Positions 1 through 64,000 of a DNA stretch of 64,000 nt are shown in pieces. A model generated the notes under the pieces. It saw only the letters and a list, made by a program, of their open reading frames with translations. It had not been told where the DNA came from and did no database searches. The stretch spans positions 62,001-126,000 of the forward strand of contig NZ_QAOU01000004.1 of NCBI RefSeq assembly GCF_003050965.1, given 5' to 3'. A program made the translations under genes and the position numbers. The first letter of the stretch is position 1. Every line of letters begins with the position of its first letter. Source of the stretch: Nitrosospira sp. Nsp2. Its GTDB lineage: Bacteria > Pseudomonadota > Gammaproteobacteria > Burkholderiales > Nitrosomonadaceae.

Positions 1-80
1 TATTAGTGAAGGTTCTTTCGCTGGGATATTTGTTCGAGAGAACGCGGAATTAAATTACGCAATCCTCTATGGAGTTACTG

Positions 81-122
81 CTGGGGATGGGCTTCCCCAG
101 CGAGAGTGCCAAGGGTTGGCAC
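81..122. terminator. Tandem hairpins, possible terminator of the STAS-like gene
   Basis: Two adjacent perfect stem-loops are visible: 81-100 (7-bp stem CTGGGGA/TCCCCAG) and 106-122 (7-bp stem GTGCCAA/TTGGCAC). They lie just downstream of the minus-strand gene ending at 159. No clear U-run follows, so intrinsic termination is only a guess. Confidence 0.35.
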
Positions 123-158
123 ATGAGTGCCGGTATGAGAGGCTTGTTCAGTAATGAC

Positions 159-503
159 CTAAGCTTCCAGCCATGCCTTCGCATCTGCGTAGTTGCTGAA
201 GACTCTGATGTCTGCATCAACAAACAGATTGAAGACCCATGCAGCCCAGGCCCGCCACTGATTATCGGTAATGATCGCAATCCGCCTGAAATCGTTGCCG
301 TGCTCGCGAATAAATTTGATATCTTCCCATGCGACATCGACGGTGTAGTCCAGCATGTCGCGCCAATCAAACAGTACATCCACTTTGCTGTCCACACGGG
401 ATTTGTAGAGCACCTGCTCTTCGAATTCCTTAAAATCTGCCAAAGTGAATTCACCAAAAACAGCAACGCTGATCAGATTGTCGGCTTCTTGAATGGTAAT
501 CAT
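159..503 (-). CDS. SpoIIAA/STAS-like domain protein
   Basis: Encodes a 114-residue single-domain cytoplasmic protein that I recognise as the SpoIIAA-like (STAS/SEC14-type) family. It opens with a short beta-strand segment (MITI...) followed by alternating helix and strand, and has the family-typical Trp-rich central part (WRDMLDY near residue 47, WRAWAAW near 83) and a final helix ending in AKAWLEA. Family members are small and often act as partner or switch proteins, but the substrate or partner is unknown. The ATG at 503 is the only sensible start. It runs in the same direction as the Rieske gene with about 40 bp between them, so the two may be cotranscribed. The fold is fairly sure; the role is not known. 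Confidence 0.7.
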   Translation of the reverse strand: MITIQEADNLISVAVFGEFTLADFKEFEEQVLYKSRVDSKVDVLFDWRDMLDYTVDVAWEDIKFIREHGNDFRRIAIITDNQWRAWAAWVFNLFVDADIRVFSNYADAKAWLEA

Positions 504-543
504 GGATCAATCTCAACGAGGGTACATGGGCCAATTATTACCA

Positions 544-1644
544 CTACAAAAGATGGGGGTCGATTTCACGTCTCAGAAATTCGTGAAAGTGTACCATGCC
601 ATCTTCCATCGGTGACTGATACGGACCTGTTTCGCTCATTCCCTGTTCATGCAGGGCGCGGCGTCCCTCACTCATCTGCCTGCAGATTTCATCATCTTCG
701 ACGGCTGTTTCATGATAGGCGGCCTGTTCCGCCTCGATGAATTCCCGCTCAAACAAAGCGATCTCTTCTGGATAATAAAATTCCACTACATTAACGCACT
801 GCTCTGTTCCAGCCGGATGCAGCGTGCTGATAATCAGCACATGAGGATACCATTCAAGCATGACGTTAGGATAATAAAGCATCCATATCGCACCCTGCCG
901 CGGCACCTCTCCTGCCGTCTGGCGCAGGAGTTGCTCCTGCCACTTCGCATAGACCGCTGTACCAGGGCGTGTGAGACCATGATTGACGCCGACGGTCTGG
1001 ACGTTGTACCACTCGCCAAATTCCCATCTCAGTTCGGCGGTATTGACGAAGTTCCCCAAACCGGGGTGGTAGGGTTCAACGTGGTAATCTTCCAGATACA
1101 CTTCAATAAACGTTTTCCAGTTGCAGGCATATTGTTCCACCTGCACTCGTTCTAGGACGTGGCCTGAAAAATCAAAATCCTTCAGAACGCCTAGCTGTCC
1201 CAGATCGCGCGCGACATTCCGCTTTCCCCCGAACAGGAGCCCGTTCCAGTTTTGCAACGGTGTAGTGCCGAGATTAAGGCAGGGATTTTGCGCAAAGTGG
1301 GGCGCACCCAGCAGTTTGCCGGTCAAATCATAAGTCCAGCGGTGTATCGGACAAACGATGTTCCTGGTATTGCCCCGCCCTTTCAGGAGCAAAGATTGCC
1401 GATGGCGGCAAACATTAGACAATAGTTCGATACCATCATGGTTACGGACCAGCATCTTGGCGTGACTCATCCATTCCGGGACGTAGTAATCGCCGATATT
1501 AGGGACCATAATCTCGTGTCCGATATAGCCCGGACCGGCGTCAAACAAGATGCGTTTTTCTAAATCGAGAATATCGGAATCGAGATACCAGCCGACGGGA
1601 AGTTGCGTGGGTGTCGATTGGGAGAGATCAACTAAGTGGGACAT
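544..1644 (-). CDS. Rieske [2Fe-2S] aromatic-ring-hydroxylating oxygenase, alpha subunit-like
   Basis: Predicted 366-residue non-haem iron oxygenase large subunit. The Rieske cluster ligands are visible as C79-x-H81 and C98-x2-H101, and the mononuclear iron site as E185-x2-H188-x4-H193 inside a DYHVEPYH context. Length is slightly short of the usual 400-450 residues of ring-hydroxylating dioxygenases, as in the many single-component members of this superfamily. No beta subunit, ferredoxin or reductase gene lies nearby, so it must borrow electron-transfer partners, and the substrate (aromatic, choline-like or sterol-like) cannot be told. It starts at ATG 1644, divergent from xseB, with the STAS-like gene downstream. 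Family assignment is firm; specificity is open. Confidence 0.85.
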   Translation of the reverse strand: MSHLVDLSQSTPTQLPVGWYLDSDILDLEKRILFDAGPGYIGHEIMVPNIGDYYVPEWMSHAKMLVRNHDGIELLSNVCRHRQSLLLKGRGNTRNIVCPIHRWTYDLTGKLLGAPHFAQNPCLNLGTTPLQNWNGLLFGGKRNVARDLGQLGVLKDFDFSGHVLERVQVEQYACNWKTFIEVYLEDYHVEPYHPGLGNFVNTAELRWEFGEWYNVQTVGVNHGLTRPGTAVYAKWQEQLLRQTAGEVPRQGAIWMLYYPNVMLEWYPHVLIISTLHPAGTEQCVNVVEFYYPEEIALFEREFIEAEQAAYHETAVEDDEICRQMSEGRRALHEQGMSETGPYQSPMEDGMVHFHEFLRREIDPHLL

Positions 1645-1869
1645 ATCGATACGTAAGACCTTTCGAGGGGCAAAAAAGACAGTTGATATACGAAAAGCCT
1701 CAAGAAGTGCAATAAGCTTAGCAGAAACAGCACGCTCTCTTTCCTGGAAAGCCTATAATCCCGACTAGGAGGGTCGGGTTAAGGGAAAGTTTCATGGATT
1801 TAATTGACCTATACCAGCTAATTGCGTTATTTTTGCAGTTTCCCGGCAATTCACGTCTTTCGTAACATC

Positions 1870-2133
1870 ATGCTTATCATGACAAACCCCTCCAACGGCG
1901 TCAAATTTTTGCCTCCGGCGAGCTTTGAGGCCGCCTTGACGGAACTTGAAAGTATCGTGGGCGAAATGGAAGCAGGACAATTGCCACTGGAAGATTCGCT
2001 CCTTGCTCATAAACGAGGCATGGAGCTGTTACAATATTGTCAATCCAAGCTCCAGGATGCGCAACAACAGGTGCGTCTTCTTGAGGCTGATACATTGAAA
2101 AATTTCTCCCCATCCGGTATTGATGATCGCTGA
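1870..2133 (+). CDS. xseB: Exodeoxyribonuclease VII small subunit
   Basis: About 87 residues, against roughly 80 in E. coli. It shows the characteristic helical-hairpin signature: FEAALTELESIVGEMEAGQLPLEDSL in the first helix, then the GMELLQYCQ segment. XseB binds several copies per XseA in exonuclease VII, which degrades single-stranded DNA from both ends. The large subunit is not in the window. The start is placed at ATG 1870 (ATG 1879 is an alternative, MTNPSNG). The 3' end overlaps the ispA start by about 11 bp, so the two are probably translationally coupled, the usual xseB-ispA-dxs order in proteobacteria. Confidence 0.93.
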   Translation: MLIMTNPSNGVKFLPPASFEAALTELESIVGEMEAGQLPLEDSLLAHKRGMELLQYCQSKLQDAQQQVRLLEADTLKNFSPSGIDDR

Positions 2134-3016
2134 TTTCCAGGATTGGGCGAGAAGCCGACAGGAACGCATCGAAGCTTCTCTGCAGATCCTGCTCCCCGCA
2201 TCGAATGTCCCCCCCGAGCGTTTGCACGACGCCATGCGCTACACTGTTCTAGGTGGTGGGAAGCGGGTACGTCCTTTACTCGCGTTTGCAGCGGGAGAGC
2301 TGAGCAACGCAGCCGAAGAGCGCGTGACGATCGCCGCAGCTGCAGTAGAACTGATTCATGCCTATTCGTTGGTTCATGACGATTTGCCGTGTATGGATAA
2401 CGATGTGTTGCGGCGTGGCAAACCGACCTGTCACATCGAATACGGTGAGGCTATCGCGCTGCTTGCTGGGGACAGTTTACAAAGCTTGGCTTTTCAATTG
2501 CTGGCCGAGCATACCGTGGCAGATATCCCGCAAGTTCAACTGGAAATGATAAAACACCTGGGGCAAGCGGCCGGCTCGCGGGGTATGGCCGGCGGTCAAG
2601 CGGTTGACCTGGCTAGCGTAGGGGCCACGTTAAGCCTGCCGGAGCTCGAATTTATGCATATCCATAAGACCGGCGCGCTTATTCGCGCCGCGGTCATGCT
2701 GGGCGCGTATTGTGGAAGCGGCTTGAAAGAGAGTGAATTGACGAGCCTGGACCACTTTGCCAAACGTATCGGCTTGGCCTTCCAAGTCGTGGATGATGTG
2801 CTCGATGCAGAGGCGAGCACAGCAACTTTAGGTAAAACTGCCGGCAAGGACGCTGACAATAACAAACCAACATACGTAAGCATCCTTGGGCGCGGTCAGG
2901 CACGCGACCTGGCCGAAGAGTTACGCCGCGATGCGTACCAGTCATTGGAAGGTTTTGGCGAAAAGGCGGACCGGCTGCGACAGGTTACCGACTTCATTAT
3001 CCAGCGCGAATTTTAA
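2123..3016 (+). CDS. ispA: Farnesyl diphosphate synthase (geranyltranstransferase)
   Basis: Prenyltransferase of about 297 residues that condenses IPP with DMAPP and GPP to make C15 farnesyl-PP, the precursor of undecaprenyl-PP, quinones and hopanoids. The first Asp-rich motif is D-D-L-P-C-M-D near residue 87, followed by the RRG motif. The second Asp-rich motif is the DDVLD near 225. The lysine of KTG and the GGKRVRP region are also intact. The C-terminus ends in IIQREF, normal for FPP synthases. The upstream in-frame TTG at 2120 is possible, but the ATG at 2123 is preferred. It sits between xseB and dxs in the standard operon; its undecaprenyl product also feeds the lipid carrier used by the EPS genes further along. 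Confidence 0.95.
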   Translation: MIADFQDWARSRQERIEASLQILLPASNVPPERLHDAMRYTVLGGGKRVRPLLAFAAGELSNAAEERVTIAAAAVELIHAYSLVHDDLPCMDNDVLRRGKPTCHIEYGEAIALLAGDSLQSLAFQLLAEHTVADIPQVQLEMIKHLGQAAGSRGMAGGQAVDLASVGATLSLPELEFMHIHKTGALIRAAVMLGAYCGSGLKESELTSLDHFAKRIGLAFQVVDDVLDAEASTATLGKTAGKDADNNKPTYVSILGRGQARDLAEELRRDAYQSLEGFGEKADRLRQVTDFIIQREF

Positions 3017-3062
3017 GCTGGCAATCCCAAGGTAAAGAATATTTCCATTCTCCAAGGTTTAA

Positions 3063-4910
3063 ATGTATCCATTGCTTGATAGTGTCACCGACCCTTCCAA
3101 GTTACGTTTGCTGGAACGCAAGCTGTTGCCTCAGCTCGCAGAGGAGTTACGGCAATTTCTGGTTGAATCCGTGGCCAAAACCGGGGGCCATCTATCGTCC
3201 AATCTGGGCACCGTTGAATTGACCATAGCCCTGCATTACGTATTCAACACGCCGTACGATCGTTTGGTATGGGACGTAGGCCATCAGACATATGTTCATA
3301 AGATATTGACCGGCCGCCGTGAAGGAATGAGCAGATTGCGTATGCATGGCGGTATCGCCGGTTTTCCGCGACGGGATGAAAGCGAATATGACGCTTTTGG
3401 TACTGCGCATTCCAGCACGTCTATCAGCGCTGCCTTGGGAATGGCCGTGGCGTCGCAGCACGAGGGTAAGGACCGATGCGTGGTTGCGGTCATCGGGGAC
3501 GGCGCCATGAGCGCCGGCATGGCGTTTGAAGCCCTAAATAATGCGGGGGCCATGAACACCAATCTGCTGGTGATTCTGAACGACAACGACATGTCCATTT
3601 CACCGCCTGTGGGCGCCCTCAACAATTACCTTGCGAAGCTCATGTCCGGGCAGTTTTATGCCACCGCCCGGCGTGCCGGCGAAAAGATGCTGGGGGTGGT
3701 ACCACCTGTGCTGGAACTTGCCAAGCGCGCGGAAGAACACGTCAAAGGCATGGTCACACCCAGCACGCTGTTTGAAGAATTCGGTTTCAACTATATAGGC
3801 CCCATTGATGGTCACGATCTCGACGTCCTTGTAAGCACACTTAACAACATCAAGCATCTGGATGGTCCCCAATTCCTTCATGTCGTAACCCGAAAGGGCG
3901 CGGGTTACCAGGCGGCAGAAGAGGATCCGATCCTTTATCACGGGGTCACCAAATTCAATCCACAGGCGGGCATTATTCCCAAAGCTTCAAACAAGCCTTC
4001 CTACACCCAGATTTTCGGCGACTGGTTGTGCGACATGGCGGCCTTGGACCAGCGGTTGATTGGGATTACTCCCGCAATGCGTGAGGGTTCAGGCCTGGTA
4101 AGATTCTCGCAGGAATATCCCGACCGCTATTTCGACGTTGGAATCGCAGAGCAACATGCGGTCACGTTCGCAGCAGGTCTGGCATGCGACGGACTGAAGC
4201 CCGTCGTGGCCATTTATTCAACTTTCTTGCAAAGAGCGTACGATCAGTTGATCCACGACGTCGCTATTCAGAACCTCCCCGTTGTGTTTGCCATAGATCG
4301 GGCTGGGTTGGTGGGGGCGGACGGGCCCACTCATGCCGGCAGTTTTGATTTGACCTATCTGCGCTGTATTCCAAATATAACGGTGATGGTCCCTGCTGAT
4401 GAGGATGAATGTCGTCAAATGCTCTACACCGCGTTTCAGATGGACACACCCACCGCGGTACGTTATCCCCGGGGTGTGGGAACGGGGGTGGCTGCCGAGA
4501 AGCAAATGCGAATGCTGCCTATTGGGCGGGGCGAAATTCGACGCGAGGGAGAAAAAATCGCTCTGCTGGCGTTCGGCAGTATGCTTAAACCTTGCCTTGA
4601 AGCGGCCGATGAATTAAACGCTACCGTTGTAAATATGCGTTTTGTTAAACCATTGGACAATGATCTGGTCGCTTCTCTTGCGCTGAGCCACGATTTGTTG
4701 GTAACGGTGGAGGAGAATACAACCATGGGTGGCGCGGGCAGCGCGGTAATGGAATCACTTGCGAGTGCTGGCTTCAAAATCCCCTTGCTGCAATTGGGCT
4801 TGCCAGATACGTTTATTGATCAAGGCGATCCTGCTCAAATGCTTGCCGACTGCGGACTGGATAAAACATCCATCGTCACGTCCGTCAGAGCGAGATTCAT
4901 CGAAGTCTAA
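3063..4910 (+). CDS. dxs: 1-deoxy-D-xylulose-5-phosphate synthase
   Basis: Full-length 615-residue transketolase-like enzyme that makes DXP from pyruvate and glyceraldehyde-3-phosphate, the first step of the MEP isoprenoid pathway. The thiamine-diphosphate motif GDGAMSAG begins near residue 145 and ends at the NDND around 173-176. The catalytic-core histidine of [10 protein letters not shown] (near 43) and the [10 protein letters not shown] segment are present, and the C-terminal pyrimidine-binding part contains [15 protein letters not shown]. It starts 46 bp after ispA, consistent with one transcript, and follows the isoprenoid logic of that neighbour. Confidence 0.97.
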
Positions 4911-4973
4911 TTCAACACATTGCGGACGGCATAGCATGGATTGCTACGCCACCGCCATGTTCCAGAACACTGC

Positions 4974-5777
4974 ATGAACGAAGTCAATGTCCCGATTGCG
5001 GACGTCCAAGCCGCGCTCGATAGTCGCCGTATCGCTATTAACAGAGCGGGGATAAGATCTATTCGTCATCCTGTAAAAATTGCGGATAAAGGGCGGCGCA
5101 CGCAACATGTCGTCGCCACCTTCGATATGCACGCCAATTTATCGCATCAACTCAAAGGCGTGCATATGTCCCGTTTTGTAGAGATTTTAAACAGCAATAA
5201 TCGCGTCATTTCCGTGAAATCATTCGAGAGTATCGTAAATGCAGTGGTACAGAAGCTCGAAACAGATTCTGGAGGGGTTGAGATGACCTTCCCTTATTTC
5301 ATGAGCAAAACCGCGCCTATTACTGGCATAACAAGCCTGATGGACTACGAGGTAACTTTCGCAGGCAAACTTCACGAAGGAAGCTACCAATTCAATTTGA
5401 AGGTCGTGGTACCAGTAACGAGTTTGTGCCCGTGTTCAAAACAAGTGTCCGCGTACGGCGCCCACAACCAGCGCTCCCATATGTCGATTTCCGTCTCTCC
5501 CGCTAGTTCTGTGTGGATTGAAGATCTGATACACGTGGCGGAAGATCAGGCATCTTGCGAACTCTACGGACTACTCAAGCGTGCAGACGAGAAGTACGTT
5601 ACTGAAAAGGCCTTCGATAATCCCAAGTTCGTCGAAGACGTCGTGCGTGACGTGGCTGCAGTGCTGAATCGGGACGCGCGTATAAACGCCTACGTGGTGG
5701 AGTCGGAAAACTTTGAATCCATCCATAATCATTCCGCTTACGCATTGATCGAACGGGACAAGCTAGAGAATCCCTGA
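4974..5777 (+). CDS. folE2: GTP cyclohydrolase FolE2 (GTP cyclohydrolase I type 2)
   Basis: About 267 residues. FolE2 turns GTP into 7,8-dihydroneopterin triphosphate for folate (and possibly queuosine) synthesis, and works without the strictly Zn-dependent site of FolE. Recognised from the N-terminal [18 protein letters not shown] region, the conserved cysteine segment [21 protein letters not shown] near residue 150, and the [21 protein letters not shown]-terminus. The start is set at ATG 4974; upstream in-frame sequence looks non-coding. It begins 63 bp after dxs and could be the last gene of that transcript. In many bacteria folE2 answers to zinc limitation through Zur; I did not see a convincing Zur box. 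Confidence 0.94.
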
Positions 5778-5918
5778 CTGCAGATCTGCTTCTTCGGCGC
5801 CGTTAACTCTCAGCCCAACGCGAGCCATATCGGCAAGCCGTATCGCTCTGTACGGATGAAAGCGGCCCAAGCGGCGCAAAATTGACCTTTTAGGGGGGTA
5901 AAGGTATTATCCGCCTTC

Positions 5919-5995
5919 CGGGGTGTAGCGTAGCCTGGTAGCGCGCCTGGTTTGGGACCAGGATGTCGGGAGTTCAAATCTCTCCACCCCGACCA
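5919..5995 (+). tRNA. tRNA-Pro (anticodon TGG)
   Basis: The 7-bp acceptor stem CGGGGTG/CACCCCG closes the gene. The anticodon arm cctgg-TTTGGGA-ccagg gives anticodon TGG, the T arm contains GTTCAAATC, and CCA is encoded. It is the first of three consecutive tRNA genes, probably one transcript. Confidence 0.96.
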
Positions 5996-6032
5996 TTCAT
6001 GCAATCTGGTGGGCTGATATCCGACTTGAGTG

Positions 6033-6109
6033 GTGCCCGTAGCTCAACCGGATAGAGCACCAGCCTTCTAAGCTGGGGGTTACAGGTTCGATTCCTGTCG
6101 GGCACGCCA
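6033..6109 (+). tRNA. tRNA-Arg (anticodon TCT)
   Basis: The acceptor stem is GTGCCCG/CGGGCAC with discriminator G and encoded CCA. The anticodon arm ccagc-CTTCTAA-gctgg gives TCT, and the T loop reads GTTCGATTC. It is the middle gene of the Pro-Arg-His cluster. Confidence 0.96.
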
Positions 6110-6163
6110 TACGGTTTTGCGGAATGGCACCTGAAATTAACGCTGTAGGTTATCTTTTAAAAC

Positions 6164-6239
6164 GGTGGCTGTAGCTCAGTGGTAGAGTCCCGGATTGTGA
6201 TTCCGGTTGTCGTGGGTTCGATCCCCATCAGCCACCCCA
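6164..6239 (+). tRNA. tRNA-His (anticodon GTG), integration site of element A
   Basis: The acceptor stem is GTGGCTG/CAGCCAC with a G at position -1 (6164) and discriminator C, both hallmarks of tRNA-His. The anticodon arm ccgga-TTGTGAT-tccgg gives GTG, and CCA is encoded. The 3' part from 6191 to 6239 is repeated exactly at 15901-15949, so integration preserved a complete functional tRNA here. Confidence 0.96.
6191..6239 (+). repeat. Attachment site repeat 1 (attL, tRNA-His 3' end)
   Basis: A 49-bp sequence running from the anticodon stem to the CCA end of tRNA-His, identical to 15901-15949. The base before it differs (c at 6190, g at 15900) and the base after it differs, so the repeat is exactly 49 bp. 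Confidence 0.95.
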
Positions 6240-6295
6240 TTAAAACAAAGCATTACAGAACCCGGCTTCTTTTTCGTTTGGCAGTTGTTTCAAGA

Positions 6296-6320
6296 TGTAA
6301 CCGATTTGTAACCTGATTTT
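6296..6320 (+). repeat. Candidate integrase arm-type site, left copy
   Basis: A 25-bp sequence built of two TGTAACC-GATTT-like units in tandem. It recurs with one mismatch at 15756-15780, directly upstream of the integrase gene. Placement just inside each end of element A fits arm-type binding sites of a tyrosine integrase. Confidence 0.6.
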
Positions 6321-6331
6321 GTAAGAACTCG

Positions 6332-6355
6332 TGCAATCGAGCATGCTCGATTGCA
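6332..6355. repeat. Perfect 24-bp palindrome
   Basis: The 24 bases are exactly self-complementary, centred on GAGCATGCTC. It lies between the left arm-type site and the first small ORF of element A. It could be an operator, an integrase or excisionase site, or a cruciform-forming site; nothing decides between these. Confidence 0.5.
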
Positions 6356-6478
6356 TAAACCGAGCAGTCGGGTTGGTGCCGCCGTGTTGACTGCAGCTAA
6401 ACCAAAAATGGCATCAAAGTCTGAATGCGCCAATACCTGACTCTCTAAGAGACTTGGCGCAGTTTGAGCAGGAGGCCT

Positions 6479-6628
6479 ATGGCCAAACCAACTCTTACGC
6501 GTTCAGCAGCGTTACATCTTCGCATGGGGGCGTTTGCGGGATTGTTCGCGATATTTCTCGCGTGCTTCCCGCCTGCTGCTGCGTTCGCTTTGGCGATTGC
6601 AGTGTCGGTGTTTCTAGCGAAGCTGTAA
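6479..6628 (+). CDS. Possible 49-aa membrane miniprotein
   Basis: A short ORF preceded by AGGAGG at 6470-6475, only 3 bases from the ATG. It would encode MAKPTLTRSAALHLRMGAFA and then two strongly hydrophobic stretches separated by a Pro-Pro turn, ending SVFLAKL. It is the only plus-strand gene at the tRNA end of element A and is followed by a hairpin at 6641-6671 (GTGGCTCG/CGAGCCAC). I recognise no family. The strong Shine-Dalgarno and hydrophobic pattern favour a real small membrane protein; the short spacing is a caution. Confidence 0.4.
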   Translation: MAKPTLTRSAALHLRMGAFAGLFAIFLACFPPAAAFALAIAVSVFLAKL

Positions 6629-6679
6629 GGCGGCAGTTCAGTGGCTCGTACAGCTTCGGCTGGCGAGCCACTTATAGCA

Positions 6680-7438
6680 CTACCGACTCGGTAGGTATCG
6701 AAGGTAAGCTTCGATCATGTTTCGCACGATCCCCCTTGCTTCAGCCAGCTCATCTGCTCCTGCATCTCTAAGTACCGTCCGCGCATTTTGACCACGGTGC
6801 CGACCTTGATTTAGCGGCTCATTATTACAAATCCGTCCCAACCGTGACCAGATCGAATTAGGGATAGCAAGAGTTGATCGGGCGTTGGCCTCGGTGCCAA
6901 ACTTATGAGCGAGTGCGTCACGTATTTCATAAAGATGGACCAACTCATTGTTAGGGTCGTTCACCGCCGCGTCATAGCTTTGTAGAAGCCTGAGGAGCAA
7001 TTCATCAGAAGCGTGTGCGAGAGCTCCTTGCCGCAGTTGCTCCATTATCTGCAGACTTTTGGCGGCCGAATCTGAAATGACGTTTCCGTTTTTGTCAGTC
7101 ACTTGGAAATCGACTGACCCGCCAGTTATTCTAATGATGGCCGGTTCCAGCTCAACAAAATAATCTTTTCGTCCGTTTTGATGTACAACTACTTTGGTCG
7201 GTTGAGATAATTTATAGGCCGTATGAGTTGAGAAATGTTGGGCCAAAAAAATAATATTCAGACAGCTATGTAATTTCCCGCGAAGAGAAGGATTCGACTC
7301 ATAAGTCTCGGCATCAATCAGTGCTTCAACTTTACCAGGGGCAATCTTCAACGTATGCCCATCGCATGAAGCATTGAAACCTTTTTTGAAGTAATTGGAA
7401 GGAGAAAAGCTCCATTGCAATACCACGTCGGTACACAT
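6680..7438 (-). CDS. Hypothetical protein with HEPN-like R-x4-H motif
   Basis: About 252 residues from ATG 7438; an upstream in-frame TTG is unlikely. The N-terminal half is beta-rich with no recognisable domain. The C-terminal half is helical and contains LYEIRDALAHKFG, giving R173-x4-H178, the arrangement seen in HEPN ribonucleases, followed by NEPLNQGRHRG and a terminal helix. HEPN proteins are frequent toxins or anti-phage effectors. The gene sits in the tRNA-proximal cargo position of element A, a usual place for defence genes, and transcribes toward the tRNA. The HEPN assignment rests on one motif plus helix pattern and is tentative; no antitoxin partner is visible. Confidence 0.5.
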   Translation of the reverse strand: MCTDVVLQWSFSPSNYFKKGFNASCDGHTLKIAPGKVEALIDAETYESNPSLRGKLHSCLNIIFLAQHFSTHTAYKLSQPTKVVVHQNGRKDYFVELEPAIIRITGGSVDFQVTDKNGNVISDSAAKSLQIMEQLRQGALAHASDELLLRLLQSYDAAVNDPNNELVHLYEIRDALAHKFGTEANARSTLAIPNSIWSRLGRICNNEPLNQGRHRGQNARTVLRDAGADELAEARGIVRNMIEAYLRYLPSR

Positions 7439-7664
7439 CACATCAAGTTTCCGTTGGCCCCACAAGCAACTGACGATACAACACAGCCATTAAAATATCT
7501 AGCTGAGTGACAGTATTGTTGAGTTAGCTCAACTGTATGCAGACCTTCCTTGATTGCAAATCCCCCCTAATAGAAATTGCAGACGTCTGCACTTTGCCGG
7601 ACAAACAAAAACCCCCATCTTTTGAAGATGAGGGTTTTTTGTATGCGTTTCTGCTCTAGCCAGG
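7439..7664. other. Gene-free spacer with a perfect palindrome
   Basis: Contains a 6-bp inverted repeat GTTGAG-TTAG-CTCAAC near 7510 and the perfect 14-bp palindrome TGCAGACGTCTGCA at 7578-7591. Both lie upstream of the HEPN-like gene and are plausible operators. The terminator at 7607-7641 closes the preceding operon. Confidence 0.45.
7607..7641. terminator. Bidirectional rho-independent terminator
   Basis: The hairpin pairs an A-rich CCCCCATCTT arm with AAGATGAGGG around a short TTG-type loop, flanked by A5 on one side and T6 on the other, so it can stop transcription in both directions. It lies directly downstream of the minus-strand 184-aa gene. Confidence 0.8.
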
Positions 7665-8213
7665 TCAGCCGTTGGGATCCACCGTGCGCACCAGCTCGTG
7701 TTCGAGATCCTTCACCTTAGCCACTAGCTCCTCGTTTTCTTTCGTGAGCTTGTCGATCTCCGCCAGGCGTTTCGGCATTGCCGGCCCAACAATGGCAGGG
7801 TATTCCATTTCTTGTACCGCTTTCCGGAGACCAGCCTTTAGCTGGTCGCCCAGCATCCAAAATAACGCTACTTCGAGGTCATATACAGTAGATTCTTGTT
7901 CGTCGTGTTCACATGCTGATAGGATTTTAAGCCCTCCCATCTTCCCTCTGTGGCCCTGATGGTAGCAACCCGCGTCTTTGCCATGACAAGGATTCTGAGT
8001 GATAAGCTTCACCGCTCCCGCCAACTTTTGCGGATAGCGGGCTGCAATCCGATCCATACGCGCGACAAGCAGGTCCGCCAGCTCTTCGCGAGGTGGAGGC
8101 AGATTCTTGAGTTCCTCGATCCGCAGTTTGTTGTGCGCGATTGTGGCTCGCATTCCCTTGCATTCATTACGCGCGTCAGCGAGGGTCGTTTTTACTTTCA
8201 AAAAGTCAAACAT
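7665..8213 (-). CDS. Hypothetical protein with N- and C-terminal coiled coils
   Basis: About 182 residues from ATG 8213, with an AAGGA Shine-Dalgarno about 8 bases upstream; the in-frame TTG at 8219 is less likely. Helical N-terminus (MFDFLKVKTTLADARNECKG), a central Cys/His-rich patch (CHGKDAGCYHQGHRGKMGG and then CEH) that may bind a metal, and a charged C-terminal coiled coil (LTKENEELVAKVKDLEHEL). I do not recognise the family. It is the last gene of the unit that begins with the 281-aa gene and the S49 protease, so a morphogenesis or packaging role is possible but unproven. Confidence 0.6.
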   Translation of the reverse strand: MFDFLKVKTTLADARNECKGMRATIAHNKLRIEELKNLPPPREELADLLVARMDRIAARYPQKLAGAVKLITQNPCHGKDAGCYHQGHRGKMGGLKILSACEHDEQESTVYDLEVALFWMLGDQLKAGLRKAVQEMEYPAIVGPAMPKRLAEIDKLTKENEELVAKVKDLEHELVRTVDPNG

Positions 8214-8243
8214 TTTCAATTGTCCTTTGTCGTTTCAAGTTGA

Positions 8244-9230
8244 TTAGCGACCGCGAGTTACCCGGCCAGCGATAATGCTGCAGCGCCCTGCGCCGGTTGC
8301 TCGCGTGTATGCGGTGAAGCTTTCCAACGTCGGAAACTCAGCGCGTATTGCGGGATCGTTGCGCCATTGCATTACGCATGAGTCCTCTACAGATAGCCCA
8401 GCTGGTACCTTAGAAACCGCAGCGGCCCCCTGGCCAGCGCCTGGAGCCGCCCCAGGTGCGCCCAGGACGCTCTCGAAAGTGCCGATCCGATCAGCCAGAC
8501 CCGCCCTGACAGCTTCAGCCCCTACCAACATCCCGCCTTGTCCAAAGTCCGAGTTAACTTTCTTTTCAGATACGCCTCGATAGGTTGCGACCTTTGCGGT
8601 AAACACTGCTGCAAGGCTATCAACTCCACTCTGCAAGACGGCGCGCCCTTCCTGAGTTAATGGATCGGGTCTTTTTCTCGGCGCATTGGAGGATACGATT
8701 TCATGAAACGTGATTCCTTCCATCCCTTGGCGCACTCGATCATCAATAATGGTTCCGACCACCCCGATACTTCCTACGCTTGCCGTGTCGGAAATGGTGA
8801 TGCTGCTTGCGGCGGATGCAAGCCAATACGCTGCAGAGGCTCCCATTCCGGAAACGTGCGCATCAATGGACTTGATCGATCTTGCTCTGTAAATCAGGTC
8901 TGCCAGCTCAGATATCCCCGGTACCGCACCGCCAGGCGAGTCAACATTGAGCACGATCTTACTGACTGAAGAATCTGCCAGGGCGTAGCCCAGCTCGTCC
9001 TTGATGGTTTCCACATCGGTACCACCGAAAAGCATATTGAAGAGGCTTGCGCGTGGCGTAATAACGCCAGTAATACCTATTACCGCTACGCCGCCCTCAG
9101 TGCGCCTCCTGGTCGCCCCAGGGGGAGACTTGAGGCCGGGACCGGCAGCACTGACGTTACGTATCAGGCTTTCGAACGTTTCCCTGTGCAAGGCCCAGGG
9201 ACGGCCCGAGAGTTCAGTTTGCGGGTTCAT
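8244..9230 (-). CDS. S49-family (SppA/ClpP-fold) phage head maturation protease
   Basis: A 328-residue serine peptidase of the S49 family, like lambda gpC and other prohead proteases. The core VAVIGITGVITPR, the IVLNVDSPGGAVPG oxyanion segment and the catalytic-serine region SGMGASAAYWLASAA are clear, followed by SVGSIGVVG. In tailed phages such enzymes trim capsid and scaffold proteins during procapsid maturation. Its ATG overlaps the stop of the 281-aa gene (ATGA), so the two are coupled. No capsid, portal or terminase gene is present, which is odd for this protein; either the element is reduced or it uses the protease on a helper phage. There is no signal peptide, which argues against a housekeeping SppA. 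Confidence 0.85.
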   Translation of the reverse strand: MNPQTELSGRPWALHRETFESLIRNVSAAGPGLKSPPGATRRRTEGGVAVIGITGVITPRASLFNMLFGGTDVETIKDELGYALADSSVSKIVLNVDSPGGAVPGISELADLIYRARSIKSIDAHVSGMGASAAYWLASAASSITISDTASVGSIGVVGTIIDDRVRQGMEGITFHEIVSSNAPRKRPDPLTQEGRAVLQSGVDSLAAVFTAKVATYRGVSEKKVNSDFGQGGMLVGAEAVRAGLADRIGTFESVLGAPGAAPGAGQGAAAVSKVPAGLSVEDSCVMQWRNDPAIRAEFPTLESFTAYTRATGAGRCSIIAGRVTRGR

Positions 9231-10072
9231 AGGCTCTTCACCCCCGCTGATTTCAGCGCGCTGTTGATCTGTTCCACGCTAAGCACCTCAGTTATCAAAC
9301 CCGGTACCTCGTCTTCGTCGCAGTCCATTGCCTGGCGTAGAACCCGTTGCCAATAATCCGTGGCATCGCCTTGGTGACGTTCTTGGAGTACTGGCGAGCC
9401 TTTCCAGGCGTGAAGCGCCAAGACTGCCAAATGTCCTAATGTCATATTCGATTTTCCTATAGTAGTTTGAGGATCGATCTTGGTAGATCGAGACTCATCG
9501 TACGTATCGGCCTGAACGTGCCACAAGATGGAAGAGGTTCCGGCAGCTGGCGGAGGGTTCTGCACGATCTCCTTCAAGCGGCGCCAGCTTTGCGGGACTT
9601 CCCCAGGGCTTGCCTTAAACGCGAAGAACAAGGCTTGCCGAAAGGGCGTCAGTTCCTGCGGCGGGGCTTCGCGGTCTTCCAACCCTGGCCAGAAGGCTTC
9701 CTGAAAGCTGTGGATCTGATCACTCAACTGGCGGCAGCGATTGTATGCACTGGGACCGTCAAGCAGCTCGAAGGCACGTACGAGCCAAGCGTTACGCAGG
9801 TCCAGGCGATCAATGGTCCGCCAGTTGCGCTGTGAAGCAGAAGGAGCAAGCCCCATCACTTCATCAAGCCGCTTTAATCCTTTTACGTATTCCCGGAAAC
9901 TCGCTCGAAGCCACTGTAGGGTATTTGCCGGAAGTGCGTCCTCATCACGCGAGGTTAACGCTTTGATGTGCCCTTCAACTTCAGGCGGCAGTGCTCGCTG
10001 TGTGGTTGCTTCCGTAGAAGGGGAAACCATGAGCTGCCCCCATGGATTAGATTGAAAATTCTGTGTGCTCAT
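9227..10072 (-). CDS. Hypothetical protein of element A, coupled to the S49 protease
   Basis: A 281-residue, mostly helical soluble protein rich in Trp and Arg (for example WLRASFREYVKGLKRLDEV and SWRRLKEIVQNPP). The C-terminal third contains TLGHLAVLALHAWKGSPV and ends in NSALKSAGVKSL. I do not recognise a family. The ATG at 10072 follows the gene-free AT-rich region with iteron-like repeats. Its stop overlaps the protease start by 4 bp. The pairing with a head protease suggests a phage morphogenesis or portal/scaffold-related role, but this is inference from position only. Confidence 0.6.
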   Translation of the reverse strand: MSTQNFQSNPWGQLMVSPSTEATTQRALPPEVEGHIKALTSRDEDALPANTLQWLRASFREYVKGLKRLDEVMGLAPSASQRNWRTIDRLDLRNAWLVRAFELLDGPSAYNRCRQLSDQIHSFQEAFWPGLEDREAPPQELTPFRQALFFAFKASPGEVPQSWRRLKEIVQNPPPAAGTSSILWHVQADTYDESRSTKIDPQTTIGKSNMTLGHLAVLALHAWKGSPVLQERHQGDATDYWQRVLRQAMDCDEDEVPGLITEVLSVEQINSALKSAGVKSL

Positions 10073-10439
10073 CCGAAAAACTCCCCGACGACCACCTTAT
10101 TGACCCTACAGACCACCCCACTGTGACCACCCCATGACCTGTCAGTCACTAGCGCTTTTTCGCGCCCGTGAGTGCCGCGACAAAAATTTTTTCTGGAAGG
10201 ACCCATGAATGCTCGCTGGCCACTCCCTCCACTCACACACATACACATAGGGGTGAGATAAGTGAAATAAGGGAGAAATGGCGTGGTTATTAGGTTTGAG
10301 CCCGATTGGTAAGTGTGATAAAAGGGTGATTTATATATAAAGTGATTTATATTATTTATAGTTATCTCACCTTTTCTCACTGTTATCTCACGCTTAATAT
10401 TCGTCTGTATCCCGCATGTATAGGCTTTCTTCACTTATC
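10073..10439. other. AT-rich gene-free region with GTGAGATAA repeats (candidate replication origin)
   Basis: This 367-bp stretch between the DUF3987 gene and the 281-aa gene is strikingly AT-rich between 10300 and 10440. It contains the motif TTATCTCAC at 10362-10370, 10383-10391 and 10435-10443, and its reverse complement at 10253-10261. The last copy overlaps the 3' end of the DUF3987 gene. Repeats plus an AT-rich tract beside replication genes fit an iteron-type origin. Regulatory or termination functions cannot be excluded. Confidence 0.5.
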
Positions 10440-11834
10440 TCACCCTTTCGTATAAGCGTAATATCTCAATGCAGGACGGCCACCCGACGTGCTGTCCTTG
10501 CGTTCCTCTGCCAGTGGCGGGGCAAGGTTGAGCAATACCTCAAGCGCGTGCTTCACCTGCTTGATGCGCTTGCGGTTCCAGTGGTCCTGGAGGGCACTGA
10601 GGGTAATGCCTGGCCGCTGTGTGATGAGTTCCAATACCTCAGCGACAAATGGATCGATGCCGCCTTCATCATCCTGGCAGTTAAAGATATACGTGACACT
10701 GGCGTGCCAGTATTCCACCCAGGCAATGGCCGCCCATAGATCGCGTGGCTCGATCTCCAGTCGCCCATCCATTGCAGCAAAGATCATTGCGAGCATTCGC
10801 GCATACATCTCGGATCGCGCCAGAAGGCTACCGCCCTTGCCATCCCTATCACGGGTAAGGCGTGGGTACTGCTCTATCCATAACTCGCGTGCGGCCTCGC
10901 TGAGACGAACCTCGCGCGTATTGTTGCCATGGAGATCGCCGCCCGTTGCTACCAGCACGGCATCCGCTACACGCGCTGCCAGCCGGTTCAATGTCTCTTC
11001 CGGCGTTGGCTCTGGTAGAGGCACCAGTTTAGGACGGTACACATACAGCATCATGAAGCGATTCAGCAGCCCGTTTGCCACCTCGTTATCGGTCGATTTC
11101 TCGCGGAGTTCATGGCTGGTGATGTGCCCCAGGATGACGACATGGGGCCGCGTGGCCTTGGTCTGGTTAGTCTTGGTAAGAGGCTCCATATCGCGACCGT
11201 CGAACAGATTGCGTATGGTGGCCGATAGCGTGTTGTTGTCGCGCCGCAGCTGCGAGAGCGTGTTGTCCATTTCGCTTTCAATAACCAGCAGGCGCTTATC
11301 CGCCACGCCAGCATCGGCCCCTTTACCGTTGTCGTCAGCCTCACGCGCATCGCGTATTGCCCAGGCAACCCCCTCACCAGTGGAAAGACCGCCGGCGTGA
11401 ATCCGCAGGCGGTCATTGTTCCCTTGTCGTTTTCGAAGGATTTCATCTGCACGCCGGAATATCTCTCGCACCGTGGTTTCCGCCGTCCCTTTTCTGGCCT
11501 TGCCGCTCTTGCCCACGATGATCTGGAACGGTCTGCAATGAATTGCAGCGTCCCCGATTTTCTGGAAAATGGCGCGGCCAATCATCGAGCACAAGAAGCC
11601 CAGGACGTTTGCAGCCACGGCAACGGGATGCGCTTCGCTGTTGGAGCATGCTGCCTCGACAAAATCATGAACAAGGGGAGGGAAGCCATCCTCGTGCATG
11701 CGAGGCGGTGCCAGGGGAGTATGTGTTTCGACCAGTTGCGGCGCGGGAGACTTGGCCGCACCTCCCTTCGCTGACACTTTATCGAGGGCAGCAGCGCCGC
11801 GTTCAATGCTCTGGCTATCGTTACGTATCGCCAT
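10440..11834 (-). CDS. DUF3987-family P-loop protein, probable replication helicase/ATPase
   Basis: 464 residues from ATG 11834, which overlaps the upstream primase-zinc-finger gene by 14 bp; an upstream in-frame TTG at 11894 is rejected. A Walker-A-like loop GKSGKARKGT spans about 108-117, a Walker-B-like strand RLLVIESEMD follows, and then HVVILGHITSHELREK and ARMLAMIFAAMDGRLEIEP, the general layout of DUF3987 proteins. These commonly accompany a CHC2 zinc-finger primase fragment in prophages and satellites and are taken to be replicative ATPases. It is the last gene of the presumed replication operon (106-aa gene, zinc finger, DUF3987). Function is inferred from family company, not shown. 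Confidence 0.75.
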   Translation of the reverse strand: MAIRNDSQSIERGAAALDKVSAKGGAAKSPAPQLVETHTPLAPPRMHEDGFPPLVHDFVEAACSNSEAHPVAVAANVLGFLCSMIGRAIFQKIGDAAIHCRPFQIIVGKSGKARKGTAETTVREIFRRADEILRKRQGNNDRLRIHAGGLSTGEGVAWAIRDAREADDNGKGADAGVADKRLLVIESEMDNTLSQLRRDNNTLSATIRNLFDGRDMEPLTKTNQTKATRPHVVILGHITSHELREKSTDNEVANGLLNRFMMLYVYRPKLVPLPEPTPEETLNRLAARVADAVLVATGGDLHGNNTREVRLSEAARELWIEQYPRLTRDRDGKGGSLLARSEMYARMLAMIFAAMDGRLEIEPRDLWAAIAWVEYWHASVTYIFNCQDDEGGIDPFVAEVLELITQRPGITLSALQDHWNRKRIKQVKHALEVLLNLAPPLAEERKDSTSGGRPALRYYAYTKG

Positions 11835-12246
11835 TCGCCACCTCCACAGCTGCCTGAAGCCTGGAAGCGGCGACAAATAACCGCTTCCTGTCAAACTCCG
11901 AAACTGTTCCGCCTTTCGCTATGTTGTTCGCTGATATCGACACCAGCAGCGCCTCGAAGGCAACACAGCGCAATACATCGATTGCGGCCCATGGCCGCAG
12001 CTCCTTCGCGCCGGTGTAACCTCCTTGGCGCTCGGGGAATAAATCTTCAAGGGTTAGCCCTACCGCAGCGAGAACGTCGCGTGTAGAGCATCCTGCGAAG
12101 TCATGGATGAGCACGCGGCCATCATCCAGCTCACGAATCGCCAGGGAGGGGCGGCGATCGTCATGTGCCGGGCACGGTGCTATCCAGCGGCCCCGCCCGG
12201 TTTGCCTGATGTTGTGTAGAAGCGAGAGCAATTTTTCGGCACTCAT
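11821..12246 (-). CDS. CHC2-type zinc-finger primase domain protein
   Basis: 141 residues. The N-terminal part has the primase zinc-ribbon pattern C25-P-A-H28 followed by DDRRPSLAI, and then HDFAGCS with H48 and C53, ending VGLTLEDLFPE, as in DnaG and P4 alpha-type primases. The catalytic TOPRIM domain is absent; the C-terminal 60 residues are unrelated helical sequence. It therefore probably recognises template DNA and works with the overlapping DUF3987 protein. Its ATG overlaps the stop of the 106-aa gene (ATGA). In P4 the zinc finger, primase and helicase are fused in one protein; here they appear split or reduced. Confidence 0.75.
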   Translation of the reverse strand: MSAEKLLSLLHNIRQTGRGRWIAPCPAHDDRRPSLAIRELDDGRVLIHDFAGCSTRDVLAAVGLTLEDLFPERQGGYTGAKELRPWAAIDVLRCVAFEALLVSISANNIAKGGTVSEFDRKRLFVAASRLQAAVEVANGDT

Positions 12247-12563
12247 CCCAGCACCTGTTTTTCCAGTTTTGCTCTCAGCACTCCTAGCATTCCCAGGGTG
12301 AATGTAGGGCTGTCGTACGCACGCCCCACGGCTTCAGTGCCATAAGATTGTCCACTCGTCATGTAGACGAATGCGATTCCGACCAGCTCGCCGCGCTCGG
12401 CTTTAGCAAGCAAATAACGCAACTCATCTGCGCAGGCTTTGGAGGCGTCGGACGAATCATCGCCTGGTGGCGCTGATCGGGTGACTCGGGCTATTGAGGA
12501 TGAAACAAGTTTTAGAACGGGCTTATCAGTGGACGCGGCTGCGCCCTTGGATGTGCGTTTCAT
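12243..12563 (-). CDS. Hypothetical small protein, first gene of the replication operon
   Basis: 106 residues from ATG 12563, chosen because AAGGAG sits 7 bases upstream; the longer reading frame to 12857 runs back through the untranslated immunity leader and is rejected. Basic, Ser/Ala-rich N-terminus (MKRTSKGAAASTDKP), then a globular part DELRYLLAKAERGELVGIAFVYMTSGQSYGTEAVG and LGMLGVLRAKLEKQVLG. I do not assign a family. It overlaps the zinc-finger gene by 4 bp and is the first product after the P4-like leader. Confidence 0.6.
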   Translation of the reverse strand: MKRTSKGAAASTDKPVLKLVSSSIARVTRSAPPGDDSSDASKACADELRYLLAKAERGELVGIAFVYMTSGQSYGTEAVGRAYDSPTFTLGMLGVLRAKLEKQVLG

Positions 12564-12797
12564 GGTAAGGCTCCTTATCATGCGGTTTAACCGCGCCCTC
12601 ACTGCTAAATGAGGGTGGGCGGTGACAGACGGGTTAGCAGACCGGGATAAGGGACCGGCAGGGATTTCTCCCTCCCAACTGCACCGCCCATAAACTTTAT
12701 GGACAGGAATGACGCGCATAAAAATGCCGCTCAAGGCGGCTGCGCGCCTTATCTCCGGACTGCTAAATCCGACGAGTGAAACCTCACCCGCGCAAAG
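12564..12797 (-). ncRNA. P4-like immunity leader with seqA/seqB/seqC-type antisense pairing
   Basis: Transcribed from the promoter at 12798-12827. The leader contains ATTTAGCAG at 12768-12760 (seqA-like), CTGCTAA at 12640-12634 (seqB-like) and ATTTAGCAG again at 12610-12602 (seqC-like). The middle element can pair with either outer one over 7 bp, extended by 2 more bp for seqA after a U-U mismatch. In satellite phage P4 the CI RNA carries seqB, pairs with seqA and seqC in the same leader, and stops transcription into the replication genes. Here the leader also precedes replication genes. Exact ends of any processed RNA are unknown. Confidence 0.6.
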
Positions 12798-12827
12798 AGC
12801 ATAATCCCGGCCTGATGCGAATGTCAA
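12798..12827 (-). promoter_or_regulatory. Sigma70 promoter of the immunity/replication operon
   Basis: On the minus strand: consensus -35 TTGACA at 12827-12822 and -10 TATGCT at 12803-12798, with an 18-bp spacer. Transcription would start about 12791 and enter the 230-nt leader ahead of the 106-aa gene. It equals the position of the constitutive early promoter in P4-like elements. Confidence 0.75.
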
Positions 12828-12853
12828 GCTTTTGGACGACGTGAGGTGCATGA

Positions 12854-13225
12854 TCACAACCCCGCTATCTTCTTAAACCGCGATAGGGCTGCATCCATTT
12901 CCTCAATATGTGCCGGACGATGATCGCCAAACAGCAGATCGGCTTCCAGTGCGCGATAGATAATGGATTTTTCTCGCTCGGTCGGCTCCGGCCTATCCTC
13001 GGCTAAGGCAGCCTTTAGGCGGACCTCATGAGCAAGCGCGTCAGCATGGGTGAGCCTGGCCAGGCCGACAACAAGAGCGGGATACTTCCTGATTATTTCG
13101 CGCTCCGGCTCCCCCATCGTTTCCAGCATGACGGCCAAAACCTTCGCAGCGTTTTCCAGCTCTTCGCTTGCGTACAGCGATGAATCCATTCCCAGCTGCT
13201 TATAATCGATCTCGGGGGCGCTCAT
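12854..13225 (-). CDS. Hypothetical protein of element A
   Basis: 123 residues, acidic and almost wholly helical (SLYASEELENAAKVLAVMLETMGEPEREIIRKYP... and ALSRFKKIAGL). No known domain is recognised. Its ATG overlaps the stop of the AlpA-like HTH gene (ATGA), so the two are coupled, and its end lies only 27 bp from the -35 box of the immunity promoter. It may be a regulator or accessory partner of the HTH protein, judged from position only. Confidence 0.6.
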   Translation of the reverse strand: MSAPEIDYKQLGMDSSLYASEELENAAKVLAVMLETMGEPEREIIRKYPALVVGLARLTHADALAHEVRLKAALAEDRPEPTEREKSIIYRALEADLLFGDHRPAHIEEMDAALSRFKKIAGL

Positions 13226-13440
13226 TGCGCATCACCATTCAGCAACGCCCGGATTGCAGCAACGGGCCAAGCCAAACGTCCATTAATGCGGATCGGGCGG
13301 ATCGCGCCGTTCTCAAGACATGCCCAGGCGCGGAGCGTTTGCGGCTTTCTATTTAAGTGATGCGCTGCGGCATCGGTCGGGATTGCCGATCGCGTCTCAA
13401 GCGCGAGCGGAGTGAAGGGTTGATTTACTTCTGTTTCCAT
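13222..13440 (-). CDS. AlpA/excisionase-like helix-turn-helix regulator
   Basis: 72 residues carrying a short winged-HTH/MerR-like module: DAAAHHLNRKPQTLRAWACLENGAIRPIRINGRLAWPVAAIRALL. This is the pattern of AlpA and phage excisionase-type proteins, where a recognition helix (KPQTLRAWA) is followed by a wing (RINGRLAWPV). In P4-like elements such proteins switch on the integrase or assist excision. It is the first gene of a coupled pair and lies downstream of a terminator at 13520-13555 that separates it from the 237-aa gene. Confidence 0.7.
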   Translation of the reverse strand: METEVNQPFTPLALETRSAIPTDAAAHHLNRKPQTLRAWACLENGAIRPIRINGRLAWPVAAIRALLNGDAQ

Positions 13441-13519
13441 GTTGAACCACCTCTAGCCTTTCGGCGTTGTTGATAATGGTTCAATCACGATTGGGCAACC
13501 ACCGGAAGTCAACGGGCAA

Positions 13520-13555
13520 TAAAAAACCCGCAAAGCTAGAAGCTGTGCGGGTTTC
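13520..13555 (-). terminator. Rho-independent terminator of the 237-aa gene
   Basis: The stem AAACCCGCA-a-AGCT pairs with AGCT-g-TGCGGGTTT around an AGA loop. On the minus strand it is followed by a T-run (the A6 at 13521-13526 on the plus strand). It lies about 55 bp downstream of the gene ending at 13609. Confidence 0.8.
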
Positions 13556-13608
13556 GGGGGATGATAGCGTTAGGCAAGAACTTGCCTATTTGAACTTGCC
13601 TACTTTGC

Positions 13609-14322
13609 CTAATCCGTAGGGGGTATCCATCCACTTAAAACGTGACGGTAAATATAGTCTTCTGATGGATTTATTCCTGACTTAGATATGACATTATTAT
13701 CCCTGCACCACTTTGCGAGATCTCCTTTAATGCTGTTTTTGGTTGGACTGGAGCCCATTGCTTTGTATTTTCGCCAGAGGAAGGCCGCCTGCTCCTGAAT
13801 CCGCATTTTCCAGTGAACAACAACGGGCTGCAAGTTCTGCACCGTACTCCCAATATGGGCGGCCTCCGGATCTCTTTCTTCTATAAAAGCTAGTACCCCA
13901 TCTTTCTCATCAGCTGGCAGACAGGCAGCATATTCCCGCACACGCCTGGGAAAATCTTCCTCCATTTTGACCAGGCTACTTGCATCACCAAAAAAAGAAT
14001 TTTTGAAATGTTCTAACCCAGCTGCAGTCTTGGCTTTTGGCCCAAAAAATTCTAGCCAAGAAGGGGATTTCCTATCCGAATTTACCCAGAAAGTAGACAT
14101 CCGATAATAGCCAAAATGCACAAGCAAATCGCTAGCTCGGCGCTTTCTTTTAGGGATGCCGGAATAGGCAGCGGAATAGCTGAGCTTTTGCCCAAGCATA
14201 TGATCGAGAATCGCGGTTTCGATATCATATTCGCCCAGTTCGCCATAATAATTTGCTGGCACAAATTCGGCGAGGTCGCGCATTACCATCGCACGCAATT
14301 CACGGGGAACAAATCGACTCAT
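13609..14322 (-). CDS. Hypothetical protein of element A
   Basis: 237 residues, soluble, with many aromatic residues (for example LLVHFGYYRMSTFWVNSDRK and SWLEFFGPKAK) and a C-terminal helical half (WKMRIQEQAAFLWRKYKAMG). No family is recognised. The gene is monocistronic: ATG 14322, its own terminator downstream, and the integrase about 100 bp upstream in the same direction. It is a candidate cargo gene of element A. Confidence 0.6.
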   Translation of the reverse strand: MSRFVPRELRAMVMRDLAEFVPANYYGELGEYDIETAILDHMLGQKLSYSAAYSGIPKRKRRASDLLVHFGYYRMSTFWVNSDRKSPSWLEFFGPKAKTAAGLEHFKNSFFGDASSLVKMEEDFPRRVREYAACLPADEKDGVLAFIEERDPEAAHIGSTVQNLQPVVVHWKMRIQEQAAFLWRKYKAMGSSPTKNSIKGDLAKWCRDNNVISKSGINPSEDYIYRHVLSGWIPPTD

Positions 14323-14420
14323 GAAACACCCCTTCAGGTGTCATCCTTCGAATAGGGGCGCCAGACAGGCGGTGAAGGTTTCCGCTTTTCTCCCCGTCGG
14401 GATAGTCTGGAGCTTAATCG

Positions 14421-15749
14421 TCAGGTGTTTTTCACTACCTGTAAATCAGGTTGCACCGGGACAAATTCAATCCCGGCTTGTTCCAATATCCATGCTTCAA
14501 TTTTCACATGCCACTTGCGCAACAGATCAAGCGGCCGCCGGATATAGTGCTGCTCCCGTACCCCTTGTGGCGCATGCCCCTGGATCTGTGCAGCGATCCC
14601 GGCGGGCATCTCTATCCACTCGCACAGACTAGCAAAGCTGCGACGCAGGCCGTGCAGTGTCACTTCCACGCCAGCAACAGCACAGACTCTGTAATTCGCA
14701 TCATGGGGGTCCTGCAAGTGGCCGGAAGCAGCTGTTGGGCTTGAGAATACATACTCATTTCGACGTGGCAATGAGGCCAGCAGATGCGCCAGGTAGGGCG
14801 GCAAGGGAATAACGCGCAATCCTTGCATCTTGTCCTTTATGGTCATGCTGCCCCATTGGAAATCAACATCGTTCCAACGAACAGCGGTCAGCTCATTCGT
14901 GCGTGCACCGGTCAATAGCAGGGCTTGCAGATAGGCCGAAATAACAGGGTTCCCAATTTGTCTTACGGCTTTAAACCATGCCGGCAGTTGCTCGCGTTGC
15001 AGCGCGTCATCTTTCTTCTGCGGTCTGCCTAATATTTCGCGGATGGATTTGTTTCTTGCAGCGTTACCAGTCACCAGCTCCCGATAAGCGGGATACTCTG
15101 CACACCAGGTGAGAAAAACAGACAGCAGGCGGCTGGCAAGGCGGGCTCGACCTGGACGTTGCTTACTTTCCACCTTTGCCCATTCCGTCACCAGGTCAGG
15201 GCTTACGTCGATAAGTCGAACCATGGCCAGTGATGCAAGGGCGCCCGGTTGGGTCAGCTTTTCGCTTCGTTTCCTTGTCTTCCCGCCAGTTTGCATGGCC
15301 TCTATATGGTCGGCATAGTGACGCTCGCCCCAGAACGGCTTGCGGGCTTTCAAATATTCATCCCATGCCATACCAAGCGTTACCGCTTCACGGGCCTCCT
15401 GCATAACCAGGGCGGCAGCTTGAGCCTCTTTAGCCAGCCTTGCTGATACCCTTGCGGCCTCCTCATCAGCTTCCACCTGGCGCGGGTCGTCGCCCTGGTC
15501 TATTGTCACCTGAAGTTTGCGGGCTTCTTTTTGTGCATCAGCAATGCTCCATGCGCTCGCGTCGCCTATAGTGACGCGCATGGACTGCCCCTTAACCTTC
15601 GATTGGAAAATGTACCGCTTTCGATCTGAACCGGCGGTTGCCCGCACTCCCAGGCCGTGTACCTCGTCACACCAAAGAAAGGCTTGCTGCTTGTCCCTAG
15701 GGCATTGGAAGTTTTCAATCCTTCCAGCGGTGAGTTTCACCTTCGCCAT
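14421..15749 (-). CDS. P4-type tyrosine integrase of element A
   Basis: 442 residues. The N-terminal DUF4102 arm-binding domain is recognisable (LWCDEVHGLGVRATAGSDRKRYIFQSKV, then ITIGDASAWSIADAQKEA-type sequence). The catalytic domain has R in LLLTGARTNELTAV, HGLRRSF, GHAPQ and the nucleophile tyrosine in EQHYIRRP. It integrates circular DNA at the tRNA-His 3' end, matching the 49-bp repeats. The ATG at 15749 is immediately followed upstream by the arm-type repeat 15756-15780, so the enzyme may repress its own promoter. It lies at the distal end of element A, about 150 bp from the right attachment site. Confidence 0.95.
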   Translation of the reverse strand: MAKVKLTAGRIENFQCPRDKQQAFLWCDEVHGLGVRATAGSDRKRYIFQSKVKGQSMRVTIGDASAWSIADAQKEARKLQVTIDQGDDPRQVEADEEAARVSARLAKEAQAAALVMQEAREAVTLGMAWDEYLKARKPFWGERHYADHIEAMQTGGKTRKRSEKLTQPGALASLAMVRLIDVSPDLVTEWAKVESKQRPGRARLASRLLSVFLTWCAEYPAYRELVTGNAARNKSIREILGRPQKKDDALQREQLPAWFKAVRQIGNPVISAYLQALLLTGARTNELTAVRWNDVDFQWGSMTIKDKMQGLRVIPLPPYLAHLLASLPRRNEYVFSSPTAASGHLQDPHDANYRVCAVAGVEVTLHGLRRSFASLCEWIEMPAGIAAQIQGHAPQGVREQHYIRRPLDLLRKWHVKIEAWILEQAGIEFVPVQPDLQVVKNT

Positions 15750-15755
15750 GAAATT

Positions 15756-15780
15756 TGTAACCGATTTGTAACCCGATTTT
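15756..15780 (+). repeat. Candidate integrase arm-type site, right copy
   Basis: A 25-bp sequence equal to 6296-6320 except for one base. It lies between the integrase start codon and the right attachment repeat and probably overlaps the integrase promoter. Confidence 0.6.
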
Positions 15781-15900
15781 TAGTATATAGCGGAATATTG
15801 ATCAACACAACGGATGAGCGAAAACGGATCAACTGATTGAAAAACAAGGGAAGAGAGATTTTGCAGAATGGCAATCAACACAGAAAAATACCCTATTACG

Positions 15901-15949
15901 CGGATTGTGATTCCGGTTGTCGTGGGTTCGATCCCCATCAGCCACCCCA
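15901..15949 (+). repeat. Attachment site repeat 2 (junction of elements A and B)
   Basis: A perfect 49-bp copy of the tRNA-His 3' portion. It has no 5' half and so cannot be a functional tRNA. It forms attR of element A and the left end of element B, whose integrase starts 89 bp further on. Confidence 0.95.
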
Positions 15950-16037
15950 AGTACTTCTTTTATCTGCATTATCTCTAGATTTAACGGTTGTGGTAAACTG
16001 ACTGGCCCCTACAGTCTGGCACCTACACATCTCAACC

Positions 16038-17315
16038 GTGGATACAAAATACCTTCAGAAGCGCGGACATCAGTGGTGGGTACGAGTCACTGTGCCACGC
16101 ACTCTCACACACCTCCTAGGAACACACCTAAGAGAGTCCCTTCGTACTTCAGACTTGAAGGTTGCTAATAGCCGGAAGTTCCAAGTGCTTGCAATCCTGA
16201 AGGACCGCATAGCCCAAGCTCGAAAGGATTCACCAAGTACCACTAAAAGCAAAGCGACCATCTTTCGGGAAGCTCTTCGGGAAGCGTACGCGGAAAACGA
16301 TTTGTCCGCTATTGAGGCTCTTCAGTTTCTAGCTGGGGACGAAGCAGAAAGCATAGAGCGTCAGCATGGGCTTAGTGTCGCACAGGCTTTTCACGACGAG
16401 GCAACCTCGGTAGCCCCAACACTAGCCGAAGCAGCAGAGGAGTGGCTTAGCTCTACTGTTACAAAAGAGAGTACGCGACTCAAGCGCCGCAAGGCCTATG
16501 AGGGCCTACGGGAGTTCCTGGGGGGAGATAGCCTTCCTCTAAAGCTAACCGATGTCCAGGCAAGGGATTATGTTGATTCCCTCAAGAAGTCCAAGCTGGC
16601 CCCCAACACCATCCGGGATAAGCTTTCCGCTCTAGGGGGTCTGTGGACATACATGGCTGAGCGTCTGATTGTTCCTAAGGGCACTAATCCGTGGAAAGGT
16701 TTCAACATCCAGGGAGGCTCTACAGAAGCCTGTCGAGCGTTTACCCAAGCCGAGATTCTTATACTGTTGAATGCCACGTATCCACAGCCGTGGCACAAAG
16801 ACGTATTCGTATGTCTACTCCTTACTGGAGCACGACCACAAGAGCTTTGCAGCCTAACTCATGCTGATATTGACCTGGCTGAGAGGCGTATCTCAATCTC
16901 TTCTAGCAAGACCAGGGCGGGAATCAGAAGGCTACCTGTAGAGCACCCTGTTCTCCTCTCCATACTCGGGAAGTACGTTAGGGAGGGGCACAAGGGGTTC
17001 ATCTTCCCGGTGAAGCCTGGGGGTGCCGATAAGTCCCCAGCAGCAAACTATGGGAAGATGTTTGGAAGGATTAAGGCTAGCTTAGGGTTACCGCCAGCAG
17101 CACAGCTCTACAGTGCTCGTAAGTCTTTTATAACGACTGCCCTGGACCTGAATCTTCCCCCCATGGAGATAGAGCGGTATGTAGGGCATGAGGTGGGAAG
17201 ATTGATACTTACTGTCTATAGCCAAGGGAGGGGTGAGAAGGGTCTTAGAGAAGTGGCGATGGGGTTCCGCTACGGTGAAGTCGTAGAGAAAGCCTTAATA
17301 CCTGTGACGTGCTAA
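16038..17315 (+). CDS. Tyrosine integrase of element B
   Basis: 425 residues with GTG start 16038. The N-terminal segment LQKRGHQWWVRVTVPRTL matches the short beta-rich domain (DUF6538-like) of many phage integrases. The core-binding domain follows around 150-240 (TLAEAAEEWLSS..., NTIRDKLSALGGLWTYM). Catalytic residues: R in LLLTGARPQELCSL, R in SARKSF (in place of the usual HxLR), H in GHEVG and Y in LTVYSQG. It reads away from the tRNA repeat at 15901-15949 and is likely to recognise the same tRNA-His end. A truncated, mutated relative lies at 28319-28690. Confidence 0.92.
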   Translation: MDTKYLQKRGHQWWVRVTVPRTLTHLLGTHLRESLRTSDLKVANSRKFQVLAILKDRIAQARKDSPSTTKSKATIFREALREAYAENDLSAIEALQFLAGDEAESIERQHGLSVAQAFHDEATSVAPTLAEAAEEWLSSTVTKESTRLKRRKAYEGLREFLGGDSLPLKLTDVQARDYVDSLKKSKLAPNTIRDKLSALGGLWTYMAERLIVPKGTNPWKGFNIQGGSTEACRAFTQAEILILLNATYPQPWHKDVFVCLLLTGARPQELCSLTHADIDLAERRISISSSKTRAGIRRLPVEHPVLLSILGKYVREGHKGFIFPVKPGGADKSPAANYGKMFGRIKASLGLPPAAQLYSARKSFITTALDLNLPPMEIERYVGHEVGRLILTVYSQGRGEKGLREVAMGFRYGEVVEKALIPVTC

Positions 17316-17504
17316 TGCACGTGAACCTATGCAAGATGCTGTAGGAGGCTGGGGGAGCGTGGATTTGCCCGACACCTACGGCTTGGGTTACGTGCTGGAC
17401 TACATAAAAGTATGGCTTGATAAAGTAGCGCTAGCGGTTATTTGACAGTAGCACTGGCCTGTTGAAATAATATAAGAATCACCCCAAACCGGGATGAATA
17501 CCGA

Positions 17505-18014
17505 ATGGCTGAGCGCACCACGCCGCAAGATAGCGGACATAGTCCGAATCCAGAAACGGTTCTACTTGAGCTTCATCGATTGGTTGCAATATTCCTTTCA
17601 AGTAAAAGCTTTGCTCAACTTCGTACAGGTATTGGCGAGAGTTGGGAACCCATCGAAGCATTACAGGCGTGCGAGGAAGGCGAAATTACACGAATATTGC
17701 TTACTGTAGCCATTACTTTCCGCATAATCGACAACCGCAAAAGGGACCACGTACCACCGAGCCGGTCCTGCGGGACATTATTGAAGAATCTCAAATACCC
17801 TGCCATTAGTACTCCATTAACAGTTAGGGAAGCATGTAACAAAATCCTTCATGCCGATGCAATTCGTGGGGATTTAGATGATACAGCGGACGGGCAGGTT
17901 TACTTGAATCCAGTCATTTACCTCTACGGACCACAGCAACCCGTGCAGTGGAAGGTTACGCTGAACATAATTGATTTTGCGAAGGAGTATGTTTCAATTG
18001 TTTCTTTCCATTAG
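17505..18014 (+). CDS. Hypothetical protein of element B
   Basis: 169 residues, soluble. Polar N-terminus, helical centre (ETVLLELHRLVAIFLSS...) and beta-rich C-terminus (GQVYLNPVIYLYGPQQPVQWKVTLNIIDF). No family is recognised. The central REACNKILHADAI resembles the helix around the active site in some HEPN-like or AbiV-like proteins, but this is weak. It is followed after 18 bp by a membrane-protein gene with which it probably forms a two-gene unit in the cargo position behind the integrase. Confidence 0.55.
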   Translation: MAERTTPQDSGHSPNPETVLLELHRLVAIFLSSKSFAQLRTGIGESWEPIEALQACEEGEITRILLTVAITFRIIDNRKRDHVPPSRSCGTLLKNLKYPAISTPLTVREACNKILHADAIRGDLDDTADGQVYLNPVIYLYGPQQPVQWKVTLNIIDFAKEYVSIVSFH

Positions 18015-18032
18015 TCGCGCCATGAAATCCCA

Positions 18033-18632
18033 TTGAGTGAGAAACCGGCCCTACATTGGCTAAAGCGAGTTGCACGTGCGGTAGCTTGGATAATAGTTGC
18101 TGGCCTTCCAGTAGTTACCGCTATCTTTATCGCCGGTCCTGATGCCATTCGAAATTTTCCGAAAGTTCCGGGCGCTATAAGCGAGACCGTTAAGAGCGTT
18201 CTGTATCAGTCATGGTTGGACAAGCAATTGACAGGAAAATGGAGCGATAATGCTCATGGCAATGCAGGCCCCCCTCCCCCGAACTCACTGACCATAGAGC
18301 TTTGGGTTAACGATGGAACAGTAGATGGACTGATTTCGTCCTCGTACGTAGGAAAGTGGAAACCGAGTGATCTACCCGTGGGAATTCCCGCCTACTACAC
18401 CGCGTTATTGCGTGGAGAAATAGAGGGCAACTCATTAAAAGTGGAGGTTTACGACTTTGTTGACGCCAAAATAGTTAAGTTTGCGGACATAGCGATATGG
18501 TACGGGGAGGAGGATTTAGGGGATTTCGGGGCTTCCACGCCCGACGATAACATACAACAATTACGTGTGGAAACGAAGTGGCAGCTATCTCCGGCGCTTC
18601 CCGAATCCTTAACCCTTACTCGTGCCCATTAG
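18033..18632 (+). CDS. Hypothetical membrane-anchored protein
   Basis: 199 residues beginning at TTG 18033; no better ATG is available. One membrane segment near residues 14-35 (VAWIIVAGLPVVTAIFIAG) is followed by a predicted extracytoplasmic beta-rich domain (LTGKWSDN... SLTIELWVNDGTVDGLISSSYVGKW). The pattern of short strands around LTGKW recalls lipocalin-like or lipid-binding domains, but I cannot assign a family. Cotranscription with the 169-aa gene is likely. Confidence 0.55.
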   Translation: MSEKPALHWLKRVARAVAWIIVAGLPVVTAIFIAGPDAIRNFPKVPGAISETVKSVLYQSWLDKQLTGKWSDNAHGNAGPPPPNSLTIELWVNDGTVDGLISSSYVGKWKPSDLPVGIPAYYTALLRGEIEGNSLKVEVYDFVDAKIVKFADIAIWYGEEDLGDFGASTPDDNIQQLRVETKWQLSPALPESLTLTRAH

Positions 18633-19033
18633 ATATGTGCCGCGCAAAACTTGAGATTAAAGAAGGTTTCCACCGCATCGCGCAAATATTGCCAGAATTC
18701 TAAAAGATTATCAGTTGAGGGTCAGTGCCCACCCTCATTGGTTCCATCGGGTCCCTAAATAGTTTTACCCCAAATTTCCGAGTAGGTACCCAACGTCTCG
18801 GCTCCAAGCGTTTCCCCCCTCCTGGTCCCCTTCTCTTGTCTTTTGATCCAATGACGGTTTAGCAATGACTTTTGTCTTGATCTAGTAGCGCTTCAGTAGC
18901 TTATCGACAATCCTCCGCTGTGTTGTCTACCGTGCGTTACTTTCCTTGTTACTCTGCCTTGTCCCCGTATCGTCTACATTTGCTCTACGTTGCTCTACTT
19001 ATCGTCTTAGTGCTGCTACATGTCTTGTCTACG
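18633..19033. other. Gene-free region with TCTAC repeats
   Basis: No ORF with a credible start is seen. Five copies of TCTAC in a similar pyrimidine-rich context occur at 18926, 18973, 18984, 18994 and 19028, three of them spaced by one helical turn (10-11 bp). They lead directly into the promoter of the HTH gene, as expected for operator arrays or an iteron origin. Confidence 0.5.
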
Positions 19034-19062
19034 TTGACACTCTAGTTTGCTGCACATATAGT
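19034..19062 (+). promoter_or_regulatory. Sigma70 promoter of the HTH regulator
   Basis: Perfect -35 TTGACA at 19034-19039, 17-bp spacer, -10 TATAGT at 19057-19062. It overlaps the last TCTAC repeat (19028-19032). Confidence 0.8.
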
Positions 19063-19132
19063 AAGTATCAATATATTGCGGTAAACACATTGCTTTACAT
19101 TGCAACAATTCATCATTAATTGGACACCCCGT

Positions 19133-19378
19133 ATGGAAATGAGTATGGAAATTGATGATGTGAAACAGCCGACACCCGAGGAGATACGAGCTCTACTTAA
19201 GAAGCACGGCATTAGTAGGGAGAAGGCTGCTTCCCTGGTGCATGCTTCACTTCGTGCTTGGCACAACTGGAGCGCACCCGAGGGAGGAGTAAACCATAGG
19301 GAAATGCCGAAGGCTGCTTGGGAGTTGCTACTAATTAAGTTGGGAGAACATCCAAGCAAGAAACTTGTTGACAAATAG
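19133..19378 (+). CDS. Phage-type HTH transcriptional regulator
   Basis: About 81 residues from ATG 19133; an in-frame TTG lies at 19100. The HTH is TPEEIRALLKKHGISREKAASLVHASLRAWHNWSAPEGG, followed by REMPKAAWELLLIKLGEHP. This arrangement (HTH, Trp pair, then PxAAWELLLIK) is common in small XRE-like regulators of phages and plasmids. It has a consensus promoter and an upstream array of TCTAC repeats, which may be its own operators. A second strong promoter inside its 3' end drives the following 41-aa ORF. Confidence 0.75.
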   Translation: MEMSMEIDDVKQPTPEEIRALLKKHGISREKAASLVHASLRAWHNWSAPEGGVNHREMPKAAWELLLIKLGEHPSKKLVDK

Positions 19379-19396
19379 ATTCATTGAGTCTATATT
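19368..19396 (+). promoter_or_regulatory. Sigma70 promoter of the 41-aa ORF
   Basis: Perfect -35 TTGACA at 19368-19373, 17-bp spacer, -10 TATATT at 19391-19396. It overlaps the stop codon of the HTH gene and lies about 60 bp ahead of a small ORF with a strong Shine-Dalgarno. Confidence 0.8.
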
Positions 19397-19456
19397 CGCT
19401 TCTCACTGAGTGCGGCATTTCGCCAGAGCGCCAGTAACATTAAGGAGAAACACATC

Positions 19457-19582
19457 ATGGCAACATTCACCCTTTCGTTTACCAAGAAGTTCGCCTTAGA
19501 AGTTTCCGGCTTCTCCTCCCTCTATATCCGCTTCGGTAGCTTTGAGCGCTTTTGGAATACTGCTGGTTTCCCCTCACACTAA
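19457..19582 (+). CDS. Candidate 41-aa small protein
   Basis: The ORF runs from ATG 19457 to TAA 19582. AAGGAG at 19442-19447 is 9 bases upstream, and there is a dedicated consensus promoter. The product is aromatic-rich and amphipathic (MATFTLSFTKKFALEVSGFS, then SLYIRFGSFERFWNTAGFPSH). No family is recognised. It could be a small toxin, an anti-repressor or an accessory phage peptide. It is followed by an imperfect hairpin near 19605-19640. Expression signals are better than for most genes in this element, so I think it is real. Confidence 0.6.
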   Translation: MATFTLSFTKKFALEVSGFSSLYIRFGSFERFWNTAGFPSH

Positions 19583-19703
19583 TCACGATATACGGCTATA
19601 CCAGGGGAGCTTAAAAGTCAGCTCTCCCGCTCCCCCTCTAGAAACTGGTAGCACTTTACATGTGCCGACTCACCTCGTATTAAAGCCACTCCTTTCGTTC
19701 TAT

Positions 19704-20474
19704 TTATGACAGGGGCGTTATTAGCCAACCAAGTAGTGGCTTGGCTTGCTCAATTCTGTTCATTAGTGCGATAGCAAACTTGTCAGTTTCGACAAATGCC
19801 TTGGTGCCTTCCCTAAATCGTTGCCAAGCGCGTATAACCTTAGAATATCCCTCCTTATCCTTGGGGTCCTCAAGCGGGTCACTATGAGAACCCATGTCTG
19901 TAAATCCACTACGAAACGCGTTTTTGATTGAGCCAACACCGCTTATTGGGTAGTCGCGAATTCCGGCTTCAATAATACCGAGCTGTCTCATCAGAAAATC
20001 CTTAACTCCAGGAGAATATGACGCAGTTTCAATCTCTGCCCTCAGCTTTAGCAACATATCCAATACATCCTGTAATTCAGCTAAGGAAATCGGAGGTTCT
20101 GGTTTAAGAATTTCCGAACAGTATGCAAGCGCGAGAAGAGTATCTGGTTGAATATTGCCCTTATAATTAGACCAGGGCGCAGATATGTTTGCTACCGTAA
20201 CCACGTTCCTAACCCTATCCAGGTAAGGCATATATAGTTCTGGGGAAAATTGTGTTTCTCCCATTAATGTCCTTGCGCGGTTAATCTCGATACGTACCAG
20301 TCCGAGCTTTTCCAACACATCATGAGGGTCCTCTAACGCCGCCGCAGGGTCAAGCCCAAGAACTTGTGCCCAAACCTGTACTGTAGATATCTGATCAGAT
20401 TTCTCTAAAACCTTTTTCATCAGAATTAAAAGCCTTTTTGCAGAATTGTTCTGTTCGTCTGCTGCTTCATCCAT
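19704..20474 (-). CDS. Hypothetical protein of element B
   Basis: 256 residues, soluble and helical throughout, with repeated Leu-rich amphipathic helices (RLLILMKKVLEKSD, LAELQDVLDMLLKLRAEIE, WQRFREGTKAFVE). No known domain or catalytic motif is seen. It is the only minus-strand gene in the left half of element B and faces away from the serine recombinase, so the 222-bp gap between them can hold two divergent promoters. It may be a cargo or defence-related gene; I cannot say more. Confidence 0.6.
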   Translation of the reverse strand: MDEAADEQNNSAKRLLILMKKVLEKSDQISTVQVWAQVLGLDPAAALEDPHDVLEKLGLVRIEINRARTLMGETQFSPELYMPYLDRVRNVVTVANISAPWSNYKGNIQPDTLLALAYCSEILKPEPPISLAELQDVLDMLLKLRAEIETASYSPGVKDFLMRQLGIIEAGIRDYPISGVGSIKNAFRSGFTDMGSHSDPLEDPKDKEGYSKVIRAWQRFREGTKAFVETDKFAIALMNRIEQAKPLLGWLITPLS

Positions 20475-20591
20475 TTTCTTCTCACCCGCATTGATTAATG
20501 ACAGTAGCCAGCCTACAAGGATACGCTAATCCAGCCCATCCCTTATCACTGAGGTTGGAGGGAATAGTGTCCATCTAGGGTGTACCCATTT

Positions 20592-20677
20592 TGTACAGTC
20601 AGAAAGGTGTACAACCAGGGTATAAATGGGGGTGGTATTGACAGTTGTGTCTTATGGTCTTAAACTCTGACTGTACA
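20592..20677. promoter_or_regulatory. Inverted-repeat site (res/operator) and promoter of the serine recombinase
   Basis: A perfect 12-bp inverted repeat, TGTACAGTCAGA at 20592-20603 and TCTGACTGTACA at 20666-20677, with a further TGTAC at 20608-20612. A promoter lies between the arms: TTGACA at 20638-20643, 17-bp spacer, TAAACT at 20661-20666. This is the layout of a resolvase or invertase crossover/operator site controlling its own gene. Confidence 0.6.
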
Positions 20678-20696
20678 TTAATCACCAGGGGCCACC

Positions 20697-21278
20697 ATGA
20701 AGCACCAAACTGTTGGATACATCCGAGTCAGCTCTGTAGATCAGAACTCCGAAAGGCAACTGGAGGGCATGACGCTCGACAAAGTGTTTACGGATAAGGC
20801 AAGCGGTAAGGATACAAATCGGCCTGAGCTTCAGGCAGCGTTGACCTACCTTCGACAAGGAGACACATTAGTAGTACATAGCCTTGACCGCTTGGCTCGG
20901 AATATCGAGGATATGCTTAGGATTGTGCGAGAGCTGAACGCGAAGGGTGTATCCATCAAGTTCATGAAGGAAAGCCTAGCGTTCGATGCAGCCACCAATG
21001 ACCCTCGCTCGACCTTGATGTTTACCATCCTTACCGCGTTCGCTGAGTTTGAGAGGTCGTTGATCAGGGAGCGCCAGCGTGAGGGGATAGCAATAGCCAA
21101 AGCCAAGGGTGTGTATAAAGGTGGCACCAAGAGCCTCACCTCTCAACAAGTGGAGGACATTAAGCAGCGAGTAGCAGCTGGTGTGCCAAAAGCACGTATT
21201 GCAAAGGACCTCAAGATTAGCCGGCAAACACTATACAACTACCTTGATCCGGTAAGTAAGGTGGCACAGCCAGCGTGA
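20697..21278 (+). CDS. Serine recombinase (resolvase/invertase family)
   Basis: 193 residues, the normal length of small serine recombinases. The catalytic serine is S12 in YIRVSS. The ALTYLRQGDTLVVHSLDRLARN segment and the helix E region FTILTAFAEFERSLIRERQREGIA are intact. The C-terminal HTH is GVPKARIAKDLKISRQTLYNYL. It catalyses resolution or inversion between short sites; an inverted-repeat site overlaps its own promoter. It could resolve element dimers or invert a segment of element B. No transposase is associated. Confidence 0.93.
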   Translation: MKHQTVGYIRVSSVDQNSERQLEGMTLDKVFTDKASGKDTNRPELQAALTYLRQGDTLVVHSLDRLARNIEDMLRIVRELNAKGVSIKFMKESLAFDAATNDPRSTLMFTILTAFAEFERSLIRERQREGIAIAKAKGVYKGGTKSLTSQQVEDIKQRVAAGVPKARIAKDLKISRQTLYNYLDPVSKVAQPA

Positions 21279-21623
21279 GGGGGAAACGCCCGAGGGGAAA
21301 CTAAGCGGGGATGCTAAGGATACAAGGGCAACAGGTCACCTTGGGGCCATAATGCTCAGCATGGGCTTAAGGTTGCCCTACAATCGATTGTCGCCTCAAA
21401 TCAATACCTATCCATGGCTCAGCCCCTTATCGTTCAACCTGAGCCATTGTGGCGTGTTGCTAGGTTGCCTGAGCTACTTGAATTGGAGAGAATCAGGGTC
21501 CGTCACAGAACGCGGCATGGCATGGCTACCCTGTAAGAGGGAGCGTGTTACTGGTCAAAGATTGGAGCATACTGTCGAGCTACGAATCTTCTCCCACAAC
21601 AACAATTATAAGGACTCTGCCAT
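21279..21623. other. Gene-free spacer with a hairpin
   Basis: Holds a 9-bp perfect stem ATGGCTCAG (21414-21422) / CTGAGCCAT (21439-21447) and two GGGGAAAC motifs near 21282-21300. No ORF is convincing. It precedes the secreted 112-aa gene, whose Shine-Dalgarno AAGGA lies at its right end. Confidence 0.4.
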
Positions 21624-21962
21624 ATGAAACCCCACGTAGCTCTCACCCTTCTGTTACTCTCCAGCCCGCTTTCCTACGCAGACTGTATCACCTATCAAGG
21701 TGGCCTCACAGAATGCAGTGGACCGAGGGGTTACCAGTCGTCACAGAGAGAATACCAAGGGGGACTGGCTGAGTCCTATGATAACCGAGGGAACAGAGCC
21801 ACCATCCAGAGGCACACTGGTGGATACACCACAGTGGTAGCCCCTACAGGTATTGCCCCTAGTGTCTCCTCTGCTCCCTCACCAGGATACAGCGGGGGTA
21901 GAGGTGGGGAGATTAACGTGGGGTCCAGGACGAATCCTTATGTGGACCCCTTTGGGAGATAA
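21624..21962 (+). CDS. Secreted protein with TYxGG / GPRGY / YDNRGN motifs, member 1
   Basis: 112 residues with a signal peptide (MKPHVALTLLLLSSPLSYA, cleavage likely before DC). The mature part carries CITYQGGLTECSGPRGY, EYQGGLAESYDNRGN and RHTGGYTTV, and ends in a Gly/Ser/Pro-rich tail GEINVGSRTNPYVDPFGR. The two cysteines may form one disulphide. The same motif series occurs in the N-terminal part of the secreted protein at 27377-28120, so the two are paralogues inside one element. I do not recognise a described family. A periplasmic or surface role is inferred from the signal peptide; nothing tells the function. Confidence 0.7.
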   Translation: MKPHVALTLLLLSSPLSYADCITYQGGLTECSGPRGYQSSQREYQGGLAESYDNRGNRATIQRHTGGYTTVVAPTGIAPSVSSAPSPGYSGGRGGEINVGSRTNPYVDPFGR

Positions 21963-22658
21963 CAACACCTAGCTCCCTCAAGGTCACATCAGGGAGGGCT
22001 AAACTTAAGGCATTACCGACCAATTCTTCCATGTTGGCAGCATAATATAAAATGATGGTTCAAGCGGTGTGATTAGCGGTGGATCATGGGGTTAGAACAA
22101 TAATCAATTCTAAAACCCCACTCTCGCACAAGCCCCACCCCCGGTGAGATATATAGTAAGGTAACCTATTGGTATAACTCTTAGTGTACCTCAGGGTAAC
22201 CAGTAGGGAGACTGTGGGGTGATAGCGAGGTACTAGATACTTACTGCTACCCTAGATACACCAAAGCTAAGTGAACCTAGCAAGGAAACCTCAGGGTAAC
22301 ACCCCATGCTCCCCTACAAGATAGGTGCGGTAAGCGGGGTGGGTAACCTGAGGGGCAACAGTGATTGAAGCTGTAAATGGGGTAAGAGACTCAGTACTTC
22401 TATCCCAGTTATGTGCTCATAATGCCACTCTTACCAGCACCCCTGTTAAACAAGGTATTCTCATTAGCTCACATAGGGTTAGGGCAATAATCAATTCTAT
22501 AACCTCACTCTCGCATAGCAGCCCTACCCCAGGGTCAACTATAGTTATATACCTATAGGGTATCTATTAGTTTACTCACTAGGTACCTATAAGTTACCTA
22601 GTAGGGATGCCAAGGTTTAGTGGTAGGTAAGGTAGTGGGTACTGTCCTCACCGTCTCA

Positions 22659-22723
22659 CCTGTAGAACACCCTCTAGTTAACTCCCCGTCACCTGATAGC
22701 TCTGCCTAGAGGGGGACTACAGG
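22659..22723. ncRNA. Candidate structured RNA hairpin
   Basis: CCTGTAG at 22659-22665 pairs with CTACAGG at 22717-22723, and CCCTCTAG at 22670-22677 pairs with CTAGAGGG at 22706-22713, leaving a small internal loop and a 28-nt apical loop. Fifteen perfect pairs in two helices are unlikely by chance. Strand and function are unknown. Confidence 0.4.
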
Positions 22724-23062
22724 AGGCTGGTAGTGCCCCTAATACCACTCCTTACATAGATACCTTCAATACAGGTGTCTATGGGAGTACCCCTACAGGC
22801 TACCTCTGGTTAATACCTGAGCTAGCGATGCGTACCCAGGTCACCCAGAGGGTACTAAATGTTTCCACAAAGTCCTCCCGCGATGGAGAGGCCGCTAGGC
22901 TCTGAATCAACCTAGTGTGTTATGAGAAGTAGCTATCTGCTCTTGCGAGAGCTAATAGTGGCCCTGAGGGGCAAGCTTGGTTGTTATCCACTCTTTGTAG
23001 GCAATGCAGTCAGCCCCCATTGAGTACAACCAGGAAGTACTGCCCCTCTTGCTGCACAAATT

Positions 23063-23123
23063 AGCCCGGTTTAGAGTGTTAGCTCAGTTGTCTATGAGTC
23101 TATATCTCTATTCCGGGCTTTTT
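23063..23123 (+). terminator. Terminator-like hairpin ending the gene-free region
   Basis: AGCCCGG (23063-23069) pairs with CCGGGCT (23113-23119) and TAGAG (23072-23076) with CTCTA (23106-23110), followed by T4-5. On the plus strand this has the shape of a rho-independent terminator, although no protein-coding gene lies upstream for more than 1 kb. This supports a non-coding transcript. Confidence 0.5.
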
Positions 23124-23332
23124 GGCTGAGAGGGGTAATACGCAACTGCGGCACCTCAGGTTCCCCTAAAGCCACCCTCAGACTCATCAGGTTAACCTAG
23201 GAAGAGCTACAGCCTGAGTTTGATAGACTGGTAGCCAATGCTAACCACGGTACACTACAGGGCCTTGTAGGTGCCCTACTGTCGATTCAGTCTATTCCCT
23301 TCTTTCGGAGACCTCCATAGCAAAGCATCACA

Positions 23333-23581
23333 TCAATGCTCTTTGTCTCTCGGGGGGTTAGGGTCGTTACCTGGGGCAATGGTGTCTTTGCTTCGTATCT
23401 TCCCATCTACACCCTTGGTGATTAGCTCTCCTCCGCCTTGCTTCCCTAGCATTCCCTTTGCTGCTCCGATAGCTTCCTTTTGGGTTGCATGTTTGCTAGA
23501 AGCCCGCTCGGCATCATTACGCTTGTTCTCCCAGGTTCCATCCGGTTGCTGGGATACGGTTCTGTCTCGCCCTTTACTCAT
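23333..23581 (-). CDS. DUF2188 domain protein
   Basis: 82 residues from the ATG at 23581, which has a GAGGGGG Shine-Dalgarno; a longer start at 23605 exists. The sequence W-E-N-K-R-N-D-A-E-R-A-S-S, the ATQKEAIGAAKGML helix and the ELITKGVDGKIRSKDTIAPGNDPNPPRD tail fit DUF2188, a small widespread family of unknown function often found on mobile DNA and near phage or plasmid genes. It is the only minus-strand gene in the right half of element B. Confidence 0.75.
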   Translation of the reverse strand: MSKGRDRTVSQQPDGTWENKRNDAERASSKHATQKEAIGAAKGMLGKQGGGELITKGVDGKIRSKDTIAPGNDPNPPRDKEH

Positions 23582-23893
23582 GTCTTGGCCCCCTCGAATG
23601 TCCAAATAATTATTAACTGCTCATCTGTTACTACGACACTAATAACGATTAGCTAAAGCAATAAATGAAACGGAAGTAGCGTCAACGTTACCCTTTCAAA
23701 AAAGCATACACCCCTTGTTGCACCACAGCAGGTTCCCCCTAAACTTTCCATTCCCCCATATGCGATTCTAATAAAGAATATCACCCCTCCCATACCTTGT
23801 CATTAACCTCATCACACTATTCGGTGAGGCGAAAACACTTCGTTAACAGCAACCTATTCGTTACCTGTCTTGTTCTTTTAAGGACCCCATATT

Positions 23894-24265
23894 ATGCTAG
23901 TAGCTTTAAATACTCTCTCAGCAGCCCTTCACGCATTCAAAGAGTTTACCCAACAACCCGATGTGCAAATACAGACCGTGCAGACCTTCTTAGTCATCGC
24001 CGCCCAGGGAAATCCCGGAGTAGATGAATTAGCACGGCAAATAGGACTCACCCAAGCGGCCGCCAGCAGAAATCTCAAAAAACTGCGAGAAGGTCCGCAT
24101 GGGCAGGAAGGGTACAGTCTTATCACTATGACACTAGACCCCCTTGATAACCGCAGGCGAATAACTAAGCTGACTGCACGAGGGCACGAACTGGTGCGCC
24201 ATCTTGAGGGAGCAATGCTCCCCCCGATCCGCTCCCACGTTATTCGGGAATTGATGAAAGGGTAG
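23894..24265 (+). CDS. MarR-like winged-helix regulator
   Basis: 123 residues. The helix-turn-helix GVDELARQIGLTQAAASRNLKKL is followed by a wing (MTLDPLDNRRRITKLTARGHELVRHLEG), the typical MarR layout, though the dimerisation helices are short. ATG 23894 is preceded by AAGGA. It ends 2 bp before the start of the second tyrosine integrase, so the pair is almost certainly cotranscribed. A regulator immediately upstream of an integrase suggests control of its own integration or excision module. Confidence 0.8.
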   Translation: MLVALNTLSAALHAFKEFTQQPDVQIQTVQTFLVIAAQGNPGVDELARQIGLTQAAASRNLKKLREGPHGQEGYSLITMTLDPLDNRRRITKLTARGHELVRHLEGAMLPPIRSHVIRELMKG

Positions 24266-24267
24266 AC

Positions 24268-25332
24268 ATGATAAAGCCCACGGGGAAGAAGGGAACCTAT
24301 TGGTGTGATTTCCGAACCCCCGATGGGAAGCGTATCAGACAGTCCCTGCATACCGCTGATTGGGCAGAGGCCAAGGCTCTAGAGATAAAGCTGAGATACG
24401 ATGCTAAAGCTACTACCGACCGCATACGCAAAGGAGGAATCACCCTTTCAGAGGCATTTCAACATGCTCTACGGGTAAGGGACTCTTGGAGGTCCGCCAA
24501 AAGCTTAGGCTCTATCGAAGCGATATATAACCAAGTTGTGGCCCACTTCGGAGCCAAGCGCCCCCTCTCGAAGATTACCGACGAACTCCTCCTTCAGTAT
24601 GGGGAGAAACTTAAGCGCCAGCGTAAGACACCCTCCACGATAAACAAGAGGCTATCCCTAGTTTCCGTGCTGTTTGATGAAGCCATTAAATGGAAAAAGT
24701 ACAGTGGGGAAAAACCAAAACTCATCAGATACAGGGTCAAGAATGATAGGAGGAGGTTGATTACTCCCGAAGAGGAAGCTTGGGCTGTCTCCCTGTGTAT
24801 CCAAAGCAGCCCGTACGAGGCGGCAATGGCTGAACTTATCATTGTCTTGGCTGACACTGGCCTGAGACTCTCTGAAGCCCTCAGAATTCTGCCCAGGAAC
24901 TTGGATATACATAACAGGACTGTGCTCGTAATGGACACCAAGTCGGGAGATGACAGAGTTGTACCCCTTACTGGCAGAGCCTTAGCAATCCTCCAGAGGC
25001 GCAATACGACTCCAGTGTTTTGGCCTTTGAATGCTCACGTGGTCTCTCATATCTGGCGAAGGATTCGTAAGAAGATGGGCTTGGAGCATGATAAGGAATT
25101 TGTGTTACATGCCTTCCGTCACACTTATGGTTCCACGCTGGCAAATGCTGGGACCGATTCTTTCCGTTTGCAGAAGGTTATGGGGCACAAAAGTATTCTG
25201 TCTACACAACGATACATTAAGGTCTCAGCCTCAGCCCTCAGTGGCCTCTCCAGCATTATCGAAGCTCGCACTGCCACGTTCAAGCACCACGTTCTCCCCG
25301 AAGACAAGCAGGAAGAAACCCCTAAAGGATAG
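24268..25332 (+). CDS. Second tyrosine integrase/recombinase of element B
   Basis: 354 residues. The N-terminal beta-rich part YWCDFRTPDGKRIRQSLHTADWAEAKALEIKL is typical of phage integrases, and the catalytic residues are complete: R in LADTGLRLSEAL, HAFRHTYGS, GHKSI and Y in STQRYIKV. It is not a close relative of the integrase at 16038, so element B holds two independent integration enzymes. No attachment repeat for this enzyme was found, so it may be a relic of an older phage or act on internal sites. Confidence 0.92.
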   Translation: MIKPTGKKGTYWCDFRTPDGKRIRQSLHTADWAEAKALEIKLRYDAKATTDRIRKGGITLSEAFQHALRVRDSWRSAKSLGSIEAIYNQVVAHFGAKRPLSKITDELLLQYGEKLKRQRKTPSTINKRLSLVSVLFDEAIKWKKYSGEKPKLIRYRVKNDRRRLITPEEEAWAVSLCIQSSPYEAAMAELIIVLADTGLRLSEALRILPRNLDIHNRTVLVMDTKSGDDRVVPLTGRALAILQRRNTTPVFWPLNAHVVSHIWRRIRKKMGLEHDKEFVLHAFRHTYGSTLANAGTDSFRLQKVMGHKSILSTQRYIKVSASALSGLSSIIEARTATFKHHVLPEDKQEETPKG

Positions 25333-25410
25333 CTTTAGAGGGCGCTAGTCAATTCCCCCCGCGTAACACCTAAAGTAGCACTCACCCCCAATATCTGAGG
25401 ATATACCCCA

Positions 25411-27054
25411 ATGCCCCGAGAAGTTAGAACGAGCATAGACACGAGACAAGTCTTAACCCCCATCTCAGCTCCACGAGTTACCCAGGTGGTTGCACAGCCT
25501 ACGAACCAGCTAGTAACCCCCGCCGTAGACCCCGAGCTAAACGGCTTGATACACGGGCTTGCCACCATCAGCCCCTCCCTTCAGCAGTACGCCTACGCTA
25601 CACGCTTCGAACAGGCAAAGGACAACGAAAAGCAGATAGCCGCTGGTGCTGCTGCCAAAGCTCAAGGGAAAGATATACCTCCTGGTTCCCCAGAGTACTT
25701 CAAGCACGGATACATGGTGCAAGCCGGGCAAATAGGTGCTGAACAAGCAGCAAATGAATTCACAAACAGGATACAAACTGAGTTCGATTGGGATACAGGG
25801 GACCTCAATAAGTTTACCAAGGACCACTTTTCCCAAGACACGAAGGGAATAACTGATGAGTCATACCTTGAGGGGTACAACCAGGTAATCCCTAAGCGTA
25901 TAGAAGCTGTCCAGGCTGGTGTCCTCAAGCACCGTAGCGAGGCATTAGTAGCCAAGACTGAAGCTAACGCTATGGTAAAGCTGGACAGGGACATGAGAGC
26001 CTACGTGGAGAACGGCGAAGCTATCCCTGATGTGGTCTTTGATACCCACCGCAAGGACTTGAAGGATGCATTCGGTATCTCAGGTAGCCGGTTTAATGAA
26101 CTTCTCTTTGCCTCCATGAAACGTATTGGGGACGATGGAAACTATGCAATCTATGAAGCATTGAAGAAGCCCAAGCCTGACGGTACCCCAGGTATGTATT
26201 ACATTCCCGCGTGGAAAGAGAAGATAGACCAAGCACAGATTCACTCTCAGAATGTTTATCTCCAGAAGCGTAGCCAAGCAGATGCAAGCCTAAAGAAGGA
26301 GAGAGAGGATAAGCAGGATACAGCCCTCTACGACGTATTCCTCAAGATGGACACCGACCCCGCATCCGCAAGAATGGAGTACTCAAGGCTTCGCAGTGAG
26401 GGGTTATTCAGCCGTGCATCAGACTTGATTAACTGGGACACCAAGATTAACGCCGCATCTAAAAGGGAAGCGTCAGCGGAACAGCAGGACCATGAGGTCA
26501 CACTTCAGCAGGGTATCTATACCGGCAAGGTACGCCCACAGCAGATAGTCCAGGCTGACATTACTCCAGCACAGAAGCGTTCGCTTATGACAGAGTGGCG
26601 GCAAGTGACGAATGATGCACGGCAAGCAGCCGCAGCAGGGCAGACCGCAGCCAACTCCATCTATCGAACTCAGGACTTCCGCTCAGGGGAAACGTACATT
26701 GAAACAGTATTACGCCCCCAAGCTTCCCCACTAGACCCTATGGGTATAGGTACCGAATTTGCACGGCAACAAATGGCTACAGCCCGCAAGGAGTTCACTA
26801 TTCGCGCCCGTGAAATTAAGAAACCACATGAGCTTCAAGAGCTAGCATCGGAGATAGCTACCCGCTTTCTGGATAGGAGGAAGGACCCGAGGGTCAATCA
26901 GGAAGTAGAAATGGCTGGCTCCCTCCGCTACTCCACGCTGGAGGAACTGAAGGCAGCAAGTGACGCGGGACTACTCACTGACCCGGTAGAGTTTGAAAAC
27001 CATCTTCGCTATTTCAGGGCCGCACAGTCGCGGGATTCTAGAAAGGCTCGATAG
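25411..27054 (+). CDS. Phage protein resembling internal virion proteins of T7-like podoviruses
   Basis: 547 residues, soluble, Ala/Gln/Lys/Glu-rich and strongly helical, with no signal peptide. The N-terminal region (disordered PTNQLVTPAVDPELNGL, then LATISPSLQQYA and FEQAKDNEKQIAAGAAAKAQGKDIPPGSPEYFKHGYMVQAGQIGAEQAANEF) matches my recognition of T7-like internal core or ejection proteins, which form the channel or peptidoglycan-crossing tunnel. No other virion gene is nearby. It is followed by a strong terminator at 27089-27130. The assignment comes from sequence style rather than a diagnostic motif, so it is only moderately secure. Confidence 0.55.
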   Translation: MPREVRTSIDTRQVLTPISAPRVTQVVAQPTNQLVTPAVDPELNGLIHGLATISPSLQQYAYATRFEQAKDNEKQIAAGAAAKAQGKDIPPGSPEYFKHGYMVQAGQIGAEQAANEFTNRIQTEFDWDTGDLNKFTKDHFSQDTKGITDESYLEGYNQVIPKRIEAVQAGVLKHRSEALVAKTEANAMVKLDRDMRAYVENGEAIPDVVFDTHRKDLKDAFGISGSRFNELLFASMKRIGDDGNYAIYEALKKPKPDGTPGMYYIPAWKEKIDQAQIHSQNVYLQKRSQADASLKKEREDKQDTALYDVFLKMDTDPASARMEYSRLRSEGLFSRASDLINWDTKINAASKREASAEQQDHEVTLQQGIYTGKVRPQQIVQADITPAQKRSLMTEWRQVTNDARQAAAAGQTAANSIYRTQDFRSGETYIETVLRPQASPLDPMGIGTEFARQQMATARKEFTIRAREIKKPHELQELASEIATRFLDRRKDPRVNQEVEMAGSLRYSTLEELKAASDAGLLTDPVEFENHLRYFRAAQSRDSRKAR

Positions 27055-27376
27055 CTAGCGCGTTTGTTGCATCACACTGATTGAATTTGACCCCCTAGGC
27101 TTTCCTCTATGGAAACTTCGGGGGTCCTTTTGCGGCCAACCCATCCGCAACATTGAAGTGCCTCAGACAGTGACTCATCAGAAACCTCTAGGATGAGCTA
27201 GAGATACGACACTAAGGCAGAGGTGTCAAATTCATCGCTAAATTGATTGTGAGCCGCCAAAACGCTATTACTGACCATTCCCTACAAATCCTCACCCATA
27301 AACTAGCTCATCGTTAACGGTGGGAGTAGTATCTAAGGCTGTAGATGAGACAACAATATAAAAAGGAATAATAAGA
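27055..27376. other. Gene-free spacer with terminator
   Basis: Apart from the terminator at 27089-27130 nothing is recognised. The last 20 bases hold the AAAGGAATAATAAG ribosome-binding region of the next gene. Confidence 0.5.
27089..27130 (+). terminator. Strong rho-independent terminator
   Basis: GACCCCC (27089-27095) pairs with GGGGGTC (27120-27126), with an inner TTCC/GGAA stem, followed by CTTTT. It resembles phage-type terminators and closes the 547-aa gene. Confidence 0.85.
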
Positions 27377-28120
27377 ATGAAAAGCCTATCTCTCTTCCTG
27401 CTCCTCTCTCTTTCATTTCTTCCTTCAGCCCCTCTGTCGGCCCAGGTTAATTGCACTACATACTTCGGTGGGGAAACCTCTTGCAATGGCCCTCGTGGGT
27501 ACCATGCGGAGGGGAGGCAGTACTTCGGAGGTGTAGAAAGCTGGTATGACAATAGGGGGAACACCTCTACTGTTCGGCATCACGCCTTCGGTGTAACCAC
27601 GATAGATGCAGAGCCGCGTTACACCTTTCCACATGGGGCAGGAAGATTATTCAACCCATCAGTGGACACAGGGAAAGGGCGTCTAGATATCCCCCTAATT
27701 GGGGAAAAGCGCCCACATCATCGTGATAGAGGAGGCGACACCTACCAACAGATGTACGGCACACCCCAGCCCACAGCTTATAGCGCTAAAGAGATGGAGC
27801 AGTTTGAAACCGCCCATCGCGCTCGAATGGCAGAGCACGCTGCTTGGCAGAAAAACTATGAAGAGGTGATAGTTCCTATCATCTTACGTTCGCGGGCTGA
27901 GAACGCAGATGAGCAAGCCCGGCAGGTAGCGGGTAAGGCCCTAAAGGACAAAATTCTTGGCAGAAAACAAGCAGAAGCTAGGGTAGGTAATTTAAAGCAG
28001 GTGGCGAAGAATGACACAGACCTGAAGCAGCAGAAAGCACGAGCTTCAGCAGAAATGGCCCTCCTAGATGCAGAGCTAGACCATATGATAGCTAGGCAGG
28101 CTCAAGCTAAGGGGAATTGA
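27377..28120 (+). CDS. Secreted protein with TYxGG / GPRGY / YDNRGN motifs, member 2
   Basis: 247 residues with a clear signal peptide (MKSLSLFLLLSLSFLPSAPLSAQ). Residues 25-75 repeat the motif series of the 112-aa protein: CTTYFGGETSCNGPRGYH, QYFGGVESWYDNRGN and HHAFGVTTI. Then come a variable linker, KEMEQFETAHRARMAEHAAWQKNYEE, and a long charged C-terminal helix with coiled-coil character (DLKQQKARASAEMALLDAEL). The shared N-terminal module with different C-termini suggests a common binding or surface module. The Shine-Dalgarno AAAGGA is good. The function is unknown. Confidence 0.7.
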   Translation: MKSLSLFLLLSLSFLPSAPLSAQVNCTTYFGGETSCNGPRGYHAEGRQYFGGVESWYDNRGNTSTVRHHAFGVTTIDAEPRYTFPHGAGRLFNPSVDTGKGRLDIPLIGEKRPHHRDRGGDTYQQMYGTPQPTAYSAKEMEQFETAHRARMAEHAAWQKNYEEVIVPIILRSRAENADEQARQVAGKALKDKILGRKQAEARVGNLKQVAKNDTDLKQQKARASAEMALLDAELDHMIARQAQAKGN

Positions 28121-28205
28121 TGAAGTAGAATTGGCCCCTACAGGTGGCACCTACACCCATCGTGTAACCCTCATGGATACTAGGTAACAGTATATAGGTG
28201 TTGCC

Positions 28206-28222
28206 CCCCATCAGCCACCCCA
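28206..28222 (+). repeat. Third tRNA-His 3'-end fragment (right end of element B)
   Basis: 17 bp identical to 6223-6239 and 15933-15949 (CCCCATCAGCCACCCCA). Similarity to the sequence after 15949 continues to the right with many substitutions, into a decayed integrase gene. Confidence 0.75.
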
Positions 28223-28318
28223 ATTACTTCTTTCCTCTGCATTATCCTTAGCTTTAAGAATTGTGGCACACTTACTGGCCACTGCAACCTGGCGCCTATG
28301 GCCCTTCGTATGGGTGCT

Positions 28319-28690
28319 AAATACCTTCGGCGACGCGGGCCACTATCGGGTGGGTAAGCCACTGTATCGCGTCGCTCATACATCCCCTAGGAACATATTT
28401 AACAGGGTCCTCTCGTACTTCAGACTTGAAGGTTGGCAATAGTCGGAAGTTCCAGGTGTTAGCAATCATCAAGGACCGCATAGCTCAAGCTAAGAAGGAG
28501 TCACCAAGTACGACCAAGAGCACAGCCGCGCCCTTTAGAGAAGTCCTTCGTCAAGACTATGTAGAAGACAGGCACGGCACAGTGGAGCTGTTGAAGCTTG
28601 GTTTTAGACGAAGCAGAGCGTATAGCTCAGGTACATCGTGATAGTGATGCACAGGCAGTTTATGCAGAAGCCGACCGCCCCATAACAAGA
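28319..28690 (+). pseudogene. Decayed tyrosine integrase N-terminal fragment
   Basis: The DNA is clearly homologous to the start of the integrase at 16038 (for example the shared stretch CCGGAAGTTCCA versus GTCGGAAGTTCCA, and the repeated frame NSRKFQVLAI-x-KDRIAQA). The frame is broken several times, the normal start is lost, and the catalytic domain is absent; recognisable similarity fades near 28690. With the tRNA fragment just upstream it marks the left end of a third, mostly deleted element related to B. Confidence 0.8.
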
Positions 28691-29571
28691 GCACACGACC
28701 CTCCAAGACGAGTAGCCGATTGTAGAGGTTCAAGGAGTTACCAATGTCACACCAGGGTGTAGCCCCCGTCAGCTACCGCATTTTGCGTCGTTCTACAATA
28801 CTCCGGTTGTACCCGCCCCGTCGTCTCCCTCCCCCAGAGGATAGCACCGGGCGAACGCCGCTGCGATTCTCCCCTGGCTCCCCCCATCCCTTGCGTCAAT
28901 CTACTCATCCTCATCTTTAAAAAAACAGGGTGAATACGTCTGCTAATCCTGGTCAGGCTCGTCCTATATAGGTTATTTGCAATTATGTTAGATAACGTAC
29001 AGACAAGCCTCTCTAAAGAAGCCAATCTCTAAAAAAACAAAAAACCAGTGAGTTAAATGCTGGAATGCGGCGAGGAGAAACGCTGAATCATGGCGGCTTT
29101 AAACCCGACTCAACCTGATCCTAATACCCCCTCAAGAAGGAAGTTGTCGTGGATTCTTAAGCGCAATTGTTTTAAGGCTATGAAATTAAGTTGCAACAAG
29201 CATAGGTTACATTACTACACACTATATACGACCTCTGACCCTGCGCAGCTTTCATGGCCCCGGCTCCCAACTTTCAGAGAAGTGCAATGAATAATATCGC
29301 CGCTTCAGAGTCATTTGATCTGATTCAGCAATTTTGCTCAGAGTAAGAGGCTCGATAATTCTGCGGCCGATATGCACTTGGCACCTGTCCATAGACGTAG
29401 ATCTCGAACGGTCATCGAACATTCGGGTAGCCGCGGCGGCTTATATGTCGTGGGAAGCGTTGTTGCCCTGTCAGGGCATGGACTGGGTCAGGGTTCGTCG
29501 CCCTCGAGCCTGAGGTGGGTGATTCTTCAATTTACTGTTCAAGCTGGCTAAGCAAACGTCTTAATCACAAC
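28691..29571. other. Gene-poor junction between mobile DNA and the eps locus
   Basis: No convincing gene. A degenerate tRNA-His-end-like sequence (CCCCCGTCAGCTACCGCA, three mismatches in 18) lies at 28763-28780, possibly the outer end of the oldest insertion. A 66-codon ORF at 29090-29290 has an RBS-like GAGGAG but low coding quality. A 15-bp palindrome TGCCCTG-T-CAGGGCA at 29464-29478 lies just before epsA. Confidence 0.5.
29464..29478. promoter_or_regulatory. Palindromic operator candidate upstream of epsA
   Basis: Perfect 7-bp inverted repeat TGCCCTG/CAGGGCA with a one-base centre, 35-95 bp ahead of the possible epsA start codons. LuxR-type regulators often bind such sites, so autoregulation by EpsA is possible. 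Confidence 0.4.
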
Positions 29572-30360
29572 ATGGGCTTGTTCTCATCACTTTCGTCGGA
29601 TCATCTCCAGCGTTACTTCCGTATAATTCAGGAAGGCGTGGCCGTACGCCGGCATTTCGACCTGTTGAAGTGGCTTCAGGGGGAGATGCAGCACTATTTA
29701 CCGCATGAAATCATGCTGGTCGCGTGGGGCGATTTCAGCTCTGATGTTATACGGTATGATATTGTTTCCGCTTTGCCGGGAGTAAGAACAGCGCATTCCG
29801 AGCCGGCCGGTCTTTCGCCATTGGTTCGTGGGCTTTATAATCGTTGGGTCGACGTCGGGAGAACCCCGTTTATATCGAGTGTCGATGAACTGGGCATTCT
29901 TCCTGAGTACAATGCTCTGCAATGTTCGTTTGGCAAGGCTTTGCAAAACATGCGCTCCTACGGCTTGCATGGCATTAGCGATAAACGGGGACATGACGAA
30001 TGCCTCTACATAATGTTTAGCTCTCAAGACAAACTCAACGATTCAACGCTCAGCACAATCGAGATTCTGCTGCCGTATCTCGATTCGGCGTTGCGTCGGG
30101 TTGCGCCTCTGACAAGTTCTTCTTTTCAGGTGCCGTTCCTGCCGAGTTCACGTGGCAGCGAATACTACGGCCTAAGCGATCGCGAAGCGGAAATCATGGA
30201 TTGGGTAAGGAAGGGCAAAACAAACGCTGAGATCGGAAGCATTCTATGCATCAGTTCATACACGGTAAAAAATCATCTGCACCAAATATTCAGAAAGCTG
30301 GACGTCTATAACCGGATGCAAGCTGTTTCCAAAATAGAGCGTAGTCCGAGTCATGGCTGA
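29572..30360 (+). CDS. epsA: LuxR-family EPS transcriptional regulator EpsA (XrtB-associated)
   Basis: About 262 residues from ATG 29572; an in-frame GTG at 29515 gives 281. The N-terminal two thirds form the EpsA-type sensor region (LLKWLQGEMQHYLPHEIMLVAWGDF...). The C-terminal LuxR HTH reads LSDREAEIMDWVRKGKTNAEIGSILCISSYTVKNHLHQIFRKL, with the conserved DREAEI, NAEI and KNHL positions. It matches the XrtB/PEP-CTERM-associated regulator that heads eps clusters. It overlaps epsB by 8 bp. No response-regulator receiver domain is present, so the signal is sensed by the N-terminal region or another protein. Confidence 0.88.
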   Translation: MGLFSSLSSDHLQRYFRIIQEGVAVRRHFDLLKWLQGEMQHYLPHEIMLVAWGDFSSDVIRYDIVSALPGVRTAHSEPAGLSPLVRGLYNRWVDVGRTPFISSVDELGILPEYNALQCSFGKALQNMRSYGLHGISDKRGHDECLYIMFSSQDKLNDSTLSTIEILLPYLDSALRRVAPLTSSSFQVPFLPSSRGSEYYGLSDREAEIMDWVRKGKTNAEIGSILCISSYTVKNHLHQIFRKLDVYNRMQAVSKIERSPSHG

Positions 30361-31771
30361 AGCGAATCCGACCTTTTCTGCTTCGACGGTTCCCTCCGGA
30401 CACTCCAAGGGGCCGCTTGGTAACAATATGTTGAGCGCCGTTGAGGCTATCCTCGATCCTGCCGCACTTACGCTGTCACTCTGGCTTGTAAGCGTCAGCA
30501 TTGAAGGAGAATTGCTCCCCCCCTACCTGATTCTGGCGGTGATCGTGTTCTCGATTACTTTCCCCGGCACTTCGCGCCTGCAATCCAGCATCATGGAAGT
30601 TATCGTCGACGTTTTCTACAGCTGGTTCTGGGTCGTGTTGCTTCTTTTTTTTCTTGGTTTTGCAACCGGATACATCGCCGAATTCTCCAGCCAGACATTG
30701 ATCACCTGGCTTTGGGTTGCCCCCTTAAGCCAGGTTGGCGTGCACCTCGCATTACGCACCGCAGCGCCATATCTGTTGATGCTTCAAGGACCCCCGCAGC
30801 GAGCCATCATAGTAGGCATGAATGAGCAGGGCGTCGCGCTGGCGAGTCGCATTCAACAGACGCGGTATTCCAAAATCGAGTTGTCCGGCTATTTCGACGA
30901 CCGGAATCCAAGCAGATTATATGAGACTGAACATGGACAATTGCTGGGGAGATTGCGGGAGCTTCCTTATTTTGTAAAAGAAAACCGCATCCAGTACATT
31001 TATTTGTCATTGCCAATGGCGTCGCAGCCTCGCATTCTCCACGTGCTTGACGAACTGAAAGACACTACTGCCTCGATTTATTTTGTGCCCGACATGTTCA
31101 TTACCGACCTTATTCAGGGCAGGAGCGGAACGGTTTGCGGCACTCCTGTAATCTCGGTTTGTGAATCTCCCTTTACAGGCTCAAACGGGTTGATCAAGCG
31201 GGTGAGCGATATCGTTCTGTCGCTGCTGATCCTGGCTCTGATTTCTCCCCTCCTGCTGCTTATCGCCGCGACTATTAAGCTGGATTCGCGGGGTCCAATC
31301 ATTTTCAAGCAGCGCCGTTACGGACTTGATGGGGAAGAAATTGTTGTCTATAAGTTTCGATCGATGCGCGTGTGCGAGGATGGCGATACTATCCGGCAAG
31401 CCCAAAAGGATGACAGCCGCGTGACCCGTTTCGGGGCTTTTCTGCGCAGAAATTCCTTGGACGAATTGCCCCAGTTTGTAAACGTTCTTCAGGGCCGCAT
31501 GAGCATCGTCGGGCCAAGACCGCATGCGGTCGCGCATAACGAGATCTACCGGAACCTGATAAAGGGCTACATGATCCGCCACAAGGTCAAGCCTGGAATC
31601 ACTGGATGGGCTCAGGTTAACGGTTACAGGGGCGAAACTCGCACCCTTGATAAAATGCAGGCTCGTATCGATCATGACCTTGATTACCTGCGTAACTGGT
31701 CGTTGCGGCTTGATCTGCACATTATCTTAAAAACGGTTTTGATAGTATTGCGAGATAGAGCTGCTTATTGA
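30353..31771 (+). CDS. epsB: Polyprenyl glycosylphosphotransferase (WbaP/WcaJ type), EpsB
   Basis: 472 residues. Several N-terminal membrane segments (30-140) come first, then a Rossmann-like middle domain (RAIIVGMNEQGVALASRIQQ), one further TM (LSLLILALISPLLLLIAATIKL) and the catalytic bacterial sugar transferase domain: GPIIFKQRRYGLDGEEIVVYKFRSMRV, FLRRNSLDELPQFVNVLQGRMSIVGPRPH, and VKPGITGWAQVNGYRGET. It transfers hexose-1-phosphate (glucose or galactose) from a UDP-sugar to undecaprenyl phosphate, starting the EPS repeat unit at the inner membrane. The start overlaps epsA, so regulator and initiating enzyme are coupled. Confidence 0.95.
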   Translation: MAEANPTFSASTVPSGHSKGPLGNNMLSAVEAILDPAALTLSLWLVSVSIEGELLPPYLILAVIVFSITFPGTSRLQSSIMEVIVDVFYSWFWVVLLLFFLGFATGYIAEFSSQTLITWLWVAPLSQVGVHLALRTAAPYLLMLQGPPQRAIIVGMNEQGVALASRIQQTRYSKIELSGYFDDRNPSRLYETEHGQLLGRLRELPYFVKENRIQYIYLSLPMASQPRILHVLDELKDTTASIYFVPDMFITDLIQGRSGTVCGTPVISVCESPFTGSNGLIKRVSDIVLSLLILALISPLLLLIAATIKLDSRGPIIFKQRRYGLDGEEIVVYKFRSMRVCEDGDTIRQAQKDDSRVTRFGAFLRRNSLDELPQFVNVLQGRMSIVGPRPHAVAHNEIYRNLIKGYMIRHKVKPGITGWAQVNGYRGETRTLDKMQARIDHDLDYLRNWSLRLDLHIILKTVLIVLRDRAAY

Positions 31772-32091
31772 TAGCAGCTTGAACAAGCTGGCAGCGGACG
31801 TATTTTGAGCAAAAAAATGGAAGATGCAATAAGCAATGAGCTGCAGTCAAACGCTTGCGAATCATCATTCAGTTAAAACGGTATCAAAGGCAAGGGCGCG
31901 GTCGACAATCCCGCTTGCGCGAGGATGTGGCGGAGCGGGATTGGACCCTGGCCGAGAGATGTTCAGTGACTTCTCATTTCGCGCACGGTCCCGCGCTTTT
32001 AGCCTGTTACAATGGTTCCTAGGAACTATTGTCTGAAAAGTTTAAAAGGTGATACCGTTGTGATACTGCGGCCAAGAACAGAAAATACATA
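31772..32091. other. 320-bp spacer with hairpins ahead of epsL
   Basis: Contains a CAGCTTG/CAAGCTG stem near 31776-31791 (no U-run), a 9-bp stem CAATCCCGC/GCGGGATTG near 31906-31943, and the epsL promoter region at 32005-32026. The size and hairpins suggest a structured 5' leader, but no known riboswitch is recognised. Confidence 0.45.
32005..32026 (+). promoter_or_regulatory. Extended -10 promoter and palindromic operator of epsL
   Basis: TG-T-TACAAT (32005-32013) is an extended -10 element. The perfect 12-bp palindrome GTTCCTAGGAAC (32015-32026) covers the expected start site. A protein bound here would block or set transcription of the epsL-D-E-F-G-xrtB-epsI run. Confidence 0.5.
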
Positions 32092-33378
32092 ATGAAAATA
32101 ATATTGCCGCCGAACCGTCCCCGTCGTCATAGCCGTTGGTTTGGAATTCCCGCTTTTGTATGCTTGTCGATGCTCGCGCAATATGCTGTAGCTGATCGCG
32201 GCGATACGCTCAACCTCACCGGGGGGAGTACGTTCCTGTACGACACCAATGTATTTCGCTTATCAAACATCGTTCCCGCGAGTATCGTCGGCAGCGACAC
32301 TAAATCCGATCTCATCATCACCACAACGGGCACGCTAACTTGGGATAAGTTTTACTCCATGCAGCGCTTCGAGGTTAATGGCAGTCTTGTTGACAATCGT
32401 TACCATAATTTCGATTACCTCAATTTTCTGGCAAAAAACGGCACAGCCACCTGGCACTGGTATCTGACCCCCTCTTTTTACGGGAGGCTGATGGGGAACC
32501 ACCGGGAAGCGCTGAACAACTTCGCCGATCTCACCGGGTTCGCTAACTCCACTAACCGAAATCTGCGTATTGAGAATAATTTCCGGTTTGAGGGGGTTTT
32601 CGAGCTGGATGGCGCATGGCGCCTGATAGGTGGGGTGGCTTATGACGTCCGGACGAACAGCAGGACGCTCGTGCAGGATTTTGACAACAGCGTTCTCTCG
32701 GTCGATGGGGGACTACGCTATGCCTTTCCCTCCGGGAGTTCGCTTACGTACAAGTTCAGACATGGCCATGGGGAATTCTTTAAAAGACCAGAGCCGATAC
32801 AGAGTCAGCTCTTCGATACCCGTTTCAACGAGATGGAGCATGAGTTGCGGCTTATCTGGCCCGTAACCGGCAAGACTTCGATCGATGCGCGCGTGGGTCA
32901 CTTGGCACGTCACCATGCTCACTTTCCCGAAAGGGATTTCGAGGGCTTCGTGGGCAATTTCAACCTTAACTGGGCTGTTACGGGCAAAACTCGGGTGGTC
33001 GCCGGTTGGGCGCGCGACCTGCTCAACTTTCAGCTAGCGCCGAATACCTTTGTGGGTTCGCCATTTTTTCAACCGTTTTCCAGCAGTTATGTAGGTGCGA
33101 ACCGGGTCTTTTTCGCCCCGGTATGGCAGATCACGGAAAAAGTAGCATTGCGCCTGCGTTACGACTTCATTCTGCGTGATCATTTGGGGGCCGTCCAATT
33201 TGTCGCGGGCGGGGATCGTACGGATACATCGCATTCGGGCATGATAGCGGTGGACTGGCAGCCGTTGAGGGCACTTTTTATTAGTGGCGCACTACAGCGG
33301 GATCACCGTTCCTCGGACCATAGAGGCTTCAATTTCGACAGTTCAGCGGCGAGCGTCTCGGCAAGACTTAATTTTTAG
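32092..33378 (+). CDS. epsL: Outer-membrane beta-barrel protein EpsL (XrtB-associated)
   Basis: 428 residues with an N-terminal signal region (FGIPAFVCLSMLAQYAVA, then DRGDTLNLTGGSTFLYDTNVFRLS). The rest alternates short aromatic-edged strands (for example WHWYLTPSFYGRLMGNHREAL and SVSARLNF at the C-terminal end), the signature of an outer-membrane barrel with a terminal Phe. This is the XrtB/PEP-CTERM-associated EpsL family, thought to form or help the EPS exit route in the outer membrane. It begins the export and sorting half of the locus behind its own promoter. Confidence 0.88.
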   Translation: MKIILPPNRPRRHSRWFGIPAFVCLSMLAQYAVADRGDTLNLTGGSTFLYDTNVFRLSNIVPASIVGSDTKSDLIITTTGTLTWDKFYSMQRFEVNGSLVDNRYHNFDYLNFLAKNGTATWHWYLTPSFYGRLMGNHREALNNFADLTGFANSTNRNLRIENNFRFEGVFELDGAWRLIGGVAYDVRTNSRTLVQDFDNSVLSVDGGLRYAFPSGSSLTYKFRHGHGEFFKRPEPIQSQLFDTRFNEMEHELRLIWPVTGKTSIDARVGHLARHHAHFPERDFEGFVGNFNLNWAVTGKTRVVAGWARDLLNFQLAPNTFVGSPFFQPFSSSYVGANRVFFAPVWQITEKVALRLRYDFILRDHLGAVQFVAGGDRTDTSHSGMIAVDWQPLRALFISGALQRDHRSSDHRGFNFDSSAASVSARLNF

Positions 33379-33399
33379 CGGTGATGGGGTGAACGAGCG

Positions 33400-33693
33400 G
33401 TGTTAATAACAAAAACAATTTGCATGGTGAGCTTGTTTTCATTTCACGCTGGGGAAAATCGGCCGCTTTCAACCAAGGCTGAGTCAGCCGACCGGTTCAT
33501 TGACGACTTTTATTATCTCGTGTATATCATTTTAATAGCCTTTTTTGTTGTGGGCTTGCCGTTACTGGCACCAGTCCCGCAGTGGTTGTCAGGAGTCGGC
33601 GTTATCGCTCTTTGCTTTATACCTATCTTTTCTCGGGCAGGAAGGCAGCTTTGGCTAAGTCGCAATGTATACCGTCACATATTTTTACATTAA
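33400..33693 (+). CDS. Small membrane protein between epsL and epsD
   Basis: Up to 97 residues (GTG 33400; the start is uncertain because no good Shine-Dalgarno is seen). Two hydrophobic segments are clear: DDFYYLVYIILIAFFVVGLPLLAP and WLSGVGVIALCFIPIFS, ending in a basic tail. I recognise no family. It lies 12 bp before epsD and 22 bp after epsL in the same direction, so if translated it would be an inner-membrane accessory of the EPS machinery. Confidence 0.45.
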   Translation: MLITKTICMVSLFSFHAGENRPLSTKAESADRFIDDFYYLVYIILIAFFVVGLPLLAPVPQWLSGVGVIALCFIPIFSRAGRQLWLSRNVYRHIFLH

Positions 33694-33705
33694 AAGAAGG
33701 CAGAA

Positions 33706-34680
33706 ATGCGAAACATCGCTCACCATATAATATCTATACTGCTGATTCCCTTGGTCGCGCTTGGGATTGCCGGTTGCGGTAGCAAAGAGGCTGAAAAGCA
33801 GAAGCCCGCGACACAAATCGCCGCGAAAGTTAATTCAGGCGAAATTTCTGTTCACCAGCTTAATTACGTATTGACGCGGACCCCGGGAGCGGGCGCTGCA
33901 AGTGCCGAGACGGCGCCCAAAATCCGCCGTGAAGTTCTGGATCGACTGGTTGATCAGGAACTCGCAGTCGAGAAAGCTACGGAAAAGAAGCTGGACCGGT
34001 CACCCGAGGTACTCCTCGCTCTTGAGAATGCTCGCCGGGAGATACTAGCCCGCGCCTATGTGGAGCAAGTTACTGCGGCTGCCCCCAAGCCGACTATTGA
34101 AGAAGCAAAGAAATATTACGCCGAAAACCCGCCACTTTTCGCGGAGCGCCGCATTTATAACATTCAGGAAATCGTAATGCCGGCAACTGCCGGGGTTCCC
34201 GCCGAGTTGCGTGGAATGGTCGAGGCCGGAAAGCCGATGGAAGAGATTGCCAATTGGCTTAAAGGTAGGGGCATAAAATTTGCGGCGGGTAGCGCTACCC
34301 GATCGGCTGAACAAATTCCGCTCGAACTGCTACCGAAAATACACCCGCTCAAGGCCGGGCAGAGTCTGGTTCTGGAAGGCCCCCAGACAGTGACGGTGAT
34401 GAGGCTTGCTGGTGCGCAATCGGCGCCGGTGTCGGAAGAGGCGGCACTACCCCGTATCCAACAGTTTCTCGGCAATCAACGCGCTGCCGAGATGGCCAAA
34501 CAGGAGTTTAAAACCCTTAAGGCCAACGCTAAAATTACCTACATGGGGGAATTCGCTGGCTCTGACACACCGCAAACTGCGGCCGGACCCCAGGCCACCG
34601 AGGCAAAAGACCCTGGTATGGCAACCCGCGCTTCTACCCCCGGCGGGTCAGTCGAGAGAGGCGTAGCCGGTTTAAAGTGA
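33706..34680 (+). CDS. epsD: EpsD-family peptidyl-prolyl cis-trans isomerase lipoprotein
   Basis: 324 residues. The lipobox LGIAGC gives a lipoprotein after cleavage at C22 or so. The SurA-like N-terminal chaperone segment follows (KVNSGEISVHQLNYVLTRTPG..., RREVLDRLVDQELAVEKATEKKLD), then a parvulin-like PPIase region (APKPTIEEAKKYYAENPPLFAERRIYNIQEIV). It probably folds periplasmic or outer-membrane EPS components such as EpsL or EpsE. GTG or ATG starts of epsE overlap or follow its stop closely. The C-terminal 50 residues are Thr/Ala/Gly-rich and low-complexity. Confidence 0.9.
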   Translation: MRNIAHHIISILLIPLVALGIAGCGSKEAEKQKPATQIAAKVNSGEISVHQLNYVLTRTPGAGAASAETAPKIRREVLDRLVDQELAVEKATEKKLDRSPEVLLALENARREILARAYVEQVTAAAPKPTIEEAKKYYAENPPLFAERRIYNIQEIVMPATAGVPAELRGMVEAGKPMEEIANWLKGRGIKFAAGSATRSAEQIPLELLPKIHPLKAGQSLVLEGPQTVTVMRLAGAQSAPVSEEAALPRIQQFLGNQRAAEMAKQEFKTLKANAKITYMGEFAGSDTPQTAAGPQATEAKDPGMATRASTPGGSVERGVAGLK

Positions 34681-34721
34681 AACTGTCCAATTATTATATC
34701 TATAAGGGAAATTTGACATCC

Positions 34722-35519
34722 ATGACTCAAGCTCTGACGCGGATACTGACTCTTTTCTTTGCCCTATTGGCGACGACCGTTTTTGCGGAGGGGAATCACG
34801 ACTATCCGCTTGGCCCTGGGGATGTACTACGTATTCAGGTTTTCCAGAATCCTGACCTCACTACCGAAACGCGCGTTTCCGAGAACGGGGTGATAACTTA
34901 TCCCCTGATTGGCAACATTGACGTTGGCGGTCTCCCTATCTCTGCCGCAGAAAAGAAAGTTGCTGACGCACTAAAGAATGGCGGTTTCGTTCGGCAACCA
35001 CAGGTCAACATTATTCTCCTGCAAATGCGCGGAAATCAGGTGAGCGTACTCGGGCAGGTCAACCGTCCGGGCCGGTTTCCGCTTGAAACCCTCAGCCGCG
35101 TGAGTGATATGTTGGCCATGGCCGGAGGGATCACCCCGACCGGGGATGATTCAGCCATCGTAATTGGTTCGCGCGACGGGAAGCCCTTCCGTAAGGTGAT
35201 TGATATAGCGGAGCTCTACCTCGGTGAAAGATCCGATGCGGATATCATTCTCGCAGGCGGCGACGTGATCTACGTCCATCGCGCGCCGGTCTTTTATATT
35301 TATGGTGAAGCTCAGCGTCCGGGCGCCTATCGTATCGAACGGGGAATGACAATCCAGCAGGCCCTTGCCCAAGGTGGGGGGCACACCGTGCGTGGCAGTG
35401 AGTGGCGGCTGCGGTTGCATAGGAAAAACGCGGACGGTGTGGTCGAAAAACTCTCTCCGGAGATGACCGATACCGTACAGCCAAATGACATCATTTACGT
35501 GCGGGAAAGTATTTTCTAA
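34722..35519 (+). CDS. epsE: Polysaccharide export lipoprotein-like protein EpsE (Wza family)
   Basis: About 265 residues from ATG 34722, chosen because it places the signal peptide (MTQALTRILTLFFALLATTVFA) at the N-terminus; a GTG at 34677 overlapping the epsD stop is possible. The polysaccharide biosynthesis/export domain is YPLGPGDVLRIQVFQNPDLTTETRVSENGVITYPLIGNIDVGGL, and two SLBB-type repeats follow (NQVSVLGQVNRPGRFPL and VFYIYGEAQRPGAYRIERGMT). No lipobox cysteine is visible, unlike Wza. It forms the outer-membrane or periplasmic secretin-like conduit for EPS together with EpsF/EpsG and EpsL. Confidence 0.92.
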   Translation: MTQALTRILTLFFALLATTVFAEGNHDYPLGPGDVLRIQVFQNPDLTTETRVSENGVITYPLIGNIDVGGLPISAAEKKVADALKNGGFVRQPQVNIILLQMRGNQVSVLGQVNRPGRFPLETLSRVSDMLAMAGGITPTGDDSAIVIGSRDGKPFRKVIDIAELYLGERSDADIILAGGDVIYVHRAPVFYIYGEAQRPGAYRIERGMTIQQALAQGGGHTVRGSEWRLRLHRKNADGVVEKLSPEMTDTVQPNDIIYVRESIF

Positions 35520-35546
35520 ACGGTAGCAAACCAGTAGCCAAACCTT

Positions 35547-36977
35547 ATGACACTCTCACAATTTCTGCTTATCCTTCGGGCCCACCGGAAAGTAGCGCTC
35601 CTCGCGTTTCTTCTCGTCGTGAGTACGACACTGGTGGTGAGCCTGATCCTGCCAAAGGAATACACAGCCTATACAGCGGTTGTGATCGACGTTAAGTCAC
35701 CCGATCCTCTCGTCGGTATGGTATTGCCTGGATCCCTTACTCCAGGATATATGGCGACGCAGATCGATATCATAAACAGTGATCGAGTGGCGCAACGGGT
35801 GGTCAAACTGTTACGCATGGATGAAAGCCCGGCTATCCGCGAGCAGTGGGAGGAGGCGACCGAAGGTGAGGGTGATTTAACGGTGTGGCTGGCTCAGTTG
35901 TTAAAGAAAAAACTAAACGTTAAACCCTCGCGCGATAGTAATGTCGTCAACATTGAGTTCAGTGGTGCCGACCCCAGCTTTGCTGCGGTCGTGGCTAATG
36001 CCTTCGCACAGGCATATATAGACATAAATCTCGAACTCAAGGTCGATCCGGCCCGTCAACACGCGAGCTGGTTTGACGACCAGACAAAAGCCCTCCGGGA
36101 CAAACTGGAAAAAGCCCGTCAGGCGCTTTCGGCCCATCAGCAGGAAACCGGCGTTATTGCCACCGAGGAGCGCCTGGACTATGAGGTTGCCAAGCTCAAC
36201 GAGCTTTCAACGCAGTTGACCATCGTGCAGGGACAAACCTCCGACAGCAGCAGCAAGCGCAGATCTACTGAAAACCCGGAGACGCTGGCGGAAGTGATGC
36301 AAAATCCATTGATCAACAGCCTAAAATCTGACATAGCCCGCCTTGACGCCAAGCTTCAGGAAAGCAGCGTGAATCTCGGTAAAAACCACCCGCAGACGCA
36401 ACGGGCGCAGTCGGAGCTCGCATCGCTTAGAAACAGGCTAGCCAGTGAGACGCGGCAAATCCACAATAGCATCAGCACCTCCTACGAAGTGGGCAAACGG
36501 AAGGAGCAAGAGTTGCTGGAAGCGATTGAAAGGCACAAAAAATACGTGCTTGAGCTGAACGGACAGCGCGACCAGATCAGTGTCCTGCAGCGCGACGTTG
36601 AAGCTGCCCAGCGCAACTTTGAGGCGGTGAGCCAACGTTCTGCTCATACCAGACTTGAGAGTCTCTCGGTCCAAACAAATATCGCGATACTGAATCCAGC
36701 CTCTATACCCATTGAACACTCACGACCCCGGATTCTACTCAACGTATTGATCTCCATATTCCTGGGTACATTGCTTGCGGTAGGTGTGGCGGTGGTGCTT
36801 GAGCTTATGAATCGCCGCGTGCGCTCGGTGGAAGATCTAACCCAAGTCATGGATCTGCCAGTGTTAGCTACGATCTCCATTGCCGGAACGCGATCTCCTT
36901 CGGGCACCAGAAAAGGTAGATTTTTGGGACGTAGTGCGCCAAGACGAGCAATAGGAATGGAAGTCCCCGAGCATTGA
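35547..36977 (+). CDS. epsF: Chain-length determinant protein EpsF (Wzz/PCP family)
   Basis: 476 residues with an N-terminal TM (VALLAFLLVVSTTLVVSLILP) and a C-terminal TM (LLNVLISIFLGTLLAVGVAVVLEL) enclosing a large coiled-coil periplasmic domain (FDDQTKALRDKLEKARQALSAHQQETG, QRDQISVLQRDVEAAQRNFEAVSQRS). The proline-rich NPASIPIEHSRPRI segment before TM2 is typical of polysaccharide co-polymerases. It sets EPS chain length and connects polymerase with export. In Wzc-type systems the kinase is fused; here it is the separate next gene, epsG, 13 bp downstream. Confidence 0.95.
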   Translation: MTLSQFLLILRAHRKVALLAFLLVVSTTLVVSLILPKEYTAYTAVVIDVKSPDPLVGMVLPGSLTPGYMATQIDIINSDRVAQRVVKLLRMDESPAIREQWEEATEGEGDLTVWLAQLLKKKLNVKPSRDSNVVNIEFSGADPSFAAVVANAFAQAYIDINLELKVDPARQHASWFDDQTKALRDKLEKARQALSAHQQETGVIATEERLDYEVAKLNELSTQLTIVQGQTSDSSSKRRSTENPETLAEVMQNPLINSLKSDIARLDAKLQESSVNLGKNHPQTQRAQSELASLRNRLASETRQIHNSISTSYEVGKRKEQELLEAIERHKKYVLELNGQRDQISVLQRDVEAAQRNFEAVSQRSAHTRLESLSVQTNIAILNPASIPIEHSRPRILLNVLISIFLGTLLAVGVAVVLELMNRRVRSVEDLTQVMDLPVLATISIAGTRSPSGTRKGRFLGRSAPRRAIGMEVPEH

Positions 36978-36990
36978 CCGGAACCCAGCC

Positions 36991-37923
36991 ATGAAACCAG
37001 TTACAAGTACCTTTCCAAGTATTAAGCGGCAGCAGACCACAAGTTCGGGTGATGCGCAAGTTCACGGTAAAACCCAGTTGGGTGCCGGGAGCCATAGCTC
37101 AATCGGTACCATTCTTGTCGATAGCGGACGTTTATCTTCCGAAAACGCTGAGCGTATCCTGCGGCTACAAATAGAGCAGGACAAGCGTTTTGGCGACACC
37201 GGCCTTAAACTTGGTCTCCTGACGGAAGAGGACATTCGCTTCGCACTCTCACGTCAGTTCGATTATCTTTACCTTCCGCAAACAGACACCAGCCTGCATC
37301 ATGATCTTATAGCTGCCTATGAGCCATTCAGTCCCGCGGTTGAGAAGTTGCGAGCGCTACGCAGCCAACTGATGTTGCGCTGGTTCAACGGCGAGACGCG
37401 GCGCAATGCTCTTGCCATCATGAGCCCGGGCGAGAGCGAGGGGCGAAGCTTTATCGCAGCCAACCTGGCAATCGTATTCTCTCAGCTCGGGGAACGTACT
37501 CTGCTCATCGATGCTGACCTTCGAAATCCGCGCCAGCATAAGTTATTCAAGTTGGGCCATGGTGGGGGCCTCTCAGGTATGCTTGCGGGCCGGAACGGGA
37601 CCGAGGTCATCAGCCGGATTTCGCCACTCCATGGGCTTTCGGTGTTACCTGCTGGCGCTGTGCCACCCAATCCGCAGGAATTGATCGGCCGCCCCGTTTT
37701 TGCCGAATTGTTACAGACACTTATTCAAGATTTTGACATTGTTATTGTCGATACCCCCGCTGCCAACCACCATGCTGAGGCAGTGACTCTTGCTGTTGGC
37801 GCATCCGCGGCGCTCATACTGGCTCGCAAAAATCGCAGCTCCGTACCCGACATCGTCAGTCTTGCCCGCAGTCTTGAACAAACGCGCACGATGCTGGTGG
37901 GCTCAGTACTGAATGATTTTTAA
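36991..37923 (+). CDS. epsG: EpsG-type tyrosine kinase / chain-length regulator with MshEN-like N-terminus
   Basis: 310 residues. Residues 37-95 (IGTILVDSGRLSSENAERILRLQ and GLKLGLLTEEDIRFALSRQF) look like the T2SSE-N/MshEN domain. Residues 110-310 are the BY-kinase domain: the P-loop S145-P-G-E-S-E-G-R-S-F with Arg152 where most P-loops have Lys, Walker A' LLIDADLR (171-178), and Walker B DIVIVDTPA. No Tyr-rich C-terminal cluster is present. It partners EpsF and controls polymer length or export. The Arg in the loop is common to this family in my memory, but it may alter ATP use. The N-terminal domain suggests c-di-GMP input. Confidence 0.9.
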   Translation: MKPVTSTFPSIKRQQTTSSGDAQVHGKTQLGAGSHSSIGTILVDSGRLSSENAERILRLQIEQDKRFGDTGLKLGLLTEEDIRFALSRQFDYLYLPQTDTSLHHDLIAAYEPFSPAVEKLRALRSQLMLRWFNGETRRNALAIMSPGESEGRSFIAANLAIVFSQLGERTLLIDADLRNPRQHKLFKLGHGGGLSGMLAGRNGTEVISRISPLHGLSVLPAGAVPPNPQELIGRPVFAELLQTLIQDFDIVIVDTPAANHHAEAVTLAVGASAALILARKNRSSVPDIVSLARSLEQTRTMLVGSVLNDF

Positions 37924-38054
37924 GCAATTAAGTAAAGGACGATACAGCCGGATAGCAAATCTCACTGAAGAACGTACTTCAAAGCGAGCAAGCCGGGTTG
38001 CGGCGGTGTTGTGCCGCACCTCTACAAGTTCTGTTACGTTGGGTTAAAACTAAA

Positions 38055-38972
38055 ATGAGCATCAATTCACCAACTGCATTCAACAGACGAGCGGACGCAT
38101 CGGCGGGCTGGCGCAGACAATTGCTCATCTGGTTACCTATAATAACCGGGTTGATTGTACTTTACCTTCCGAGCCTGGTTGATTTGTTCCGGGGCGTCTG
38201 GAGTACCGATCAGCAAGCGCACGGCCCCATCGTACTAGGAATCGCGTGCTGGCTTATGTATCGGAAGTGGCCGGAAATGGTGCTCGTGAGCGAAGGCCAG
38301 TCGGGCACTCCCTCGATTGGTTGGCCGCTTTTCATATTCGGTTTAATACTTTATATCCTGGGCCGTTCACAGGATATTCTGGTCTTTGAAATTGGCTCGG
38401 TCGTTTGGCTGTTTTCCGGAATATTACTACTCATTCGTGGCGGGAAAGCGCTTAAAGCACAGTGGTTCCCTCTCTTCTTCATGCTTTTTATGATTCCGCT
38501 CCCCGGCCCGCTGGTTGATTTTCTCACCATGCCGATGAAAATGGCGGTTTCCTATGTAGCTGAAAACATACTTTTCTGGGCTGACTACCCAATCGCGCGT
38601 ACCGGCGTGATTTTGCAGATCGGGCAGTATAAGTTACTGGTTGCGGATGCATGCGCCGGGCTTCACACGCTTTTTACGCTGGAAGCGCTGGGATTGCTCT
38701 ACCTCAACATAGTACGGCACGACTCCGTCATGCGCAACATTGCTCTTGCCATTCTGATCGTGCCCATCTCTTTTACCGCAAATGTCATACGCGTGATGAT
38801 CCTGACTTTGATCACTTATCATTTCGGGGATGAGGCAGGGCAAGGCTTTCTCCACGGTTTCGCCGGCATGGTTCTTTTTCTCAGCGCGCTGCTTTTGATT
38901 ATTGGTGTAGATTCCCTCCTTCAACTTGCCATCAGGTTGCGGCATAAGAGTGGGACGGCAAGCCCTACCTGA
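38055..38972 (+). CDS. xrtB: Exosortase B
   Basis: About 305 residues from ATG 38055, with around eight membrane segments. The exosortase catalytic triad is visible: C200 in VADACAGLH, R246 in NVIRVMIL and H267 in GFLHGFAG, with the family arrangement of TM loops. It is a membrane cysteine transpeptidase-like enzyme that cleaves and processes PEP-CTERM proteins during export. The two such proteins at 59769 and 60483 are its likely substrates. It lies after epsG and is coupled to epsI (5 bp apart); the eps genes around it match the XrtB subtype. Earlier in-frame starts (37998) are less likely. Confidence 0.95.
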   Translation: MSINSPTAFNRRADASAGWRRQLLIWLPIITGLIVLYLPSLVDLFRGVWSTDQQAHGPIVLGIACWLMYRKWPEMVLVSEGQSGTPSIGWPLFIFGLILYILGRSQDILVFEIGSVVWLFSGILLLIRGGKALKAQWFPLFFMLFMIPLPGPLVDFLTMPMKMAVSYVAENILFWADYPIARTGVILQIGQYKLLVADACAGLHTLFTLEALGLLYLNIVRHDSVMRNIALAILIVPISFTANVIRVMILTLITYHFGDEAGQGFLHGFAGMVLFLSALLLIIGVDSLLQLAIRLRHKSGTASPT

Positions 38973-38976
38973 GCCC

Positions 38977-39654
38977 ATGAATGTCTGGATAAAAAATTTC
39001 ATTCTGCTCGTCCTAATGCTCGCGGCTTCAGGGCTCGCGCTGGCCTTGCGGCCCACCTACAAGGTCGCGACATATGAGCCGGCGATTGACCTCGAAGCGA
39101 TAATTCCCCGCGCTTTTGGGGAATGGCACGCGGAAAAGGAAAATCCAGTGCCAATGGTTGACCCGCAGCAGCAGGAAATGATTGAAAAAATTTATACACA
39201 GACCCTCAATCGCACCTACGTTAATAACCATGGCTATCGAATCATGCTCGCGATAGCATATGGAGATGATCAAAGAGACGCCATGCAGCTGCACTATCCG
39301 GAAGTTTGTTACCCTGCGCAGGGGTTTTCGCTGACGGGAAAGGAAAAAGGAACGCTCACGACGGAAAATGGATCAATTCCAGTCACGCGGATACTGACCA
39401 ATCTGGGCCAGCGCAACGAACCGGTTACGTACTGGACAACGGTTGGCGACAAGGTATTCCAGGGGGGAATCGAGAAGAAACTTGTTGAGATAGGTTACGG
39501 CCTGAACGGAAAAATACCCGATGGCTTGCTGATCAGGGTTTCCTCTATCGACCCGGAAGCGTCCCACGCCTTTGCGGTGCAGGCGCGATTTGCCGATCAG
39601 ATGCTCGGTGCCCTAACGCCTAAATACAGGCAAAAATTAAATGGCAATCTCTAG
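38977..39654 (+). CDS. epsI: Exosortase B-associated protein EpsI
   Basis: About 225 residues from ATG 38977, 5 bp after xrtB. An N-terminal membrane anchor ([20 protein letters not shown]) is followed by a periplasmic domain with the EpsI signature: [39 protein letters not shown] and [30 protein letters not shown]. The conserved Cys and His of HYPEVCYP are notable. EpsI proteins are found wherever exosortases act on EPS loci; they are sometimes fused to the exosortase, and their precise activity is unknown. It overlaps gmd by 14 bp. Confidence 0.93.
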
Positions 39655-40771
39655 CTCGACTACCCCCGAAAAAAAAATCGCACTGATTACTGGCATTACT
39701 GGACAAGATGGCGCTTATCTTGCCCAATTTTTGCTCACCAAAGGCTACGTGGTTCATGGAATCAAGCGGCGGACCTCGCTTTTCAACACCGACCGAATCG
39801 ACCATCTTTATCAGGACCCGCATGTCTCACAACGTAACTTCGTTCTTCACTACGGTGATTTGACTGATTCAACCAATCTGATCCGCATCATTCAACAGGT
39901 TCAGCCGGATGAAATCTATAACCTCGCTGCGATGAGTCACGTCGCGGTCAGCTTTGAAACCCCGGAATATACGGCTAACGCTGATGGGATTGGCACATTA
40001 CGCATTCTCGAGGCGATTCGCATCCTTGGTTTTGAGAAAAAAACTCGATTTTACCAAGCCAGCACGTCCGAACTGTATGGGCTTGTGCAAGAAGTGCCTC
40101 AGAAGGAAACTACACCGTTCTATCCTCGCAGCCCCTATGCGGTTGCAAAGCTCTATGGCTACTGGATTACCGTTAACTATCGAGAGGCCTACGGGATATA
40201 TGCGTGTAATGGCATACTCTTCAATCACGAGAGCCCAATCCGGGGCGAAACTTTTGTGACGCGCAAGATTACCCGAGCACTTTCCCGGATCAAACTTGGC
40301 TTGCAGGACTGTCTTTATTTGGGAAACATTGATGCGCTGCGCGATTGGGGTCACGCCCGCGATTATGTTGAGATGCAGTGGCTAATGCTCCAACAGGAGC
40401 AGGCAGAAGATTTTGTTATCGCGACGGGTATTCAGTATAGCGTTCGCGATTTTGTCAATGCGGCAGCCCAAGAGCTGGGTATGAGGCTGACATGGAGGGG
40501 GAAGGGACCTGATGAGGTTGGAATGGTCGCTTCAGCTTCCGCAAATGTCGAATCCAGAATAATTATCAGGATCGACTCGCGATACTTTAGGCCGACCGAA
40601 GTTGAAACTCTTCTTGGTGATCCAACCAAGGCAAAGAAAAAACTGGGATGGACGCCGAAGACTACTTTCCAGGAACTCGTAAGTGAAATGGTTCGTGAGG
40701 ACCTGAAAAGTGCTGAGCGAGACGAACTCGTGAAGAAACATGGTTTTTCTGCATACGACTATCACGAATAG
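39641..40771 (+). CDS. gmd: GDP-mannose 4,6-dehydratase
   Basis: 376-residue short-chain dehydrogenase (extended SDR). The NAD(P)-binding motif is [12 protein letters not shown], then [16 protein letters not shown], catalytic STSELYG with Ser/Thr-Glu, [10 protein letters not shown] (YxxxK) and [16 protein letters not shown]. It makes GDP-4-keto-6-deoxy-D-mannose, the substrate for the next gene. The start overlaps epsI by 14 bp, tying sugar supply to the export genes. ManC at 57537 would provide the GDP-mannose. Confidence 0.96.
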
Positions 40772-40778
40772 GATCGCG

Positions 40779-41759
40779 ATGGATAAAAATGCAAAAATCT
40801 ATATCGCGGGTCACCGTGGTCTCGTCGGGTCGGCCCTCCTCCGCAAGCTCTCCGCTGATGGCTACAATAATCTCATCACATACAACCACGTTGAATTAGA
40901 TCTGACGAAGCAACGCGTTGTCGAGGAATTTTTCGCGCGGGAAACCCCTTCATACGTATTCCTTTCAGCTGCGAAAGTAGGTGGAATTTACGCCAATAAC
41001 ACATACCCGGCAGAATTTATTCGCGATAACCTTGCCATTCAGACGAATGTGCTTCACGAAGCTTATCGCAGCGGTGTAAAACGACTGATGTTTCTAGGTT
41101 CAAGTTGTATTTATCCCAGGCTGGCTCCGCAGCCGATGAAGGAAGAATATCTCCTCAGCGGTCCGCTGGAATCGACCAACCGCCCCTATGCGATTGCCAA
41201 AATTGCTGGTATTGAAATGTGTTGGAGCTACAATCGGCAATACCGCACAAAGTACTTGGGGGCCATGCCGACGAATCTTTTCGGCCCCGGTGATAATTAC
41301 GATCTCAATAATAGTCACGTTATTCCTGCCTTAATACGCAAGTTTCATGAGGCGAAGATGGCGGGGAATTCTCCTGTGACTATCTGGGGTACCGGTACCC
41401 CCCGACGGGAGTTCCTGTATAGCGAAGATATGGCGGATGCCTGTATCTACCTCATGAACCTTCCCGAGGAGCGATTCGATTCCCTGCTGGGAAGTGATGA
41501 GGCGGCGACTGGGGTGTTCATGCCCCCTCTCATCAATATCGGAGTGGGCACGGACCAGACAATCCGTGAGCTGGCGGAATCCATTAAAAAGGTGGTTGGT
41601 TGCACGAGCGCCATAGTTTACGACAGCTCCAAGCCGGACGGAACTCCGCGCAAGCTAATGGACGTTTCCCGACTGAATGCGTTGGGTTGGCGCGCTCAAA
41701 CTTCCTTGGAAGCGGGGTTGGTCAATGCTTACCAGGATTTTCGTGGTAAGTATTCCTGA
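40779..41759 (+). CDS. fcl: GDP-L-fucose synthase
   Basis: 326-residue SDR epimerase/reductase. The nucleotide motif is AGHRGLVGSAL, with LSAAKVGGIYANNTYP, SSCIYP and YAIAK, and NLFGPGDNYDLNNSHVIPALIRKF in the C-terminal half. It converts GDP-4-keto-6-deoxymannose to GDP-L-fucose with NADPH. ATG 40779 follows gmd by 7 bp. Together with gmd this predicts L-fucose in the EPS. Confidence 0.96.
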   Translation: MDKNAKIYIAGHRGLVGSALLRKLSADGYNNLITYNHVELDLTKQRVVEEFFARETPSYVFLSAAKVGGIYANNTYPAEFIRDNLAIQTNVLHEAYRSGVKRLMFLGSSCIYPRLAPQPMKEEYLLSGPLESTNRPYAIAKIAGIEMCWSYNRQYRTKYLGAMPTNLFGPGDNYDLNNSHVIPALIRKFHEAKMAGNSPVTIWGTGTPRREFLYSEDMADACIYLMNLPEERFDSLLGSDEAATGVFMPPLINIGVGTDQTIRELAESIKKVVGCTSAIVYDSSKPDGTPRKLMDVSRLNALGWRAQTSLEAGLVNAYQDFRGKYS

Positions 41760-41850
41760 GCCTATCTCCATTTGACACAGGTCGGTTCGCCCACATCGGA
41801 TCGGATTGGTAAGATAACTATGCATCTGCGCTATCGGTCCAATACGTAAA

Positions 41851-43317
41851 ATGAACTCATCTTTCAGCCCAGCAGGACGGAGTGGACCTGTTGCTGTCGT
41901 GCTGGCAGCCGGGGTATTAGCCATCTTCTTTGGCCTGGTTTCGGTTACGGCCAACCCGACTCTTATCAGTGTTGCCGTTGCCCTGTTCGTAGGGGTATTT
42001 TTGATTGCACGGCCAGCGTGGATTGTCTGGCTGGTGTTGTCGCTTGGTTTGCTTGTGACTGGCCTCCTTCCTCTTTTTAGCGAGGAAGGAATCGTTACAA
42101 AAGCTTCCTGGGGCGTCTCGATTCTGTGTTTTTTCCTCATGATGGTGGCATTCTTTACGGCCATCACGTCGCCGGGCGCCCGACGTAATACTCCGGCCTT
42201 CGTCTGGCTCGCTCTATGTTTTCTCGTTTATTCAGTCCTCGTGTCTTTTATCCAGTGGTACTCCATAGGGGAGTTTTCCGGTGGCTTCAAGCGCTATTTT
42301 CAGATGTGGGGCCTCCTGTTCGCCTTGTGCTGGTTTCCCTTCATTGAACGGGACGTCCGGCGGTGGCGCGTATTTCTTCTGATCGTTGCGCTGCTGCAGT
42401 TGCCCGCTGCGCTTTACGAACTCATCGCTCTCGTCCCCCTGCGGGAGGGATTACGTAATATTGTGCCACTCGATGTTGTTGCAGGTACCTTCGGTGCAAT
42501 GCGTTACGGTGGTGGCGCCAGCGGGGAAATGGCCACTTTCCTTATCATCGTGCTGGCATTCCTGCTCGCACAGCAAATGGAGAAGACGCTGCCCCCCCGT
42601 CGCATAACGCTGCTCGCGCTGCTGGTACTAACGCCGCTGTTTTTGGGGGAGACGAAGGCTGTAGTGGTTCTGCTTCCAATAATGTTTTTGGTTCTCTACC
42701 GTCGCGAAATGATCGCCCGCCCTCTTTATGGGCTGGCTGGTCTTGTTGTTGGTGTGCTGCTTACCGCAGCTGCAGGTTTATTTTACGTGAGTTTGTCGGA
42801 AAGACACCTGGACGACCAGATTCAGGATTACCTCGACTACAATATTTATGACAAGGGCTATGGCCAGTATCACCTTAATCGAACCACAGTAATAACCTTT
42901 TGGGCCAAGCAACAGGGTACGCATGATCCAATTTCATTTGTGCTCGGAAACGGCCTGGGCAGTGCGCATAATCAGGCTGGTGGACACGTGGCGATGCGAT
43001 ACCCAAATCACGGAATCGGGTTGACGACCGCTTCGAGCCTGCTTTGGGACGTGGGTATTTTCGGGGTTGGTCTGTTCGTTGCTATTTTTGTCTCGGCCTG
43101 GAGAACCGCGGTCGGGTTGCAGCAGAAACTCGCGGACCCGACGATGCGGGCCGATGTTGCAGCGATTCAGGCAGCGCTGGCGCTATTCGCCGTTTATCTT
43201 TTCTTTCGTTCATCGCTGCTCGAAAATCTGAGTTTTCAGATCGTGTTTGTCGTCTTGCTCGGTTATCTCGCGCGGTTACATCGTACGCATGGTGTTCTCC
43301 CCGACAAAAGCCGCTGA
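41851..43317 (+). CDS. O-antigen ligase/polymerase-like membrane protein (probable EPS polymerase)
   Basis: 488 residues with about 11-12 membrane segments. The long extracytoplasmic loop around residues 310-380 (LSERHLDDQIQDYLDYNIYDKGYGQYHLNRTTVITFW, GNGLGSAHNQAGGHVAMRYPNHGI) and the general plan are those of the Wzy_C/O-antigen ligase family. In this locus it probably polymerises the lipid-linked repeat units on the periplasmic face. Its TGA overlaps the start of the flippase gene (TGATG), as expected for a Wzy-Wzx pair. Sequence alone cannot separate Wzy from WaaL. Confidence 0.8.
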   Translation: MNSSFSPAGRSGPVAVVLAAGVLAIFFGLVSVTANPTLISVAVALFVGVFLIARPAWIVWLVLSLGLLVTGLLPLFSEEGIVTKASWGVSILCFFLMMVAFFTAITSPGARRNTPAFVWLALCFLVYSVLVSFIQWYSIGEFSGGFKRYFQMWGLLFALCWFPFIERDVRRWRVFLLIVALLQLPAALYELIALVPLREGLRNIVPLDVVAGTFGAMRYGGGASGEMATFLIIVLAFLLAQQMEKTLPPRRITLLALLVLTPLFLGETKAVVVLLPIMFLVLYRREMIARPLYGLAGLVVGVLLTAAAGLFYVSLSERHLDDQIQDYLDYNIYDKGYGQYHLNRTTVITFWAKQQGTHDPISFVLGNGLGSAHNQAGGHVAMRYPNHGIGLTTASSLLWDVGIFGVGLFVAIFVSAWRTAVGLQQKLADPTMRADVAAIQAALALFAVYLFFRSSLLENLSFQIVFVVLLGYLARLHRTHGVLPDKSR

Positions 43318-44855
43318 TGGGTGTCTCGCCATATTCCAGGGCAGCGCTGTCGCGCAGCGCTACGCACTTCCTTGCCGGAAAGGCGGTTTCCGCTCTGCTT
43401 ACTGTAATTCTCTTGCTCTGGCTGGTGCGGTTGCTCTCGACCGAGGAATATGGCGCTTACGTTGCGTTCGTGAGCGCAATGGAACTTATGCTCGCCATTA
43501 CCTCCCTAGGTCTGCCTTGGGTGGCGGCACGGTACCTGCCTGAGTTTCGGCTATATGCCAGCGGTAACAAACTGAGCCAATTCGTGTGGCAGCTAGTTGG
43601 CCGCCTCGTCGCCTTTTTGGTAGCGGGATCTCTGTTGCTCTTTGCGGTGATGCCATGGGCACTGGAATCTCTCGAACTTATGCAACATACCGCTGCCGCA
43701 AGGTTATACCTTTTGGTGGTGATCATGGAGGGCACGGGCCGGAATATAAGGGACCACATTCTCGGCCCCTTGCTACAGCAGGGATCTGCGCAAATCAGTT
43801 TAGTCGCCCGCAACTTGGTCATGCTACTTCTTATAAGTATAACGGTACTCCAGGGTCCAGTGTACTTGCACGCTGTGGTACTGATCGAAATAGCGGCATC
43901 GCTATTCGGCATCTTCGTGGCGATCCGCGCATTGACCCGATACCTGCACGCACACCGCGACTTGCCGGGTAAGAACGACTGGCAGCCGGACATTTGGCGT
44001 GAAAGGTGGCGTATCGCGTTCTATATGTATTTCAATCATCTCGTTACGATGACCTATAGCCCGCAGGCTTTCGTGTTTCTGATTCAACGTTATATCGGTA
44101 TAGAGGCTACCGCATTATTCGGCTTCTTACGCAGCCTATATACGCAGATTGCCAATTATTTGCCCGCTTCACTGCTATTCAGCCTGATTCGGCCAAAATT
44201 AATCGCCTCTTACGTGGGCGAAGGCGGACCTGGCGAGTTGACCCGAAACGCTAATCTTGCGGGCAAACTGAGTCTGTTCGCGCTGATGCCCGTCCTGGTA
44301 TTCGTCGGGTTGGTAAACGATGAACTGTTGAGTCTACTAAGTGGTGGCAAGTTTGTCAGCGGTGGATATTACTTGGCAGGGCTGCTGTTAACCCTCATTC
44401 CCTTTAGTCAGCGGCACATTGTTGAAACAGTGGCGGTCGCCAACAACATGAGTTCGCTCTGCCTCTGGGGAAGCGCACTGGGAGTTTTATCGCTGCCGCT
44501 GGCCTATGTGCTCGTCGAGTCGGGCCTGGGCCTCTGGGGACCGATCGTCGCCATGTTAGTCGGCCAGCTCATTTTCAACACGGTACTTATCGGCGCGTTG
44601 GTTCGAACCACGGCATATCGGCCCGATATGCCAGGATTCATTAAGCTCTCCGCCTCAGCTTTGTTGTCATTCCTTGTGATACAACAAATGAGTATGCAGA
44701 ACGCATTGCCAATGCACGGATTACTGAAGCTGCTCCTTTACGCCGCGCTGGGCTGCGGCCTTTATCTGCTCGTGTCATATTTCCTCAAGCCTTTTAATGG
44801 AGACGAGCGGGCCAGACTGAACCGATTGCTTAGACGTAACATATTCATTTGGTAG
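43317..44855 (+). CDS. Oligosaccharide flippase (Wzx/PST family)
   Basis: 512 residues with about 12-14 membrane segments (for example AVSALLTVILLLWLVRLLST, EEYGAYVAFVSAMELMLAITSLGLPW, LLLYAALGCGLYLLVSYFL). The N-terminal EEYGAYVAFVSAME motif and the GLGLWGPIVAMLVGQLIFNTVLIGALVRT segment fit the MATE/MVF-like polysaccharide transporter family. It flips undecaprenyl-linked oligosaccharides across the inner membrane. The ATG is set at 43317 (overlapping TGATG) in preference to longer in-frame extensions that run through the preceding gene. Confidence 0.88.
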   Translation: MGVSPYSRAALSRSATHFLAGKAVSALLTVILLLWLVRLLSTEEYGAYVAFVSAMELMLAITSLGLPWVAARYLPEFRLYASGNKLSQFVWQLVGRLVAFLVAGSLLLFAVMPWALESLELMQHTAAARLYLLVVIMEGTGRNIRDHILGPLLQQGSAQISLVARNLVMLLLISITVLQGPVYLHAVVLIEIAASLFGIFVAIRALTRYLHAHRDLPGKNDWQPDIWRERWRIAFYMYFNHLVTMTYSPQAFVFLIQRYIGIEATALFGFLRSLYTQIANYLPASLLFSLIRPKLIASYVGEGGPGELTRNANLAGKLSLFALMPVLVFVGLVNDELLSLLSGGKFVSGGYYLAGLLLTLIPFSQRHIVETVAVANNMSSLCLWGSALGVLSLPLAYVLVESGLGLWGPIVAMLVGQLIFNTVLIGALVRTTAYRPDMPGFIKLSASALLSFLVIQQMSMQNALPMHGLLKLLLYAALGCGLYLLVSYFLKPFNGDERARLNRLLRRNIFIW

Positions 44856-44992
44856 CAGTAAACCAACGGTTTGATTGTATGGCTACCGCCTTTGATTCAA
44901 ACCTTATCTTGTCTCTTATCGACCCGAGGCAGGGTTGAACTTAAAGTGCTTTTAAGGTCCGGTCCAACTTCAAGAGTGAAAGTTGAATAAAA

Positions 44993-45940
44993 ATGCATCA
45001 TGGTATTTCGCAATCATTCACCCACCAGCCAGCTGATCGCATTGGACCTCCCGCAATAAGCGTCTGTGTATGTACCTACCAGCGACCTCACTTGCTGGCA
45101 CTGCTTCTAAATAGTCTTGCACAACAAAGCTTCCGCGGGCTTTTCGAAATAATCGTTGTGGATAACGATCCTAACGGCAGTGCGTCCGATATTATCGACA
45201 GGGCGAAACAGCAGCATCCTGCTTTCAGCATCCGCTATACAGTGGAGCCGAAAAAAGGGATTTCGTTTGCGCGCAACACCGCAGCATCGCTTGCTACCGG
45301 AGATTTTGTCGCATGGATCGATGATGACGAAACCGCTACGAAGGATTGGCTCGACTTACTTTGGAAAACTCGGTTGCTAGAGGATGCAGACGCTGTTTTT
45401 GGTCCGGTGGTACCCGCTTTTCCCGAAGGTTCCCAATCCTGGGCCAGACGCAGCGGGCTTTATGATCGTCCGCGGCACGTGACCGGGACGGCCATCGACG
45501 CCCGGGAGGCCAGGACTGGCAATGCTCTTGTAAAAGCAAGCTGGTTCCAGCTTCTTGCGCCGCCTTTCGACACGAGGTTGGCAAATACCGGCGGCGAGGA
45601 TTACGATTTTTTTGCCCGGATGCAGGATCGGGGAGCGAAATTTCAATGGTGTGACGAAGCAGTAGCGTATGAAGTAGTTCCATTCGAACGACAGCAGCCG
45701 AAATGGATGTTGGAACGGCGGCTTCGTGGGTCGGTGAATTACTGGCGGGCCCATCCGTCATCCGTAGCCGTAAAGGCTGTCAGAGCATTGATGGGAGGAG
45801 GCGTATTTATTATTTGTGGCCTTGCTGGCATTGCCGCAACTCCTTTCGGTCTCCATCGTGCAGTGAGACTGTGGTGGCGCGCGATGGGCGGCCTGGGCAG
45901 GGTGGTAGCGCTGACCAAATTTACCTGGAGAGGTTATTGA
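44993..45940 (+). CDS. Family 2 glycosyltransferase
   Basis: 315 residues. The GT-A motif is ISVCVCTYQRPHLLALLLNSL, the acidic metal-binding stretch is DFVAWIDDDETATKDWL, and DTRLANTGGEDYDFFARMQDRG carries the acceptor-side ED motif. A hydrophobic segment near the C-terminus (VFIICGLAGIAATPFG) suggests membrane association. It adds a sugar to the lipid-linked EPS repeat; donor and linkage are unknown. It is one of four glycosyltransferases here (with TagA-like 47428, 52579 and 53730). Confidence 0.9.
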   Translation: MHHGISQSFTHQPADRIGPPAISVCVCTYQRPHLLALLLNSLAQQSFRGLFEIIVVDNDPNGSASDIIDRAKQQHPAFSIRYTVEPKKGISFARNTAASLATGDFVAWIDDDETATKDWLDLLWKTRLLEDADAVFGPVVPAFPEGSQSWARRSGLYDRPRHVTGTAIDAREARTGNALVKASWFQLLAPPFDTRLANTGGEDYDFFARMQDRGAKFQWCDEAVAYEVVPFERQQPKWMLERRLRGSVNYWRAHPSSVAVKAVRALMGGGVFIICGLAGIAATPFGLHRAVRLWWRAMGGLGRVVALTKFTWRGY

Positions 45941-46134
45941 GTGCGTCGAACGAGAGATACGGTCGAGCCGGATAACTCATTCTGCCTCAACGAGCGCGTA
46001 TTCGGTCTACTATTAAAGGGGAATATCGTCGGCGAGCAGAATTGCCAGCACTGGCCGCTCAAGATCGACGCAGCTAATTCCCGACAGTTGCAATTTGTTT
46101 AGATCAAAGGCCTAACTAACAGGGGGGCTAAACG

Positions 46135-47247
46135 ATGAAGCCGGTTATCGCAATGGGACTATTCACAGTTGTAATTTCATGTTTATCCAGCGCAAGCGTA
46201 AGCGCCCAATCAGATGCAATCGCAAAAGAATTTTTTGGTCTCCATATTCACCGAGCAGATCGGGGCACGGCATGGCCGGAAGTTCCATTTGGGAGTTGGA
46301 GGCTTTGGGATGCGAACGTAACCTGGGCCGAACTTGAACCATCCCGGGGGAAATGGAATTTCTCTCGGCTTGATAAGTATATTGCGATGGCCGAAATGCG
46401 GGGCGTCGATATTTTACTACCTTTGGCTAACACGCCGGGATGGGCCGCTGCTCGCCCGAGCGAAGCCAGCGCCTATAGTCCCGGCAATGCCAGTGAACCT
46501 GCCACGATGGACGATTGGCGCCGTTATGTCAGGGCAGTGGGGGAGCGATATAAAGGACGCATCCGAAACTATGAAATCTGGAACGAACCGAACCTCAGGC
46601 CACATTTCACCGGAAGCATGGATAAACTTGTCGACCTGACTTGTGAAGCCTTCAAGATATTGAAATCCATCGATAAGTCGAATAAAGTTGTGTCGCCGGC
46701 GGCATCCACCGGGACGAAGGATCATATTGAACACCTCGACCGCTTTCTTGCCTCTGGAGGGAAAAAGTGTATTGATGTGGTAGCTCATCATTTTTACGTG
46801 ACCCAATCGGGACCCGAGGCAATGGTTCCCATCATTCGTGACGTGCGTCGTGTGATGAATAAGAATGGCGTAAGCGAAAAGCCGCTGTGGAATACGGAAA
46901 CGGGTTGGCGATTCGATAGTAAAGATGGTTCCTCGGATCATCCAATGGTAAGGGGTTACAAGAAGATCACAGCGGACGACACGAACTTTGTGCTCAAAGC
47001 ATTCGCATTGTCCAAAGCTGAAGGGGTTGATCGTTTTTATTGGTACGCATGGGATAATAAATCCGCTCTTGGCTTCATCGATCCTCACTCTGGAAGTCCC
47101 AAGCCTATTGTCCAGCAGTGGCGCAACGCATATGATCGCCTGCTCGGCGCATCACAGGTGCGCTGCTCCCAGAATCAGAATAATTGGATTTGCACTTTTG
47201 TTAAAAAAGACGGCGTGAAAGATGAAGTATCCTGGTCTGCTAAGTAG
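46135..47247 (+). CDS. Secreted glycoside hydrolase (PslG/GH39-like)
   Basis: 370 residues with a signal peptide (AMGLFTVVISCLSSASVSAQS). The (beta/alpha)8 barrel shows the acid/base E in YEIWNEPNLRPHF and the nucleophile E in LWNTETGWRFDS, with DILLPLANTPGWAA upstream. This is the layout of GH39-like and PslG-type glycosidases that trim polysaccharide while it is made. A Shine-Dalgarno GGGGGG lies 6-10 bases before the ATG. Its place inside the EPS gene set argues that it cuts or edits the same polymer. The exact substrate is unknown. Confidence 0.85.
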   Translation: MKPVIAMGLFTVVISCLSSASVSAQSDAIAKEFFGLHIHRADRGTAWPEVPFGSWRLWDANVTWAELEPSRGKWNFSRLDKYIAMAEMRGVDILLPLANTPGWAAARPSEASAYSPGNASEPATMDDWRRYVRAVGERYKGRIRNYEIWNEPNLRPHFTGSMDKLVDLTCEAFKILKSIDKSNKVVSPAASTGTKDHIEHLDRFLASGGKKCIDVVAHHFYVTQSGPEAMVPIIRDVRRVMNKNGVSEKPLWNTETGWRFDSKDGSSDHPMVRGYKKITADDTNFVLKAFALSKAEGVDRFYWYAWDNKSALGFIDPHSGSPKPIVQQWRNAYDRLLGASQVRCSQNQNNWICTFVKKDGVKDEVSWSAK

Positions 47248-47427
47248 AAGGCACGTTATTCGAGATAAGAGTAACCGTCAGATAATATTCGACAACGCCC
47301 TTTATTCCGTAAGTCGCTTGCCTGGAGAGAATTATCCAAAGAGCGGATTCCGGGAAAAACCGGGCAAGCGCGCGCCGAAGCTCTGCCAGCATTTGCATAG
47401 CCAACGTTTCTGCGGTCGACTTCGTTG

Positions 47428-48183
47428 ATGGAAAACCGACGCACAATTCTCGTCCTGGGAACGCCCATTGACGTGTTGGAGTGGGAATCAGCGATCGTGC
47501 GGATCAACGGATGGGCGCAGGCTAACGAAAGCCGTTACGTATGCATTTGTAACGTTCACTCAGTTGTAACCACCAGGTACGATCCTATTTTCGGGCAGGT
47601 GGTGAATGACGCAGATATGGCGACCCCAGATGGCGAGCCCGTCGCATGGATGTTGCGGCGTTTCGGTGTTCCCCTGCAAAGACGGATTAACGGTCCCGAT
47701 TTAATGTGGCGATATTGCGCCGAAGCGGCAACCCGGGGTGAATCAATTTATCTTTACGGCAGTACCCCCGAGACTCTTCAAATCCTGGAGCATCGACTCG
47801 CGAAGACTTTTCCCGGCTTGCGTGTTGCTGGAAGCTGGTCTCCACCATTTCGTGCGCTGACAGAGGAAGAAGATGAAGCTGATGTGACCCGTATCAACGC
47901 ATCGGGCGCGGGCACCGTATGGGTGAGCCTTGGTTGTCCGAAACAGGAAAAATGGATGGCGGCACATCGGGGTCGTATTAACGCTGTGATGATTGGCGTG
48001 GGCGCCGCTTTTGACTATCATGCGGGAACCACCCCACGTGCGCCATCATGGATGCAACGAAGTGGCCTGGAATGGCTCTACCGTTTGCTCAGCGAGCCAC
48101 GTCGCCTGTGGAAACGTTATTTCGTGACGAATACTCTTTTTATTTTCCTGGCAACTCGCCAGTTGCTTTTTCGCCGCCGTTAA
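47428..48183 (+). CDS. WecG/TagA/CpsF-family glycosyltransferase
   Basis: 251 residues from ATG 47428. The family features are LGTPIDVLEWESAIVRINGW, NVHSVVTTRYDP, DADMATPDGEPVAWMLRR, GPDLMW and WVSLGCPKQEKWMAAHR. These GT26 enzymes add ManNAc or ManNAcA from the UDP-sugar to the lipid-linked acceptor. The UDP-GlcNAc 2-epimerase wecB at 55133 would give the UDP-ManNAc donor. No wecC is in the window, so ManNAc itself is likelier than the uronic acid. The C-terminus is basic and membrane-associating. Confidence 0.9.
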   Translation: MENRRTILVLGTPIDVLEWESAIVRINGWAQANESRYVCICNVHSVVTTRYDPIFGQVVNDADMATPDGEPVAWMLRRFGVPLQRRINGPDLMWRYCAEAATRGESIYLYGSTPETLQILEHRLAKTFPGLRVAGSWSPPFRALTEEEDEADVTRINASGAGTVWVSLGCPKQEKWMAAHRGRINAVMIGVGAAFDYHAGTTPRAPSWMQRSGLEWLYRLLSEPRRLWKRYFVTNTLFIFLATRQLLFRRR

Positions 48184-48226
48184 GCCGCCGTGGTTTCCCC
48201 TTTTTATCATGCAATTTGCGAATCGA

Positions 48227-48248
48227 GCGGCGCCATAACAGGCGCCGC
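48227..48248. terminator. Convergent-end hairpin
   Basis: GCGGCGCC (48227-48234) pairs with GGCGCCGC (48241-48248) around an ATAACA loop, in the 82-bp gap between the convergent TagA-like and beta-helix genes. No strong U-run, but the position suits a shared terminator. Confidence 0.6.
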
Positions 48249-48265
48249 CCCTTATTAAGTTGTGC

Positions 48266-51200
48266 TCATCCTGGTGATTGTCCCAGCGCGCAGCCCGCAG
48301 CATCTGTAATCTCACCTGCGGATGTTTGGGAGCATTTGTCCTGGATATCAGCAACCCCATCTGCATCGCTATCAACAAGGGATGGGTCTCGCGTGAAAAA
48401 GATCTCGGTGCCAAGTGGAGGTAGATTAACAGGCCAGGAAACGGGCTGCTGATCCGAGAACCTCACGTAATTCGCGCATGCCTCCGGTGCGCTAACCTCA
48501 TCGGGGCACGAGATGTCATCTGCATTCCTGCCTGGGTTGCTAATGCGCCGGAGGCTCAGCGCTGATTCCAGCGCCGCGATCGGAACAATTTCGAGGTTTG
48601 CGATATATAGTGATTTTCCTGCGGGAATTTTTTGAAAATCCACGCGCGCACCCCGTTCGCCCGTCATGGGGTCCCCTGCCGTAATAGATTTAGTAGTTTT
48701 AAAGGTGAAGCTGTATCGTTTCCATCCGCGGCTGCCGGTAAAGGATTGAGGTTTACCCATAAGTGTTTCATATCCGAGGTTGGTGCCCCAGCCATCGCGC
48801 CTGATTAGAACTTCGAAGGGTTGTCCGACTTCATCAGTTCTGATATCAAAGGTTACGCGGTACCAGACGTTCCCCTTTATGGAAAAATTTGGGGATGAGA
48901 GAAGTCCGTCTGAGGCTCCTTCAGAGCGGTATAAACAAGGACCAACCAAGTCGCAGTTTTGAAAGCTGAGTTTTCCGAGTGGAGCTGTCTGATTCCACGT
49001 CGACCAACCAGCATTTCCAGCGACCAGGTTACCGTTGGGCACGATGTTGACGCCGGTGATTTTAGTAGCTGCATAGCCGACGGGATTATGAACTTTCCCA
49101 CTGGCATCGCGCGCCATATTTGCGATAGCCGACGTGGCCTGCCACTCTTCAAAACGCAACTCTGTGTAAGGCTCGTTTGAGTCACTTTGACCAATGACAC
49201 GACTGGAGAGAAGCGCAGAATAATGATTGCGTTCAAAGGTCCCGAAGTCGCCTGTCTCCCCTATGCTGCTTTGTTTCATCAAGCCAATAACCGGCGTCGT
49301 AGGGATCAGCGTATTATCGTCGATACTGTTCCCATATATATCACCGTTTGCGCGCAAACGCTTCGTTTGTTCCTGCATTAAAATCTGGAACTGACGATTT
49401 CCAAAAAGCATATTACTGCTGACATTATTTTTGTATGAGTTGTGTACCTGTATGCCAAACTCCGCCCATGCGACACTGTTACTCTCAATTTTCATGTTAG
49501 TGGAGAGATCATCCAGATAGATGCCGACGGAGTGTATCCGAGTATCAATAACCCCGTCAGCATTGCCATAGACCTGTTCAACCAGATTCGAAGCAATTCT
49601 TGTGTTGGGGGATCCTACGTTGACGTAAATACCGCCACAATCGTTGAGCAGCAGGCAACTATGTAAAACCGCGTTTTTTTCGATATTGCCATCTGCAAGT
49701 GTCCAGATACCATTTCCCCCTGACCGGCTGATACGATTATCCGTTATCGTGGCGGCTGAACCGGCCTGCACAGTTGCCTGAGTCGGCGCGGGGAGGCTCC
49801 AGACGCGGTCGCCAATCATTGTGACCGCGCTTTCGCTGATGTCGTTTCCTGTCACACGGAGAGCTTTGGAAGTAAACGAGGATATCGCATCTCCGCCGGT
49901 ACGCAATATCCGGTTCGTGGTAATGTTAACTTGGCTGGAATTATGGGTGAATATGCCCTGCCCCACCGTGTCCGTTATGCCAACCGACTTTATCGTGATG
50001 TTCTTCGCATTGGTCAGGTCAATCCCGAGACCGGTGCGCCGCAAGTTTATTCCTTGGAGGATAATGTTGGAACGATTGGATAGATCGATGCCTTTTTCAA
50101 GCACGCTCAGGCGAATTTGCCCGGCGGGATCGTTTCCTTCCGGGGTCCAGATAGAGACGGACGTTTTATTGGCATCGTAGAGCCATTCGCCGGGGGAATC
50201 CAAGGTCCCGGTTGCATCAAGAAGAAAGTATCCGTGTCCTTTCCGAATTGGATAGCTTGTCGCTGGCGTGAAGTTAAGCCGGTTACCTGAAATGCTGGTA
50301 ATGGTTACCTCATCGATTCGCCACGGTGCGGAGCGTATGCGCAGCCGATTCCCTGGCCTCGGCATGACTCCCTGTGGTAACTTCAGGTCAGAATCGATTT
50401 CAAGATAGGTGCTTCCGGCGCCGCCGTAAGGAGTGCGCACGGCATTCGCATCTGACGCCGCGACAGCGTAAACAGAATCCGGGCGTTCAGTGTCATGCCC
50501 CCGATTGGGGTGATATGCTGGCAGCAAGGGCAGATCGCCGATCCATGCACCCAGGGGAGGCATAAAAGCGGCCTTGAGACTAGTATCTTTGAAGTGAAGC
50601 TTTACCCCCTCGGACTGGACCTCAATATCGAGTCGCGCATTGGATATCGTAGACCGAGTGGTAAAGGCAAAGCTGGATTTTTGCCACGAACCGTTTCCAG
50701 TTATCCAGTACACAGCAGAAATGGGTTCATAAGGTGCGCTGCCTCGCCTGACCAATACGGCAACTTTGATTCCTTTCGGAATCCTTAGTGTGATTGCGCC
50801 GTTATAGGAAACCCCCGCCTCAACGAGAAAGTTGTTGCTGATAGCAATGCTGCCGGGCTTCATACTGGTTGTAAAAGCCGCACAACCAGCCGGAGAGTCA
50901 GGGCAGTTATTCTCGTACACAAGTTTCTGGTCTGATGAGGCCGACCACGACGTCCAGCCCTCCACGCCCGCCGCAAGAGTTCCATTTTGAAACTTTTGAA
51001 CCGGCCAGGAAGAGTTGAAAATAGCATCACCTTCGCGAGCCCATCCGTGTGCGTCGATACGCTGACTGCCCTCAATAGACGGTGGCGTACTGCAGGCAGA
51101 GGATGCTGAACGAATAGTAATCGGTAGCTCGGGTGTCCCGGAGCTTTTGAGTCGAAGTGTCTGTATCCATTTGCTCCCGCACTGGAGCTCCACGACGTCC

Positions 51201-51394
51201 CCTGGGGAAAGCGTCGCAGCCGTCAGACGATTAAGACTTTGCCAAGGACCATCATTACCTGCTGTCTTGGCCCTCATTTTCCCGGACCACATATCGTTGC
51301 CGAGCTCGGAGTCGATATAATAAGTTGTCGCATGAGCATACTGATGGGTAGTAGCAAGAATAAAGATAACAATGAGTTTCTTGATAATGTTCAT
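48266..51394 (-). CDS. Large secreted parallel beta-helix protein (probable EPS-active enzyme)
   Basis: About 1042 residues from ATG 51394; the frame stays open upstream to 51844, but that part has no signal peptide and is rejected. Signal peptide at 1-22 (MNIIKKLIVIFILATTHQYA). Then YYIDSELGNDMWSG...GPWQSLNRL, the usual start of secreted right-handed beta-helix enzymes; a carbohydrate-binding-like beta domain (about 130-290); helix repeats with NI-x-L/NRI steps (about 450-750); a second related beta domain (about 820-960, GWSTWNQ echoing GWTSWSA); and a C-terminal thrombospondin type-3 Ca-binding motif DSDADGVADIQDKC. It probably cleaves or epimerises an extracellular polysaccharide. It is controlled by the c-di-GMP riboswitch upstream. 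Confidence 0.82.
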   Translation of the reverse strand: MNIIKKLIVIFILATTHQYAHATTYYIDSELGNDMWSGKMRAKTAGNDGPWQSLNRLTAATLSPGDVVELQCGSKWIQTLRLKSSGTPELPITIRSASSACSTPPSIEGSQRIDAHGWAREGDAIFNSSWPVQKFQNGTLAAGVEGWTSWSASSDQKLVYENNCPDSPAGCAAFTTSMKPGSIAISNNFLVEAGVSYNGAITLRIPKGIKVAVLVRRGSAPYEPISAVYWITGNGSWQKSSFAFTTRSTISNARLDIEVQSEGVKLHFKDTSLKAAFMPPLGAWIGDLPLLPAYHPNRGHDTERPDSVYAVAASDANAVRTPYGGAGSTYLEIDSDLKLPQGVMPRPGNRLRIRSAPWRIDEVTITSISGNRLNFTPATSYPIRKGHGYFLLDATGTLDSPGEWLYDANKTSVSIWTPEGNDPAGQIRLSVLEKGIDLSNRSNIILQGINLRRTGLGIDLTNAKNITIKSVGITDTVGQGIFTHNSSQVNITTNRILRTGGDAISSFTSKALRVTGNDISESAVTMIGDRVWSLPAPTQATVQAGSAATITDNRISRSGGNGIWTLADGNIEKNAVLHSCLLLNDCGGIYVNVGSPNTRIASNLVEQVYGNADGVIDTRIHSVGIYLDDLSTNMKIESNSVAWAEFGIQVHNSYKNNVSSNMLFGNRQFQILMQEQTKRLRANGDIYGNSIDDNTLIPTTPVIGLMKQSSIGETGDFGTFERNHYSALLSSRVIGQSDSNEPYTELRFEEWQATSAIANMARDASGKVHNPVGYAATKITGVNIVPNGNLVAGNAGWSTWNQTAPLGKLSFQNCDLVGPCLYRSEGASDGLLSSPNFSIKGNVWYRVTFDIRTDEVGQPFEVLIRRDGWGTNLGYETLMGKPQSFTGSRGWKRYSFTFKTTKSITAGDPMTGERGARVDFQKIPAGKSLYIANLEIVPIAALESALSLRRISNPGRNADDISCPDEVSAPEACANYVRFSDQQPVSWPVNLPPLGTEIFFTRDPSLVDSDADGVADIQDKCSQTSAGEITDAAGCALGQSPG

Positions 51395-51902
51395 AATGAT
51401 TTTTTTCGTTCGCGGTATATAAAAGTGTCTTTCAGGGGTAGATGCGATCATTTTTTTGTCCTCATAGCGCTGGCACACGATCGGTGACGAGGTCGTCCTC
51501 GTGTCGATGCAAACGCCGGACACGGCATTGCGTTTGGTGTGGAAGTTCGACATGGCCTCATGCCGTTCCCTGCTTTTGAAAAACTTGGGAGCAAATGCCC
51601 AAGCTTTTTCAAAACAGTAAAGGCGAGCAAAGTCCGTCCCTCGACGGCGACTTATGAGCCGGGAACGAATAACTGCAAATTGGCGAGCGATGAACAGCCA
51701 GAAAAAATGCTGCCCTGAGACAGATTTTGGCGGCTGCTTGTTGGTTTTCACGTTCAGTTCCTCCTCTAGAGCGAGGCCGAACTGCGTGATGACGCAGGCA
51801 TCGAACGAAACCAGATGGGAAAACGGAACCGCAATCCAACCCATCTAGTTTTGTCGACAAATACCCGGTTACTGCAAGAAGCAGTGAAACGAGTCGCGTT
51901 AT
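51395..51902. other. Leader between riboswitch and beta-helix gene
   Basis: A 508-nt minus-strand segment, open in one frame but without coding character or a ribosome-binding site other than that for ATG 51394. It carries no clear terminator between the riboswitch and the gene, so control could be through a distant terminator, translation or RNA stability. Confidence 0.5.
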
Positions 51903-51988
51903 CTGGCAGTCCTGCCGTCATGGGGCTTACGCCCGGTAGACCGATGACTTTGCGTCCCCCGCTTTCGCGGGGTTTGCCCTTTACAGAC
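51903..51988 (-). promoter_or_regulatory. Cyclic di-GMP-I (GEMM) riboswitch
   Basis: Read on the minus strand it holds the conserved GGGCAAACC (51979-51971), a GAAA-tetraloop hairpin CCCCGC-GAAA-GCGGGG, GACGCAAAG (51956-51948), and a second arm GUCAU...AUGAC (51948-51944 with 51921-51917) capped by GGGC-GUAA-GCCC (51934-51923). This is the GEMM-I architecture, with two hairpins docking through a tetraloop and its receptor around the c-di-GMP site. It lies upstream of the secreted beta-helix gene on the same strand. ON or OFF behaviour cannot be read from the sequence. Confidence 0.9.
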
Positions 51989-52578
51989 TAAAAATACGTT
52001 ACATCTCTTACGGTATAAATTATGAAAAGTTAACTCTACCAGAACTATACATAATTTTTAAATGTTTGTAGCTTAGAAAAGAGGGAATTCTCGCCTATTT
52101 TTTTCTGAGGGGCTCGTTCGCCATATTTCGCTTTTTTAAGCCCGCAATCTCATCAGCTGGTATCAGCAAGTTTAATGAGATGGCGACAGAGATACTTTCT
52201 TAGAGAAGCATGACTTATGGTGCTAGCCAATTTTCGAATACAATGTGCTAGTAACTTCCAATTAAAAGAGCGCATCGGCACATCGGCAGCCTTACCGAGG
52301 CCTCGCCGAAGCGGTTCGTTCGCCACCGTAGTGGCGGACGGTATTGGATTGCGTCAAGCAAATACTCTAACGCTGATATAGTTTTTGCGGGATAGCGTTA
52401 TAAAAATCTCACCTAGTGGTGCCGGGCAATCTAATATCAAAAAGGTATGCATCCTTCAAAGTCTCACCACTCTCCGGTAAGCTCAACACCACGCTTTCCG
52501 CCCGACCTGTCTCTGTTTTCCGATCTGATTCCCCCTTTCTCGCTCCCATAAAGGGGCTCACCAACGTGATAAGCACAT
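51989..52578. other. 590-bp intergenic region between riboswitch and GT gene
   Basis: Divergent control region. It includes TACAAT near 52240 on the plus strand and several small hairpins, for example CGCCAC/GTGGCG near 52320-52345. No ORF is credible. It must hold the promoters for the beta-helix leader (minus) and the glycosyltransferase gene (plus), which I could not place confidently. Confidence 0.45.
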
Positions 52579-53733
52579 ATGTCAATCATGAATGAGCGTA
52601 CTCGCTACCGCGCATTAATTGTTCAGCGCCGCTTGACGCATTATCGGGTTGCTTTTTTTGAAGCACTTCGTAAAGAACTCAGCGAAAGAGACTGTGAATT
52701 AAAGCTTGTCTATGGACAGCCTGCACCGAGTGAAGGTGGTAAAGACGATTCGGGAACATTGTCTTGGGGAGAAGGCCTCGAAACGCGCTATTTTTTTGGT
52801 GAGAGAATCTGTTGGCAGCCTTTCGGACACAAACTGGCAGAAGTTGACATTGCCGTGCTCAGCTCAGAAAACAAGCTTATCTATAACTTGATTGCCCAAT
52901 ATCTTTATAAACGCCAACGCCTCGCCCTCTGGGGCCACGGGGGTAATCTTCAAGCTGACGCAAATAGTCTTCGGGAGAGATATAAACGTGTTGCCACGAA
53001 AAGAGCGGACTGGTGGTTCGGTTATACGAACATTAGCGTGCCATTAATCGAGCAGAGCGGCTTTCCGCGGGAGCGCATCACGGTGTTGGACAACGCTATT
53101 GATACCGTCGAGCTTTCGAATATGGTCGGAGGGGTGAAGCAGGAAGCATTGAGGCAGCTGCGGGAAGAGTTGGGATTGAAAAGCGAAAATGTTGGTATAT
53201 ATATCGGTTCGTTTTACGCGGAAAAACGAATCCAATTTATGCTGGACGCAGTAGCTAGAATTCATCATCGCATGCCGGATTTCGAGTTTTTGATAGTAGG
53301 CTCAGGATCGGAAAAACATTTAGTCGACCAATTTTGTGCGAAGCATACGTGGGCAAAGTATCTTGGGGTGCGCAAGGGACAAGCCAAAGCAGATGTGCTG
53401 GCGTTAGCAAAAGTAATGATCAATCCCGGCGTCGTTGGCTTAAATATCCTTGACTCCTTTGTCGCAGGTGTTCCAATGATAACAACAAGTTGTAGGGGGC
53501 ACGGTCCGGAAATAGCCTATTTGACTAATGGCGAAAACGGATTGATGACGACGACCTCCTTGGATGATTACGTAGAGGCCGTGTCCAAGCTTCTGGCGGA
53601 TGAGTCGGCGATCGAATTGCTGACGATCGGCTGCAAAACGAGCGCTCAAAAATATACGGTAGGGAATATGGCACGCAAGTTTGCAGATGGTGTTTTGCGC
53701 TGCCTGGAATTACCCACTCTGAGAGGACGATGA
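52579..53733 (+). CDS. Family 1/4 glycosyltransferase
   Basis: 384 residues. GT-B fold; the C-terminal donor-binding half includes ENVGIYIGSFYAEKRIQFMLDAVARI and FEFLIVGSGSEKHL, then MINPGVVGLNILDSFVAGVPMITTSCRGHGPEIAYL, the typical E/N-x7-E GT4 region. An alternative start ATG 52588 exists. Its TGA overlaps the next gene's ATG at 53730. It adds a sugar to the EPS repeat unit; the donor is unknown. Confidence 0.88.
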   Translation: MSIMNERTRYRALIVQRRLTHYRVAFFEALRKELSERDCELKLVYGQPAPSEGGKDDSGTLSWGEGLETRYFFGERICWQPFGHKLAEVDIAVLSSENKLIYNLIAQYLYKRQRLALWGHGGNLQADANSLRERYKRVATKRADWWFGYTNISVPLIEQSGFPRERITVLDNAIDTVELSNMVGGVKQEALRQLREELGLKSENVGIYIGSFYAEKRIQFMLDAVARIHHRMPDFEFLIVGSGSEKHLVDQFCAKHTWAKYLGVRKGQAKADVLALAKVMINPGVVGLNILDSFVAGVPMITTSCRGHGPEIAYLTNGENGLMTTTSLDDYVEAVSKLLADESAIELLTIGCKTSAQKYTVGNMARKFADGVLRCLELPTLRGR

Positions 53734-54902
53734 GAATGAAGGAACGCATACTCATCGTCCATAATGCCTACAAGCATCGGGGAGGAGAAGACGCCGTTGT
53801 TGAGTCTGAAGTCCCGCTATTGCGTTCACATGGCCATATAGTGGAGGTTTACTCTCGCACCAACGACGAAATTACCGACATCCCGTCAATATCGCTTGCG
53901 CGGCAAGTGCTCTGGTCAACGCGGACAACACGCGATCTAGCTGGACTGATTGTACAGTTCCGTCCCGATGTCATCCATGCACACAACACCTTTCCCCTGA
54001 TTTCGCCTTCTCTTTACTGGGCCGCCGCCCGAGCCAAAGTGCCGATCGTGCAGACCCTACACAACTTTCGACTTATCTGCCTAAATGCAGTGTTTCTGCG
54101 CGAAGGGAGTGCATGTGAGGACTGTTTGGGCCGCTTACCATGGCGCGGAGTGGCACACGCATGCTTCCGAGGCTCGCGGGCGGCCTCTGCGATGACGACA
54201 GGAATGCTGGCACTGCATCGCGGATTGGGTACGTACCGCACCAAGGTAACGCGTTACATTGTGCTAAACGAATTCTGCCGTAAGAAGTTCATCGAAGGTG
54301 GATTACCGGAAGATCGCGTCATAGTGAAACCAAATTTTGTAAATTTTCCACCGCCACTCCCCATGCCCCGCCAAGGACTACTGTTCGTTGGGCGCTTGTC
54401 GGTAGAAAAAGGGGTGAAAACGTTAGCTAGCGCAGCAGCTTTACTGTCAGAAGTCGATTTGCGTGTCGCTGGTGAGGGCCCCGAAGCTTCAGAATTACGA
54501 AGAGTGGAAGGTATTAGACTTTTAGGTCATCTGTCGCCGTCAGATGTGCACCACGAGATGAGCTGTGCCGCGGTACTAGTAGTGCCGAGCATGTCTGAGA
54601 CCTTTGGCTTGGTTATTCTGGAGGCTTTTGCCACTGGAACCCCGGTTATTGCAAGTCGTATCGAGCCATTTGCCGAACTTGTAGAGAATGGCGAGACCGG
54701 CTTGTTATTCGAGCCCGGGAACCCGGTCGACCTGGCTGATAAGATAATGTGGGCGCTGGCACACCCGGAACAGATGATCGCAATGGGTCGGAGGGCTCGC
54801 CTTTGCTACGAAGCGCGCTATACTGCCAGTCGTAATTATGAGCGGCTTGTCACCATTTATCGTGATGCGATTGATGAGGTAAAAAAAGCAGCGCATGAAT
54901 AG
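53730..54902 (+). CDS. Family 4 glycosyltransferase
   Basis: 390 residues (ATG 53730 in ATGA overlap; ATG 53736 is also possible, with GAGAGGA just upstream). The N-terminal part has ILIVHNAYKHRGGEDAVVESEVPLL, the acceptor-side motif of GT4 enzymes, and HAHNTFPLISPSLYWAA. The donor half has LLFVGRLSVEKGVKTLASAAALL and VVPSMSETFGLVILEAFATGTPVIAS (the EX7E motif). It acts on the lipid-linked intermediate at the cytoplasmic face. It is coupled to the preceding glycosyltransferase. Confidence 0.92.
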   Translation: MRMKERILIVHNAYKHRGGEDAVVESEVPLLRSHGHIVEVYSRTNDEITDIPSISLARQVLWSTRTTRDLAGLIVQFRPDVIHAHNTFPLISPSLYWAAARAKVPIVQTLHNFRLICLNAVFLREGSACEDCLGRLPWRGVAHACFRGSRAASAMTTGMLALHRGLGTYRTKVTRYIVLNEFCRKKFIEGGLPEDRVIVKPNFVNFPPPLPMPRQGLLFVGRLSVEKGVKTLASAAALLSEVDLRVAGEGPEASELRRVEGIRLLGHLSPSDVHHEMSCAAVLVVPSMSETFGLVILEAFATGTPVIASRIEPFAELVENGETGLLFEPGNPVDLADKIMWALAHPEQMIAMGRRARLCYEARYTASRNYERLVTIYRDAIDEVKKAAHE

Positions 54903-55132
54903 TCCGTCTGATAATTTCCGTACATCCTTTAAAGGTCAATCTTCTCAAGCACTGCAAGTGACTGGATTTAATTTGGGAACAGTATCCGCTTCAGGATGGG
55001 TAGTAGGAGGTTATCTCAACTAATATTCGATCTCGCTCTAATCTCGAATGGGCCTTTTAAGCCTGTGATGGAGAGCTAAGCAGGTCAGTGGCGGGTATTT
55101 TTGGTATTAGTGATATTTGCAACTTTAAAGAC

Positions 55133-56272
55133 ATGAGATTGAAACAGGCAAAAATATATCTGATCGCGGGAGCCCGGCCGAATTTCATGAAAATCGCCCC
55201 CATCGTACGGGCGCTGCACGCCCATGGCGGCTTTACCTACAGTATCATTCACACGGGTCAACATTACGACCGCGAAATGAATGATGTATTTTTTGAGGAA
55301 TTGGGCATTCCCGCGCCGGATACCTTTATGGGCGCCGGCGGCGGTAGCCATTCTCAGCAGACCGCCAAAATCATGGTTGCTTTCGAGGAGTTGTGCCAGC
55401 GCGATCGGCCCGATGCTGTGGTTGTGGTGGGGGATGTGAATTCTACGTTAGCGTGCGCAATTGTTGCGAAAAAGGCAAATCTTACAGTGGCACACGTCGA
55501 AGCCGGGTTGCGTAGCGGCGACATGACCATGCCTGAAGAGATTAATCGTTTGGTTACCGATAGCATCTCTGATTTATTTTTTGTTACAGAACCGAGTGGG
55601 GTTGCGCACCTGAAACGCGAGGGCAAGCGAGACGTCGCGATTCACCATGTGGGGCACGTGATGGTGGATAATTTACTGTATCAGGCAAAGAAGTTGGAGC
55701 AGGAAGATACTGCCGCGTTTGACACATCCGGTTTCAAAATCGCCACCATGGCGGATGGCGGACGTTATGGAGTAGTTACCTTGCATCGCCCCAGCAACGT
55801 GGATACGGCGTATACGATGACGAAGATATGCGAAGGATTGAAGGAGATTTCGGCTGAGTTACCGTTGATATTTCCGGTACACCCGCGTACGCGAGGAAAT
55901 CTTGAAAAATTTGGAATCGATCTCGGGCCGAACATCACCCTGGTGGGGCCGCAGGCCTACATGGCGTTTCTCAATCTATGGAAGGATGCCGCTGTCGTGT
56001 TAACCGACAGCGGCGGTCTGCAGGAAGAAACCACCGCGCTCGGGGTACCATGTATTACTGTTCGTCAGAACACAGAGCGCCCGGTGACGATAGATGAAGG
56101 TTCCAATGTGCTGGCGGGTACTGATCCGGCCCGTATCGTTGCCGAGGTGCGCAAGGTGCTGCGCGGCGAAGGCAAGCAAGGACGTCGCCCGCATCTGTGG
56201 GACGGAAAAGCAGCCGAGCGGATTGTGGGGATTCTAGCGAGGGAACTGGGCGTTGACGAAGCCCAGCATTGA
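55133..56272 (+). CDS. wecB: UDP-N-acetylglucosamine 2-epimerase (non-hydrolysing)
   Basis: 379 residues from ATG 55133; an in-frame GTG at 55088 is possible. Motifs: AGARPNFMKIAPIVRAL, HTGQHYDREMNDVFFEELG, VVVVGDVNSTLA, AHVEAGLRSGDMTMPEEINR and LTDSGGLQEETTALGVPCITVRQNTERP. It interconverts UDP-GlcNAc and UDP-ManNAc, giving the donor for the TagA/WecG-like transferase at 47428. Confidence 0.95.
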   Translation: MRLKQAKIYLIAGARPNFMKIAPIVRALHAHGGFTYSIIHTGQHYDREMNDVFFEELGIPAPDTFMGAGGGSHSQQTAKIMVAFEELCQRDRPDAVVVVGDVNSTLACAIVAKKANLTVAHVEAGLRSGDMTMPEEINRLVTDSISDLFFVTEPSGVAHLKREGKRDVAIHHVGHVMVDNLLYQAKKLEQEDTAAFDTSGFKIATMADGGRYGVVTLHRPSNVDTAYTMTKICEGLKEISAELPLIFPVHPRTRGNLEKFGIDLGPNITLVGPQAYMAFLNLWKDAAVVLTDSGGLQEETTALGVPCITVRQNTERPVTIDEGSNVLAGTDPARIVAEVRKVLRGEGKQGRRPHLWDGKAAERIVGILARELGVDEAQH

Positions 56273-56390
56273 ATCCTTGGGCGCGTTTTAAAAAAGATGA
56301 GATGTGATCGATGAAATCGAGAATAACTATTGGGGTGGAACTTAATTCGCCTCTATGCTCAAATTGGTATCCCTGAGATCTTCATAGCGT

Positions 56391-57431
56391 ATGACCACTA
56401 TTCTCGTGACGGGCGGAGCGGGCTACATCGGTTCGCATACCTGCGTCGAATTGCTGAACGCGGGTTTTGAAGTTGTCGTTTTCGACAACCTTTGTAATAG
56501 TCGTCCCGAGGCCCTGGCGCGGGTGCAGCGGATTACCGGCAAACAGCTCCGCTTGATAAAGGGCGATTGCCGCGATCGCGTTGCGCTGTCTACAGCGCTG
56601 CGCGACAGCAGGGCAACATCGGTTATACACTTCGCCGGCCTCAAAGCCGTGGGAGAGTCTGTTACGCAGCCTCTGACTTATTATGATAATAACGTCGTCG
56701 GCACACTCCGGCTCCTTGAAGCGATGGGAGACCAAGGAGTGCAAAAACTGGTCTTCAGTTCCTCCGCAACCGTTTATGGTGATCCACAGCGGCTCCCCCT
56801 GACTGAGGACCATCCTCTTTCCGCCACCAATCCCTATGGACGAAGCAAATTGATGGTGGAGGAGATTTTACGCGATCTATACCGAAGCGACTCTTCCTGG
56901 CGGTTGGCGATACTCCGTTATTTCAACCCGGTGGGGGCACATGCCAGCGGCTTGATCGGAGAGGATCCGCTCGGTACACCCGATAATCTGATGCCATTCG
57001 TTGCGCAAGTGGCGGTAGGTCGACGGGATGCCCTAAACGTGTGGGGCAACGATTATCCAACCCCGGATGGAACCGGAGTGCGCGATTACATCCATGTGGT
57101 CGATCTGGCCTTGGGCCATCTCAAAGCCTTGCAAGCGCTGGACGCGACGACTGACTCGACCGGGCAACAGTCGACCGGCTGTTTCACTGTAAATCTTGGC
57201 ACGGGTACGGGTTATAGCGTCCTGGATATGGTGCATGCTTTCGAAAAGGCAAGCGGCAGGCGCGTCCCTTACAGGATTGCTCCGCGCCGCTCTGGTGATA
57301 TTGCTTCTTGCTACGCGGACCCTAAACTTGCGCATGATTTGCTGGGCTGGCGCGCGGAACGCGGCCTTGAACAAATGTGCGCCGACGCGTGGCGCTGGCA
57401 AAGTGCAAATCCTAACGGGTATGAAGACTGA
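56391..57431 (+). CDS. galE: UDP-glucose 4-epimerase
   Basis: 346-residue SDR. TGGAGYIGSHTCVELL starts the NAD site, followed by HFAGLKAVGESV, SSSATVYG, and NPYGRSKLMVEEIL with the YxxxK pair; LRYFNPVGAHASGLIGEDP in the C-terminal half is diagnostic of GalE. It produces UDP-galactose (and maybe UDP-GalNAc) for EPS. The gene stands alone, with 118 bp before it and 105 bp after. Confidence 0.96.
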   Translation: MTTILVTGGAGYIGSHTCVELLNAGFEVVVFDNLCNSRPEALARVQRITGKQLRLIKGDCRDRVALSTALRDSRATSVIHFAGLKAVGESVTQPLTYYDNNVVGTLRLLEAMGDQGVQKLVFSSSATVYGDPQRLPLTEDHPLSATNPYGRSKLMVEEILRDLYRSDSSWRLAILRYFNPVGAHASGLIGEDPLGTPDNLMPFVAQVAVGRRDALNVWGNDYPTPDGTGVRDYIHVVDLALGHLKALQALDATTDSTGQQSTGCFTVNLGTGTGYSVLDMVHAFEKASGRRVPYRIAPRRSGDIASCYADPKLAHDLLGWRAERGLEQMCADAWRWQSANPNGYED

Positions 57432-57536
57432 GATAAAAAATGCGATCAAGGTCAGTCTCCCAGTTTTCATTCAAGCCTTAGTGCTGTTTAATTTCCATGC
57501 ACATAACATCACCTCGCTCTCATTGATGGAATTCAC

Positions 57537-58988
57537 ATGCAATCGTTAATTCCTGTGGTGCTATCCGGCGGATCGGGTACGCGCCTTTGGCCTCTTTCCC
57601 GCGAAAAGTATCCAAAACAGCTCTTACCCCTGATCGGAAACGATTCCCTTTTGCAGGCGACTGTGCGGCGCATGGAGGGAATGACAGACGTGCAACTCGG
57701 AGTACCATTGGTAGTTTGCAACGAGGAATACCGTTTTGTCATCGCTGAGCAGTTGCGGTTGATGGAAACCAAGGGCTCAATAGTGCTTGAACCGGTTGGA
57801 CGCAACACGGCGCCTGCGCTAACTCTGGCTGCTCTTGCGGCGGTGCGTTCCGGAGATGACCCCGTGCTCCTGGTGATGCCGGCAGACCATGTAATTTCCG
57901 ATATCGCAACTTTTCAGGCGGCGGTTCGCCAAGGCATGATACTGGCAGAGGAAGGTGTGGTCGTCACTTTTGGCATTACCCCCGATTCGCCCGAGACAGG
58001 TTACGGCTATATCCAGGCGGGCGAGCGGATTGGGGCGGGTGAGGCGCGCAACATTGCACGATTTGTGGAGAAACCGGATCGTCCTACCGCGCAGGCTTAT
58101 CTCGACGAGGGCTCCTATTTTTGGAACAGCGGCTTGTTTATGATGCGAGCCTCTGTGTGGCTTTCGGCCATTGGGTTCTGCCGGCCGGATATTTTGTCGG
58201 CATGCCGTGCGGCTTGGGATAGAGGATCGGCTGATGGGGACTTTTTACGCGTGGACAAGGAAGCGTTCATGCGGTGTCCGAGCGATTCGATCGACTATGC
58301 GGTGATGGAGCGCATAACCGCTAACGACATTAGGTTGCCTAAGGGCGCGTTTATTCCCTTATCGGCGGGATGGTCCGATGTGGGAGCTTGGGATTCGCTG
58401 TGGCAGGTACTGCCCAAGGATCATGAGGGCAATGTCACCCAAGGCGATGTGCTGTTACACGACTGCCGTGACACACTCGTCATGGCGGGGCATCGCTTGG
58501 TGGCATGCGTGGGAATTAGCAATATGGTAGTGGTTGAAACGCCCGACGCCATTCTCGTGTCCCATATGAGCAATACTCAGCACGTTAAGAAAATCGTTGA
58601 CAGCCTCAAACGGGAAGGTCGGCCCGAGGGGGAGTTGCATCGTAAGGTCTTCCGGCCCTGGGGTTGGTACGATAGCGTTGATTCCGGTGAGCGGTTCCAG
58701 GTAAAACGCATTGTTGTCAAGCCGGGTGCGGCATTATCGCTGCAAATGCATCACCACCGCGCCGAGCACTGGATTGTGGTGCGAGGCACCGCGCAAGTCA
58801 CTCGTGGTGACACTAGTTATCTTGTATCCGAAAACGAATCGACCTTTATTCCGTTGGGTACGCGCCACCGCTTGGAAAATCCCGGTTGTGTACCCCTTGA
58901 GATGATCGAGGTTCAATCGGGCTCCTATCTTGGGGAGGACGATATAGTTCGGTTTGAGGATGTGTATGGGCGGTCAAATTTAGCGTAG
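57537..58988 (+). CDS. manC: Mannose-1-phosphate guanylyltransferase / mannose-6-phosphate isomerase
   Basis: 483-residue bifunctional type II enzyme. N-terminal nucleotidyltransferase: LSGGSGTRLWPLSREKYPKQLLPL, the FVEKPDRPTAQAYL site, and YFWNSGLFMMRASVW. C-terminal cupin isomerase: RPWGWYDSVDSGERFQVKRIVVKPGAALSLQMHHHRAEHWIVVRGTA and STFIPLGTRHRLENPG. It makes GDP-mannose for gmd-fcl; the phosphomannomutase (manB) is not in the window. ATG 57537. Confidence 0.97.
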   Translation: MQSLIPVVLSGGSGTRLWPLSREKYPKQLLPLIGNDSLLQATVRRMEGMTDVQLGVPLVVCNEEYRFVIAEQLRLMETKGSIVLEPVGRNTAPALTLAALAAVRSGDDPVLLVMPADHVISDIATFQAAVRQGMILAEEGVVVTFGITPDSPETGYGYIQAGERIGAGEARNIARFVEKPDRPTAQAYLDEGSYFWNSGLFMMRASVWLSAIGFCRPDILSACRAAWDRGSADGDFLRVDKEAFMRCPSDSIDYAVMERITANDIRLPKGAFIPLSAGWSDVGAWDSLWQVLPKDHEGNVTQGDVLLHDCRDTLVMAGHRLVACVGISNMVVVETPDAILVSHMSNTQHVKKIVDSLKREGRPEGELHRKVFRPWGWYDSVDSGERFQVKRIVVKPGAALSLQMHHHRAEHWIVVRGTAQVTRGDTSYLVSENESTFIPLGTRHRLENPGCVPLEMIEVQSGSYLGEDDIVRFEDVYGRSNLA

Positions 58989-59768
58989 AGGCAGCACGTC
59001 GGGTCCGTCCACCGCTCTCTGTTGTCCTTCAATCCCATGCTTGTTTAATGGGCCGCCAGACTAGTCTCGGTCAAAGGTTGGACCAGTACTTCACTGCAAA
59101 CTGCATTGCGAGGACAGAGCCGCTCGTGTCAGTTTTCCAGCATCCGAATTTGGAGCAGAGTAGGGCTCAAAGTCTTCGGTCCATTCTCCTCCTGTGTTGT
59201 TCGAACTGCTTCGCCTGCGCACCGCTACACCGTCGCATTGCTTCTTCCAGTCCCTAGTCTATCGGGCAACGCAGTTCCGCTTAACACTTTCTTCCAAAGG
59301 ACGTTGCCTTGGCTGACGATGTGTTTCTGCTAGCCCAAACGGTCTATTGACCGTTTTCCTTGTGAGAGTAGTCTGTGAGAGCATTGAGGCCTCGGGTTTC
59401 CCAGCCGTGTTTATGAAGGCTGATTGAAAAAGGCTACTACTGTCACTTGCGTACTTGTTCGAGCCGAACAACACGTACAAGCGGCATTCTGATAGGAAGA
59501 GGCCCCATCGTCGTTCCAGGCAGCGCCCGAGGATGAGCTGATGGATGGATGCTCCTTGCTAGGCCGAACGGTCTATTGACCCTGTTGCAATTGAGAGTAG
59601 GCTGTAAGAACGTCGGGGTTCTTTACTTGGAGTCTCGGTGTTTATAAGTGCTTGTAAAATAAGTGAAGTGACTATGCTCACCTGACTTAACCAAGCGATC
59701 TTAATGACGCTGTATTTTATGATAGTGTCAGGGTAGTAATGTTTAGACAATTATAAAGGAGGTAAAAA
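58989..59768. other. 780-bp region with a degenerate tandem repeat before the PEP-CTERM genes
   Basis: No gene is seen. A roughly 90-bp block beginning TGCTAG-CC-AACGGTCTATTGACC occurs at about 59328-59420 and again, diverged, at about 59558-59651, both ending in GTGTTTAT-A-G. The palindromic core CGGTCTATTGACCG is intact in the first copy. The second copy ends about 118 bp before the first PEP-CTERM gene. The blocks may be duplicated promoter regions or remains of a lost paralogue. Confidence 0.45.
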
Positions 59769-60329
59769 ATGATTAAGACTTCTTTGAAGTTAACTGCTGT
59801 TGCCGCGATGCTGGCGGGCGCAAGCGTCGGAGCAAACGCCGCGACGACCGATCTTGGTACAGTTGCGCTTGGTACACCCACAACGTTTTCGGGCGTTGTT
59901 AGTGGATCCGGTACAAGTATTAACGATCTCTTCACCTTTACTCTGGAGTCGGGCAATACGGCTTCGGGTTACAGCGTCGTGAATATTCCGCTCAGCTTCT
60001 CCGGCGGGGAATGGAACACCGCGCTGGCCACGTTGACATTGATGTCAAACGCGGACGGAATCGTGGGTAACTCGGACGACCAGATGCTGGGGACGGCAAT
60101 CTGGAATCAAGGAAGCAATAGCAACAATTCGCTTCAGTTGTCGTACGACTCAGCCATCAACGGTCCGGCATATATCCAAATTACCGGGGTTACCGACGGT
60201 GGTAACGGCGGTATTTATTCCGGCGCAATTGCCGCCATTCCGGAACCGGAAACTTACGCCATGTTGCTCGCTGGTCTGGGGTTGATGGGTGCTGTTGTTC
60301 GGCGCAGAAGCAACCGCAAGACCTCGTAA
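59769..60329 (+). CDS. FxDxF-type PEP-CTERM secreted protein, copy 1
   Basis: 186 residues. Signal peptide (MIKTSLKLTAVAAMLAGASVGANA, cut before ATTDLG), a beta-rich mature domain with the INDLFTFTL segment and Gly/Ser/Asn-rich loops, and a C-terminal sorting signal IPEPETYAMLLAGLGLMG-AVVRRRSNRKTS: Pro-Glu-Pro motif, hydrophobic helix, basic tail. This is the exosortase recognition tail, so XrtB (38055) is its expected processing enzyme. The Shine-Dalgarno GGAGGT is excellent. It is near-identical at the C-terminus to copy 2. Function is probably a matrix or surface protein attached to or travelling with the EPS. Confidence 0.92.
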   Translation: MIKTSLKLTAVAAMLAGASVGANAATTDLGTVALGTPTTFSGVVSGSGTSINDLFTFTLESGNTASGYSVVNIPLSFSGGEWNTALATLTLMSNADGIVGNSDDQMLGTAIWNQGSNSNNSLQLSYDSAINGPAYIQITGVTDGGNGGIYSGAIAAIPEPETYAMLLAGLGLMGAVVRRRSNRKTS

Positions 60330-60379
60330 ATCGAGCCATGCTCGGGGGGGACATTGTTTCCCCCCACGGGTGGTAGGAA

Positions 60380-60410
60380 ACGGCGTCCAAAAGAGGCCGT
60401 TTTTTATTCC
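60380..60410 (+). terminator. Rho-independent terminator after PEP-CTERM copy 1
   Basis: AACGGC and GCCGTT pair around a CAAAA-type loop and are followed by T6. A preceding G7/C6 hairpin lies at about 60341-60366. The second gene carries nearly the same pair. Confidence 0.75.
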
Positions 60411-60482
60411 CATCCTATTAACGTTGCGTCCTGTTATGAAAGCGTTAGGTTAGTTATGTGTGACAATTAATGGAGGTAACAA

Positions 60483-61034
60483 ATGATTAAAAATTCGATG
60501 AAGCTAACCTTCGTCGCCGCGATGCTGGCTGGCATGAGCGTTGGAGCAAACGCCGCCACAACGGATCTGGGTACATTGAATACTGTCCCCACTACGTTTG
60601 GCGGTACAGTGTCAGGAACCGGCGTGGCCTTTAGCGATATCTTCACTTTTGACGGTTCGCAGTCGATTGCTTCGAGTTTCTCGGTTGTAGATGTTCCGCT
60701 AACCGTAGGTGGTGTAAACTTCGACGGTATACTCACCGGGCTGTCTCTTTTTTCGGCCGGGGCTAACGGAGTCGTAGGTGGGGGTGATGATACGCTGCTG
60801 GGATCAAGCGCAGGTACAGGAGCAGGTGACTCTCTTACCTTAAATTATGACCAACCTCTGTCCGGCGCGTCTTTTATCACTGTTACTGGGATATCGAACG
60901 GTTCGGCCGGAGCAATCTATGCTGGCGCAATGGCTGCCGCCATTCCGGAACCAGAGACTTATGCCATGTTGCTCGCTGGTCTGGGGCTGATGGGTGCTGT
61001 TGTTCGGCGCAGAAGCAACCGCAAGACCTCGTAA
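60483..61034 (+). CDS. FxDxF-type PEP-CTERM secreted protein, copy 2
   Basis: 183 residues, paralogous to copy 1 with diverged mature domain. Signal peptide MIKNSMKLTFVAAMLAGMSVGANA; FSDIFTF carries the FxDxF motif; Gly-rich loops (SAGANGVVGGGDDTLLGSSAG); then the same tail IPEPETYAMLLAGLGLMG plus AVVRRRSNRKTS. The last 100-odd bases and the following hairpins are nearly identical in DNA to copy 1. A good Shine-Dalgarno GGAGGT precedes ATG 60483. It is expected to be an exosortase B substrate. Confidence 0.92.
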   Translation: MIKNSMKLTFVAAMLAGMSVGANAATTDLGTLNTVPTTFGGTVSGTGVAFSDIFTFDGSQSIASSFSVVDVPLTVGGVNFDGILTGLSLFSAGANGVVGGGDDTLLGSSAGTGAGDSLTLNYDQPLSGASFITVTGISNGSAGAIYAGAMAAAIPEPETYAMLLAGLGLMGAVVRRRSNRKTS

Positions 61035-61078
61035 TTCGACTCATGCTCGGGGGGAGATTGTTTCCCCCCACGGGCAAT

Positions 61079-61111
61079 AAAAAACGGCCTCCAAAAGAGG
61101 CCGTTTTTTAT
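61079..61111 (+). terminator. Rho-independent terminator after PEP-CTERM copy 2
   Basis: Perfect stem AAAAACGGCCTC/GAGGCCGTTTTT around CAAAA, followed by T. It is symmetric enough to act in both directions. Confidence 0.9.
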
Positions 61112-61362
61112 TGCCATTGTTCCTCGCTTCCTTTTGCGAAATTCAGTATTCCCCAAAGCCTTCGCCATCGTTCTTTATTTCCACGATAGCTAGTGCAAGC
61201 TGAAGTGGTTCGAACGAGCACGTGCGAGAAACGCTCCGCAAATGCTCGCGATTTTTTGATTAGCGGCTGCTGACCAATGCGAGCGAGTTGTTTAAAGACA
61301 GGTAGGACGCGGCTTTGCGGCAAGACGATTAGAATATGAAAGCTTACGCAAGCAGAGAATAT

Positions 61363-61439
61363 TGGTAGGCGCGATTGGACTCGAACCAACGACCCCCACC
61401 ATGTCAAGGTGGTGCTCTAACCAGCTGAGCTACGCGCCT
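61363..61439 (-). tRNA. tRNA-Val (anticodon GAC)
   Basis: Read on the minus strand: acceptor stem AGGCGCG/CGCGCCT with encoded CCA, anticodon arm ccacc-TTGACAT-ggtgg giving GAC, and T loop GGTTCGAGTCC. 77 nt. It faces the rluF-like gene. Confidence 0.96.
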
Positions 61440-61607
61440 GAAAATACCAAGTCAAATTTTATCTGAAACTGGGCAAGGGTTCAAATTATAATGCCCGTAT
61501 CCCTTAAAATCGCGGGAAGTAAGACGATTCGTATCTACTTTTCGCCATGAAAGTCGACGGGAAGAAAACGCCGGAAATACCAGGCATCCAAAAGCTTGCG
61601 GAGGTAC

Positions 61608-62339
61608 ATGGAAAAAATCCGGCTGTCGAAGCTGATGTCTCAACGAGGACTGTGTTCCCGCAGAGAAGCAGATAATTACATTCAACGGGGATGGGTGTTC
61701 GTGGACGGCGAGCGAATCACTGAGTTAGGTACAAAAATCTGCCCACTGCAGAAGATAACACTCGATAAGGCGGCGCAATCGCAACAGCTGGAACAGGTCA
61801 CAATACTGCTGAACAAGCCCGTAGGCTACGTATCGGGTCAGCCAGAACCCGGGTATCAGCCGGCAATTAGTCTGATTAGTCAGGGATCCCGCTTCCCGGG
61901 GGATCGCGCACCGCAGCGTTTCAATCCCATGCATTTAAGAGGCCTGGCGCCGGCAGGCCGCCTGGATATCGATTCCTCGGGACTGCTTGTCTTTACCCAG
62001 GACGGCCGTATAGCCAAGCAGCTGATCGGGAAAGGCTCGGAGATTGAGAAGGAATACCTGGTGCGTGTCGAGGGGAAATTAGCCGTGCAGGGGCTTACTT
62101 TATTGAATCACGGTCTGAGCCTGGACGGTGAAGTACTAAAGCAAGCGCGGGTGGTATGGCAAAATAAAGACCAACTGCGATTCATTTTGCGAGAAGGCAA
62201 GAAGAGGCAGATTCGCCGCATGTGTGAGCTGGTTGGGCTAAAGGTAACCGGTTTAAAGCGGGTGCGAATTGGAAATGTCAAATTGCGTGAACTGCCCTTA
62301 GGGAAATGGCGATTTCTGGGACGAGATGAAGCGTTCTAA
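61608..62339 (+). CDS. rluF: 23S rRNA pseudouridine synthase, RluF-like
   Basis: 243 residues from ATG 61608 (GGAGG just upstream). N-terminal S4 domain: [33 protein letters not shown]. The catalytic RsuA-type core has [21 protein letters not shown] with the active-site Asp, then [18 protein letters not shown]. The short loop and RluF-like spacing suggest pseudouridine 2604 in helix 74 of 23S rRNA; RluB/RluE-type sites cannot be excluded. Unrelated in function to its EPS neighbours. Confidence 0.85.
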
Positions 62340-62379
62340 TCATAATGCGTCAACTGGTCTCTTCATTGAGGGGTAATAC

Positions 62380-63462
62380 ATGATTTTAGTTACGGGGGGT
62401 GCTGGGTTCATTGGCGCAAATTTTGTTTTAGACTGGTTGGCACAATGCGAGGAAGGTGTGGTCAATCTCGACGTACTCAGTTACGCCGGCAACATGGAAA
62501 ATCTGGCTACGCTTGCTGAAGATGAGCGACACATCTTCATCAGAGGAGATATCGGAAACTCTGCCTTGGTGAGTGAACTGCTTCAACGCTACCAACCGCG
62601 CGCCGTGGTGCATTTTGCGGCCGAGAGCCATGTTGATCGATCCATTCACGGTCCGGAAACCTTCATCCAAACCAACATCGTCGGAACTTTCAGACTCCTC
62701 GAAGCCATTCGATCCTACTGGTACGGATTAGACGGAAAACCCAAGCAGGATTTCCGTTTTCTCCATGTATCGACGGATGAAGTGTATGGTTCATTAGCAA
62801 AGGGTGAGGCCGCTTTTACGGAAACACATCAGTATCAGCCCAACAGCCCCTACTCGGCGAGTAAAGCCGCCAGCGACCATCTCGCGCGCGCATATCACCA
62901 TACGTATGGCTTGCCTGTACTCACTACAAATTGTTCTAACAACTACGGTCCATATCAATTCCCGGAAAAACTCATTCCACTCATGATCGTCAATGCGCTA
63001 GCCGGCAAGCCTCTGCCGGTGTACGGCGACGGACAGCAGATCCGCGACTGGTTATACGTAAAGGATCATTGCAGGGCCATAGCTCGCGTGTTAGAAGCGG
63101 GCGTGCCCGGGGAAATCTACAACATAGGAGGGTGGAACGAAAAACCCAACCTTGAAATCGTGAATAGTATCTGCGGACTTCTGGATGCTTTAAGACCTCA
63201 GATTTTCGGATCGTACCGGAGTTTGATCACCTTCGTCGCGGATCGCCCCGGACACGACCGCCGCTATGCGATTGATGCGAGCAAAATCGAGGGTGAACTG
63301 GGCTGGAAACCCGTTGAGACTTTTGAAACGGGTATCCGTAAAACTGTTCAATGGTATCTGGATAATTCTTCCTGGGTCGAAAATGTTCAGTCCGGGGCAT
63401 ACCTGGCCTGGGTTGCGACGCATTATCAAGGACGAGTGGATGAAGATTCTGTTGTTCGGTAA
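62380..63462 (+). CDS. rmlB: dTDP-glucose 4,6-dehydratase
   Basis: 360-residue [75 protein letters not shown] (YxxxK) and [20 protein letters not shown] are all present. It makes dTDP-4-keto-6-deoxyglucose, the first step to dTDP-L-rhamnose. It overlaps rmlD by 23 bp. RmlA and RmlC are presumably just beyond the window. Confidence 0.97.
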
Positions 63463-64000
63463 AAGCGGGCAAGTCGGGTGGGAACTACAGCGAAGCCTTG
63501 CCCCGCTCGGCGAATTGGTGGCCCTCCATTCCGGTAGCAGCGAACTCTGCGGCAATTTTGAGTACCCTGAGCGGATTGCTCACACGGTTAGAGCGGTGGC
63601 CCCGGACGTGATCGTGAATGCTGCCGCTCATACGGCGGTGGACAAGGCTGAAAGCGAGCGGGAGAAAGCGCGCGCCATCAACGCGCATGGGCCTGCCGTG
63701 CTGGCCCAAGAGGCGCGCAAACTCGACGCCTGGCTGGTGCACTATTCCAGCGATTACGTGTTCGACGGGAATGGAACTCATCGCTGGCGCGAGACCGATC
63801 CAACCGGGCCTTTGAACGTATATGGCTTGACCAAGCTGGAAGCAGAGAAAGCGATTGTCGATTCCGGTTGCCGCCACCTTATCTTTCGTACCAGTTGGGT
63901 TTACGCTGCGCGTGGCGGGAACTTCGCAAAAACCATGTTACGCCTGGCTCAGGAACGCGATCGCCTCACCGTTATTGAGGATCAGATCGGTGCGCCGACT
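63440..64000 (+). CDS. rmlD: dTDP-4-dehydrorhamnose reductase (partial, runs off the window)
   Basis: Starts at ATG 63440 inside the end of rmlB and stays open to the window edge (187 codons seen of about 300). The N-terminus [20 protein letters not shown] is the NADPH-binding glycine motif; [25 protein letters not shown] and [14 protein letters not shown] (YxxxK) follow, then [19 protein letters not shown] and [10 protein letters not shown]. It performs the last step to dTDP-L-rhamnose. Confidence 0.95.

What the first reader, a model, noticed from the sequence alone, without database searches (positions are those of the whole stretch)
21624..28120. Pair of secreted paralogues with a shared Cys/Gly/Tyr module and different C-termini
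Two genes in element B encode signal-peptide proteins sharing C-x-TY-x-GG, C-x-GPRGY, a Y-x-GG step, YDNRGN and H-x-x-G-x-TT in the same order. One is just the module plus a Gly-rich tail (112 aa); the other continues into a 150-residue charged helical region (247 aa). I know no family with this signature. Such modular secreted cargo on a phage-like element could be a surface-modifying, superinfection-exclusion or contact-dependent system.
Basis: partly seen in the sequence, partly recalled or inferred. Interest (0 to 1): 0.7.

Follow-up and report, generated by a model that had tools for sequence, protein, structure and literature searches.

The report
Paired exported proteins on phage-derived island
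Two related small proteins that a soil ammonia-oxidising bacterium appears to export are cargo of a mobile DNA element built around parts of a T7-like virus, and they may protect the cell against related viruses, though that is untested.

Summary
Window 21624-21962 (112 aa) and 27377-28120 (247 aa) encode signal-peptide proteins sharing a 62-residue module (52% identity, E 1e-18) with all five motifs in order. The module matches no curated family above cut-off and no solved fold. AlphaFold gives a six-strand beta-meander; the long form adds a disordered linker and one 110-residue helix. Eight copies occur in 5 of 23 genomes of the genus (Nitrosospira), all in the same kind of integrative element. 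Pairs that could be tested show purifying selection. Here the element is 12.3 kb, at tRNA-His; a same-species genome has the empty site. Its core is the MarR-regulator/integrase cassette of temperate T7-like phages (LUZ100 type), followed by one virion gene, the gp15-type protein that in T7 forms the periplasmic DNA tunnel. Two related elements carry gp14 there. No capsid, portal or terminase was found among 12 ORFs scanned. Best reading: periplasmic cargo of a satellite-like or remnant element, probably superinfection exclusion; function not shown. Bolder, untested: exported proteins and lone ejection protein together block the periplasmic DNA conduit of T7-like phages.

The parts
21624..21962 (+). 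short secreted protein, 112 aa: signal peptide, beta-meander module, Gly/Pro-rich tail
27377..28120 (+). long secreted protein, 247 aa: same module, disordered linker, 110-residue helix
25411..27054 (+). gp15-type internal virion (ejection) protein, 547 aa, full length
   Evidence: 33% identity over residues 1-536 to a gene in the late region of a T7-like viral contig; 65% to G003
24268..25332 (+). tyrosine integrase of temperate T7-like phage type
   Evidence: Pfam PF00589 and phrog_1; 33% to LUZ100 integrase
23894..24265 (+). MarR-like lysogeny regulator (phrog_9665)
   Evidence: 35% to the LUZ100 regulator
27089..27131 (+). predicted intrinsic terminator directly after gp15, also present in L012
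   Evidence: z -3.2 in both
20697..21278 (+). serine recombinase (resolvase/invertase type)
23333..23605 (-). DUF2188 protein, matches PADLOC candidate defence model PDC-S16
19133..19378 (+). small repressor-like protein shared by sister elements
   Evidence: weak phrog_7950 match, E 5e-4; shared
19704..20474 (-). 256-aa protein of unknown function shared with the G003 element
16038..17315 (+). integrase at the left end of element B
15933..15949 (+). 17-bp attachment repeat, left end of element B
28206..28222 (+). 17-bp attachment repeat, right end of element B; chromosome resumes here
6165..6239 (+). tRNA-His, integration target of the tandem elements

Best explanation
The two proteins are cargo of a 12.3-kb integrative element at tRNA-His in a Nitrosospira. 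The core of the element is the lysogeny cassette of a temperate T7-like phage, with one ejection-protein gene (gp15 type) where LUZ100 has its RNA polymerase. Shown: the genes, the paralogy, purifying selection on the testable pairs, the ends of the element, the phage ancestry of its core, and that the eight close copies found in this genus all lie in such elements. Inferred: both proteins are exported by Sec and cleaved by signal peptidase I, giving soluble periplasmic proteins that start 1-4 residues before a cysteine; they fold as a beta-meander with one disulphide, alone (short) or carrying a long helix (long); they are made while the element is integrated and protect the cell, and so the element, by hindering entry of related podoviruses in the periplasm, as prophage exclusion proteins such as the periplasmic Glo protein of phage K139 are described to do. 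The confidence below is for this functional reading; for the anatomy it is about 0.9.
For: Export signal with an early cysteine pair in all complete copies (by eye). All eight close copies lie in integrative elements, three of them with direct repeats at a tRNA. Purifying selection. Regulator and integrase related to LUZ100's adjacent pair, which is cotranscribed there (PMC10134795, passages). Terminator after gp15 separates the long gene from that unit. In G003 the long and short genes overlap by 4 bases, so they are probably translated together. A distant relative lies in a prophage-like region near a repressor-like gene (by eye). The element carries a PDC-S16 candidate defence protein. Precedent: Glo described as soluble periplasmic exclusion protein (PMC3952083, passages).
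Against: No phage phenotype, expression or localisation is known. No shared promoter motif was found upstream of the secreted genes, and the promoter scan was not above its shuffles by much (11 found, mean 7.1, sd 2.7). No known exclusion protein was recognised by sequence or fold. One element with ejection genes (L075) lacks the module and one element with the module (L015) lacks ejection genes. The direct relatives outside the genus, G219 and G036, are not visibly on phage elements (by eye).
Confidence: 0.35

Rival explanations
1. Decaying prophage with host-adaptive cargo: the element is the remnant of a temperate T7-like prophage, and the secreted genes are morons serving envelope, adhesion or stress functions unrelated to phages.
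For: Ejection genes are fragments in G013 and G006; most phage genes are missing; looser relatives exist outside visible phage elements.
Against: The order regulator-integrase-gp15-terminator is kept intact in two elements whose gp15 is 65% identical, with gp15 dN/dS 0.09 (dS 3.0, near saturation).
Confidence: 0.3
2. Phage satellite whose secreted proteins act on the helper's exit or entry: the element excises, is packaged by a T7-like helper, and brings its own ejection protein into helper particles; the secreted proteins tune the envelope for transfer.
For: Size 7-12 kb, integrase and tRNA att sites, no capsid, portal or terminase among 12 ORFs scanned in element B, one conserved virion gene.
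Against: No helper was found: the RNA-polymerase search was empty in 23 genomes, but its control was empty too, so this is inconclusive. No packaging site or excision was tested.
Confidence: 0.2
3. Secreted toxin or contact-dependent pair: the variable C-termini are effectors delivered by a common exported head.
For: Shared head with different C-termini; the C-terminal part of the long pair diverges more than its module (pN 0.44 against 0.23).
Against: No toxin-domain match above cut-off, no exporter or immunity gene recognised in the ORFs scanned, and four of the eight copies are short forms whose tails are alike rather than diverse (NPY..R-like ends, by eye).
Confidence: 0.06

Closest known systems
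Lysogeny cassette of Pseudomonas phage LUZ100 (OP329100), a T7-like phage with temperate features
   Same: MarR-like regulator directly followed by tyrosine integrase; 35% and 33% identity to the element's proteins; gp14 of the L075 element has LUZ100 as its best phage.
   Different: In LUZ100 an RNA polymerase and the full late region follow; in the element a lone gp15-type gene follows. LUZ100's own gp15-type protein shows no convincing similarity to P0003 (hhalign probability 2.6), and no exported module protein was found in the phage collection.
Periplasmic exclusion protein Glo of Vibrio phage K139
   Same: Small phage-encoded protein described as soluble and periplasmic, in superinfection exclusion (PMC3952083, passages).
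   Different: No sequence comparison was made; the function is shown there and only inferred here.
SieA of phage P22
   Same: Prophage-encoded block of DNA entry aimed at ejection proteins that form the periplasmic conduit (PMC10883804, passages).
   Different: [quoted passage not shown] the proteins here look soluble.
Exported GN-repeat proteins in other Proteobacteria (G1169, G219, G036)
   Same: Signal peptide, early cysteines and repeated GN..DN.GN units; module profile E 9.5e-8, 1.3e-6, 1.4e-3.
   Different: Longer runs of more regular units; no element of this kind seen around them; no named family above cut-off.
DUF4236 proteins of phages
   Same: Best Foldseek rows of the module in BFVD (E 4e-3) and weak Pfam row (E 0.19).
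   Different: 12.7 bits against a cut-off of 27; rmsd of the top rows is 13-15 A.

Membership tests
Any curated protein family (Pfam, NCBIfam, PHROGs, PADLOC) | profile match above the curated cut-off | tested here: not met
   Seven complete copies in Pfam, NCBIfam and PHROGs; only the two window proteins in PADLOC. Weak rows below cut-off include DUF4236 (E 0.19), DUF3182 (E 0.025) and phrog_28091 (E 0.021).
RHS/YD or MORN beta-hairpin repeats | Pfam repeat match | tested here: inconclusive
   No such row up to E 1 for seven copies; HMMER filters drop weak matches; the resemblance of YDNRGN to a YD repeat is recalled, not tested further.
Integrative element | integrase and attachment repeats at a defined target, with an empty site in a relative | tested here: met
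   17-bp repeats at 6223, 15933 and 28206; empty tRNA-His site in G012; integrase at 16038-17315.
Phage satellite | lacks a full set of virion genes | tested here: met
   Of 12 ORFs of element B scanned, only gp15 type is a virion gene, and that by synteny.
Phage satellite | excised, replicated and packaged by a helper phage | not testable with these tools
   needs induction or infection; the helper search was inconclusive.
Temperate T7-like lysogeny cassette | MarR-like regulator next to tyrosine integrase of this type | tested here: met
   order kept in L012.
gp15-type ejection protein | homologue of a gene lying between gp14 type and gp16 type in T7-like phages | tested here: met
   L032, L033 and L034: gp14 type before it in L033 and L034, gp16 type after it in L032 and L033; no match to solved gp15 chains.
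Superinfection-exclusion protein | exported or membrane-bound, phage- or prophage-encoded | tested here: inconclusive
   signal peptide by eye only; carried by a phage-derived element.
Superinfection-exclusion protein | made in the lysogen and blocks related phages | not testable with these tools
   sequence data only

The most novel reading that the evidence does not exclude
A family of satellite-like elements of temperate T7-like phages in Nitrosospira has kept, out of the whole virion, only an ejection-protein gene (gp15 or gp14). It sits in the lysogeny operon, where the phage has its RNA polymerase, and the element adds exported beta-meander proteins. Together they would sabotage or commandeer the periplasmic DNA conduit of incoming T7-like phages: an exclusion system built from the invader's own ejection machinery.
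Probability: 0.15. Interest if true: 0.8.

Novelty: new variant of a known kind. Interest (0 to 1): 0.5.

Why it matters
If the exclusion reading holds, it adds an exported, disulphide-bearing beta-meander to the few known periplasmic exclusion proteins, in an ecologically important soil ammonia oxidiser. It would also show ejection proteins being kept outside virions as lysogeny genes. The arrangement regulator-integrase-ejection gene-terminator, kept in two elements whose gp15 is 65% identical, makes a concrete question testable with laboratory T7-like phages: can a lone ejection protein, with or without an exported partner, stop DNA entry?

Tried and rejected
Searches with nothing convincing for the module: phages and plasmids by tblastn (the Acidovorax, Rhizobium, Sinorhizobium and Vibrio rows lie at E 0.4-5 and were taken as chance; the Acidovorax region was looked at); viral contigs. 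In 399 genomes of the order own, G014 and G219 matched; in 369 of the class only the own genome; in 398 of the phylum own, G1169 and four rows at E 1e-3 to 7e-3 that I did not follow. The genome-contig scan returned one locus.

Rows dropped as chance after reading them: L022 of G010; L100, L102 and L104, which lie antisense to a conserved repeat protein, and L101 and L105. L003 (E 0.05, four stops inside) was dropped without reading.

Rejected: spurious ORFs; a shared promoter motif upstream of the secreted genes; amphipathic periodicity in the long helix (771 and 655 of 1000 shuffles reached the observed value for the two long proteins); direct similarity of P0003 to LUZ100's gp15-type protein or to solved gp15. 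An internal duplication of the module (YQGGL..E....RG) is significant in P0001 (0 of 2000 shuffles) and P0002 (17 of 2000) but not in the other five copies tested, so I do not claim it for the family. The search with PF00940 for a phage RNA polymerase was silent in its controls too and shows nothing either way. Integrase P0004 has phages other than LUZ100 as its best rows (Desulfovibrio ProddE, Rhizobium phages).

Not completed: the ends of the G003 element (L012), where no tRNA or convincing direct repeat was found; the third fold-search job; a fold of the long helix alone.
Full report
OBSERVATION. The two ORFs are as described: 21624-21962 (112 aa) and 27377-28120 (247 aa), both + strand. 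Each starts with a signal peptide (by eye; no signal-peptide predictor was run). No lipobox was seen. A site that looks like a signal-peptidase-I site (SYA, LSA, TFA and the like) stands 1-4 residues before the first cysteine in the 7 complete copies (read).

HOMOLOGUES. Of 23 genomes of the genus, 5 have the module, 8 copies in all: two each in the window's genome, G003 and G013, one each in G014 and G022. The genome-contig scan gave one match, a Nitrosospira MAG contig of 5708 bases, the same length as G014's contig, so the genus is Nitrosospira. A same-species genome, G012, has none. A profile search of 125 family genomes listed 11 at E <= 0.01: the five, and six weak ones, of which only G036 is an exported repeat protein. 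The order (399 genomes) gave own, G014 and G219; G219's row (E 1.3e-6) is a 178-aa exported repeat protein beside a gene that reads like htpG (by eye). The class (369) gave only the own genome. The phylum (398) gave own, G1169 (E 9.5e-8) and four unfollowed weak rows; G1169's is a 136-aa exported GN-repeat protein in a prophage-like region near a repressor-like gene (by eye). These group searches except genus and family drew samples. So the strict module was seen only in this genus, with looser relatives scattered in Proteobacteria.

SELECTION. Pairwise Nei-Gojobori estimates: short gene against the G014 copy 0.14 (dS 1.1); G013's two short copies 0.22 (dS 0.62); long pair 0.19 (dS 2.8) and gp15-type gene 0.09 (dS 3.0), both near saturation; serine recombinase against G014 0.09 (dS 1.8). 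The five other pairs were saturated and give no ratio. The module of the long pair is more conserved than its C-terminal part (pN 0.23 against 0.44). The G014 copy carries a stop in the stretch that should be its signal peptide, on a contig labelled coverage 3.8; a real break and an assembly error cannot be told apart.

STRUCTURE. AlphaFold2 with 8 rows predicts six strands over residues 20-72 of the short protein (block pLDDT 74-81) and a disordered tail; mean pLDDT is only 58.7, pTM 0.42. With 7 rows the long protein shows six strands (25-78), a disordered stretch 80-131 and one helix 137-246 at block pLDDT 89-95 over most of its length; pTM 0.31. Foldseek found nothing at E <= 0.001 in BFVD or PDB for the short model. 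The best viral rows are DUF4236 proteins (E 4e-3) and, at rank 4, a 132-aa protein labelled YfaZ of a podovirus assembly (27% identity, E 0.05). The VIA re-alignment peaks at Z 5.6, in the range the tool calls uninformative. A disulphide C21-C31 is inferred from conservation of both cysteines in all 8 rows.

THE ELEMENT. The window matches G012 up to 6239, the end of tRNA-His, and again from 28206, with a 17-bp overlap; the same 17 bases occur at 6223, 15933 and 28206. Two elements therefore sit in tandem, A (6223-15949) and B (15933-28222), and both secreted genes are in B (12.3 kb). B has an integrase at its left end (16038-17315). G013's two copies lie in two different elements with clear ends, one at tRNA-Leu (20-bp repeat, 246 and 9325 in L016, 9.1 kb) and one at tRNA-Met (48-bp repeat, 3924 and 10791 in L015, 6.9 kb). 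The ends in G003 were not found.

CORE OF THE ELEMENT. The regulator (23894-24265) and integrase (24268-25332) match the regulator and integrase of LUZ100 (35% over 104 and 33% over 214 residues), which are neighbours there too and are reported to be cotranscribed (PMC10134795, passages). In LUZ100 the next large gene is the RNA polymerase. Here it is P0003, which matches a gene in three viral contigs, best 33% over residues 1-536, E 9e-88. The contigs place that gene among internal virion genes: phrog_805 (gp14 type) before it in L033 and L034, phrog_6651 or phrog_342 (gp16 type) after it in L032 and L033; L034's homologue itself scores as an internal virion protein, phrog_23202. The phage collection had no match to P0003, and no direct similarity to LUZ100's gp15-type protein or to solved gp15 was found. 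In L014 and L075 the gene after the regulator is gp14 type (phrog_805, E 3e-21 and 2e-21). A strong terminator follows gp15 in both the window and L012 (z -3.2 each; 0 of 200 shuffles fold as well), and the gap between integrase and gp15 has no such fold (z +1.0). The generic terminator scan, limited to short loops, did not list it. The ejection gene thus appears to belong to the lysogeny operon. It is full length in the window and G003 and a fragment in G013 and G006; 4 of 23 genomes have any of it. In 399 genomes of the order only the own genome matched the gp15 profile.

ASSOCIATION. A phmmer scan of 26 loci shows at least one marker (serine recombinase, P0004-type integrase, regulator, small repressor) at each of the six loci that hold the eight close copies. 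Of these six, four also have an ejection gene or fragment (window, L012, L014, L016); L015 has none; L013 is a short contig. Of five loci with an ejection gene or fragment, four have the module and L075 does not. The recombinase is wider: at E <= 1e-40 it has 24 places in 12 of 23 genomes, of which 5 have the module nearby; the other 19 were fetched and the module profile found nothing in them.

MECHANISM. Shown: a phage-derived integrative element, related and selected secreted genes, a lone ejection gene in a lysogeny-type gene order. Inferred: periplasmic location, expression in the lysogen, exclusion. Exclusion proteins acting outside the cytoplasm are established: Glo is described as soluble and periplasmic (PMC3952083, passages; PMC4870250 also calls it a periplasmic protein and an immunity gene, passages), and SieA is reported to interfere with the P22 ejection conduit (PMC10883804, passages). 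T7 gp15 is described as the periplasmic tunnel and gp14 as the outer-membrane pore (PMC8954989, passages). An element that combines exported proteins with gp15 or gp14 invites the idea that the conduit is the target, but nothing here proves it. The DUF2188 protein of B matches PADLOC's candidate defence model PDC-S16 (E 2.5e-19), a further hint of anti-phage cargo.

IN PRINT. In the held open-access library, 'phage satellite' with 'internal virion protein' and 'phage satellites' with 'Nitrosospira' returned no paper. 'Phage satellites' with 'integrase' and 'ejection protein' returned one, seen as a listing, on Staphylococcus. 'Nitrosospira' with 'prophage' returned 38, of which I saw 15 listings, none titled on Nitrosospira prophages. 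Listings only were seen, apart from the papers named above. Subscription journals and preprint servers are not covered.

VERDICT. The reduced design of the element is the more striking part. The function remains open.

Noticed in passing
window 6223-15949: Element A, a second integrated element in tandem at the same tRNA-His: integrase (14421-15749, -), primase/helicase-like protein (10440-11834, -) and a phage head-maturation-protease-like protein (8244-9230, -).
   Followed up: partly
window 28206-28569 and 15933-16298: The chromosome right of element B repeats, at 77-82% identity, the start of B's left end including the beginning of its integrase; it looks like the relic of an older element at the same site, also present in G012.
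   Followed up: partly
window 22085-22128 and 22472-22515: Two 44-nt direct repeats (89%) with a palindromic look, in a stretch of about 1.3 kb (22000-23300) without a convincing gene.
   Followed up: no
window 23333-23605 (-): DUF2188 protein matching candidate defence model PDC-S16; relatives in the G013 (L016) and G022 (L014) elements.
   Followed up: partly
L012 2189-3154 (-) and 10570-11496 (+): Flanking genes of the G003 element: the first has a weak TIR-effector row in PADLOC (E 2e-4); the second reads like a restriction endonuclease by eye.
   Followed up: no
L075 10683-11276 (+): Phage anti-repressor (Ant type, phrog_63, E 5e-47) in the G006 element that carries gp14 and a gp15 fragment but no secreted module.
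   Followed up: partly
L113 7855-8265 (-): A 136-aa exported protein made of GN-repeats (TDSFGNTTCY type) in a prophage-like region of another proteobacterium; no family above cut-off.
   Followed up: partly
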